40,651 nucleotides of DNA from an uncultured Bacteroidales bacterium (GTDB taxonomy: Bacteria; Bacteroidota; Bacteroidia; Bacteroidales; FEN-979): positions 1-40,651 of the forward strand of contig CAIYUC010000202.1 in assembly GCA_903929315.1 (NCBI GenBank), read 5' to 3'. The position numbers and the translations under genes were made by a program. The notes below the pieces were generated by a model. The model saw only the letters and a list, made by a program, of their open reading frames with translations. It had not been told where the DNA came from and did not search any database. This document shows, in pieces, positions 1 to 40,651 of the stretch (position 1 is its first letter; every line of letters begins with the position of its first letter).

Positions 1-97
1 CAAAGAGTTTTATGAAAATATTAAAGCAGGATCTTTATTATCTGTTTTCGCTCGGAATCTTTGAACCGAAAACATCCTGACTTAATCAGCAGACCCT
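1..97 (+). mobile_element. Right end of an insertion sequence (transposase C-terminus)
   Basis: The window opens inside a reading frame (bases 3-80, stop TGA at 78-80) whose last residues read KSFMKILKQ...LFSLGIFEPKTS. The same C-terminus, and the non-coding bases that follow up to CAGACCCT, recur without gaps at 38417-38513 with about 10 mismatches in 97 bases. Similarity stops after CAGACCCT in both copies, so that is probably the terminal end of the element. The other copy continues upstream into a transposase-like sequence, which is why I call this a transposase tail. The IS family is not identified. Confidence 0.6.
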
Positions 98-1883
98 AAT
101 TAATAATATTTCGTAACCAATCTATTCTATAATAATTTCTTTCTGATTCATTTGTAGTAAATAAAAAGTTTTCAAGATCTTTTTGTGGTGCCTTTGATTG
201 TTTTAATATTCTGATTAATTTTCTAATCAGCATCAACCTTCCTACCCAGGGCTTAAAACGAAAACAAAGTACTATAAAAAATGCTATGCCAATGACAACG
301 ATAACACAATATATTATAATTAAATGATTGATTATACTTTTAGTTTTTAAAATTTCAATAACATTATTTATTATCGATCCTAAACTATTATTTTGTTTGA
401 TTTGATCAATTGCACTATCAGAAGTTATAAGATAAATCTCTCTGATACTGAAGAATATCGCTATAATTGGTAATAAGAAGAAAAATAACCACCTTGTTAA
501 ATAAATAAAACCATATTTATTTCTTAAATATTTCACAATCGCTAACTCTATTATTGCTCTAGCTGTTGGTCTTGCCCATAACCCTATCTCTTGAGGGACC
601 AAATCACCTGGGACATCACGTTTAAGAATGCCGTGGAGTGCTTTGGAAATAGTATCATATCCATAACGATGTTTTAGTCTGTCTTTTTGAATGTCCTCAA
701 ACATTATTGGATCATCAGGAATAAAACCAGAAACATGATAATTTGAAAATTGTGATGATATGGAAATTTCATGTTGATAGCTAATTACTCGATTCATGAT
801 AATCCTAATCTTATTTGAATCTTGTACAATATCATCGCCTGTTAACAATTGGCAGACATGCATTAAATTTGCTTTCGATACAGGATCTGGTTGGACAATT
901 ATATAACTTAAACTAGCTCTTCTGTGAGCTTCACTTACCAATGGATTAAACTCAGCACCTTCCGCCCCACAATCAAAAATTAAACATTTAATATTGAGTC
1001 TATCAAGTTGAGCTTCATCAATAATCCGATCCATGACCTTCTCTGCAAATTGTTTTGTCATTTTCGAATCAATTTGTTTCAAAAGCTCATGAGTTGGTTC
1101 TCTAGGATTTAAATTGTAAGGAACTGCGGGTAATAAAAATAATCTTCCAGTACCTTCAATGTCAGACAAATAATCAGGTGTAACATCTAACGGTTTTTCA
1201 TTGTTAGTTTTTATATTCGTGCCCTTAGTTAGTTCTCGTAAAATTTGATACACTGAATTAGATTGATTATTTAAATTACCTCTGTCACGTTGTAAAACTG
1301 TTGATCCACCTGTTCCTGTATCTAGATCAATAATTAATACATTATGACCGCTTTCTGCTATCATTTCTGCAATCCGGCATGCAATTGTGCTTTTTCCTAC
1401 CCCACCTTTAGCTCCCATCATACAAAGAAGAAATGGGGATATGTTTGAATTGGATAAATTAACATTATCGAAAGTTATTCCGAGTTCTATAGAAAGTTCA
1501 GTAAATATTTTATCAATATTATCTTTATAATTAAAAAAAAGAATTTGTCCAAGAAGTACACTCCAATTTAAAGGTAAGTCAAATTCTTCAATCATTATTG
1601 GCAATATTCTCTTTTTTAGTTTTTTAGCTAAGCTTGTCTCAGCATAAACATAATCATTTTTGATAGAATTTATAGAGAGTAATACTATGAAAATATCTAT
1701 TTCATGAATTCGATTCTCTATAACTTGTGAATATTCATCCCCGGTTTTAAGTGATTTTGTATCTAAGAAACAAGGAATTTTTGACATAGAGAAGTTGTCT
1801 GCAAGTTCTTGTGCAAGTCTATTGTCAAGTTCTGCAGCATGCGAATAACTAATAAAGATAAATGAAGTGGATGAATTATTCAT
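96..1883 (-). CDS. TIR domain fused to ParA/MinD-like ATPase with two C-terminal membrane helices
   Basis: This 595-aa protein has three parts. Residues 1-135 form a TIR_2-type domain that begins FIFISYSHAAELD; E82 sits where the catalytic NADase glutamate is expected. Residues 150-420 form a SIMIBI/ParA-like ATPase with a deviant Walker A AKGGVGKST (signature K159, P-loop K164), Walker A' around D186-D188 and Walker B LIFDCG at D304. Two hydrophobic helices lie near 464-482 and 520-541. TIR domains of this kind usually cleave NAD+ or make nucleotide signals, and ParA-like ATPases switch on dimerisation, so a membrane-bound NTP-gated TIR effector is my inference. It is the last gene of the BREX-linked block, 174 bases after the preceding gene, so it may have its own promoter. 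Its TAG stop (98-96) overlaps the insertion-sequence end, so the C-terminus may be truncated. Domain calls are firm; function is not. Confidence 0.85.
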   Translation of the reverse strand: MNNSSTSFIFISYSHAAELDNRLAQELADNFSMSKIPCFLDTKSLKTGDEYSQVIENRIHEIDIFIVLLSINSIKNDYVYAETSLAKKLKKRILPIMIEEFDLPLNWSVLLGQILFFNYKDNIDKIFTELSIELGITFDNVNLSNSNISPFLLCMMGAKGGVGKSTIACRIAEMIAESGHNVLIIDLDTGTGGSTVLQRDRGNLNNQSNSVYQILRELTKGTNIKTNNEKPLDVTPDYLSDIEGTGRLFLLPAVPYNLNPREPTHELLKQIDSKMTKQFAEKVMDRIIDEAQLDRLNIKCLIFDCGAEGAEFNPLVSEAHRRASLSYIIVQPDPVSKANLMHVCQLLTGDDIVQDSNKIRIIMNRVISYQHEISISSQFSNYHVSGFIPDDPIMFEDIQKDRLKHRYGYDTISKALHGILKRDVPGDLVPQEIGLWARPTARAIIELAIVKYLRNKYGFIYLTRWLFFFLLPIIAIFFSIREIYLITSDSAIDQIKQNNSLGSIINNVIEILKTKSIINHLIIIYCVIVVIGIAFFIVLCFRFKPWVGRLMLIRKLIRILKQSKAPQKDLENFLFTTNESERNYYRIDWLRNIIN

Positions 1884-2057
1884 ATTTTATTGTTTTAGAA
1901 ATCTTTTCATTACCGATTTTTTCAAAAGCTAAAATATACGTCTGGAGGATTAATATTGATTGAATTTTTCCTTGCAATTATTTCAACATGTTAGAAAGTG
2001 TTATTCCGTTAGTTTTGAAAGTACAAAGTTTTGATTCATATACAAGACTACAAATTT

Positions 2058-2528
2058 CTATATACTGAAATCTGTCAAATCCTCCACATCTGCCATATCC
2101 GATAATAATTGAGTATAATTCCTCAAAACCTGCTGTATACTCATAAGTTCAGCTCGAAAGTCTTTACATTTTTGAGGAATTTTAAAGGCTCCTTCTGTAC
2201 TTTGCTGATGCCACTTTGTTGTAAAAGGTCGTAATACCTGGTTAAGAACAACAATAGCAATTTTTGTAAATTCAATACACTCCCTTCCATTTTCTTTAAT
2301 AATTTGTCTAGTTAAGGGGAAAAGCTCATATACACTTTCCAATGCTCTTTGCTCATTACCACTTTCATCGGGTATGTGCTGAGTCGTTGTACGTGTTATC
2401 AATTCAATATATAGTTCCCATGCAGCTTTTTTATCGGATTCTTTAAATGAAAATTCCATCTCAAGGAATTTTGCATTGATTTTCAGGCTTTCCATGTGCC
2501 ATTTTCCTAACCACTCTTTTAATTTCAT
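2058..2528 (-). CDS. Hypothetical 156-aa helical protein in the TIR module
   Basis: I do not recognise a named family. The protein is soluble, with no signal peptide or membrane segment, and appears mostly helical, with conserved-looking Trp and aromatic positions (WLGKWHMESLK, AAWELYIELITR, LRPFTTKWHQQS). It starts 12 bases after the ThsB-like TIR gene stops and precedes the TIR-ParA gene, so it is probably translated together with the TIR proteins. A role as a partner or regulator of one of the two TIR proteins is an inference from position only. The ATG start at 2528 is the only sensible one. Confidence 0.75.
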   Translation of the reverse strand: MKLKEWLGKWHMESLKINAKFLEMEFSFKESDKKAAWELYIELITRTTTQHIPDESGNEQRALESVYELFPLTRQIIKENGRECIEFTKIAIVVLNQVLRPFTTKWHQQSTEGAFKIPQKCKDFRAELMSIQQVLRNYTQLLSDMADVEDLTDFSI

Positions 2529-2540
2529 CTTATTTGATTA

Positions 2541-3242
2541 TTAGGGTTGCCATTGTGTTTGATCGTCAGACCGGTTATTCCTAAACATTGGATAGGAATT
2601 ATCAATTTTCATTTTATCCTTCCTCTCAAATGCTGCATTGATCCATGCCTGAATGGTATTAGTATTTTCAGTCCAAGGGTAAATATGCGCAAAGCCAGTT
2701 TGATGATTATAAAATAACCTTGGTGGAATTGTATATGGGAAGAAGGTATTCTCATCATTATTATAATGTGGATAAGTTGGAAGCATAATACCTATCAACC
2801 CGCATCTTGGATTTTTCTGAGTATTCTTGATGCTTGAACTTATCTCCCAATCAACATGTTTGCGTTTCCATGTTTCAGGGCCAATAAGTACCACGGTTAC
2901 TGTAGCTTCCGCAATAAAATTATCCCTTATCTGTTGCCTGATGGTTTCAGTAGGTATATTTGTTGGGATATCTCCGTCTCCAACAGATTTACTCACCATT
3001 TTTTCGGTTTTATCCACCATTAAAAACTCAAATCGCTCTTTCCAGTAATGACCACACTTGTAATAATAAACACAATTTAGATTGGGGTAAACTCTATTTC
3101 GACCGCAATTTCCATTACAGACATTGAAAGTAGTTTGAGACCCCCAAATGCCATTTACTATCTTTTTACCACAAAGCCGAACTGTATCTTCACATCCATG
3201 CTGAATACTGACGAATACTTTATGTCTATTTGTTTCTGCCAT
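2541..3242 (-). CDS. ThsB-like TIR-domain protein (DUF1863 / Thoeris TIR-like) with Cys-rich insertion
   Basis: The protein has the layout of the ThsB TIR-like family: an opening beta strand HKVFVSIQHG, a central GDGDIPTNIPTE..R..IRDNFI segment, the strand TVVLIGPETWKRKHVDWEI, and a later GIMLP...PPRL region ending in GFAHIYPW. E133 of DWEI is the usual conserved acid. In Thoeris, ThsB proteins sense phage and make an NAD-derived signal; whether this one does is inference. Between strand 1 and the GD motif there is an unusual insertion (about residues 24-66) with Cys at 24, 42, 46, 57 and 63, which could bind a metal. I prefer ATG at 3242 (233 aa) over an in-frame TTG three codons upstream. 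No ThsA (SIR2-SLOG) gene is nearby; the TIR-ParA membrane protein is the obvious candidate effector. Confidence 0.85.
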   Translation of the reverse strand: MAETNRHKVFVSIQHGCEDTVRLCGKKIVNGIWGSQTTFNVCNGNCGRNRVYPNLNCVYYYKCGHYWKERFEFLMVDKTEKMVSKSVGDGDIPTNIPTETIRQQIRDNFIAEATVTVVLIGPETWKRKHVDWEISSSIKNTQKNPRCGLIGIMLPTYPHYNNDENTFFPYTIPPRLFYNHQTGFAHIYPWTENTNTIQAWINAAFERKDKMKIDNSYPMFRNNRSDDQTQWQP

Positions 3243-3288
3243 GGTAATCAATATTTATCAACGATCTGACCAGTTATGCATTAATTTC

Positions 3289-3861
3289 TTATAATTTCTG
3301 TCTTGCAATACACAATCCAGATGTGTTTTTAATCAGCTCTACATCCATATCAAAAAAAATATAGGTTTCATTTTCTGCTTGTTGCTTTTGGAGTCTAATT
3401 TTTGAACTTTCTGAAGAAAAGATTGTTTTGCCTTTATATTTTGACATATTACAAGACAGAGTTGTAGAATTAGTTGATGATATAGTTTTCAAAGTAAGAA
3501 TTTGTTCAAAATTTTGATCGATTATTCTGTAAATCATATCTATGTCAATGCCAATGAAGTAAATGTATTGATTTAATATGAATGTTTTACCAATGATGGT
3601 TTTATCCCTATTAATTGAACGTGATTTAATAAAACTGTTTGTCAATTGTATCTTTTCAAAATTGTAATTAATTAGGGGCAGGTTATTAAGACTTTTGTAA
3701 TCTTGTATTCGTTCGATAGCTTTTATCCTATTGGCTAAGGTGATTGATAAATATGAACGTTTAGAAATCAAACGTAAGACCGATAGATAAAAATATAATC
3801 GCTTTAAAAGTTTATATTTTTCAGGTGACCCATCAAAATTATCAATATTTGGATCAACCAA
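3289..3861 (-). CDS. 3' half of a probably frameshifted gene (C-terminal part, unknown function)
   Basis: As it stands this frame gives a 190-aa product that can start only at TTG 3861. The reading frame stays open upstream of 3861 without an ATG, back past the stop of the preceding 199-aa frame. The upstream codons read like continuing protein: GIITVADRSNHLQSWLVDP runs into the start of this frame. One extra G at the CCC run (plus strand 3904-3906) would join the two frames into a single protein of about 403 aa. I therefore read it as the C-terminal half of that gene. The sequence is Lys/Ile/Asn-rich and looks helical in its first 60 residues (YKLLKRLYFYLSVLRLISK). There is no recognised domain. 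It may be a real inactivating mutation or a homopolymer sequencing error. Confidence 0.6.
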   Translation of the reverse strand: MVDPNIDNFDGSPEKYKLLKRLYFYLSVLRLISKRSYLSITLANRIKAIERIQDYKSLNNLPLINYNFEKIQLTNSFIKSRSINRDKTIIGKTFILNQYIYFIGIDIDMIYRIIDQNFEQILTLKTISSTNSTTLSCNMSKYKGKTIFSSESSKIRLQKQQAENETYIFFDMDVELIKNTSGLCIARQKL

Positions 3862-3899
3862 CCAGGATTGTAAATGATTGGATCGATCGGCTACTGTTA

Positions 3900-4499
3900 T
3901 TATCCCAATACAACAATCTCTTTTATAGTCATATTTTGCTTTAAAACCATCATCTTGCTTTTTTCTAATATATCACCTTTATGTTGTGAGACAGCAGCAG
4001 TTTTATATCCATTGTCATCAATAATACTGCCTTTTGCTTCAATATTAATAAATCTATCACGTAAGCATGATATGTGGGCAAAATCAAAATCCTTATGCTC
4101 TCCAATAATTGGAATTTTTGTCCAATCGGCAAGGGTAAAGTCATAGATAGCACTAGCAACTGAAAGGCCACCTGCTACTCCAAGCATTTCTGAAACATCA
4201 GTGGCTTCAATCCTATCATCAGGGAAGATATTTACAAGTTTATCTCCTTGCAATCCAAAATAATTATCATAATGTCCCCAATTTTGAGCCATCGGTTTTA
4301 ATTCCAGAAATGAAGCAAACCTTCCTTTTATCTTAAACTGATGCCGGAAGTAAGCGAAAGTCTTAAAGTCCTCGAGAGAAACATCAATTGTTTTTCCATT
4401 GAACTTGTCAATCAGTTTAAAATCTTCTGGAAAATTCTTCTCAATAAGTTCTTTTTGTTTTTGATTGTAAAAATCGACTTTGATTTTAATTTTACTCAT
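3900..4499 (-). CDS. 5' half of a probably frameshifted gene; possible PD-(D/E)xK nuclease-like core
   Basis: This 199-aa product starts at ATG 4499, 17 bases after the brxL stop, and ends abruptly at a TAA following the residues EIVVLG. Residues 137-156 (KDFDFAHISCLRDRFINIEAK) have a D...D-x14-E-x-K spacing, with D139, E154 and K156, that resembles a PD-(D/E)xK nuclease core; E104 upstream could be the helix acid. This is a by-eye match, not a family assignment. The following 190-aa frame appears to be the continuation of the same protein after a one-base shift at 3904-3906. Its position directly after brxL suggests a BREX-associated accessory or restriction function. Confidence 0.65.
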   Translation of the reverse strand: MSKIKIKVDFYNQKQKELIEKNFPEDFKLIDKFNGKTIDVSLEDFKTFAYFRHQFKIKGRFASFLELKPMAQNWGHYDNYFGLQGDKLVNIFPDDRIEATDVSEMLGVAGGLSVASAIYDFTLADWTKIPIIGEHKDFDFAHISCLRDRFINIEAKGSIIDDNGYKTAAVSQHKGDILEKSKMMVLKQNMTIKEIVVLG

Positions 4500-4516
4500 A
4501 GATAAATTGTTTTTAA

Positions 4517-6544
4517 CTATTCCAACCCCATCGCCTTAAATGCCGCATCAATAGGATCTCCATAAATTATCAGACTGAATTTTGAGATTAAATCGGTTGG
4601 TACTTTCCCGATTTGTGCCATGTCAACTGCCGGGATTAATACTTTTTTAGCCCCGCTGTCAGCCGCTACCTGTAAGAATTCACCTAAGTTATCTGAACCT
4701 ATGATGGCGCCACCAATGCTCATGGAACCCAATATACCTATTTGTGGCAAAAGAGGTCGTTCGGCAATACTGGAGACAATGGAAAGGAAAATTGCTAATT
4801 CCAATCCTTTTATATTACCGATGCCATTCAAATCTGTGGCTTTGAGATGAAATTCAAATTCACTGTACCTTGCAGACTGTGTGATTCTATTCAGGTTTGA
4901 CCGAACATAATTTACGGCTTCTTTCAGTTCTTCTTTGATTGATGTGCCTCCACCAAATCCGGTTTCACTCATTTTGCCATTGCCTGGCATCTTCTGAATA
5001 TCCAACCGGAAGAGACCCTTGTGACCAGAGTCGGAATTTTGTGCAATTGCATATACTGTACCTGCAGGCAGATCGCCTTCCGGAATCAATGATTTACCAC
5101 CACTTTCCGGAACACTAACAAAATGTTCCTCATTGTCTTCCAAATCAATATAGCTGAAGTGTACATCATAAAACTCCATGCCGGCTATCTTCTTCAGTTG
5201 TTCCTTGACTCTCCTTCTGCCGACTAATGCGTATTCAAGGCATTTGCGAATATCCTCTTTGGTGAATTTGCCATCAGGGAACAGGAGTTTCACCAAACCA
5301 CTAACTGTACGTTTTACTGCAATGGAGTCACGTTGATTCAGGTCTTTTCCTAAACGGAAATATTGTATAATAACGTCGGAAAAGTTGTGTTTCCGGAGTT
5401 CCCTTAAACATTCAGCGTAATAGTCGGAAATGAATCCGTAGGCATTTGTGAAAAATTCCGGACGCATTTTGGGGACCTCCCATCCAGGTAAGTAATGGTG
5501 GAAACGGTCGAAAAAAGCGGCATCAATCATTTCTTTAGGGAACGGTGCCAGTAAATGGCTTGTTTTTACAAGGTTTTCAATTGATCCATTGATATTTCCA
5601 ACAAACACCATGGAGGCATCTGCATTCACACTTTCCTTGCCTCTGCTGAATGAGCCATTGGCCATGAACCCTTTCATTATCTGGATGCCGTCTTTATCTT
5701 TCATGTTAATTCCGGCAACCTCATCAAAGGCAACTACATCCCACATACCAACCAGTCCAACCGTTCTGGTACTCATATTGTAAAATAAGTTGGCTACTGT
5801 TGTTTGTCCTCCTGAAATCAATATGGAATATGGAGAAATCTCATCATAAACAAAAGATTTGCCGGTACCTCTTGGACCTAATTCGCAAATGTTGAAGTTC
5901 TTTTCTACAAAAGGAATCATACGTGCCACTATATGCCACTTGGTTTTTTCATCAAGGTTCACCGGTTCCATGCCAATACTTCTGCATATAATATCTATCC
6001 ATTCATCCAGGGTAAAATCCTGCCGATGAGTAATGAAGTCTGAAATATCCGTTTCGGGCATTTGGATGGGTTTCAGATCTACAACTTTAAAGGGCGAATC
6101 TTTTGAATTTTCATCAAACCAATATTCTAATGTAAGAATACACCAAATTCCTCCAGCTAACAATTTCTCGTATTTGCGCACATAAGTGTCATCAACGATG
6201 ATATTCTTGATATTAATATTGGAAAGCAAGCCTTCATAGCGATCTGCCTTTTCGTTCAGTTTTGCAGTTACCCTGTCAATTATTTTATAACGACCTTTCT
6301 CTTTAATTTTGGACTTAATTTTCTCTGACTCATCAGGTCTTACATAGTTTTCAGCCAGTATTTGCTTAACCTTTTGAATGCCCTCCTTGATCGTAAGTTC
6401 ATCATCTGTCGAACAATACATTCCTAATAAATATTCCAAAACATAGACCGGAACATTTGCTCCTTCCTTAATCTGCTTAGTAAGATCCTTACGAACTACT
6501 TTCCCTGGGAATGACTGGGTTAACTTAACATCCAATGTGTCCAT
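4517..6544 (-). CDS. brxL: BREX type 1 AAA+ protein BrxL (Lon-like C-terminal domain)
   Basis: The N-terminus GKVVRKDLTKQIKEGANVPV is the hallmark of BrxL. An AAA+ core follows, with Walker A GPRGTGKS (223-230), Walker B VVAFDE (D274, E275) and a FVGNING sensor-1-like strand near 313-319. The last 80 residues form a Lon-type fold ending KKVLIPAVDMAQI...IYGDPIDAAF. When I align this by eye with bacterial Lon, the positions of the catalytic Ser and Lys appear to be Gly (GNIKGLELA and NLGEFLQ), so proteolysis is doubtful. BrxL proteins are oligomeric DNA-binding ATPases needed for phage restriction in type 1 BREX. At 675 aa it matches the usual BrxL size. It begins 11 bases after the pglZ stop and is the last core gene of the operon. 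Confidence 0.96.
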   Translation of the reverse strand: MDTLDVKLTQSFPGKVVRKDLTKQIKEGANVPVYVLEYLLGMYCSTDDELTIKEGIQKVKQILAENYVRPDESEKIKSKIKEKGRYKIIDRVTAKLNEKADRYEGLLSNINIKNIIVDDTYVRKYEKLLAGGIWCILTLEYWFDENSKDSPFKVVDLKPIQMPETDISDFITHRQDFTLDEWIDIICRSIGMEPVNLDEKTKWHIVARMIPFVEKNFNICELGPRGTGKSFVYDEISPYSILISGGQTTVANLFYNMSTRTVGLVGMWDVVAFDEVAGINMKDKDGIQIMKGFMANGSFSRGKESVNADASMVFVGNINGSIENLVKTSHLLAPFPKEMIDAAFFDRFHHYLPGWEVPKMRPEFFTNAYGFISDYYAECLRELRKHNFSDVIIQYFRLGKDLNQRDSIAVKRTVSGLVKLLFPDGKFTKEDIRKCLEYALVGRRRVKEQLKKIAGMEFYDVHFSYIDLEDNEEHFVSVPESGGKSLIPEGDLPAGTVYAIAQNSDSGHKGLFRLDIQKMPGNGKMSETGFGGGTSIKEELKEAVNYVRSNLNRITQSARYSEFEFHLKATDLNGIGNIKGLELAIFLSIVSSIAERPLLPQIGILGSMSIGGAIIGSDNLGEFLQVAADSGAKKVLIPAVDMAQIGKVPTDLISKFSLIIYGDPIDAAFKAMGLE

Positions 6545-6555
6545 AATTTGTTGGA

Positions 6556-9069
6556 TTAAAATTCATCAAACTCACTGCTGAATGCAATGAGCATGCGGTA
6601 AGTGATGCTTTTGTAAACTTTGAATTGACTTGTTCCTTCAATCTGCTCTTCCAACTTCAGGTAAACATCCTGGCCGTTTTGGTTTGATGCTTTGGCTGTA
6701 AATAGAAAACTTTGTCTTTTTTCTCTGGCCAATGCATCGGTATCGGTACTGTTAAACAGCAAGGTTATTACATCGGATATTAGTTGCCCGGCACCTGTAT
6801 AAAATCCTGCCTTAATCTGACGGGGCTGAATTTTATCGGCTATGGGCTGTTTCTGGTAAAAACTTACTGCAAAGGTATTACTCGTTATGTTGGAAGAACC
6901 ACTAATAATATCAATATCCACCTGTTCAATATCACTTTTACGGGCCTTGTTTATTTCGAGTACCGGAATAACGATTTCCTGCAAACTTGAGCCACCATGG
7001 ACGAAACGACTCCCTGCGCCTTGAATTCGGATGCGATTGATTGATTTTGGAATAAGCACTTCTGTATCATCTGAAAAACCCAAGGCTTCTCCTTTCCATT
7101 TTTGGACTGATTTGTTAGCCGTTAAATCCTTTCCCAGAACAAACCGTCTGCTGGTCTTGTAAAGCTTCCCGGTTGGCGTAAAATCAGTAAAGTCTGATTC
7201 ATCTAACCTGTTATGCTGATATAGATATCCATGATCGGCAGTAATGATCATATTGTACCCGTTCATGTTATTGATGTGTTTGAGGATTCTAAGAAGGTAT
7301 TCAAATTCGGTTTTGGTTGCTTCAAAAACTTTGCCCTCAGAAGTTTTATCATCACCGATTATATCAATCTGATTACTGTATATGTAAATGATATTATATG
7401 GTTTAATGAATTCCCGACCCTCTGTGTTTGATTTCATTTTCAGGAAATCTTCTGCCCCAATGGCAATACTGCCAGGGTAACTTTTTTGCAACACTTTAGT
7501 GCGATTGGGTGTCCCCTGCGTGCTTATTCCATCAGCATATACTACATCGGATTGATCTTCAAAGGATAACAAGGAATGAGGCAACAAAGAGGCCATCCCC
7601 AACTGTGTATAAGAGGGTAATGAACCCAAAACGGCATTCAAGGTTGCAGTGTACCTATCCTCCTGTAAAATGAGTTCCCTTAATTCTGTTGCGGATTCGT
7701 AACGTAAAGCATCGGAGATGATAACGAAGACACGGTTTTCCTTTTTAAAGTACGGAGCAACCCATTGCTGATAAAATTGCTTCTGACTGATGGTTTTCTC
7801 AATATTCCAGGTTTTCATTCCGTCAATAGTTGCTTGCCAATTATCTCCCAGCTTGAGCAAAAAGGAATTACCATAGGCCTTCTCAATTTGCAAGGTGAGA
7901 TCTTTCAGTATATTTTGATGCTCTGCCTGTTCGCTTGCAAAGATGTACTTTCTGTAAAGACGGTCTATTTTAAACCATTGTTTTTCATACTTCTCAAATC
8001 CATCCTTTGGAGTTTGAATGGTCAGATTGACTTTCCTGATTTCATCCAATAACGAGGAAGCATGGCTTAGCGCTTCATAAATTTGAGCAAACCCAGCGAA
8101 GAAAAATTTTACTCTTCTTTTCTCAATCCATTCCTGCAAAATATAATTGGAAGAGGTATTGCTAACAATATGTTCCCTTATGCCAATGATGATTTTTTTA
8201 TCAATGATTGCGTAGGTATCCGCATCCAATAATTGTTCTGTATTCAGGCTTTGAATTGCTGTTTCAATGCCCATGTCTTTTTCCAATTGACCACTCCAGT
8301 CATTAAAAACCTGCCTGGCCCTGGTGTTTTCTTTCCAGCGGTTTACAAAGAGGTAGGCTTCCTTATTGAGCGTGGGTTTTCCGAAAGGAATACTGCGTTC
8401 AAAATTATCCTGAACCAGTTGCACTAAAAAATCTTTGATTGCCGGGAATGAAGATTTGTATTTGTACCTCTTTTCTATTGTTTCCCATAAAAAGGTACTC
8501 AACCCGAATTTTTCGATGGCTTTGTATTTATCCTGCTTGTTTTTCAAAGCTTCTGCAAACAAAGCATACAACACTTTCTCCCATTCCGGCTCAGACGAAC
8601 AAATGACAGAAAGCATTTTCAACCGGATCTTGGTTTCCATGTCTTCCGGCTCAAGTAATGCTTTTAGATCGTTGATGCGCTTTTCATTGGCAAAGAACTC
8701 TTCGTGTTGCTGTATTAATGCTTTAAATTCCTGAGGCAGTTCAAGGTCTTGCAAATACAATGATGAAGCTTCTGTGTGAAACTCATAGTTGGATAAAAGC
8801 AAATCGAGCAACCAGTTTTCAGTGTCCTCTGGTTTTGCATTTGGCTGATAGATTAAAAAACGCTGTGTTGGGTGTTCAACAAGTAATTTATGCTTGAGTG
8901 TAAACTCATTGTTTTCAATTACGACTTTATCTACTTCCGGTATCTGAAGGCTTTGAAACAGGCCGGTCATTTCAGTTTTATCGTCATACCAAAATATGAG
9001 CCTGTACTGCCGGAACAATTTCTCCAAAGCGGCTTGTACTTTTGTATTTATTGTAAAAAGGTCTTGCAT
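6556..9069 (-). CDS. pglZ: BREX type 1 alkaline-phosphatase-superfamily protein PglZ
   Basis: The start IFWYDDKTEM (25-34) and the 837-aa length match the type-A PglZ of type 1 BREX. The phosphatase-superfamily core begins at about residue 445, with a metal-ligand strand VFVIISDALRYE (D453), the SLPSYTQLGMASLLP segment (483-497) and the second ligand motif IITADHGY (D612, H613). The first 440 residues are helical and are likely to contact BrxB or PglX. PglZ is required for both methylation and restriction in BREX. Translation begins 13 bases after the AlbA_2-domain gene stops, so the two are probably coupled on one transcript. No missing core residue was seen. Confidence 0.96.
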   Translation of the reverse strand: MQDLFTINTKVQAALEKLFRQYRLIFWYDDKTEMTGLFQSLQIPEVDKVVIENNEFTLKHKLLVEHPTQRFLIYQPNAKPEDTENWLLDLLLSNYEFHTEASSLYLQDLELPQEFKALIQQHEEFFANEKRINDLKALLEPEDMETKIRLKMLSVICSSEPEWEKVLYALFAEALKNKQDKYKAIEKFGLSTFLWETIEKRYKYKSSFPAIKDFLVQLVQDNFERSIPFGKPTLNKEAYLFVNRWKENTRARQVFNDWSGQLEKDMGIETAIQSLNTEQLLDADTYAIIDKKIIIGIREHIVSNTSSNYILQEWIEKRRVKFFFAGFAQIYEALSHASSLLDEIRKVNLTIQTPKDGFEKYEKQWFKIDRLYRKYIFASEQAEHQNILKDLTLQIEKAYGNSFLLKLGDNWQATIDGMKTWNIEKTISQKQFYQQWVAPYFKKENRVFVIISDALRYESATELRELILQEDRYTATLNAVLGSLPSYTQLGMASLLPHSLLSFEDQSDVVYADGISTQGTPNRTKVLQKSYPGSIAIGAEDFLKMKSNTEGREFIKPYNIIYIYSNQIDIIGDDKTSEGKVFEATKTEFEYLLRILKHINNMNGYNMIITADHGYLYQHNRLDESDFTDFTPTGKLYKTSRRFVLGKDLTANKSVQKWKGEALGFSDDTEVLIPKSINRIRIQGAGSRFVHGGSSLQEIVIPVLEINKARKSDIEQVDIDIISGSSNITSNTFAVSFYQKQPIADKIQPRQIKAGFYTGAGQLISDVITLLFNSTDTDALAREKRQSFLFTAKASNQNGQDVYLKLEEQIEGTSQFKVYKSITYRMLIAFSSEFDEF

Positions 9070-9082
9070 TATTTGTTGGGTA

Positions 9083-10501
9083 TTAGTTTTTTGGTATTAC
9101 CTGCCAATGTCCGCCCTTATCAGGTCCAATGCGTTTAATCTTTCCATTTTGTTTTAGCCAGGCAATACTTTTTGCTATTGCACTTCTACTCAATCCCAAG
9201 GTCTCGGCAATTTCGGCAGTAGTGATTTCATTTTGCTCCATTATCAGCTCGAGAATTTTCTGTGTAGTTTTCTGTGTAGTTTTCTGTGTAGTTTTCTGTG
9301 TAGTTTTCTGTGTAGTTTTCTGTGTAGTTTTCTGTGTAGTTTTCTGTGTAGCTTTTGGAGGACGACGAAGTATAATGGAAAACATACCTTCCTTCTGAAA
9401 ATCAGGTTCGGGAAGTCCAGCCTCTTTCATCAGATCCTTAATACGACCGATGCCGGAACCGATCTGCTCAACCAAATGCATCCGGGCAAAAAGGCCAAAA
9501 ATGAGCGGATTTCTTGAATGGCTTCGCTTTCCAAATTCCGATTCAGGAATGGCGCTTACCAATCCACCTGGATTGCTGATTTCAACCCGGTCATCGTATA
9601 GCTCAATAGCGATCACTGCTCCTTTATCGTAATAGTCACGATGCGATAAGGAGTTGATTATTGCTTCCTTTAAAACTGTTTCAGGAATTTCCCAGATTTC
9701 TTTCCTGGGTCCGGCGCCCTGGCCTTCAATGTCGTACCGAACACTTAATTTACTCCTTAGCCATTGCATGGCTTTGGTGAATTGTAAATAAAGAGGACCA
9801 CCAAAGGGTTGATCATCTGCAATAAAACGTTTGTCAACCCCCTGAAAGGCTATACAACGGACAATTGCCTTCTCGATAAACTGCTGAGGTTCTTTACCAA
9901 AGAATAAAACAGACCCGTTTTTAAACTGATGCTCGTCGTTATACAATTTCAGGTTGGTGAAAATTTGTTCATTTGGCATGATGGTACTCAAATGGGCTTC
10001 GGCTCTGAAATGCGAAAGGATATCAAAGTCCACATCGGATGAAGGAATAAATCCGATACAAGGCGCTTCATCAAAATAAATCTTTTCAGCCTGCTGAAAG
10101 AAATCCCGCATCTGTTCGGCAGTAGTCAATTTTTGCGTATTCGGACCGATACGGACATAAATAGCACCCGACAATACATACGGCTTTTTCAGCCCTGAAG
10201 GCACTTCAATTACGCCTACTGTTTTATCATCTACCCTGACCATTTCTACAGAACAATGTAATGCCGGTGTAATTTCGCCAATACTGTTCTGAATTGCAGA
10301 GCGTTTGGCATTGTCTATCTCAACTCCCTTTATTTCGTTGGCATCATTAACTCCAATCACCAAAACACCACCGGCAGCATTGGCAAAAGCGCAAATTTCC
10401 TCCGACAGTTCCTTTACCTTGGATGGAACCGAAACTTTAAACTCTGCATTGTAGCCCTCACCACTGGCAACCAATAGCTTTATATCTTCAGCAGTTATCA
10501 T
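9083..10501 (-). CDS. AlbA_2 / HATPase / winged-helix regulator embedded in the BREX operon
   Basis: Residues about 12-135 are an AlbA_2 domain (GYNAEFKVSVPSKVKEL, AFANAAGGVLVIGVND). Residues about 270-380 are a GHKL-type ATPase domain (N-box LKEAIINSLSHRDY with N283, then ISNPGGL and GSGIGRI at 348-354). Residues 384-415 are a TTQK repeat tract, and 417-470 form a winged helix-turn-helix (ITTAEIAETLGLSRSAIAKS). Proteins of this layout are usually annotated as ATP-binding transcriptional regulators. The start ATG overlaps the pglX stop (ATGA at 10498-10501), so it is translationally coupled with pglX. A natural inference is that it controls BREX expression or senses nucleic acid or nucleotide state; the target is unknown. 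Confidence 0.92.
   Translation of the reverse strand: MITAEDIKLLVASGEGYNAEFKVSVPSKVKELSEEICAFANAAGGVLVIGVNDANEIKGVEIDNAKRSAIQNSIGEITPALHCSVEMVRVDDKTVGVIEVPSGLKKPYVLSGAIYVRIGPNTQKLTTAEQMRDFFQQAEKIYFDEAPCIGFIPSSDVDFDILSHFRAEAHLSTIMPNEQIFTNLKLYNDEHQFKNGSVLFFGKEPQQFIEKAIVRCIAFQGVDKRFIADDQPFGGPLYLQFTKAMQWLRSKLSVRYDIEGQGAGPRKEIWEIPETVLKEAIINSLSHRDYYDKGAVIAIELYDDRVEISNPGGLVSAIPESEFGKRSHSRNPLIFGLFARMHLVEQIGSGIGRIKDLMKEAGLPEPDFQKEGMFSIILRRPPKATQKTTQKTTQKTTQKTTQKTTQKTTQKTTQKILELIMEQNEITTAEIAETLGLSRSAIAKSIAWLKQNGKIKRIGPDKGGHWQVIPKN
9257..9352 (-). repeat. 12-bp tandem repeat (8 units) encoding ATQK(TTQK)x7
   Basis: Eight consecutive copies of a 12-base unit (plus strand TTTCTGTGTAGT, last unit ending in AGC) lie inside the AlbA_2-family gene. 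Seven are identical and encode TTQK on the minus strand; one encodes ATQK. The tract links the ATPase domain to the winged helix. The unit is a multiple of three, so copy-number change alters linker length without shifting the frame. Confidence 0.97.
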
Positions 10502-13500
10502 TCATCTTCTTTTTCTAATCCTTTAATGGATACTAATACCTCTTTAAACTTCTGGTAGTTTACTTTCACGCCATCATCCAAATCAATACTGATCTTTTGG
10601 GTGGCAATAGTAAACAATGCTTTTTCATATTGACGACAGTCCCTGAGCATTAATTCCAGCTTGTCTATCTCGTTGAGGGCTGCGTTTTTTTCACGGGCAG
10701 AAATGTCTTCCCGCAAGCTGAACATAGTTTGGTTTTTTTTGGAAGATTCCAGTTTGCTGATAAAGACCTGCAAATAATCATTCAGCAATTTATTGCACAA
10801 ATCAGACTGGTACCGGTGCATGTATATTAGCGCTTTAAAATGACCTTTGGGACTACTGAACATCCAGTAGATAGGCCGCTTTTTGTATCTTTTAACATGG
10901 TCGTTGTAAAAGTCTTTGACAAAGTACTTTCTTATATCTTTGCTAATTGCATCTTCAATGTATCTGAGGTTCTCTTCAAAATGTTCCTCACCAAAAGCTG
11001 TTTTTAAGAACACCCTGAACCTCCCAACGATATCATCGGTAAACCATTCATTATCCAAAACGGGGATAATGTTGTCTTCATCAGGCATGAAACTTGGATT
11101 GGGCACTTGCTTGAGAAAATCCTGTAAGGTTTCTCCCTTGTTGGCTAAGATAAGGCCTTGTTTATTGAAACTGTAACGACCAAATAAGCAGCCTATTGAA
11201 TAACTAATAAGTTGAAGTAAAACAATGTACAAGTCAACCTTTATTTCATCTTTTTCAATAGTTAACTCAGTTTGTAAAATGGTTAATTTATCAAAAGGTA
11301 CCTCCGGATTTAATTCGGCGTTTAACTTATAGAGGTTAATAAACCTTTTGTTGAGCTCGATTTCAGAATGTTTTAATGAAATTAATTGATCAGTACAGTA
11401 TTTTGCGAACAACTCAAATGCACCCTTACAAATTTTCTGTTTAAAATTAATTAGAGGGTTTCCCTGAAAATCCCATGAAATTTCTCTAGAATCCCAATCA
11501 TCTTTGCTTATTATTAAGCATTTTTTTACAAGATCATCTATTTCTCTTTTTAAACTAAGAGTAATATCAGTCTCATTAAAAGGAAGCTTTTTTATAGGCC
11601 CGGCATTATAATCTAAAGTTGGGGATGTAACACCAAGTAAATAATTTACTAATGATGAATTCATAAATCCTAAGATCGTATACGTCAATTCAGATTTTTC
11701 AGGTTTCAAGAAAAGTTTAGAACCTTTGGCATCAAATAAAAAACCATGAGTAGTGTATCTGATTGAAAACGTACTGCTACTTAAAGCTGACCAAGTTAAG
11801 CCTTCTTTAAAATAATAGCTCATTGCTGTTATTGTGCGGGTGGGAGTTTTGTATAACTCTGTAGCTAATTGAATAATCTCCTCACCATCTTTTTCCCAAT
11901 TAATTATATAATAATTATTGCCATACCATTTTCTCACACTCCCGCCTTTATCATATGGGAACCATTTTAATTTACTCTCCTTGGCTTCAGTTCTATTCTT
12001 TTTATTAAACCCGATTTTTGAAAATGATATTTCGTGCCAAATTCGTATAAATCTATCGTTATCACTAGTTTTCATGCCTTGCCTGGGATCGGCAATAACT
12101 TCTAGACTATTAGATTTTTTGTAAATGTCCCTTACAGTATTGGTTACCCAATATGATATAGGAGATCCCTCTATTTTACCAAAGTCCTTTTGGTTTGCTA
12201 TAAAGCGATAATTGACATTTGGATCATGTATTGCCTCTAAGGTTTTTATTGGCTGATTCCAGTGTCCCCTAAACTCAGATAGCTTAATATAATCACCATC
12301 CGCATCTATTATTTTATTCCGTAATGTAAAGGTACATATAGGAACAACAGCGGGTTCAAAAGCATTATATTCTAATTGAATGAGATTGTTTATTGTAGCA
12401 TTATTGATAACATGTTTGCGCATTTTTTCATAAAACTTATTAAACATCCACACGAAAGGACATATAAAACCAATTAATCCATTATGATTTGTAAGTTCAA
12501 TACATTTGATCATGAATGCAGCGAATAAATCAGATTTACAAAAAGGATAATTATCCTCTAAGAATTGCTTAATTGAACCCTCCATTCTGTCAGAGGAAAT
12601 ATAAGGTGGATTAGTGACCACACAATCATAGCGTTGGCCAAGAAAAGTATAAAGTTGTTTCAGTTTGCGCTGTCTATCGGCAAATACTGAACCTTCATCC
12701 ACTTTAATCAAATTGATTTCATTCGGTTCAACATTCACCAAAGAACCCAATTCTTTACAATTATTGAGCTTAGCATCACCTTCAAAATCTTCATAATAAG
12801 CAATGTTAGGTTTGATGTTCTTTCTCAGGAATCGGCTGTTTTTTCTTTTACCTTTCATAATTAGCACAAAAGAGGCGATTTGAACAGCCCTTTCGTCTAT
12901 ATCCACACCAAACAGATTATGTTTGATAATCAATTCAGGTATCTCAGTTGGTTGATAACCTTGTTCTTCATACATTAGGTAGAAAACATCAAAGGCATAA
13001 GAAAGAATATGAGCAGAACCTACACATGGTTCAAAGAATTTAATTTCTTCGAGTTTCTTTTTGGGGCGAGGTTGTAATTGTTTTTCATAAGCTGGCTTGA
13101 TGTAATACTCAAGTTGACTAAGTATGGCTGTTGAAGGATTAATTTCTGACCACAATTGTCCCAATGTATTGTCAACCATGTATCTCACGATCCATTTTGG
13201 TGTAAACAACTGCGAGGCTGGTGCTAACTCGTGTTTCTTATAAACGCTTTTAGACTTTATTAATCTTTCATTTTCATCAGAGATATAAAATTGATAAAGC
13301 CATCCTAATATTTCTTCTTGCTGGCAATCTTCATCACTCATGCCTTTTTGAATATCAGCCACAATGCTGTATTCACTAAGCAGATCATCGGGGAGCAGCA
13401 ACTCGGTATAATCGCTGATGCGTTCAAACATAAAGGGCATGGCACTATACCATTGGTTGCATGAGGCTACCAATAGCATTTTATATGCTTCGGTGTGGGT

Positions 13501-13893
13501 ATCGATAGCGGCTGTTTTTCCGTCTAATAAATCACTCAGTCGTGGTCGATCGAGATGCAATTCTGGTTCTATATTGCCACCTAAAGCATTATGTAAAATT
13601 TCGGGATTCGTCATACCCGGCAGTGGCGTAACCACTTTGGGTGTCATATAACCATTTGCATCCATAAAACGAAATGCAATCAAGCGGTTAAACCAGGTGT
13701 ATGCCACCATTTCAATCACTTGCTCTTTGCCTGCATTCTGTTCCTTGTTTTTGAGATTTGAAAGCTCTGTTGCATAAGTATCAATAAAGCTTTGACTTTT
13801 GTTGGCAAGCACAAATTCCAGTTTCCGGCCAACCTGGTCAAGCAATTTAATTCGGGCATCTTTGGCGAAGCGTTTGAGCTGGTTGGTATTCAT
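10498..13893 (-). CDS. pglX: BREX type 1 adenine-specific DNA methyltransferase PglX
   Basis: The N-terminus MNTNQLKRFAKDARIKLLDQ is typical of BREX PglX. The N6-adenine methyltransferase core has motif I FFEPCVGSAHIL (287-297), the acidic FGVDIDERA motif (328-336) and the catalytic NPPY at 428-431. The C-terminal half is long and variable, consistent with a target-recognition region followed by helices. The enzyme marks host DNA at the BREX site and is also needed for restriction. I chose ATG 13893 (1131 aa) over an in-frame TTG two codons upstream; it lies 6 bases after the stop of the 248-aa gene. The gene overlaps the AlbA_2-domain gene by 4 bases at its 3' end. It looks intact. Confidence 0.96.
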   Translation of the reverse strand: MNTNQLKRFAKDARIKLLDQVGRKLEFVLANKSQSFIDTYATELSNLKNKEQNAGKEQVIEMVAYTWFNRLIAFRFMDANGYMTPKVVTPLPGMTNPEILHNALGGNIEPELHLDRPRLSDLLDGKTAAIDTHTEAYKMLLVASCNQWYSAMPFMFERISDYTELLLPDDLLSEYSIVADIQKGMSDEDCQQEEILGWLYQFYISDENERLIKSKSVYKKHELAPASQLFTPKWIVRYMVDNTLGQLWSEINPSTAILSQLEYYIKPAYEKQLQPRPKKKLEEIKFFEPCVGSAHILSYAFDVFYLMYEEQGYQPTEIPELIIKHNLFGVDIDERAVQIASFVLIMKGKRKNSRFLRKNIKPNIAYYEDFEGDAKLNNCKELGSLVNVEPNEINLIKVDEGSVFADRQRKLKQLYTFLGQRYDCVVTNPPYISSDRMEGSIKQFLEDNYPFCKSDLFAAFMIKCIELTNHNGLIGFICPFVWMFNKFYEKMRKHVINNATINNLIQLEYNAFEPAVVPICTFTLRNKIIDADGDYIKLSEFRGHWNQPIKTLEAIHDPNVNYRFIANQKDFGKIEGSPISYWVTNTVRDIYKKSNSLEVIADPRQGMKTSDNDRFIRIWHEISFSKIGFNKKNRTEAKESKLKWFPYDKGGSVRKWYGNNYYIINWEKDGEEIIQLATELYKTPTRTITAMSYYFKEGLTWSALSSSTFSIRYTTHGFLFDAKGSKLFLKPEKSELTYTILGFMNSSLVNYLLGVTSPTLDYNAGPIKKLPFNETDITLSLKREIDDLVKKCLIISKDDWDSREISWDFQGNPLINFKQKICKGAFELFAKYCTDQLISLKHSEIELNKRFINLYKLNAELNPEVPFDKLTILQTELTIEKDEIKVDLYIVLLQLISYSIGCLFGRYSFNKQGLILANKGETLQDFLKQVPNPSFMPDEDNIIPVLDNEWFTDDIVGRFRVFLKTAFGEEHFEENLRYIEDAISKDIRKYFVKDFYNDHVKRYKKRPIYWMFSSPKGHFKALIYMHRYQSDLCNKLLNDYLQVFISKLESSKKNQTMFSLREDISAREKNAALNEIDKLELMLRDCRQYEKALFTIATQKISIDLDDGVKVNYQKFKEVLVSIKGLEKEDE

Positions 13894-13899
13894 AGTCAA

Positions 13900-14646
13900 T
13901 TAGTCTGCAAGATTTAAAAGTTTTTTGGTCATCGCCAGGATCATTGGAATTTCAGCATTTTGAGTCTGTAGAGATACGGCTAATTTATAGGCGTTAATTT
14001 CTTCAGATAGAAGAGGTTTAAATCGTTCAAGTTCATCCTTGATGAAATCTACGCCGAGATTATTTTTAAGATAAAAGTCCTTATTAGAATAATAATATTC
14101 TTCAGCAGCAGCTTCTGCACAGTCATTCGATGCAAGAATTATTATATGGCTTGAATAAGTGCTAAGAAGTAAATTGTAATCCAGACCTTTTTTCTCAGCT
14201 TCAGTCTTTGAAAACTTTTGACTTAATGATTCCATGATTAATTCCCGCATCTTGTTTTCAAAGCAATCTGGATCACAGTTTAAAACAGTAAGCACATTCA
14301 TGTATAGCTCGTCATCAGACAAACCTTCCTCTAAACCACTGAGATACGTAATGTAAGCATCAATTTCAACTGCAAACTCAACAGAAACCTCTTTTAATTT
14401 ATTCTTTTTAGTATCAGGAATTGAACGATATCTTTCTTGTTCCTTAAGTGCAATTTTCAATGCTTTATCTATATCGAATTCTGCTTTTGCAATGGCAATT
14501 ACATCTTTGAGAATTGCAGAAATATGATCTTCTTTATTGGGGAGCATTTTATCATCAACGACTTTTATATATAACTTTTGCAAAAACAATTTCTGAACTT
14601 TTTGTTCGACTGGTTTTGGATTGTCGGTGGCTAAGTGTATGATCAT
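13900..14646 (-). CDS. Hypothetical 248-aa protein between brxC and pglX
   Basis: I recognise no family. The protein is soluble, strongly charged and apparently all-helical, with no signal peptide or membrane helix. Features visible by eye are an EFDIDKALKIALKEQERYRS helix and a Cys pair in LNCDPDCFENKM near the middle. It starts at ATG 14646, 11 bases after the brxC stop, and ends 6 bases before the pglX start, so it is a fixed member of this operon. It is not one of the six type 1 BREX core proteins. A role in bridging BrxC and PglX, or in regulating methylation, is possible but comes from position only. Confidence 0.75.
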   Translation of the reverse strand: MIIHLATDNPKPVEQKVQKLFLQKLYIKVVDDKMLPNKEDHISAILKDVIAIAKAEFDIDKALKIALKEQERYRSIPDTKKNKLKEVSVEFAVEIDAYITYLSGLEEGLSDDELYMNVLTVLNCDPDCFENKMRELIMESLSQKFSKTEAEKKGLDYNLLLSTYSSHIIILASNDCAEAAAEEYYYSNKDFYLKNNLGVDFIKDELERFKPLLSEEINAYKLAVSLQTQNAEIPMILAMTKKLLNLAD

Positions 14647-14657
14647 TTTTTACGATT

Positions 14658-17600
14658 TTATAATGAGATGCGTTTGTCTTCGTCAATAATTTTTAAGTAC
14701 TGCTCTTTCAATGCAGCCAAATAATCTTCCACATCTTGCCTGGTTTCCAGTGCAGGTTTCGTGAAGTTAATTTTAACACTGTCCTTCATTACAAAAACCA
14801 CTTTGGGTTTTGGTGGCTCCGGACTTCCCGGTTCAACAGGTTTTGGGGGATTGGCCAATCGCATCATCAATTCCAACTGTCTTTGATACAGATCAGTTGT
14901 TGTATTGTTTGCCTTGGTCCGTATGTTCCCAATAAATCTTTCCTGTTCAATTTCTTTGATGATTTTTTCAAAAGGAGCGGTGATCTCCTCTTGTTGTTTG
15001 TTTTTAAGTTTTTTAAATTCAGCAAAAGATTTAAGTTTGGACATGCTTTGAAGAATGGCTTCTGTGGCACTTACCCGTTCAACTTTTTGTTGTGCGGAAA
15101 CCTCTTTTTGAATCGATTCCAATGCTGCCTTTGCCTCTTGCATTAATGTGCCTTTATAAGGGGCAGAGCTTTCAGCTACGGCACTTAATGTTGTGAGACT
15201 GTCATTGCCGATGTAATCGAAATTAGCATTGTTACTTTCCAGATAGAACAACACATTTTCAAAAATAGAACGCTGAGCGCCGTTCATAAACTTTTTTACT
15301 ACTTCTAATATGTTTTCTTTGTCGTCCAGCAGCATATCCTGGTATTGGTCCAATGCATTGAAAAAATAAGGATGCTCTTTCTCAGCGATTAATTTCAAAC
15401 GTCCAAGTGGTTCACCCAACACTTCCAGAAATTTAAAGTGGCTTCGAAGGATATACATCTCAGAAAAATCCTTTACCTCTTTTTCCAACCTTTGTTTGAA
15501 TAACCGGGAAATCTCTTTTGGCTCATTGCCAAGATTAGGTTCATTGAAATATTCCTGGTAAAAATTCTTCAGTTTCTGAATCTGTGTATTTTGTATTTCC
15601 TCTTCCAGTTCTATGATTGTGTTGGCATATTGGTTGTTCTTTTGCAACGCTTCTAGTACCCCTCTGTCTTCCAAATTATTACCGTCCTGTTTTAAACTGA
15701 TTTTATTCCGCTTGTACAGTTTGGCAATAATGCACAGAACAGCTGTTTGATACCAGCCATAAGGCCTTGCGTAAAAGCTATCAACCAGACTTTTTATAGT
15801 CGTCCTTTCGTGGCCTGTCTTATTGCGTTGAATACGATTAAGTATTTCAATCTCTACTTCGTGCAGGGTATCTTTAAACAATACGTCATCCTGGCTTTGA
15901 ATTATTTTTTGCAGGTTAGCCTCGGTAAAATCAACTGTAAGCATTTTGAGGTTGGTATATATCGTTTTGATGAGTTGCTGAACGCCCTGGATTATTTTTG
16001 TCTTAGGGTCTTTGCTTCCAATATCAGTCAAATCAGATCCATTCAGCAGCATCCTGGCATCGCCAATGCTTTCTCTCAATTGATTCAAAACGGCTCGTTT
16101 CCTGTCCTGGTTTTGTTGTGCCTTTTCAGACAGGATACGCTGTTTTGTCGCATCCAGTGCAGGAGAATTGGTGGTTTGATAATATTTTTCTGTTTTCTTG
16201 ATTAACTTTAACTCATCAATTAGTCTTTTATCCTCCGGTAAATAAACAATTAAATCGTTGGGGCGACCGGCAGACCACATGTTAATATTTGCTGTGGTAA
16301 CTGAGTTGGCATTTAATGGGGTAATGAAATTGACATAGAAATCTTTGTCCCGTCCAATTACATTATCATCCAGTTTCTTCCCAAACTCATAAGGCTGATT
16401 GTTGGTGTCTAATTTGACTTTGGAATCACGGAGGATCTCATCAAAAAGATAGCTGCCCAAAAGTTCACCCGGGGCAGTTTGGTCAATTTCGGTGCTCTTG
16501 ATTTCATTTTCTACATCCTTTTCCTGATTGGTAAGGTATTCATATAAGTCAACGGCTGATCTTTGAATGTAGGTTTGGTTTTCCAATAAATTTAATGCTT
16601 CCTGCACTTGTTTGTGAAATTCTGCAAGGTTAACATCGAATTTGGGTAATAAGAGAATGGCAAGGTTACTAATGCTGGCATGGAACCCTTTTACATACTT
16701 CACAAGGAACAAAGCCTTTAGCACCTCTTTCGCCAGATCAGAATCAATGCATCTATCTGCCTGAAGTATATCACTCTGAATGTTGCTTTGTAAAACATCC
16801 TTAATACCCTCATACATTCTGGCAAATGAAACGATGTTGCTCACATCCTTTTCCGCATATGTTTTTGCTACCTGCTGAAATACGCCAAGCATTGAACGTT
16901 CTCCTACAGATTGCTGGCTTCCAATAAATGCATTGTGATCGGATAAGGCCTTGATAGCGGCCTGAAATAGATCAAACTGGTAAGGGATAAACGGGTAAGT
17001 ATTAACGAAATGCTCTGCATCACGGTAAGTTTGATATTGCCTTGAACTCTCATTAAATTTCAATAGTGTTTTTACATTATTTTGTTCTTTGTTATAAATA
17101 CCGGTAAGCAATTTGTTCGAATCGTCATTTTTAAGCAGTAACCTCTTTTGAATTACTTCGTCGGCATTGGCACTGGTGAGTGGAAGTTTAATGGAAAAGC
17201 GGCCTAAAATACGTGAAAAATCATGCTTTTGTCGGGCATTTAAATCACCGATAGTGGCATTTAAATCGTTCTGAGAAGTAACAATCAGAAAGGATTGACC
17301 TTGAGTTTTAAATGAAAGGGTTTCGGCAATAGTTTGTACACTCAACATCAATCGTACATTTTCTGCAATGAACTGACCTACTTCATCCACACAAAAAACA
17401 AGTCTGAAACCGGGCTGTTTAGATTTGATATACTTTGTTACCAATTCGCCAAAGCCTTCTATATCGAGCTTATAGTTGTTTATCACATTATCAATAAAGC
17501 GATTAGCTTCATCAGTACTGATTGATTTAATCTCTGCGTATATCTCAGCGAGTTCGTTTTGATTTAAGAAAATAGCCTCCCGTCCCTTTTCCCAGCTCTT

Positions 17601-18197
17601 GTTGAATCGCTTCTGGTATTCTGTTTTGAAAAAAGTATATTTACCAATACTCTCCAAATGCCTTTCTACTTCAGCTATTTCCGGATTCAAAGGGTCATAA
17701 CCTAAAAGTTCATTGAACACCTTGAGGAAAATGCTCAACACAGGATCAATTACAGAACCCATGCTGGTAATACCATCTGATTTGGCTGCAATATTGAACA
17801 GGATTGATTCAGTTGGTATCGAAGCTACTTTCTTGATATTCCGTTCAAGCTCAAAATCATCAATTGCTTTGTTAGCAAACACATCTGCACATTTAACTCC
17901 CTTAATCTCTTTATTCTCTAGCACAAGGGATAGCATTTTAAGCAAATGCGACTTGCCAGAACCGAAGTAACCGGAAATCCAGATGCTGCTGTTGAAGTTG
18001 CTTTTCGTCAATTCCTCAAATAAGCCGGGAAGCATTTTGTTCCTGTTGGAAATACCTAACAGTTCATTGGTCATGACATACTCTTCCAACTCCTGCAACA
18101 GGTGCCTGTCATCATTGGCTTTGATTACTCCCTCAATAGGGCGGGCAATATCCTTGAGGTATAATTCTTTTTGTATCATATCAGATTTTATAATCAT
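14658..18197 (-). CDS. brxC: BREX type 1 P-loop ATPase BrxC
   Basis: The product is 1179 aa, the usual size for BrxC. The start region YLKDIARPIEGVIKANDD matches the family's N-terminal signature. Walker A is GYFGSGKS (76-83) and Walker B is LVFCVDE (D271, E272), followed by a long helical, coiled-coil-rich C-terminal part. BrxC is a large ATPase essential for BREX; related to PglY. It overlaps brxB by 17 bases if ATG 18197 is used. An in-frame ATG at 18179 (start MIQKELYLKD) directly after the brxB stop is equally plausible and fits the family N-terminus slightly better. No frameshift or missing motif is visible. Confidence 0.95.
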   Translation of the reverse strand: MIIKSDMIQKELYLKDIARPIEGVIKANDDRHLLQELEEYVMTNELLGISNRNKMLPGLFEELTKSNFNSSIWISGYFGSGKSHLLKMLSLVLENKEIKGVKCADVFANKAIDDFELERNIKKVASIPTESILFNIAAKSDGITSMGSVIDPVLSIFLKVFNELLGYDPLNPEIAEVERHLESIGKYTFFKTEYQKRFNKSWEKGREAIFLNQNELAEIYAEIKSISTDEANRFIDNVINNYKLDIEGFGELVTKYIKSKQPGFRLVFCVDEVGQFIAENVRLMLSVQTIAETLSFKTQGQSFLIVTSQNDLNATIGDLNARQKHDFSRILGRFSIKLPLTSANADEVIQKRLLLKNDDSNKLLTGIYNKEQNNVKTLLKFNESSRQYQTYRDAEHFVNTYPFIPYQFDLFQAAIKALSDHNAFIGSQQSVGERSMLGVFQQVAKTYAEKDVSNIVSFARMYEGIKDVLQSNIQSDILQADRCIDSDLAKEVLKALFLVKYVKGFHASISNLAILLLPKFDVNLAEFHKQVQEALNLLENQTYIQRSAVDLYEYLTNQEKDVENEIKSTEIDQTAPGELLGSYLFDEILRDSKVKLDTNNQPYEFGKKLDDNVIGRDKDFYVNFITPLNANSVTTANINMWSAGRPNDLIVYLPEDKRLIDELKLIKKTEKYYQTTNSPALDATKQRILSEKAQQNQDRKRAVLNQLRESIGDARMLLNGSDLTDIGSKDPKTKIIQGVQQLIKTIYTNLKMLTVDFTEANLQKIIQSQDDVLFKDTLHEVEIEILNRIQRNKTGHERTTIKSLVDSFYARPYGWYQTAVLCIIAKLYKRNKISLKQDGNNLEDRGVLEALQKNNQYANTIIELEEEIQNTQIQKLKNFYQEYFNEPNLGNEPKEISRLFKQRLEKEVKDFSEMYILRSHFKFLEVLGEPLGRLKLIAEKEHPYFFNALDQYQDMLLDDKENILEVVKKFMNGAQRSIFENVLFYLESNNANFDYIGNDSLTTLSAVAESSAPYKGTLMQEAKAALESIQKEVSAQQKVERVSATEAILQSMSKLKSFAEFKKLKNKQQEEITAPFEKIIKEIEQERFIGNIRTKANNTTTDLYQRQLELMMRLANPPKPVEPGSPEPPKPKVVFVMKDSVKINFTKPALETRQDVEDYLAALKEQYLKIIDEDKRISL

Positions 18198-18774
18198 TAA
18201 GGTTGTGAGCGCGGTAATAATTCTCGTCTTTGATCAATTCAAACAGGATAAGGGTTTTGTTGTTGTAAGACCCTGGGAAAAACATGACTAACGGAATATT
18301 TCCAACAAGTGTTTGTGTGTTATTTAAAATGCTATGCGATCGTATAAAAGGGAAAACTTCTCCAACCCCGGTTAAGAAAACGATCATGGCATTACTATCG
18401 GCATGGCGCGTATGGATTTCAGGTATAACTGTTTTTTCAATATTCAAACTACTTACCAAAATCCTATTTAATCGAAGTTTAGATATTTTTTTTTCTTGCG
18501 CTATAATTTGATCGAATAGGTTTGCCCTTTTTAAAATATCAACACACAATTTATACAGATTGATTTCTAAAATTTCAATGCCTTCATTTTGCAAGCGTTT
18601 AACCAATGATTGAATGTTTGCATTCACTATTTGTTGCTGGCTAACCGGGAAAGAGTGAATGAAGAAAGGTAACTCACCGCCTAACCCCTCCTTTTTTAAA
18701 AATCTCTGACTTGAGAGTATTTTAAAAAGGCCCTCAAAATGCTGTGGGGGATCGTATGTCTGATTTCTAGGCAT
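18181..18774 (-). CDS. brxB: BREX type 1 protein BrxB (DUF1788)
   Basis: This 197-aa protein fits DUF1788/BrxB in length, position and key segments: a start in which LFKILSSQRFL is followed by LGGELPFFIHSFP, a central VVEK-like region replaced here by NRILVSSLNIE, and a C-terminal strand MIVFLTGVGEVFPFIRSHSIL followed by PLVMFFPGSYN. BrxB is a core BREX component thought to bridge PglZ and other subunits. Its ATG at 18774 overlaps the brxA stop by 8 bases and its own stop overlaps the brxC start region, which implies coupled translation. Confidence 0.93.
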   Translation of the reverse strand: MPRNQTYDPPQHFEGLFKILSSQRFLKKEGLGGELPFFIHSFPVSQQQIVNANIQSLVKRLQNEGIEILEINLYKLCVDILKRANLFDQIIAQEKKISKLRLNRILVSSLNIEKTVIPEIHTRHADSNAMIVFLTGVGEVFPFIRSHSILNNTQTLVGNIPLVMFFPGSYNNKTLILFELIKDENYYRAHNLNDYKI

Positions 18775-19399
18775 GCTTCAGTTTTTGTATTAAGCTTATT
18801 ATCTCTTCTTTAGAATATAGGAATGCCATCAAAAAAGCGGGATCATCCTCAATAATTACCTCAACGAACTTACTGCTTAAAACAGGTTTTAAAATCGTGC
18901 CAATTTTTGCGCGGGTGATTAAACCGACCTGGTCCAATAAAGTATAAACCCGCTGCTTTACTTTTTTTGCCGTTAATTCGGTAATTGTGTTCAACTCATT
19001 ATGGGTGAGGCTTTTGGTATTAAAGAATTTATTGTAGTCTGTTTCTGTTAATTCAGTATCAAACATCAAATATTTATTACGAAGTACCTCAATAATAAAG
19101 TCTTTAACAAAAGGATACGTTTTTGCCAGGGATAATAAAATAATTGATTTTGCATCATCGAGGCTCCCCTGGATCAATAAATTTAATTGATCTGAAGTCA
19201 GCAAGGATAGCCGTTTTTTAATTTCTCTAAATTCTCTTGTAAAGGTTGCCTGTTTAATTTTGTTCAATAAATTATTATCCAATAAGGATCTCCGGACTGC
19301 CTTCCAATCTTTCAACCGATTGTATTCTTCGGCAATGATGATCGTTTCTGAGATCAAAGCCGAAGCACCGGTGAAGGAAAAAGTGTAATTTACGTTCAT
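18767..19399 (-). CDS. brxA: BREX type 1 protein BrxA (DUF1819)
   Basis: A 210-aa protein with the DUF1819/BrxA pattern: an opening YTFSFTGASALISETIIIAE, the helical LLIQGSLDDAKSIILLSLAK block, and a C-terminal FVEVIIEDDPAFLMAFLYS. BrxA folds are related to the NusB-like RNA-binding domain and BrxA binds DNA; it is the first gene of type 1 BREX operons. ATG 19399 is about 30 bases downstream of the predicted transcription start from the promoter at 19438-19466. The neighbouring 598-aa gene upstream is on the same strand 108 bases away. Confidence 0.94.
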   Translation of the reverse strand: MNVNYTFSFTGASALISETIIIAEEYNRLKDWKAVRRSLLDNNLLNKIKQATFTREFREIKKRLSLLTSDQLNLLIQGSLDDAKSIILLSLAKTYPFVKDFIIEVLRNKYLMFDTELTETDYNKFFNTKSLTHNELNTITELTAKKVKQRVYTLLDQVGLITRAKIGTILKPVLSSKFVEVIIEDDPAFLMAFLYSKEEIISLIQKLKHA

Positions 19400-19437
19400 G
19401 GTAAATTTGGCAGTATGGATTTTGTAAATGATAGTAA

Positions 19438-19466
19438 CAAAATTACAGGATTTATTGGATAGACAA
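19438..19466 (-). promoter_or_regulatory. Bacteroidota-type promoter of the BREX operon
   Basis: Read on the minus strand, TTG (19466-19464), 18 bases, then TAATTTTG (19445-19438) fits the Bacteroidota sigma-ABfr consensus TTTG/TTG...TANNTTTG. It lies in the only real gap at the head of brxA and would start transcription about 30 bases before the ATG. The 598-aa gene upstream would then be a separate or read-through unit. Confidence 0.65.
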
Positions 19467-19507
19467 GGAAATTTGGTGACACCTCTAACAGGTAATAATT
19501 TACATGA

Positions 19508-21304
19508 TTAACTTGTTGATTTAGGCTTTTTTCTTTTCTCAAATTCCTCTTTGAATAAAGCAGGTCCAACGAAGTCCATTATTGGCGGTTGTTTAACAAT
19601 GCCTCGGTTTAAAAATAATCTATCAATGAAAAGGGCAAAAGGGATAAGTTTATTCATAAAATATTGTACTACTTCAGGAGTAGTGGTAAATTTTATTCCT
19701 TGATTGATCTGGGAGTGTCCGTGATAGGCATTAAGAACTTCATGAAATGGGAGGTTTTCAGATAAACCCACTTGATGATAAATGAGAGAATCAATATTGA
19801 CCACGACCAAAGGTTTGACATGATAAATAAATAAACCTTCTTCTTTTAAACGTTCAAGTTCCTCCTGAAACCAATAATTGATAAGAAAATTGAAGCCAGG
19901 TGCATCATACTGGTGGTCGTGGGTAATAAGTATTGGATAAATGGAAATTTCTTTGTAATTGTATTCAGTATCAACAGGAAATTCCTTCTTCAATATTCTT
20001 CGAATACTTGTGATTATTTGCATTACCGCTCCCGCTTTTTCTTTGCCATTAGGTAAATCTTGGTAATACAGCGTTTTAGCAAATTCTTCTTCGTATATAT
20101 GAAAGTTGAAAGAAACTTTTTTATCAGCCCTGATTAGAAAATCTTTGGATTCAAAAAGAAGGATATCCTTGCCCTTTCTTAGATAATAATCAGGTGCACC
20201 ATCCATTTTCATTTCGGCTAATGTTTTTCCGGAAAATCTAATACACTTTCCGGGGTAGATTATCTCTAATATATTATATAATAATATCTTTTCAGAGAAT
20301 TCATGACAATAAATTGATTTAAAACCTTGTATTTGTTGCCCGGATGGAAGTATGTTATTTACATCTCGAAGAAGAAAATAAGCACCTTTAAAAATCTTTT
20401 CTACTACAAACAAAGGGAAAATAACTCGGTAAACGCCATCTCTAACCTTGTAGAATGGCCTAGCCCTTAAAGTCAGAAAATCATTTTGGTCAAGTTCGTC
20501 ACTATCTTGAACAATTAATCTCTCAATAAAGGCACAACCTTTGCTGAAATTTTCATCATGTTTCACGACAATATCCGTCTGTACTTCTCTATCGTTTTGA
20601 ATAACAGATACTGTCAGTGGCAAAAGGTTTTTAAGATATTCTTGCCATGACAAACAATTGAAATGAGCTAAAAATGCATCCAATAATAGTTTTGTTTTTA
20701 AATTGCACTCTAAAAACTGAAAAAGATATGTTGCTTTAATCAATTGTGTTGTCCATATCTGATTAATATCATAATTTGTCTTATCGGATACTGGATAAGA
20801 CATACAAAACAAGATCATAGGAATCTTCAAGTCCCCCCTCAGTTCTTCAGTTGAGGAGAATGATAAACGTTGATTGTGAGTGAATTCAGAATTAAAAACC
20901 AAATAAGCTTTGAACATATTTCTTTCAAATTCTGCATGTGATTGTGCATCTCTTTGATCCCCTTTTTCAAAGAAGAATTCAAAAAGCTTCAAACTACTTT
21001 GAGGATTAGTAATGTTTATTTTTATTCCTGATCCTTCTATAATCCTAATTTTATCATAGATTTTATTTGCAAAGTCATTATTTTCTGGTCCAAAAATGGC
21101 TTGAAGAAATTCTATGTTGTCTTTGAATTTTGAGCCAAATGATTTGAAACTTAAAAAGCGAGCAGCTACTTTTAATATGACCTCTCTGTTGCCACCTTTC
21201 AAGTACCTATCAGGAGTTAATGGTTTTTCATTTGCAAAAGCAACCTGAAATTCCAATAGTTGCTCCATTGACATAAAGTTTGTTAAAGTGGAATTACTTG
21301 ACAT
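19508..21304 (-). CDS. Candidate PD-(D/E)xK nuclease-fold protein upstream of brxA
   Basis: A 598-aa soluble protein that I cannot place in a named family. Residues 369-387 (GAPDYYLRKGKDILLFESK) have the classic P-D-x12-E-x-K layout of PD-(D/E)xK nucleases, with D372, E385 and K387; an upstream acid such as E335 (YCHEFSEK) could complete the site. The part before residue 360 is mostly helical and the part after 450 contains alternating strands and helices (YPILITHDHQYD). It starts at ATG 21304 and ends 108 bases before brxA on the same strand. The location beside BREX suggests a defence role, possibly an independent nuclease system. Family membership is a by-eye motif call. Confidence 0.65.
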   Translation of the reverse strand: MSSNSTLTNFMSMEQLLEFQVAFANEKPLTPDRYLKGGNREVILKVAARFLSFKSFGSKFKDNIEFLQAIFGPENNDFANKIYDKIRIIEGSGIKINITNPQSSLKLFEFFFEKGDQRDAQSHAEFERNMFKAYLVFNSEFTHNQRLSFSSTEELRGDLKIPMILFCMSYPVSDKTNYDINQIWTTQLIKATYLFQFLECNLKTKLLLDAFLAHFNCLSWQEYLKNLLPLTVSVIQNDREVQTDIVVKHDENFSKGCAFIERLIVQDSDELDQNDFLTLRARPFYKVRDGVYRVIFPLFVVEKIFKGAYFLLRDVNNILPSGQQIQGFKSIYCHEFSEKILLYNILEIIYPGKCIRFSGKTLAEMKMDGAPDYYLRKGKDILLFESKDFLIRADKKVSFNFHIYEEEFAKTLYYQDLPNGKEKAGAVMQIITSIRRILKKEFPVDTEYNYKEISIYPILITHDHQYDAPGFNFLINYWFQEELERLKEEGLFIYHVKPLVVVNIDSLIYHQVGLSENLPFHEVLNAYHGHSQINQGIKFTTTPEVVQYFMNKLIPFALFIDRLFLNRGIVKQPPIMDFVGPALFKEEFEKRKKPKSTS

Positions 21305-21585
21305 GCATAATATGGATTATAAAGATTTATGTAATATTATTATCAGTGAAAAATGTGTTAATAATTGATCCTAATATTCCAGTTGGAATCATTCAGCCTC
21401 TTGGTGCAATTGAATTCATTGGAAGAAACCTCGAATCTTTCATGTTCTGAACGGGTTTGCACTAGTTTGGCTCTTTTTTCGACAACAAGTTGAAGTGTTC
21501 TCAACATTGAGGATCTACACCATCATTGATGAAAAGACAGAAGTGTAACGCCGCCATATACATGCCAAATAAGGTTCAATGAAGA
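21305..21585. other. Intergenic region between the scaffold operon and the defence island
   Basis: These 281 bases hold no convincing gene on either strand. They must contain the end of transcription for the SPOR-domain gene and the promoter of the 598-aa gene, but I see neither a clear hairpin nor a clean TANNTTTG element. Confidence 0.6.
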
Positions 21586-22587
21586 TTATTTCTGCGTCAC
21601 CACGACTTTGCTTATTCCATTGATCTGAACCCTCTTTCTCTCTTGGGAAACAAGTAATCCGTATGCTTCCGGATGTAACTTTCTATATTCCTCTGTAGCT
21701 ACTTCACAGGCATGTTGTGTGTAAAATGGTCCAATGTAAACACAGTAATATTGAGCACCACTTAAAGAGGCATAGTCAGGGATCCATAAGTAACCTGTTG
21801 AATTACTATTTTTCCTGAGTTCGGTAGCTTTTGCTTTAGCTTGGTTCTCTGTTTTAACTGCAGCAGCGCTAATGATATAAAAATACCCAGTATTATGTTG
21901 GTTTACCTTTTGATTTGCATTAGGTTGGGATTTATTGTCAGGAATTGATGGAGAAGTTTTCGATGCATTTACCTGTTCATTTGAATTCCTGATTTCATTC
22001 AAGTTACCAGAAGAGGCATTGTTTGGAACAATTTTATTTACCTTCTTGCCAGGATTAAACACTCCACTGAAATATAATATTAATACTGTCAAAATAATTA
22101 CACTGGCGCTGATAATGCCTATCATTAGATTTTTTAAACTATTAACGGTAGTATTGGTATTGGGATGAATTTTATTTTCCTGGAAAACAGTATTTGAATA
22201 TTCAGATAAGGTAGGAGAATTCTCCTTAATCGGACTTTGCAAGAGTAGACCTGATGTGTAAATCGAAATTATCAAGTCATTAAAATTGGTTTTAAATTTT
22301 CCCCCAAGCGTTTTTAACAATTCTATTTCCCGGCCAGTATAACTTGCAAGTAAAGAGGAAGCAGATGTAACATTGACGGGGTCATATTTTGATAAAATTT
22401 CTTTTACCAGCCTTAGATAATCAATAGAAATATAATTCTCCAAGTGAAGCTTGTATTTCTCGGAAATTTTTGATAACAATTCAGCATCTTTGCCTTTATA
22501 TTTCTCAAGTATATTTGGAACAGTTGAAATCTTGTCGGGGTTAAAATCCCGGTAGATTTGTTCAATTATCTTTTTTATATCATCCAC
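21586..22587 (-). CDS. Single-pass protein: duplicated N-terminal helical repeat, TM, C-terminal SPOR domain
   Basis: Residues 1-110 contain two similar units (about 5-48 and 57-104) with the pattern Y-x-P-x-x-[IV]...L-x-x-Y-x-G...ELL...KF/KY. A proline- and Asn-rich spacer leads to one membrane helix (about 154-175, ending LYFSGVF), then a low-complexity linker and a SPOR-like domain (about 234-315, GYFYIISAAAVKTENQAKAK ... YYCVYIGPFYTQHAC). SPOR domains bind denuded peptidoglycan glycans, so the C-terminus should be periplasmic and the N-terminal repeats cytoplasmic. The start is GTG 22587, aligned with the starts of two paralogues upstream. It is the last gene of the nine-gene block. Confidence 0.85.
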   Translation of the reverse strand: MDDIKKIIEQIYRDFNPDKISTVPNILEKYKGKDAELLSKISEKYKLHLENYISIDYLRLVKEILSKYDPVNVTSASSLLASYTGREIELLKTLGGKFKTNFNDLIISIYTSGLLLQSPIKENSPTLSEYSNTVFQENKIHPNTNTTVNSLKNLMIGIISASVIILTVLILYFSGVFNPGKKVNKIVPNNASSGNLNEIRNSNEQVNASKTSPSIPDNKSQPNANQKVNQHNTGYFYIISAAAVKTENQAKAKATELRKNSNSTGYLWIPDYASLSGAQYYCVYIGPFYTQHACEVATEEYRKLHPEAYGLLVSQERKRVQINGISKVVVTQK

Positions 22588-22655
22588 AGCCTAATGAATT
22601 TATATAGCTAAAAAAGTAGGTTATAGTCTACCTCGTTTCAACATTTCGTAAAGTT

Positions 22656-22806
22656 CTACTCACAGATCACAACTTCAACCATATGATTATTTCCTTCGCA
22701 AGTTTGTATTAATGTCTCAAAAGATCTACCATGAATGGAAATGTCTACAAAGTCCGGGCAGTAATTACAAGTTTTAAAAAAAGTTGATTTTCCGTTTCCA
22801 GTTCCC
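22656..22806 (-). pseudogene. Broken extra copy of the Cys-containing beta domain
   Basis: Directly after the stop of the 351-aa gene, another frame reads GTGNGKSTFFKTCNYCPD...DISIHG and ends at TAG (22658-22656). This matches GNGNGKITIFKTCNDCQDVK.ISIDG in the C-terminal domain of the preceding gene. It lacks a start codon and stops about 35 residues after the CxxC motif, so it is a frameshifted, truncated tandem duplicate of the C-terminal module. It could have been a second domain of the same protein before the TAG and frameshift. Confidence 0.7.
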
Positions 22807-23862
22807 CTAAAGATTAGGATTTACATCATTGCCTTTCTTTATCTCTTGTAATAAACATTTTCCCTCTGGTACAGAAATCAAAATATCCCAACTTGTTCTA
22901 TTACTATCCTGGCCAGATAAATGATGCCGGCCTGACGAAAGAACTTTTGAGATTGTCCCATCAGCATCGCAGGAAGGAACACTTGTAGAGTTGAATGTTT
23001 GTGATAGAACGCCAATGTAATTGCCATCGATTGAAATTTTTACATCCTGACAATCATTGCAGGTTTTGAAAATAGTTATTTTACCGTTGCCATTTCCATA
23101 AGGATTTGCTCCTATAGTTTGCTGCGTTGCCAATTCATCTTGGGTTCCGTTTTTTACCTGATCTAATGTAGGAGGAGGATTTTGTGGGGCATTAGTTTGC
23201 TGCGTTGTTGATACTTCCCGGGTTTCGGTATTCATTGATTCTGGCGAAGGAGGAGGATTTTGAGGGTTATTCGTCGTTGGACTATTGACTGATGTTACGG
23301 CCGGTGACGAGTTATTGTTCTTCACAGGACCCGTCATCCCGGGTCGAAACGAACCACTAAAATAGAATATAGCCAAAACAACTATTACAACGCTGCAAGC
23401 AATGATACCTATCCTGAGTTTTTTAGGATTTCTTTTATCAGGGATCTCCCTTTTTTGTGATTCTATCTTCTCCGTAACCGCAGATGGTTTTTCACTTTCT
23501 GCAGCGGGTCCCTGATCAGATGATGGTGTTAAATAGATAGAAACGATGATATCATTGAAGCCGGTATTGAACTTTAAACCAAGGGTCGTAAGCAATTTCT
23601 TTTCCCGTCCAACATAACTTGCAAGTAAAGTGGAAGCAGATGAAACATTGACCGGATCATATTTTGTTAAAATTTTTTTTATTAACCTCAGATAATCAAC
23701 AGAAATGTAATCATCCAGGTGAATATTGTATTTCTGTGAAATTTTTGCTAACAATTCACCATCATTGTCTTTATATTTCTCAAGGATTCCCGGAACATTC
23801 GAAATCTTATCAGGATTGTGATCCCGATAGATTTTTTCAATGATCATTTTAATATTTTCCAT
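22807..23862 (-). CDS. Single-pass paralogue with small C-terminal Cys-containing beta domain
   Basis: A 351-aa paralogue of the SPOR and YARHG proteins. It has the same two-unit helical N-terminus (residues 1-110) and a membrane helix at about 150-169 (IGIIACSVVIVVLAIFYFSG). A Pro/Asn/Thr-rich linker contains two similar segments (TTQQTNAPQNPPPT and ATQQTIGANP). The C-terminal domain (about 258-345) has Cys268-x-x-Cys271, SIDGNYIG, then SCDADGTISKVLSSGRHHL and VPEGKC. The domain resembles small PEGA-like beta modules seen in Bacteroidota surface proteins, but I cannot name it. The ATG start at 23862 aligns with those of the paralogues. A damaged copy of the same domain lies just downstream. 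Confidence 0.82.
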   Translation of the reverse strand: MENIKMIIEKIYRDHNPDKISNVPGILEKYKDNDGELLAKISQKYNIHLDDYISVDYLRLIKKILTKYDPVNVSSASTLLASYVGREKKLLTTLGLKFNTGFNDIIVSIYLTPSSDQGPAAESEKPSAVTEKIESQKREIPDKRNPKKLRIGIIACSVVIVVLAIFYFSGSFRPGMTGPVKNNNSSPAVTSVNSPTTNNPQNPPPSPESMNTETREVSTTQQTNAPQNPPPTLDQVKNGTQDELATQQTIGANPYGNGNGKITIFKTCNDCQDVKISIDGNYIGVLSQTFNSTSVPSCDADGTISKVLSSGRHHLSGQDSNRTSWDILISVPEGKCLLQEIKKGNDVNPNL

Positions 23863-23970
23863 TGGGAAATAGATTTATTTAGAAATTGCATGTTTTTATA
23901 ACATGCAGGAAATTTCAAATCCCACATTCAAAATATAGATGAACAAAAAGGATAAGAGCAAAAAAAAAAC

Positions 23971-25293
23971 CTACTCATATTTTTTAATCAGGATTACATT
24001 TTGTTTTTCAATATTTGAGAGCATCAAAACAACATCATCATATTGACCATGATACCAGCTTTGAGCTGTGAAGTATGCTTTCATTTCTGGGGTCTTGAAG
24101 ATGAATCCATGTCTTGCAAAAATTTCATTTCTCATGATCTTCAAATCTTGTTTGCTCAATCCAGATAAATCAGAAATATCCACCAACCTTGTTGCCGTGA
24201 AAGGAAACCTACCTTGAGAACTGGTCGATAATTGGTCTCCTGAGCTCTCAATTTTATTATCTTGGCAAATTGTCATTTTAAGTATTCTTCCGTCTGTGTT
24301 TTTCATTTCTCCAAGGTAACAGTTCCCGTGTAAAGATAAATTGCAAATGGCAGTTATATTATTCCCGGTATATTCTGTCAATTGAATAGTTCCATTTTTA
24401 AAATCTTTTCCCTTTAAAATATACGTAATATTTGATCTTTGGGGATAATAATATGTTCCTTCAATTGTTCCATCAGAATTCCAAGTTAGATTATAAGAAG
24501 CGCCAAGTTTACCAACATTCCCTGTATATGCTTTTGTGACTACGGTTCCATTATTTGAATTTGTTGTGCCTGAATTCAATGATTTTGATGAAACTTTACC
24601 TTTTGAATTTGAAGTAGTAGCTTTACTTTTAGGATTTAAAGTTACGTTTGATGTTTTTTTTTGAGTATTGTTAGATGTTTTATCTATTGAATGGCTGCTC
24701 TCGCCGATCGTGCCTGAAGAAGTTGAGTTAGGACCAATACTATTTGCCGGCTTACTTGAATTAAAAACTCCACTGAAATATAATACTATAGCTACCAGAA
24801 TGATTAAACCAACTGCTATAATTCCTATTAACAGTTTTTTTGAACCTTTACCTGCCGGTATTGCATTCGGATACAAGACATGCTCCTGAGAAGGAACAGG
24901 AATTTTTTCAGAAACGATTGAAGGATTCTCTTGGGGCAAATATTGCAAGGAGAATCCTGATAAATAGATCAAAATGATCAGGTCATTAAAATTGCTTTTA
25001 AATTTCTCACTTAGCGATTTCAACAATTCTTTTTCACGGCCAGTATAACTTGCAAGTAAAGAGGAAGCAGTTGAAACATTGCCCGGATCATGTTTTGTTA
25101 AAATTTCTTTTACCAACCTTAGATAATCAATAGAAATGTAATCTTCAAGGTGTAGCTTGTATTTCTCGGAAATTTTTGATAACAACTCAGCATTTTTGCC
25201 TTTATATTTCTCAAGGATACTAGGAACATTCGAAATCTTATCAGGACTGTAATCCTTGTAGACTCTTTCAATTATCATTTTTATATCATTCAC
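23971..25293 (-). CDS. Single-pass paralogue with C-terminal YARHG domain
   Basis: A 440-aa protein with the shared N-terminal repeat pair (residues 1-110), a membrane helix at about 154-174 (LLIGIIAVGLIILVAIVLYF) and a long Ser/Thr/Asn/Lys-rich linker (about 180-255). A beta-rich middle (about 256-345, TYYYPQRSNITYILKGKDF) is followed by a YARHG domain (about 373-438: LSKQDLKIMRNEIFARHGFIF, YFTAQSWYHG, LSNIEKQNV). YARHG domains occur in extracellular parts of bacterial proteins and are probably involved in binding cell-wall or surface material. The start is GTG 25293, matching the paralogues. DNA of the first 350 bases is close to that of the SPOR gene, indicating recent duplication. Confidence 0.85.
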   Translation of the reverse strand: MNDIKMIIERVYKDYSPDKISNVPSILEKYKGKNAELLSKISEKYKLHLEDYISIDYLRLVKEILTKHDPGNVSTASSLLASYTGREKELLKSLSEKFKSNFNDLIILIYLSGFSLQYLPQENPSIVSEKIPVPSQEHVLYPNAIPAGKGSKKLLIGIIAVGLIILVAIVLYFSGVFNSSKPANSIGPNSTSSGTIGESSHSIDKTSNNTQKKTSNVTLNPKSKATTSNSKGKVSSKSLNSGTTNSNNGTVVTKAYTGNVGKLGASYNLTWNSDGTIEGTYYYPQRSNITYILKGKDFKNGTIQLTEYTGNNITAICNLSLHGNCYLGEMKNTDGRILKMTICQDNKIESSGDQLSTSSQGRFPFTATRLVDISDLSGLSKQDLKIMRNEIFARHGFIFKTPEMKAYFTAQSWYHGQYDDVVLMLSNIEKQNVILIKKYE

Positions 25294-25510
25294 GGCCTAA
25301 TGGAGCTATATAGGTGAAACATTGAGTCGCAATAATCTAATGAGGTTCTGACGTTGTTGTTTTGGTCTCTGGAACCAGACTTTTCCATCGAGTTGTTTTT
25401 ATCAAGCTGGTCAAGCCAAATACTTTAGGAATGGAAAACACCAGTGGTTAACATAAAACTATTTCCTGTGTATACAGTAAATACAAGATCAATAAGAGTT
25501 ATTCTATCAT

Positions 25511-26485
25511 CTAATTAAACTTCCCGGTAATATCTGAAATATCAAATTTCCCATTGATTTCCTGTACATCAATTCTTCCATGTAGAATGTTAAAGAAAAA
25601 GTCTCTGATTTTTTCAAAAGTTATCGTTACTGTTTCGCCTTTGTCATTAACACCCATGTCATAGTTTTTGAGTAACTGAGAACCTAAACTGGCAGCAGTA
25701 AGTAAGAAATGATTCTGAAATTTATCCATATCCAGAAGATCTGCAGCCAATACCTTGCCGACTACAGTGTAACTACGTATAGTTTTCTGCATTTCTTCAT
25801 TTGAAAGAGTGGTTTTAACTTCGTCGGTGTCAAGATTCATTTCAATTCTGCCGGACTTTTCCGATTGTACACTTCCTTTATAAAGAGAGCCAAGGTCTGC
25901 CAGACTCAAATTAAAAAATTTTGTTCCGGGTATAGTAATGATCTTTTCGGTTGAAAATGCACTTGGAAGTAATAGCCAGATCTGCTGTGCAGCCTTTACA
26001 GACGGGCTATTAAAAGTACCCATAACGGAATTGGTAACATCTATGTTTTGGGTTGCAAATACACCGCCGATAACAACACAATTTTGCAGGATGATTTCAT
26101 CAGCATAAATACTGCCTGCGACAAATGCATTATAAAGAGTAACACTTTTCGCATTAATATCCGAGTAGAACAATAAATTACAATTCAATGCCCGGGATAC
26201 AATTGAATTTGCGGAGCCTACACTTTTCCTAAAAGAGATATTCCCTTTTGCTTCACTATTTACATACATTTCCAGTTGTGTAAATACTGCTCCCTGAATT
26301 TCAGAATCACCCTGCTGTATTTCTAATTTGTGCGCATAAACAGCACCTTCAATAACTGAATTACCCTGTATAGTTATCGTTCTTTCAAGTTCGGCAATTT
26401 TTTCAGGTAAAATAGATCCTTTTACTAAATTGTCTTTTAGTTGTACATTGGTTTCATTGAAACGAAGTTCTTTTAATTCTTTCAT
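25511..26485 (-). CDS. Bactofilin-like / polymer-forming beta-repeat protein
   Basis: Residues about 25-190 are a run of short beta-strand turns with the bactofilin rhythm (TITIQGNSVIEGAVYAHKLE, IQQGDSEIQGAVFTQ, AFVAGSIYADEIILQNC, VVIGGVFATQNIDV). A C-terminal part without the repeat follows (about 195-324). Bactofilins polymerise into membrane-associated filaments; this protein is longer and more divergent, so polymer formation is inference. It has no signal peptide or membrane helix. It starts 12 bases after the 347-aa helical protein stops, inside the same colinear block, and is followed by a 217-base gap. Confidence 0.75.
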   Translation of the reverse strand: MKELKELRFNETNVQLKDNLVKGSILPEKIAELERTITIQGNSVIEGAVYAHKLEIQQGDSEIQGAVFTQLEMYVNSEAKGNISFRKSVGSANSIVSRALNCNLLFYSDINAKSVTLYNAFVAGSIYADEIILQNCVVIGGVFATQNIDVTNSVMGTFNSPSVKAAQQIWLLLPSAFSTEKIITIPGTKFFNLSLADLGSLYKGSVQSEKSGRIEMNLDTDEVKTTLSNEEMQKTIRSYTVVGKVLAADLLDMDKFQNHFLLTAASLGSQLLKNYDMGVNDKGETVTITFEKIRDFFFNILHGRIDVQEINGKFDISDITGKFN

Positions 26486-26497
26486 AGTATAATTATT

Positions 26498-27541
26498 TTA
26501 AACCTGTTGAAGATTAATAACGTTTATTGAACTAATATTTACAATCTTCTGAATCATTTCCCTTACACGTATAGCATGCTGTTCACTTTCAATTGACTTA
26601 CTGTTAAGTTCAGTATTAAAATACAAGACTATCCTTTTCTGATTGTCCACCGTAAGTTTATCCCAGCTGATTGAGTTTGATGAAAATTGTTCAATTAGTT
26701 TATTTTTTTGGATTTTATTATTAAGAACAGTTAGGTAATCAGTACTAAAAATAGTTTTATCAATTTGGTTTCCAAGATTTTTTGTTTCAAAAAAACAAAC
26801 AGGAGTAAATATTGAACAAGATACACTTTCATTAAGCATACTTTGTTGGATAGTAGTGCTTAGTTTTTTTTGTTGCTGGAGAAACAAATTTGCCTTATTT
26901 ATTGTATCTACTGCTCGTTTTTTTGCAATTGAAGCACTGATTTTTGATTGCAAATCACTGCTTTCTTTACCAAATATTCCAACGGTATTAACCAGGTCGT
27001 TATCTGACGTTCTCGTTTTTTGATTATCTGTTTCTTTCTTAAAGGCAAACGCAGGCTTGTCCAATTCAAAAATTCTATTTGATAATTCACTATTAAGGTC
27101 ACCAAAAATTTTTACATAACGCCCCGAGATTCTAATATAATCGCCCTCCATTTGCTTTTTCTTTGTAAGGCAAGCTTGAGCCAACTCTCTAATATGCATT
27201 AATCGTGCTTCTATGTTTTTTGAAAGTTCAGCAACCTGCTGACTGATTTCAGAACGAATATAACTGAAGAAACCTCCTATGATTGTATCAGCAACTTTCT
27301 TCGAGTTCGTCTCTTTTGAGACAATTTCCGCCGCTTCTGTTGCAACAACTGCTGTCGTTAGCAAATCTACATTATTACCACAATGTTGTACACTTTTATC
27401 GAAAGGGTTTGTATCAACATGTATATTAACGTCAACCGGAATATCAACAGTAACTGATGTACTTCCCCCACTATCAGATTTTGGATACGAAACGGATACT
27501 GTTTTAGAAACAGTTTCTCTATAACTCCTGGTGTAACTCAT
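26498..27541 (-). CDS. Helical protein, paralogue of the 304-aa neighbour (unknown function)
   Basis: A 347-aa protein of no named family. After a low-complexity Ser/Val/Thr N-terminus (residues 1-45) it shares with its upstream neighbour a helical region that includes GGFFSYIRSEISQQVAEL (89-106), MEGDYIRISGRYVKIFGDLN (131-150) and NRIFELDKP (155-163). It ends in a mixed region with VYFNTEL-like strands. No signal peptide or membrane helix is seen. The gene is 11 bases downstream of the 304-aa paralogue, so the two were probably generated by tandem duplication and may form a heteromeric coiled-coil unit. Confidence 0.75.
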   Translation of the reverse strand: MSYTRSYRETVSKTVSVSYPKSDSGGSTSVTVDIPVDVNIHVDTNPFDKSVQHCGNNVDLLTTAVVATEAAEIVSKETNSKKVADTIIGGFFSYIRSEISQQVAELSKNIEARLMHIRELAQACLTKKKQMEGDYIRISGRYVKIFGDLNSELSNRIFELDKPAFAFKKETDNQKTRTSDNDLVNTVGIFGKESSDLQSKISASIAKKRAVDTINKANLFLQQQKKLSTTIQQSMLNESVSCSIFTPVCFFETKNLGNQIDKTIFSTDYLTVLNNKIQKNKLIEQFSSNSISWDKLTVDNQKRIVLYFNTELNSKSIESEQHAIRVREMIQKIVNISSINVINLQQV

Positions 27542-27552
27542 ATTGTTTCGAT

Positions 27553-28467
27553 TTATAATGATTGATAGTTAGTTGAGTTAAACAGTTGCAAAGTCAAATC
27601 TTTTATCCTAGCTGATTTAGAAGAAGCCGAAACCAATTTGTTGAATTCAGTATTGATCTCTTGTGAAAGAGAAGTATTTAACGACCATGTCAATTGCGGG
27701 AAATTTGTGTATGTTGCATTTTTGATATCTGATTTGGCTGCAGAGGTCAAGTCCCCATCAGAAAAAACAATTTCGATATTCTTATGCTCCGTCCTATCCC
27801 GATTACACTCATAGATTGCAACGGGGATATAACATTTTCCAACTTTTATTATACTATTATCATTGATCAATATTTGATCGGTCAAATTTTTCTGAACATT
27901 CATCTCATGAATGAACGATTTCATGGAGTTAATAGCATTAAGGCCTCTTAGCTTGACATTTGAAGCAATTATCTTTTGACTTATTGATATTGATTCCAGT
28001 TGAGATATAGGAATAGTAGCAGTTAAATATTTTGTTCTATTTGAAACTTTATCTATTTCTTTACAAGCAAAATCAATGGTTGGTTTATCAAGTTCAAAAA
28101 CCCTGTTCTTCAGATTTACATTAAGACCATTAAAAAGTTTGATATATCTTCTGGCAATCATATTATAATCACGTTGCATCCGGTTTTTTATCCCCGTCAA
28201 TGCATTTTTTTGCTGAACCAATTGCATGATATTCGAATCAACTTCACTTTGCAATTTTGCCAGTTTCTGAGATATTTGAGAACGGATCAATGAATAAAAT
28301 CCTTTATTTACATTATTGCAAACGTGGTCGGCAGCTTTTCCCTCGGCAGCAATAACAGCTGTTTGCATTGCGACTACTGCACCGGTTGTCACATTGACAT
28401 GTTGGGAAACACTGCTTAATTCGTTAGCCATTGGCTGAGTATCGACAGTATAATTAAAAGTTGCCAT
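27553..28467 (-). CDS. Helical protein, paralogue of the 347-aa neighbour (unknown function)
   Basis: A 304-aa protein whose central helices match those of the next gene: KGFYSLIRSQISQKLAKLQ (55-73), MQRDYNMIARRYIKLFNGLN (97-116) and NRVFELDKP (121-129). No named family is recognised. It lacks a signal peptide and membrane helix and looks cytoplasmic. It lies between the coiled-coil membrane protein and its paralogue, all packed on the minus strand with short gaps, which suggests a stoichiometric complex. The start at ATG 28467 is clear. Confidence 0.75.
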   Translation of the reverse strand: MATFNYTVDTQPMANELSSVSQHVNVTTGAVVAMQTAVIAAEGKAADHVCNNVNKGFYSLIRSQISQKLAKLQSEVDSNIMQLVQQKNALTGIKNRMQRDYNMIARRYIKLFNGLNVNLKNRVFELDKPTIDFACKEIDKVSNRTKYLTATIPISQLESISISQKIIASNVKLRGLNAINSMKSFIHEMNVQKNLTDQILINDNSIIKVGKCYIPVAIYECNRDRTEHKNIEIVFSDGDLTSAAKSDIKNATYTNFPQLTWSLNTSLSQEINTEFNKLVSASSKSARIKDLTLQLFNSTNYQSL

Positions 28468-28514
28468 AATTTCTGCTTAAGTGTCAATTAATTTCTGTTA
28501 CTATTTCTCTCTGA

Positions 28515-30539
28515 TTATAAATCATCGTCGTCAACCTCTTCTTTATTTTTGGTATCCTCCGGTGCAGATTCGTCATCAACTTTATAATTTTCTTCAATGA
28601 TGATATTCTCTTCGGGAGGAATCGAATCATTTTTGGGATCAATATTACTTTCAATTATTTCATCGGCAATAATCTGGCTTTTATCAGATACTAGTTCTCC
28701 ATCTAATTCATTAAGCGCATTTTTTGCAATAGCAGGAAGATTCAGGGAAATATGTTCATAGGTTAAATTTTCAACACTTGGAACAGGTGGTATTTCAGAA
28801 ACTTTGGCAAAAAGCGGATTTACTGTAATCAAAGGTTTCCTTCTTTCGTCAAGTTCGTGTACCTCACTGGCTGCAACGGCGATATCCTTTGAGTTCCCGT
28901 CACGAAGGAGTGCATCGTAGTATTCAATATGCTCAAATTTTTCTGCTTTAAGATCAATGTCTTCCTTAAGACGTTCCATGTAGTTTTCAAAATCCAGCTG
29001 CACATTTTGAAATTCCTTTGATTGTAATTCAAAAGCCGCGAATACCTCAGCTGAATTATCATTGGCTGTCACAACAGTTGAATCTAATGAACCTCCGGAT
29101 TGTTGCATACTATCTTCTGTTTTCTTCAAAGAAGCCAGCGTATTATATGCTGCTACATAATCTCTTAAGCTGCCACGCATCAAATTAATCAAATCGGCAC
29201 TCTCAGCCCTGTTCCGTCCATAAAAATCTTCTGTATCCTGGTGCCATTTATTCAAATAATTTATTTTTTGGTCCTTAATATGATTGTAAATCTTCATTCT
29301 TTCTATACGGGTTTCATTCATCAAATTCTGAACCATCGGGGCAACAATTTCTTCATGAATCTGGTGTACTCCAAATGGGAAATTTGTTGAACTTCCATCT
29401 TCAGCAACCCAAGTATCTGATAGCAAGTTGTATTTTGCACGGGAACTTGCTTTTAACTGGAATGGAACATAATCCTGAACAGAATCTCCATAGTTAAAGT
29501 TTTCGTTTCGTATCCTCTCAATTTCAGCAGCTTCTAATGCAGGTGAATAATGATTATAAGGCGATTTTAATATCTTGTATAAGACCTTATTTGACTCAAA
29601 TACAATTTTATCAGTTGATGCAATTTTTAAAGCTGAAATTGCCTGGACAGAATTAGCCATTGTGACCATCAAGCCTTTTAAGACATCTTCAAACTGTTCT
29701 GTATTTCTTGACAATGAGTCTTTCAATTTATTTAACACCTGGAATTTTGAAATATCCTCATCATGTTTTTTTGTATCAAATACTTCGAATGTCGGGGCAC
29801 CTTTTGGCACCTCCGAAGTTGTATACTCTTTAATGAAATTCAGATAACTGCTCTCATTTGCTACGAGTGGTAAAGAGACAGAGGTAACATCCAAATCATC
29901 CATACAGAATGAGATTGTCCGTAATGATCTTTCAAGGTCACCGAAATAATCATGTTGATTCAATTGTTGCATGGAACGTGAGTATTGTTCAGTATCAATC
30001 TCTTCTATATCATTAGAACTTTCAACCAAAGGCGCTTCTGAGGAGAGTCTTTCCAAATCAGCGATTTTTTCAATTAACAAATCATTTTGCTTTGATAATT
30101 GAAGTTTAATTTCAGACTCTTCAACCATACCGGTATGATCAACGATAAAGCTTTTATTCTCATATTTAATTTGATCGGCAATCGGTACATAAGCTACACC
30201 CAATTTGCTTACTTTGTAATCTCTGAAGATCTCTTTTTGAAGTTTCTGAAATTCCCCAATCCTCTCCTCCAGATCATTTAACTTTTTTACGATCCCATTT
30301 TCTTTGATCATAAATATTATAAATGGAATGATCAATATACAAAGGAGCCATTTCCATAATTTGGCTTTCGATAGATCCTGATTAAGAACTGTTTTTTCTT
30401 CTTCAAGTTTGGCAATCTCTTTTTCAATTCGTTCTTCCTCCTGAACAATTTTTTCAGCCATTTGCTGGTAATAGTTAAATAATATCTTAGCCTGATCCTG
30501 CTCAATATTACTTGTTTCCGGAAAAATTTTACCTTTCAT
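28515..30539 (-). CDS. Large coiled-coil protein with one membrane helix (unknown function)
   Basis: I chose ATG 30539 (674 aa, MKGKIFPETS), which leaves a 22-base gap after the upstream gene; an in-frame TTG 96 bases further up would overlap that gene and is unlikely. Residues 25-60 are a Glu/Lys coiled coil (EEERIEKEIAKLEEEK). A membrane helix follows at about 62-78 (LWKWLLCILIIPFIIFMI) and then a further coiled coil (80-110). The remaining 550 residues are mainly helical, with an acidic tail ending EEVDDDDL. No named family is recognised. It probably anchors the SPFH/bactofilin assembly to the membrane; that is inference from layout and neighbours. Confidence 0.78.
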   Translation of the reverse strand: MKGKIFPETSNIEQDQAKILFNYYQQMAEKIVQEEERIEKEIAKLEEEKTVLNQDLSKAKLWKWLLCILIIPFIIFMIKENGIVKKLNDLEERIGEFQKLQKEIFRDYKVSKLGVAYVPIADQIKYENKSFIVDHTGMVEESEIKLQLSKQNDLLIEKIADLERLSSEAPLVESSNDIEEIDTEQYSRSMQQLNQHDYFGDLERSLRTISFCMDDLDVTSVSLPLVANESSYLNFIKEYTTSEVPKGAPTFEVFDTKKHDEDISKFQVLNKLKDSLSRNTEQFEDVLKGLMVTMANSVQAISALKIASTDKIVFESNKVLYKILKSPYNHYSPALEAAEIERIRNENFNYGDSVQDYVPFQLKASSRAKYNLLSDTWVAEDGSSTNFPFGVHQIHEEIVAPMVQNLMNETRIERMKIYNHIKDQKINYLNKWHQDTEDFYGRNRAESADLINLMRGSLRDYVAAYNTLASLKKTEDSMQQSGGSLDSTVVTANDNSAEVFAAFELQSKEFQNVQLDFENYMERLKEDIDLKAEKFEHIEYYDALLRDGNSKDIAVAASEVHELDERRKPLITVNPLFAKVSEIPPVPSVENLTYEHISLNLPAIAKNALNELDGELVSDKSQIIADEIIESNIDPKNDSIPPEENIIIEENYKVDDESAPEDTKNKEEVDDDDL

Positions 30540-30561
30540 ACTGATACTATTAAATTGATTA

Positions 30562-31272
30562 TTAATTGGAAAATATCTGTTTTCTTTCTTTGAAAGTTGC
30601 TTCACAATTTTTGATATTCTCAATAATTTTATCAAAATTATTGGGAATTTCAGATAAACAATCTTGCAAAACCTTAATATCCCTTAGAAATGAAGCTTCT
30701 AACGTTATTGCTTCCCTATTGTTACTGGGAGATATAAAACGCAGATTTTCAAATAATGCTGTCATTCGAACAGTTATGTCGGAAGGAATGTTTTCCATCT
30801 GATCCAGCTTTAACTTAACTTCTTTGGTTGAAGTTTTTATCTCATCAAGACGACTGCGATTCCCCGCTTCCTCACCAAACACCTCCCCGGCTTTTTGTGA
30901 TGAATAAAATACAAAATATAAGCCCACCAACAAAAGAAAAAAGAGAATACCATGAAAAATAATTTGGGCATTTACGTCAATTGGTCTTATAGTGTTAAAA
31001 ACCACCATAACTCCAATTGCTGAAACCGCATAAAGAAAAGTGAAAACCCATTTTAACCCGAGAGATCCAACCCCTTTTTGTGTTTTATCTTTAAGGTTGA
31101 TCATTGGAATGAATTTTTCAACAAACCAAAGGAGATAGATGATAGAAGACACGATGATATTTAAAACAAGAATATTTGTGGTTAAATTTCTCCCAAAGTA
31201 TAAAAAACTTACTATTATCAATGCTTCTCCTAATAGAATAAGGAAAATCGAAAATATTTTTTTTGTATTCAT
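30562..31272 (-). CDS. Four-helix membrane protein with cytoplasmic helical tail (unknown function)
   Basis: A 236-aa protein with four predicted membrane helices at about 7-26, 32-51, 73-94 and 102-123, then a soluble helical tail (about 125-236) with coiled-coil-like stretches (RLDEIKTSTKEVKLKLDQME). There is no cleaved signal peptide. It lies 18 bases after the SPFH-protein gene and just before the coiled-coil membrane protein, so these three probably form the membrane part of one complex. No named family is recognised. Confidence 0.75.
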   Translation of the reverse strand: MNTKKIFSIFLILLGEALIIVSFLYFGRNLTTNILVLNIIVSSIIYLLWFVEKFIPMINLKDKTQKGVGSLGLKWVFTFLYAVSAIGVMVVFNTIRPIDVNAQIIFHGILFFLLLVGLYFVFYSSQKAGEVFGEEAGNRSRLDEIKTSTKEVKLKLDQMENIPSDITVRMTALFENLRFISPSNNREAITLEASFLRDIKVLQDCLSEIPNNFDKIIENIKNCEATFKERKQIFSN

Positions 31273-31290
31273 AAATAAGATATTTTAATG

Positions 31291-32544
31291 CTATGAATTT
31301 TTTTGGCCGCATTTTGGACAGAATTTAACATTTGGAGTTAAAGGTGTGCCACATCGTGAACATTTGCCTTCTGAAACAGGTTTGCCACAGTTACCGCAAA
31401 ATGCACTTCCTGCTGCTATTGGCGAATTGCAATTCGGGCAGAAAATTTGCTCCATCATCAATTGCTGGCCGCAACTCACACAACGCTTAGCATTTTTATC
31501 ATTATCGGTCCCACATTTCGGACAAGGACAATATTCATCACCACAAAAGGGGCAGAACTTTAAATTACTTGCAAATTTTTTAGAACAATTGGAACAGTAA
31601 ACTTCTCTTACAGGAGCAACCGGTTGTTGATTCCCACCTGGTGAACCTGGGTTACTTTGGTTGAATGTGGGTTGATTATATTGTGGTTGCATTATACCTC
31701 CCGATGCTCCCGATCCACCCATGAAATTCGCGGCTACAACAGCTCCCAAAAGTCCTCCACTCCCGCCGGCCATTCCTTCAACGGCATCTTTTGCTACTTC
31801 AAAAGCCTGTGATTGTTGCCATGTATATCCACCAATTGCTTGAGCACTTTGCCTTGAAATGGCTTCAAGAATACGTTTACCAACATCTGTTGAACCATCT
31901 ACCTGAATGCTGGTAATATAGAATGCAGTCAATTCAAATCCTATATTTTCCCAGAAAGGAAGCATAATTGAACGTAAGTGTTCTGAAATACTATCGAGAT
32001 GAGCAGAAATTTGTTTTATACCAATTCTGTTTTTAATCATAAATTGCATCAACGTCGATTTTGTCTTTGTAGAGAATTCTCCAAAAAACTGATCTGTCAA
32101 ATTTTGTTGGTCAAAAGAGGTCTTTGTGCCAACAATTTTTATTAAGAATCGCTCTGCATCAGTGATTTTCAAACCGTATCTGCCATTGGCTACCAGAGGG
32201 ATGCCTGTATTATAATCGGCATCTTGTATGTCCATCCTGTCAATATTCCAGTCAATATTATAAGGCTGGAGTTTGTTTACAAACCAAACCTCTGCTGTAA
32301 ATGGGTTTTTACCCCCAAAAGGTAATCCATACAATGTTCTGAGTACTGGAAGATTTTCCGTATTAAGAGTGTGCTTACCGGGTCCGAATTTCCCGACAAT
32401 TTGTCCCTTTGAAAATAAAATCGCCTCTTGTGATTCCTGCACAATAAGTTGTGTATAAGTGCTAAGATTAGTTTCAGGAAATTTATAGGCATATATTGTC
32501 TGATTTCCCTGAGGCATCCATTTTACTAAATCAATTATTGCCAT
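31291..32544 (-). CDS. SPFH (YdjI-like) protein with C-terminal zinc-ribbon array
   Basis: ATG 32544 gives 417 aa starting MAIIDLVKW, the typical YdjI-like start; an in-frame TTG 54 bases upstream is not needed. Residues about 20-240 match the SPFH family often misnamed virion core protein (QLIVQESQEAILFSKGQIVG, FGPGKHTLNTENLP, LPFGGKNPFTAEVWFVNK). A Gly-rich linker (about 255-310) leads to a tail with at least eight CxxC knuckles between 317 and 412, enough for four zinc ribbons. SPFH proteins form ring or cage scaffolds on membranes; B. subtilis YdjI acts with membrane partners. It heads the minus-strand block of region B and probably recruits the downstream products. SPFH and zinc ribbons are firm, function is inferred. 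Confidence 0.93.
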   Translation of the reverse strand: MAIIDLVKWMPQGNQTIYAYKFPETNLSTYTQLIVQESQEAILFSKGQIVGKFGPGKHTLNTENLPVLRTLYGLPFGGKNPFTAEVWFVNKLQPYNIDWNIDRMDIQDADYNTGIPLVANGRYGLKITDAERFLIKIVGTKTSFDQQNLTDQFFGEFSTKTKSTLMQFMIKNRIGIKQISAHLDSISEHLRSIMLPFWENIGFELTAFYITSIQVDGSTDVGKRILEAISRQSAQAIGGYTWQQSQAFEVAKDAVEGMAGGSGGLLGAVVAANFMGGSGASGGIMQPQYNQPTFNQSNPGSPGGNQQPVAPVREVYCSNCSKKFASNLKFCPFCGDEYCPCPKCGTDNDKNAKRCVSCGQQLMMEQIFCPNCNSPIAAGSAFCGNCGKPVSEGKCSRCGTPLTPNVKFCPKCGQKNS

Positions 32545-32835
32545 AGTATGATTTTTTAAATACTCGTTTAAGGCACAAGCATATCTATCCCTATTCAATT
32601 CCGATTAAAGTACAGTCAATACTGTGATACGCATTATATTTCGTTTAACAGGTTCAATCTATTCTTAGTAGTCCAACAATAACATTTTCATACAAATATC
32701 ATAGTTTTATTTTATATAAAAAAAATATTTTCCGTTTTTTATTAATGAACTGTCAGTTACCCTACATATTTTCGAATGTAATATTGTCCGGTTCAATGAA
32801 GTAATTTGGAATTAAAGCATCTTTATTATGGACAG

Positions 32836-34593
32836 TTATTTATGGCTTTGTTGATTATTAATTTGGGCTTGTAAAGCTGCAATTTGTTTTTGCAGTTCCT
32901 CAATCATTTTTTGTTGTTCCACATTATGTGTATTTAACTCCTGTAATGCTTTAACCATTGGCATTATAAAATCAACGTATCGTAAGGTGTAAACCTCTTT
33001 ATCGTTTCTGGGAACATCAATACCGGGGAAATTGAATCCACATTCTTTGGCAGCTTTTTCTACATCCTGTGCCACAAATCCGATACGGGTTTCTTTTTCA
33101 GCTTCACTGAAATCCATTTTATTTACCAAAGAATCGGGGGTATTCCATATTTTGTGAAGTTCTTTTGGTCTTACATTGAAAGTTACGGGTTTAAGTTTTA
33201 ATATAAAGTCCAATCCCATAACGTTCTCTTTAACGTTAGTTTTAAACCTTGCGTCCGAATATGCCGTCCAACCAGTTACTGCCGCGCGAAGACCAGTTGC
33301 TGTAATAGCCGTATTGCCAACACACACTTGATTATTTCCTGTGCATTGTGCATCAAATATTCCATAGCCAAGCATAGTTACATTGGTTCGATTTTGAGTA
33401 GGATAAGAATTATTGCCAATAAAAGTGCATTGATTAAAATTCACACTGGGTTGTCCAAATCCTGCAGTATATCCTAAAGCTGTATTATCACTTCCTGTTG
33501 TATTATCACTAAGGGCATTTTCACCATAAGCGTTATTGTTACTACCTGTTGTATTGGAATAAAGCGCCTTGAGACCATTGGCGGTATTTGCAGAACCTGT
33601 TGTGTTATGATAAAGTGACCAATCACCAATGGCAGTATTGTCAGTACCCGTTGTGTTATAATATAGAGACCGAAAACCATAGGCAGTATTGAAGCTCCCA
33701 GTAGTTGTGTTAAAAAGCGACGCAACTCCGTATGCGGAATTATCATTTCCAGAAGTATTTGAAGAAAGAGATGAATCACCAGTGGCTGTATTTCCATATC
33801 CTGTTGTGTTGGAATAAAGTGCATTGAAACCAATACCAGTGCTATTTACTGCAGTATTGTTGTTGCCCGCTTTATAACCAAGAAAAGTAGGGCCTAAAAC
33901 ATCTATTCTTCCAGCTTTTTGGTTATTTACCCTGAAATTAAAGGCGACATTGTCAGTTGTGCCTATGAAATTTGTTCCATCCACGGTACCAGCATTACCT
34001 GTTAAACTCCAACCAGAAGATGTTTGAGTCGTAGGTGTCCAACTCGTTCCATTATATTGAAGCACTTGACCATTTGTAGGGGCTGTACCACTAACTGCAA
34101 CGGTTTGAATTTTCGCAACGGTTGGATTTGGATAGGTGCCGCTTAAATCACCTCCAGCATTGCCTCCATCGGCTACGTGCAAGGCTGTGTCGGCAACCAT
34201 CGAATATGGAACTGAAAGAAATTGAGTGGTACCAAGATCAACCAATCCAGTACCAATATTTGCCCACACCTGGAGAAAATAAGAATTAGTTCCCCATTGG
34301 ATTGATGAAAAAGTTCCAACATTTGGATTGCCTTTTCCAATTTGCAAATTCACCAACCCAAAATTATTTGTCGTCGTATCCTTAAATTCCTGGTACACTA
34401 TGTTACCACCAAGTGTTGATCTGTGTATTGAAAATTGTATCGTAACATTATGATTCTGCATAATTGTTCCATCAGGATTACGCAGTACAGCCTGATAATT
34501 AAAGCCTTGTGGAACCTGAGCGCTTGTATCGTATAAGGCAGTAAATAAGATGATGATTACTGCCAAGGTTTTGAGGAAATAAATTTCTTTCAT
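32836..34593 (-). CDS. Secreted adhesin-like protein with head repeats and S74 chaperone domain
   Basis: A 585-aa protein. It has a signal peptide (about 1-25, ending TSA before QVPQGFNYQAVL), a conserved N-terminal beta domain (about 26-140) and a stalk of 16-residue repeats of the form NTAxGxxxLxxNTTGxxN. The C-terminus has an S74 intramolecular chaperone domain (about 448-550: [43 protein letters not shown]) and a short coiled coil. S74 domains self-cleave at the Ser of SD after helping trimer assembly. Surface attachment or adhesion is inferred; no other phage gene is nearby, so this is not a prophage tail fibre. It is a paralogue of the 698-aa protein upstream and shares its 5' leader element. 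Confidence 0.9.
   Translation of the reverse strand: MKEIYFLKTLAVIIILFTALYDTSAQVPQGFNYQAVLRNPDGTIMQNHNVTIQFSIHRSTLGGNIVYQEFKDTTTNNFGLVNLQIGKGNPNVGTFSSIQWGTNSYFLQVWANIGTGLVDLGTTQFLSVPYSMVADTALHVADGGNAGGDLSGTYPNPTVAKIQTVAVSGTAPTNGQVLQYNGTSWTPTTQTSSGWSLTGNAGTVDGTNFIGTTDNVAFNFRVNNQKAGRIDVLGPTFLGYKAGNNNTAVNSTGIGFNALYSNTTGYGNTATGDSSLSSNTSGNDNSAYGVASLFNTTTGSFNTAYGFRSLYYNTTGTDNTAIGDWSLYHNTTGSANTANGLKALYSNTTGSNNNAYGENALSDNTTGSDNTALGYTAGFGQPSVNFNQCTFIGNNSYPTQNRTNVTMLGYGIFDAQCTGNNQVCVGNTAITATGLRAAVTGWTAYSDARFKTNVKENVMGLDFILKLKPVTFNVRPKELHKIWNTPDSLVNKMDFSEAEKETRIGFVAQDVEKAAKECGFNFPGIDVPRNDKEVYTLRYVDFIMPMVKALQELNTHNVEQQKMIEELQKQIAALQAQINNQQSHK
33480..33840 (-). repeat. Intragenic 48-base repeats encoding head motifs
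   Basis: Within the 585-aa S74 protein, seven or more units of about 48 bases encode NTTGxxNTAxGxxxLxx. A similar, longer run occurs in the 698-aa paralogue (about 35860-36440). The repeats are diverged from each other, so they are not a simple microsatellite, but they could still recombine and change stalk length. Confidence 0.8.
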
Positions 34594-34616
34594 TTTGAAT
34601 TTTTTTTGTCGATTAT

Positions 34617-34653
34617 GCTTACTCTATGCACGGTTTTCAGCAACTCCGTTTTT
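34617..34653 (-). promoter_or_regulatory. Conserved 5' leader element, copy 1
   Basis: 37 bases (minus strand begins AAAAACGGAGTTGCTGAAAA and ends ATAGAGTAAGC) recur at 37400-37436 with two mismatches. Both copies sit 24 bases upstream of the ATG of an S74 gene. A short inverted repeat, ACGG...CCGT with an 11-12 base loop, is kept in both. It is likely part of the 5' UTR. It could be a translational or transcriptional control site shared by the two genes; I do not recognise a known riboswitch. Confidence 0.6.
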
Positions 34654-34732
34654 TTCCATTTCAAGTTTGGCAATGTAACGAAAAACATGTTTCCGATCTA
34701 CAAAATGGACTTATAGAACCAAGAGTAAAATC

Positions 34733-34750
34733 CAATAGATTTTTCTATTG
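34733..34750 (-). terminator. Hairpin terminator after the T9SS cargo gene
   Basis: A perfect 7-bp stem (CAATAGA / TCTATTG) with a TTTT loop starts one base after the stop of the 169-aa gene and is followed on the minus strand by GGATTTTAC. The stem is AT-rich and the U tract short, so termination may be partial. Confidence 0.55.
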
Positions 34751-34751
34751 A

Positions 34752-35261
34752 TTAAAGATTTTTCTTCTGAACCTTATAACCCTGATTAAGTTTGCCGTCT
34801 GTAGATCTAACTTGGATAAAATAATAGCCTGTTGGTAATTTTGAGAAATCTAGTTCCTGCTTGCTATGGTTCTGAATGTTTAATTCGTTCTTGGAATAAA
34901 CCAACTGTCCAGATTCATTATATATCTTAATAACAATATTAAAGGAAACGGTTAAGGAGAATTCTAATGTCACCTTATCCATTGTCGGATTTGGATAAAC
35001 ATTTATTTTAATCCCCTCTGGTACCTTATTACTGATACCAACCTGGAAATCAGATGGCAAAGGTTGTTGGAATCCTTGTGTAACGACCAATGTTGACGTG
35101 CCTAAAGTACCAATAACTGTTTCACCAGTTGTGGAACTTGCTTTAACAGGGCCTGCATCCTTATAGTTGCCCGTTGAGCCTATTACCTGATGGTCGATGC
35201 TTTGGGAAAAGGATGGAATACTCAACAGTAATATATTTATAAAAAGAAATATTGTTTTCAT
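34752..35261 (-). CDS. Small secreted protein with T9SS type A C-terminal sorting domain
   Basis: A 169-aa protein. It has a signal peptide (about 1-20, ILLLSIPSFSQ), a short segment STTGETVIGTLGTSTLVVTQGFQQPLP typical of Bacteroidota secreted proteins, then a Por/T9SS type A sorting domain (about 85-167: INVYPNPTMDKVTLEF, IKIYNESGQLVYSK, LPTGYYFIQVRS). The C-terminal domain directs export by the type IX system; there is little passenger, so the protein may be a small surface subunit. The gene starts 18 bases after the 698-aa S74 gene, in one operon, and is closed by a hairpin at 34733-34750. Confidence 0.9.
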   Translation of the reverse strand: MKTIFLFINILLLSIPSFSQSIDHQVIGSTGNYKDAGPVKASSTTGETVIGTLGTSTLVVTQGFQQPLPSDFQVGISNKVPEGIKINVYPNPTMDKVTLEFSLTVSFNIVIKIYNESGQLVYSKNELNIQNHSKQELDFSKLPTGYYFIQVRSTDGKLNQGYKVQKKNL

Positions 35262-35279
35262 TTTTAAGGTTTTAGATTG

Positions 35280-37376
35280 TTACTTTTTTGTTTGGAGACT
35301 TAGGATTTGGGCTTGTAATTCTGCAACTTGTTTTTGAAGTTGCTCTATCATAGACTGTTGTTCCTGCATACCTTTAACCAAAGGAACGACAAAATCCGAA
35401 TAACTTAGACTATAATGATCTTTATCATTTTGTGGCGGTACAACACCACTAAAGCTATAACCAATAACTTTTGCGGCTTGCTCAACATCTTGTGCGACAA
35501 ATCCACTGTATACTATTCTTTCCTTTGCTGAAATACCATCTGCCATTGCCTTTTCATATTCTGCTGCTTTTTCACCATACATATGTTCATTTAATTTATG
35601 AAGGTTTAGTCGGTAAAGAACAGGATGGAGTTTCGTGATAAATGCAAGTCCTGGAACATTTTCATTAACATCTTGTTTAAAACGCCCATCTGATAAATTA
35701 CTCCAATTTGCATATCCTCCAATAACAGTAACCGTATTGTTTCCAAGAACTATTTTATTACTTGCATTAACAGAAGCGTGATATCCAATTGCTGATGAAT
35801 TTGTTGCATTATTAATATTTGCTTGCGTAAGATGTCCAACAAAGGTATTATATGTACCAGTTATATTACCTGCTCCCGAAGTGTATCCTAAAGCCGTATT
35901 ATATGTTCCCGTAGTATTATCACTCAATGCTTGTTCTCCTAAGGCAGCATTGTTTGACCCGCTGGTATTCCCTTGCATTGCACCAGAACCTATGGCAGTA
36001 TTAGTACTTCCAGATATGTTATTCAATAATGTATTATCTCCATAGGCTACATTATTAGCACCTGTAATATTCGCTTGAAGAGAAGAAATACCAAACGCTG
36101 AATTAAAGCCGCCCGTTGTATTTGATTGGAGTGCATCCCATCCCATTGCAGTATTGTAGGCGCCTGTGGTGTTTAGTTGTAAAGCGAAGGCACCCACAGC
36201 TGTATTTGACTGTGGCGTTGTAATGTTTGTGAGTGCATCAAAGCCTAATGCCGTATTAAAAGTGCCAGTGGTATTATTTTGCATTGCAGCAGTGCCAACT
36301 GCGGTGTTACATAAACCCGTTGTATTGAACCTTAACGCGCCACTGCCAAATGCTGAATTATTATTTGCATTTGCTGAGTTAATGGAATGGAGAGCATTAG
36401 AACCAAAGGCACTATTACCATTTGAAATAGTAGAATTACATGAAAGATAACCAATTGCTGTATTTGATAAAGTTACATTATCCACGCCAATATATCCAGC
36501 CTGATTATTATTCACCTTAAAAATCAACGATTGATTATCAGTTGTTCCAAGAAAGTTTGTTGGAGGATTGGTGCCAGCATTTCCTGTTAAACTCCAACCA
36601 GTAGAGACTAAAGTTGAAGGTGTCCAGTTCGTTCCATTATACTGAAGCACTTGTCCATTTGTAGGTGCTGTGCTACTGACTGTAAAGGTTTGAATTTTTG
36701 CAACGGTTGGATTTGGATATGTTCCACTTAAATCACCGTCAGCATTTCCAGAAGGTGGTGGTAATGTTAGAGTACCAGCAGCAGTTAATTGACCTTGTGG
36801 ATTAACTGTAAATGTTGGATAATGTGTCGCATCACCATAAGAATTCGCAGTTACACTTGTATTAGCAAGTAAAATGGTTCCGCTCGTGGTGATTGGTCCA
36901 CCCGTCAAACCCGTCCCCGTTGCCACCAATGTAACTGTACCCCCTCCCCCGCCAGCAATGTGTAATGCAGTGTCAGCAACCATCGAATAAGGAACCGAAA
37001 GAAATTGAGTGGTACCAAGGTCTTTATATCCTGAACCAAGATCAGCCCACACTTGAAGAAAATAAGAATTCGTACCCCATTGGATTAAAGAAAAACTTCC
37101 TACGGTGGGAGAGCCTTGACCAAGAAATAAATTGATCAATCCATAGCTATTTGTTGTTGTCGCTTGAGTTTCCTCGTATACTATCGTACCATCTGTAGTC
37201 GATCTATGAATTTGAAATTTAATAGTAACATTCAGGTTCTGCATAATTGTTCCATCTGGATTACGCAGTACAGCTTGATAATTAAAACTCTGAGGGGGTT
37301 GAGCATTTGTTTCGATAAAGGTAGCAAGCAAAATGATGATTACTGCCAATGCGCTGAGGACGTAAATTTGTTTCAT
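35280..37376 (-). CDS. Secreted adhesin-like protein with long head-repeat stalk and S74 chaperone domain
   Basis: A 698-aa paralogue of the 585-aa protein. It has a signal peptide (about 1-26), the same N-terminal domain ([36 protein letters not shown]) and an extra Gly/Thr-rich insert (about 145-210) absent from the smaller protein. A long stalk of NTAxGxxAL...NTTG units is followed by a C-terminal S74 domain (about 562-665: [43 protein letters not shown]) and a coiled coil ([14 protein letters not shown]). The role is probably as a trimeric surface fibre. It carries leader copy 2 at 37400-37436. Sequence around the N-terminal domain is nearly identical in DNA to the paralogue, a sign of recent duplication or gene conversion. 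Confidence 0.9.
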
Positions 37377-37399
37377 TTTTCATTAAATTTATTGATTAA

Positions 37400-37436
37400 G
37401 CTTACTCTATGAACGGTTTTCAGCAGCTCCGTTTTT
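37400..37436 (-). promoter_or_regulatory. Conserved 5' leader element, copy 2
   Basis: Second copy of the element at 34617-34653, differing at two positions, 24 bases upstream of the 698-aa S74 gene. Here the inverted repeat is AACGG...CCGTT (5 bp). Sequence outside the element is not conserved between the two loci except scattered AT-rich bases. Confidence 0.6.
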
Positions 37437-38268
37437 ACTGCCAAATTGAAGATTGAGAATACAAGAAATATAAGCGCCTGTTAGAGTATTTTTGGAATAA
37501 GGTAGTTGATAAAGTTAAGATACGAATTGTACCGATATGTTAATAATGGTTAAAAATTACAGATTTTCTAAACTTACGTACAAACATCAGGTATATAAAT
37601 GCCCGTCTGGTTGGATTTCGAATGATTCCCTGCTGACTGAACCAGAATGACATTGCAAAACTTGTGGTAATAACCAGACAATGCGGCAATAAAATTAAGA
37701 AAAACAAGTGAATAAATTTTCATTTTCACATTTTTTTTTATATTCCTGTGGTTCTTTTAATCTCTCCTTAGCCAAGGGTGACTCCTTGGACGGAAAGTCA
37801 CCGATATGGTAGGCGGGGCTTTCATTTTTATTACGAAACCTACTTCCCTTCAGCATACCTCATTCTTCTGGTCCTCAAACTGCATTCAGCCCTCTGCTTG
37901 ACCCCTCATAAGCTCGACGATCTTGCTCCGCCTGATTATCACGTAGGTTGATATCCGCTTTTCGCCCTTGCACAACTTTTCAAATCCGCAGTCGTTCGAT
38001 CTCAAGCAACATTTCGCGACGCCTTTGTCAAGAACCTGATCATTTCCCCATACTTCTTGACCTCGATAAACGGCAGCTTGAAAACATCAGGCTGTTTGTT
38101 CAGGATCACTTTTGTAGGTTCGGCCGTAGGATTTTCTGATGTCAAGCAGCACCTGCTACCCCCATCTACTAAACTCCTTGGCAATCCTATCCTTTAAAAA
38201 GTCATCTCCTCCTCGGTGCACAGGATACATTATGCTACATTATTTTGATATCAATAAAGAAAGAATAG
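37437..38268. other. Gene-poor region with degenerate coding fragments
   Basis: No intact gene is supported. At 37574-37723 the minus strand has a 49-codon frame (start MKIYSLVFLNFIAALSG) that looks like a signal peptide but has no further support. From about 37740 to 38220 the base composition is visibly more GC-rich than the surroundings and the minus strand shows short protein-like stretches broken by stops (for example DDFLKDRIAKEFSRWG and YHIGDFPSKESPLAKERLKE), as expected for a decayed gene or mobile element. A compact inverted repeat (CCAAGG...CCTTGG) lies at about 37773-37791. I cannot assign a family. Confidence 0.5.
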
Positions 38269-38513
38269 AAGGTGGCCTACGGTTTGAATCGGATCAAAGC
38301 AAGGCTACAACAAACGAGTGAATCATGGATCGCCAGTATAGTATTAGTGCTTAACCTGATTAAAATAATCGCGCTGGGTGCCTATTTCCATATTTTATCA
38401 ATGCGGACTTATCCAGCAAAGAGTTTTATGAAAATATTACAGGAGAATATTACTTATCTGTTTTCGTTCGGAATCTTTGAACCGGATACATCCTGACTTA
38501 ATCATCAGACCCT
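38269..38513 (+). mobile_element. Insertion-sequence remnant: transposase C-terminal fragment
   Basis: A frame from 38269, with GTG at 38272 and TGA at 38494-38496, encodes about 75 residues. It begins AYGLNRIKARLQQTSESWIA and continues through IVLVLNLIK to FGIFEPDTS. The first part resembles the end of DDE transposases. There is no upstream part in frame (stop at 38266-38268), so this is a 5'-deleted remnant. The last 97 bases match the window start, including the end CAGACCCT. The IS family is not identified. Confidence 0.6.
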
Positions 38514-38673
38514 TATTGTATCTTCGAACAGCGGTTACCATCTACATGGTATGATTAATTTGAAAATACAACAAAATGACAATGTATCTATTTGATTATC
38601 TGGAAAAATTATCTTTTTACAATATTATTTTGACAACTATGCTGTTCTTATGAGAGTGTGTAAAAAGAAAATC

Positions 38674-38702
38674 TTGTAAATTGCAAAAACTTTATATATT
38701 TG
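38674..38702 (+). promoter_or_regulatory. Bacteroidota-type promoter upstream of the DUF3574-like gene
   Basis: TTG (38674-38676), 18 bases, then TATATTTG (38695-38702) fits the TTG...TANNTTTG consensus, with the same 18-base spacing as the brxA promoter. A start about 7 bases downstream leaves a 5' UTR of roughly 60 bases before ATG 38768, and argues against the earlier TTG start at 38681, which lies inside the promoter. Confidence 0.65.
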
Positions 38703-38767
38703 CAGTGAACTGCAGGAAAGCAAATAAAAACAAAGCATTTTATTTCATTTTGGTACGAACGAAAAAA

Positions 38768-39163
38768 ATGATAAAGCAATTCATCTTAAAAATAAGGCTA
38801 ATCAACCCAATTATTTTAGGTCTACTCATGTTGGCTTGTGGTTCTGAGAAACCTAAGTATATCTATAAACTATATTTTGGAATGTCTTATCAAAAGGGAA
38901 ATATCAGTGAAGAGGAGTTTACCTGTTTTCTTGATACGGCTATCACCAGGAAGTTTCCTGAAGGGTTAACCATATATTCTGTTTATGGACAATGGAAACA
39001 AAACGACACGATTACAAAAGAGAAAACAAAAGTAGTTGAGATTGCTGTAAAAAATACAAAGACGGTCAGAATTAAGATTAATGAAATACGAGAAAGTTAT
39101 AAGAAAGTTTTTAAACAGGAATCAGTTATGTTTTTAGTACAAAAAGGCAAAATTGACTTTTGA
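38768..39163 (+). CDS. DUF3574-like lipoprotein
   Basis: Starting at ATG 38768 the product is 131 aa, beginning MIKQFILKIRLINPI. A hydrophobic stretch ends LLMLACGSEK, a good lipobox with the cysteine as the lipidated residue. The mature part has the DUF3574 pattern: LYFGMSYQKGNISEEEFTCF, then ITRKFPEGLTIYSVYGQW and an ITKEKTKVVEI strand. DUF3574 proteins are small periplasmic or lipid-anchored proteins of unknown role. It is on the opposite strand to the rest of the window and just outside the insertion-sequence remnant, so it is probably resident chromosome. Confidence 0.82.
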   Translation: MIKQFILKIRLINPIILGLLMLACGSEKPKYIYKLYFGMSYQKGNISEEEFTCFLDTAITRKFPEGLTIYSVYGQWKQNDTITKEKTKVVEIAVKNTKTVRIKINEIRESYKKVFKQESVMFLVQKGKIDF

Positions 39164-39265
39164 AATATTTTTTACTATTTATATAATCAAAAATCACCCT
39201 TAACAGCATTTATCTAAGAATCCCTTCTGAATATAAAAATAGTCATCACATACAATCTCTTAATT

Positions 39266-40651
39266 ATGAAAACATATAGAATCAAATTGAGAATTTCATT
39301 AAGGATGTACGTTTTTCTTCTTCCATTATTATTTTTCACATTAAAAGGTAATGGCCAGACAGTATCAAAAATTGAAGTCCGACCTGCACAATATATTTTT
39401 AAAATCGCTATCAATGATCAGCGAGAAGTGATTGGAGTAAAAGTCAAAGGTTTAAATGGAGTGCTAACTATTTTAAGCGAAATAATAAAAACTGACACTA
39501 CTCCTGGAATCAATTTCAGCCATTATGTTGTGACATCCGCAATATCCTTTGATAAAAAAGTTATTTACAATAACCAAGTTTCTTTAGAACAGTATCATAT
39601 TTCGAAAGTTGACATTCAGCACAATTTGGCCTTAATCGCTTTACCAGGTTTAAATATTAATGAAGGTCTTGAAATTGAAGCATATAAAAACCAGGTTATT
39701 AAATCCCCATATATATTTTCATTTTTAATGAATATGAATTATACAAAAAGATACATCCTTACTGATGTTAATCCTACCCTTTCTAAATTAGAAAATGTTT
39801 TAAATCAAGATAAAACAAATTATTTTCGTAAAATTGGAATTCCTGCTCTCACTGATACCATTATTTACTTTCCTTTTAAATATGTAAGCCAACTTTACCC
39901 TGGGAGTCCTTTCATTAATCCTGCCAATAATAAAGTGCTTCTGTTATCAATGAATGTTGACACTATTAATTATGTAGGGGTGTTCCCTCAAATTAAATCA
40001 CTGAAATCCTTTCAGGAATTAACAGAATCTGAACAACTGGTGCTGAAAAAAGCAAACAAAAACTGGCTTTCTCAAAATCCAATCAAAGACATTCCAAGCA
40101 ATAAACGACAATCATCAAAAATTTTTCTTAAACCTTTTTATAAAGATAAAAAAAATCATGGACATTATCTCACAGATGAGCACGATACGCTCGACAGATT
40201 TTATCAGCGGTATAACATAAGTACTCTGTTAAAAAAACAAAAATCAACAACCAAATATGCTAAAATATTCCCTGATGTATACACTTATTCAAAATCAACA
40301 CATTTTCTATTTTATACTGACCTACTTGAATTACAAGCACGTTTGGCAAACAATCAAATAAATTCAAAACAGTACTCAGAGGGTTTTGGGAGTTTACGCA
40401 CTAAGTTTGAAAGTAAATTTAAGGGTACATTAACATTATTAAATGCTGCTGCAAACTTTAGTGGATACACAAATTTCCAGCAAGAACCTTTGCATTCGGA
40501 GAGGCGTGTAAATTTAAAAAAATCACAAAAAGAATTAACGAATCTATTATTAAATCCAAATCAGATAAGTAATAAAGAAAATAAAATCTGGAGGGAATAT
40601 GGAACAGCTATATTCAAAGAAGCAGGTTATTTATTAAATAAAATTGATTCA
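39266..40651 (+). CDS. Secreted protein of unknown function (3' end beyond the window)
   Basis: From ATG 39266 the frame stays open for 462 codons to the window edge, with no stop. The first 30 residues look like a signal peptide (MYVFLLPLLFFTLKGNGQ), so the protein is exported. The following region (about residues 45-130) has strands such as HYVVTSAISF and VDIQHNLALIALPG that faintly recall a trypsin-like fold, but I see no clear catalytic triad and do not claim protease activity. The rest is Lys/Asn-rich with mixed helices and strands. No family is recognised. It lies 100 bases after the DUF3574-like gene on the same strand and may be cotranscribed. Confidence 0.8.
   Translation, partial: MKTYRIKLRISLRMYVFLLPLLFFTLKGNGQTVSKIEVRPAQYIFKIAINDQREVIGVKVKGLNGVLTILSEIIKTDTTPGINFSHYVVTSAISFDKKVIYNNQVSLEQYHISKVDIQHNLALIALPGLNINEGLEIEAYKNQVIKSPYIFSFLMNMNYTKRYILTDVNPTLSKLENVLNQDKTNYFRKIGIPALTDTIIYFPFKYVSQLYPGSPFINPANNKVLLLSMNVDTINYVGVFPQIKSLKSFQELTESEQLVLKKANKNWLSQNPIKDIPSNKRQSSKIFLKPFYKDKKNHGHYLTDEHDTLDRFYQRYNISTLLKKQKSTTKYAKIFPDVYTYSKSTHFLFYTDLLELQARLANNQINSKQYSEGFGSLRTKFESKFKGTLTLLNAAANFSGYTNFQQEPLHSERRVNLKKSQKELTNLLLNPNQISNKENKIWREYGTAIFKEAGYLLNKIDS

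Follow-up and report, generated by a model that had tools for sequence, protein, structure and literature searches.

Nine ORFs read in the same direction in the genome of an uncultured Bacteroidales bacterium raise the question of what they build together, and of which of them belong to it. They occupy positions 21586-32544 of the window, by which we mean the whole 40,651-nucleotide stretch of DNA analysed, and the initial annotation took them for a nine-gene operon encoding an SPFH protein, a four-helix membrane protein (4TM), a coiled-coil protein (CC), two paralogous helical proteins (helA and helB), a bactofilin-like protein and three single-pass paralogues (W1, W2 and W3). All nine are present, all on the minus strand, and the SPFH start at ATG 32544 is confirmed, where the ORF list gave TTG 32598; the same list gave CC as 28515-30635, from a TTG. 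The unity of the nine stands only in part. Spacing between the six genes from SPFH to the bactofilin-like gene is 11–47 bp and the three paralogues are set off by 108–219 bp (Table 1); the six are conserved in order, but W1–W3 are local, and what the window holds is a conserved operon of six genes next to three accessory ones, rather than a nine-gene unit. We rejected the larger unit on finding no relatives of W1–W3 in the loci of the order, save a YARHG protein in locus L005, and an N-terminal domain nearly restricted to this genome. A promoter scan gave 57 sites compared to 47.1 (sd 6.3) in shuffles and a terminator scan 6 compared to 6.8, neither of which was used. At gathering scores Rfam matched nothing in the window; a scan of six loci found one tRNA.

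Table 1. Genes of the six-gene operon and its three local accessory genes, with the basis of each description.
Gene	Description	Coordinates	Strand	Basis
SPFH	SPFH (Band_7_1), C-terminal zinc-ribbon tail, no TM found, YdjI-like architecture	31291..32544	-	PF13421 and zinc ribbon families
4TM	four-TM membrane protein, soluble tail, motif RY-SPS...A..LE, terminal RK	30562..31272	-	hydropathy scan, family alignment
CC	coiled-coil, 674 aa, N-terminal helical hairpin, one hydrophobic segment, variable tail	28515..30539	-	alignments, model
helA	long-helix protein, 304 aa	27553..28467	-	57-row alignment, model
helB	helA paralogue, 347 aa	26498..27541	-	hhalign
Bactofilin-like	possible beta-solenoid, 324 aa	25511..26485	-	column identity, sub-threshold bactofilin match
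W3	accessory single-pass, duplicated N-terminal domain, TM 154-172, YARHG	23971..25293	-	Pfam, hydropathy
W2	accessory single-pass, TM 151-169, Cys-containing C-terminal domain	22807..23862	-	hydropathy
W1	accessory single-pass, TM 148-166, SPOR-like C-terminal domain	21586..22587	-	Pfam, hydropathy

Comparison loci were collected with CC: of 83 relatives the best 80 were kept, though these do not amount to 80 independent events, as 7 repeat places already seen by the genome search and some pairs are near-identical. The order SPFH-4TM-CC-helA-helB-bactofilin-like is complete in 65 of the 80, some with end genes cut, nine more are truncated yet consistent with it, five hold CC-helA-helB-bactofilin-like only, one lacks a recognised SPFH, and none has the order shuffled; helA and helB were told apart in these counts by gene order, because their profiles cross-match. 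The records are mostly Bacteroidota, with some Clostridia, Treponema and Fibrobacter. Within the order, CC is present in 8 of 393 genomes, across 8 families, and all eight carry the core set in order (SPFH being cut by the contig start in one), while sampling the phylum to which the Treponema record belongs added two further loci with all six genes. The initial annotation had staked its claim on this order being kept across genera; it is, and across phyla as well. Core genes are under purifying selection (dN/dS ≤0.42 wherever dS >0.1, in seven pairs of loci), which, together with the order kept in 65 of these 80 loci, shows that the grouping is more than chance. Five loci lack both SPFH and 4TM, so whatever the core does can proceed without SPFH.

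Across 28 genome pairs, which are not independent, identities of the core proteins correlate with one another (Spearman 0.86–0.94) but hardly with those of RpoB (0.25–0.27), which fits transfer as a unit, and judging from these sequences the six-gene core appears to move between lineages as such. No match was found among plasmids with helA, CC or the bactofilin-like protein, among phages with helA, or among viral contigs with CC. The literature searched, available in part, yielded no name, study or describing paper for a six-gene operon of this kind, in keeping with the earlier remark that no named system has this set. Strict collinearity across Bacteroidota, Clostridia, Treponema and Fibrobacter records, in an operon that is selected and apparently transferred whole, marks it as a real cell machine, unstudied as far as that literature shows.

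The proteins themselves offer few points of contact with known families. SPFH, the first gene of the operon in other loci too, scores 123.9 bits with PF13421 (Band_7_1) against a cut-off of 24 and carries several zinc ribbons by Pfam; PDB profiles matched its zinc ribbons only. Hydropathy finds four TM segments in 4TM, one hydrophobic segment in CC, one TM segment in each of W1–W3, and none in SPFH, helA, helB or the bactofilin-like protein. Pfam gave nothing convincing for 4TM, CC, helA, helB or W2, all NCBIfam matches of the nine window proteins lie far under their cut-offs, and, when the 33 members of the 4TM family alignment were scanned, none of the top 25 Pfam families listed matched more than 4 of them. 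Four of the six core proteins are in no curated family found. Likewise, no convincing enzyme domain was seen by Pfam in the window proteins or among the top 25 families listed for members of the CC, helA, 4TM and bactofilin-like families.

By hhalign helA and helB are clear paralogues (probability 100, E 5.7e-58). The helA model (pLDDT 78.5) forms a helix over residues 11-142 and is alpha/beta towards its C-terminus, the CC model has a pLDDT of 68.5, and the pTM of both is low (0.28 and 0.34). The hydrophobic stretch of CC reads as hydrophobic across eight aligned rows, and zinc ribbons or an L12 domain occur in the tail of certain other family members. Both CC and helA are without a convincing match in Pfam or PDB: PDB profiles gave none for helA and three weak ones for CC (E 0.66-0.75). 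A PspA-like or other known fold for the two was set aside after Foldseek returned no match at E ≤0.001, an absence that in itself excludes nothing, and the structural comparison gave only generic coiled-coil rows. Among the four core proteins that were aligned, the 324-aa protein shows the highest conservation (mean column identity 81%, 8 rows). Its description as a bactofilin leans on a sub-threshold match to PF04519 (19.6 bits against a cut-off of 27.9, model positions 46-90 of 98), echoed at E ≤0.1 by 27 of 41 family members, the best at 8.2e-6; against it, the score is below the cut-off and a profile comparison of the family with bactofilins of related genomes, which 10 of 30 fetched loci entered, gave a probability of 0.7%. 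PDB profiles gave no match, and the host genome encodes a separate bactofilin above the cut-off elsewhere. The protein is thus at most a weak candidate for membership of the bactofilins.

The accessory proteins vary where the core does not. W3 carries YARHG (81.9 bits) and W1 an SPOR domain at 20.8 bits, just below the cut-off of 21 (both Pfam), and all three have an N-terminal domain in common, 70% identical between W2 and W1. Of the 392 other genomes of the order, 3 hold a weak match to this domain; one of these, in locus L155, is credible and reads by eye as a single-pass protein with an SPOR-like end, while the other two look unrelated by eye; against the PDB nothing falls below E 0.16, and nothing was found in viral contigs. 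With this genome and one credible weak relative to their name, W1–W3 fall outside the set in which they had been placed. The idea of swappable exported domains fares better as a wider pattern. Single-pass proteins recur beside the core, with a varying C-terminal domain and a small N-terminal module that is a zinc ribbon, a GYF module or a duplicated domain of helical look, the domains found in other loci being GldM 1-4, YARHG, SH3_3, WG repeats, L12, and GYF_2 with FGE (10 proteins scanned, 1 without a match). Among flank proteins up to 150 bp from the core, 9 of 57 have a double-CxxC N-terminus and a TM segment, compared to 7 of 513 farther away (Fisher p 3.6e-6, with the related loci L071, L072, L074 and L080 treated as independent); one adjacent protein in L043 was counted as farther, an extra small match having widened the core of that locus, which biases the count against adjacency. 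By a strict count only 8 loci, of the best 80 of 83, have accessory proteins immediately next to the core.

One route by which the operon may spread emerges from its 3' end. An attC-like hairpin stands at the end of the operon in 4 of the 80 loci (best 80 of 83), not all of which reach far enough 3'; none was found in the window. For instance, in Bacteroidales bacterium CF the operon reads as a cassette of ~7.9 kb with six genes within an integron-like array of 15 same-strand sites in 53 kb, the remainder of the 400 kb searched containing no such site. The hairpin is 132 nt long with paired AAC/GTT ends and covarying arms, compensatory changes being seen in 16 of 27 pairs over 9 sites. Because the sites of the four operons were among those used to build the model, they match it by construction; 10 of the 15 CF sites played no part in building it. 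Judged by sequence and covariation, the array is of attC type. A tyrosine recombinase is encoded near one end of the CF array; this enzyme, the one recombinase that was aligned, breaks its alignment with IntI4 at the extra residues of the latter and aligns continuously with Xer proteins. It lacks the IntI-specific insertion, and with the comparison confined to this one recombinase we call the array integron-like, and propose that in some genomes the operon spreads as a cassette of such an array.

Taken together, these results lead us to read the operon as a transferable one for a scaffold on the inner face of the cytoplasmic membrane, serving as a base for swappable envelope sensors, to which we give a probability of roughly 0.45. 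The scaffold role is argued from SPFH, the solenoid guess and overall shape, because CC, helA and 4TM match nothing convincing. The 4TM protein would hold the soluble SPFH protein at the membrane, by analogy with YdjG/YdjH and YdjI; a corset would form from rods of CC, helA and helB together with the bactofilin-like protein as its solenoid hub or polymer. The single-pass proteins would keep their N-terminal module in the cytosol and export the variable domain, and the zinc ribbons that the SPFH tail, some CC tails and single-pass proteins carry may dock these envelope sensors on the scaffold, which could then organise or report on the envelope. Transfer from one lineage to another would involve the whole at once and, in some genomes, would use an integron-like array of which the operon is a cassette. 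The initial annotation, too, had suggested an envelope-sensing or surface-organising assembly, with W1–W3 as members of the set. A fuller version we hold with distinctly more reserve: a previously unrecognised transferable inner-membrane corset of an invariant CC, two long-helix paralogues and a polymerising beta-solenoid (without clear relatives in the libraries searched), usually with SPFH and 4TM, into which lineage-specific envelope sensors would plug via small cytosolic modules, and which in some Bacteroidota would be a giant six-gene cassette of an integron-like system with a Xer-type recombinase free of the IntI insertion. If the scaffold reading is right, orphan proteins with zinc ribbon, TM and exported domain gain a physical partner, and SPFH-based membrane organisation becomes testable in anaerobic gut and rumen bacteria.

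Other readings have to be weighed against the scaffold. The operon could serve membrane repair of the PSP type, SPFH recruiting helA/helB or CC to remodel the membrane as PspA does in pspA-ydjGHI. An SPFH protein with zinc ribbons and no TM segment beside an integral-membrane partner (Pfam, hydropathy) matches YdjI and YdjG/YdjH: according to the available part of PMC8581546, YdjI of B. subtilis carries a zinc-finger motif, has no predicted membrane anchor and depends on YdjG/YdjH for recruitment to the membrane. Operons pairing Band-7 with PspA are known (PMC11237479, likewise available in part), and the PspA fragment 4whe is among the structural rows for the CC hairpin (Z 8.8). However, that row is tied with many unrelated coiled-coil hairpins, none of the nine window proteins matches PspA_IM30 at E ≤1 in sequence searches, the helA model is one ~130-residue helix with a second helix and an alpha/beta part, and the operon has no regulator gene, all of which leave this reading rather unlikely. 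Less probable still, the operon could be the platform of a machine for secretion, gliding or surface anchoring, whose force or anchor parts would be the GldM-like and TonB-like accessories. Bactofilins act as scaffolds elsewhere, next to the core of L028 lies a protein that combines a double-CxxC N-terminus and a TM segment with all four GldM domains, and L021 has a similar one, 925 bp off, that ends by eye in a TonB C-terminal domain; but both are single instances, and the core also occurs in records titled Clostridia, which are not known to have an outer membrane. The five of the best 80 of 83 loci that hold CC-helA-helB-bactofilin-like alone would suit a compartment or polymer in the cytosol that serves storage or metabolism and for which SPFH is just an optional tether. 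The hydrophobic segment of CC speaks against it, no gene for an enzyme or cargo is a constant neighbour of the core, and we consider it very improbable.

An undescribed anti-phage defence system is suggested by the BREX and TIR genes that adjoin the window copy, and by a patchy distribution that is probably due to transfer. Some neighbour proteins elsewhere match AbiEi, ThsB or restriction models, and in a Treponema locus a TerD gene lies next to the core, as do genes that by eye encode vWA and tubulin-like proteins. Yet PADLOC matched none of the window proteins at E ≤0.1, PADLOC and Pfam scans found no known defence or effector domain in the core, and no convincing nuclease, NTPase or toxin domain is seen there; the plasmid, phage and viral searches above were equally empty. 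The commonest flank family occurs in 8 of the best 80 of 83 loci, and neighbours in the loci of the order and of the Treponema phylum sample are by eye mostly ordinary metabolic, transport or regulatory genes. Each PADLOC family among the first 25 of 32 and first 25 of 34 matches at most 2 of 125 neighbour proteins, a count without a control set, for which usually the nearest ORF of at least 120 aa per side was taken, some spurious- or duplicate-looking ones being passed over. With no match in the core, no constant flank family and sparse neighbour matches, we rank defence low, as a doubtful reading; the role once thought possible from the BREX neighbour is not borne out, and the island beside the operon looks incidental.

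Though the literature searched gave no match for the operon as a whole, several known systems match it in part. Like pspA-ydjGHI it combines an SPFH protein without TM segments, a C-terminal zinc ribbon or finger and an integral-membrane partner in one operon, but it shows no PspA match and no TPM or YpeB-like domain was found, while 4TM, CC, helA, helB and the bactofilin-like protein are present and the gene order is another. With bactofilins the 324-aa protein and its family share sub-threshold PF04519 matches, and differ in the curated cut-off that it misses and in the failed profile comparison. As to the Zn-ribbon-TM-YARHG proteins, YARHG is hypothesised to bind peptidoglycan and is frequently fused to zinc ribbons and a TM segment, and the 2012 paper proposes a membrane-tethered transcription factor (PMC3355149, in its available part). 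One accessory protein of L028 has the same layout and W3 has TM-YARHG in common with them but another N-terminal module, and the role proposed here, a scaffold partner, differs. Finally, the array resembles integron cassettes in its 132-nt AAC/GTT-ended hairpin, its many same-strand sites and the tyrosine recombinase near its end, and departs from them in a recombinase without the extra stretch of IntI4 and in a ~7.9 kb cassette of six genes. One published cassette finder allows a maximum spacing of 4 kb between sites (PMC7370490, available part); if our proposal is right, a complete machine of six genes and nearly twice that length can be moved by a system of the integron-like kind.

Six of the nine genes that the initial annotation joined in one operon form a unit that is real and stronger than first seen. 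They lie on the minus strand of the window, an entire contig (C202) of 40,651 bases, from 32544 down to 25511, in the order SPFH, four-TM protein, coiled-coil protein (CC), helA, helB (helA and helB being paralogous long-helix proteins) and bactofilin-like protein, with 11-47 bp between neighbours. All six are found in this arrangement at the seven other loci from the window's taxonomic order, SPFH being cut by the contig start in one. We scanned a species-genome collection with a pattern from the CC alignment and considered the best 80 of the 83 relatives. The order runs from SPFH to the bactofilin-like gene at 60 of these 80 loci, some with end genes cut, and is kept across genera; four further loci have the full six-gene order plus a short zinc-ribbon gene, one has it with split genes, and nine are cut at contig ends yet consistent with it. 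Five loci carry CC, the two helical genes and the bactofilin-like gene alone (5-9 kb of upstream sequence examined), and one has the four-TM gene and no recognised SPFH.

Matches to CC were found in 8 of 393 genomes of the order, spread over 8 families. With helA, none of 36 further genomes from the genus and family of the window was matched, and its own genome alone was matched in a phylum sample of 395. The source records are, by title, chiefly Bacteroidota, together with Clostridia, Lachnospiraceae, Oscillospiraceae, Treponema, Fibrobacter and one metagenome-assembled genome titled Ignavibacteriae. A profile of the bactofilin-like protein matches 3 of 247 genomes of the Treponema record's phylum and 1 of 391 of a Clostridia record's class, both counts including the centre genome; both new loci from the former have all six genes in order. 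The low counts and the many lineages together indicate that the operon is rare but widely scattered.

Coordinates of the features in the window and on contig C1 of Bacteroidales bacterium CF (genome G649)
Feature	Coordinates	Strand	Remarks
SPFH with zinc ribbons (window)	31291-32544	-	first gene of core
Bactofilin-like protein (window)	25511-26485	-	last gene of core
W1-W3, three single-pass paralogues (window)	25293-21586	-	after core; separated by 108-219 bp
598-aa protein (window)	19508-21304		head of BREX cluster
Operon cassette (CF)	2,270,725 to hairpin 2,262,856-2,262,987		~7.9 kb; one cassette of array
Tyrosine recombinase (CF)	2,306,646-2,307,512		2.3 kb past last site, one ORF between

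Among the core proteins, SPFH is a clear member of the Pfam family Band_7_1. The 324-aa bactofilin-like protein scores 19.6 bits against a bactofilin cut-off of 27.9; 27 of 41 family members reach E <= 0.1 (best 8.2e-6), and comparison of the family profile with 10 bactofilins gives a probability of 0.7%, so that it would be a distant bactofilin at best. Within the top 25 Pfam families, none was matched consistently by CC, helA or four-TM members, zinc ribbons appearing in two and an L12 domain in one of 50 CC members. PDB profile searches were of no help for CC, helA or the bactofilin-like protein. The AlphaFold model of helA (pLDDT 78.5, pTM 0.28) has one helix spanning 11-142, then another helix and a final alpha/beta part, and that of CC (pLDDT 68.5, pTM 0.34) a hairpin followed by mixed and helical parts. 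Foldseek finds no match for either model at E <= 0.001, and the structural hits amount to short pieces or generic coiled coils.

The accessory paralogues W1-W3 stand outside the invariant set. At other loci, gene runs beside the core encode single-pass proteins that carry a double CxxC or GYF module at the N-terminus, together with GldM 1-4, YARHG, SH3_3, WG-repeat or FGE domains, one kind having an L12 domain ahead of the TM segment; swappable exported domains are thus seen as a pattern there, in proteins that are again not part of the invariant set. An N-terminal double CxxC with a TM segment occurs in 16 of 570 flank proteins of at least 120 aa, in 9 of the 57 that lie no more than 150 bp from the core (8 loci) versus 7 of the 513 farther away (p 3.6e-6, inflated by related loci). 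W1-W3 share this plan but with another N-terminal module, an internal duplication of ~45 residues. A relative in another genus (G708; L155 229-1638) has, by eye, a single repeat, a hydrophobic segment and an end resembling SPOR; no core gene is seen in the 3 kb of sequence examined there, and its genome had no CC match in the search of the order. The protein adjoining the operon at L028 (5090-6805) has a TM segment, all four GldM domains and a double CxxC at its N-terminus; it may be a paralogue of GldM that a different membrane complex has recruited. The protein beside the core at L096 (14239-15081) combines a TM segment with a zinc ribbon and the C-terminal domain of ribosomal L12; L12 is the domain also met in a CC family member.

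Beyond W1-W3 lie the 598-aa protein, unmatched in Pfam at E <= 0.01 and in NCBIfam and PADLOC at E <= 0.1, and then BrxA, BrxB, BrxC, an Eco57I-type methylase, AlbA/SLFN, PglZ and BrxL, with TIR proteins also on this side. By eye, a PDYYL...LLFESKD stretch of the 598-aa protein is PD-(D/E)XK-nuclease-like. Past BrxL (96-3251) come two TIR proteins, one of ThsB type and one in which the TIR is joined to a ParA/CobQ-like ATPase domain. A defence role had been suggested from the position upstream of this island, and finds no support: among the loci read, BREX adjoins the core in the window only, and the commonest flank family occurs at 8 of the best 80 of 83 relatives. The PADLOC models matched by neighbours, counted without a control set, include one for a BREX helicase as well as AbiEi, ThsB and restriction models, each family matching at most two of 125 neighbour proteins among the matches listed; defence genes may be weakly enriched beside the core. 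In a single instance, Treponema UBA3649 (L098 11829-17583; L145 3830-17174), a TerD gene follows a four-gene core. Further genes beside it read by eye as vWA, tubulin-like and Hsp70-like.

The proposal of an envelope scaffold with sensors seems right in spirit, and we infer that the core may act as a scaffold for sensors. The gene set is not described in the accessible parts of the literature searched on SPFH, bactofilin, zinc-ribbon and PspA themes, mostly without subscription papers (for comparison, in part: PMC8581546, PMC11237479, PMC7159879, PMC10936438, PMC3355149, PMC7370490).

Across seven pairs of loci, no dN/dS value (Nei-Gojobori) with dS above 0.1 is higher than 0.42. In eight genomes, compared as 28 non-independent pairs, the identities of three core proteins (CC, helA and the bactofilin-like protein) correlate mutually at 0.86-0.94 and show little correlation with those of RpoB (0.25-0.27, not significant). 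For instance, RpoB is 74% identical between G494 and G528 and 80% between G494 and G792, and the bactofilin-like protein 87% and 61%, respectively. These pairwise correlations fit transfer of the core as a unit. Between L041 and L077, dS is 0.23-0.26 in SPFH and the four-TM gene and at most 0.033 from CC to the bactofilin-like gene, a difference that makes a recombination boundary between the four-TM gene and CC likely.

About 285 bp on the 5' side of the operon, with a common start, are conserved at 77-92% in L022, L026, L027, L041 and L077, and in part in L030, L032 and L070. On the 3' side conservation (82-95%) covers ~350 bp in L022, L041 and L077 and ~230 bp in L027; L030 and L045 keep less of it, and L026 no more than 41 bp. 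The 3' end in L022, L027, L041 and L077 is a 132-nt attC-like hairpin that starts ..TAAC and ends CCGTT.; by eye, its first bases are reverse-complementary to the 5' start of the cassette itself. Nine aligned sites share 27 pairs, 16 with compensatory changes. The covariance model places the hairpin at the operon end in 4 of the 80 loci, and neither it nor a hairpin detector found one in the window.

The same model finds three sites in L077, four on the G494 contig, and 15 in the chromosome of Bacteroidales bacterium CF, of the same order as the window genome (L168-L171, G649:C1 2,251,064-2,307,512). These 15 share a strand and span 53 kb, and the remainder of the 400 kb searched has no further site. 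CF and L022 each also give a weak match on the opposite strand, which is one of these palindromes read in reverse. Judged from these sites, the SPFH operon is one cassette of an integron-like array in CF. An IS21-like insertion lies upstream of the cassette, by eye. The sequence just before it (L169, upstream of 2,270,725) resembles by eye a hairpin-like site beside the recombinase (L171 5857-5943), possibly the array's first site. At L027 a recombinase 375 bp ahead of SPFH has XerA as its best match and IntI4 as its third. The CF array is like integrons in its attC-like hairpin sites but differs in its recombinase, which is Xer-like and lacks the IntI insertion, the stretch found in IntI4 between two aligned parts; for this reason we term the array integron-like.
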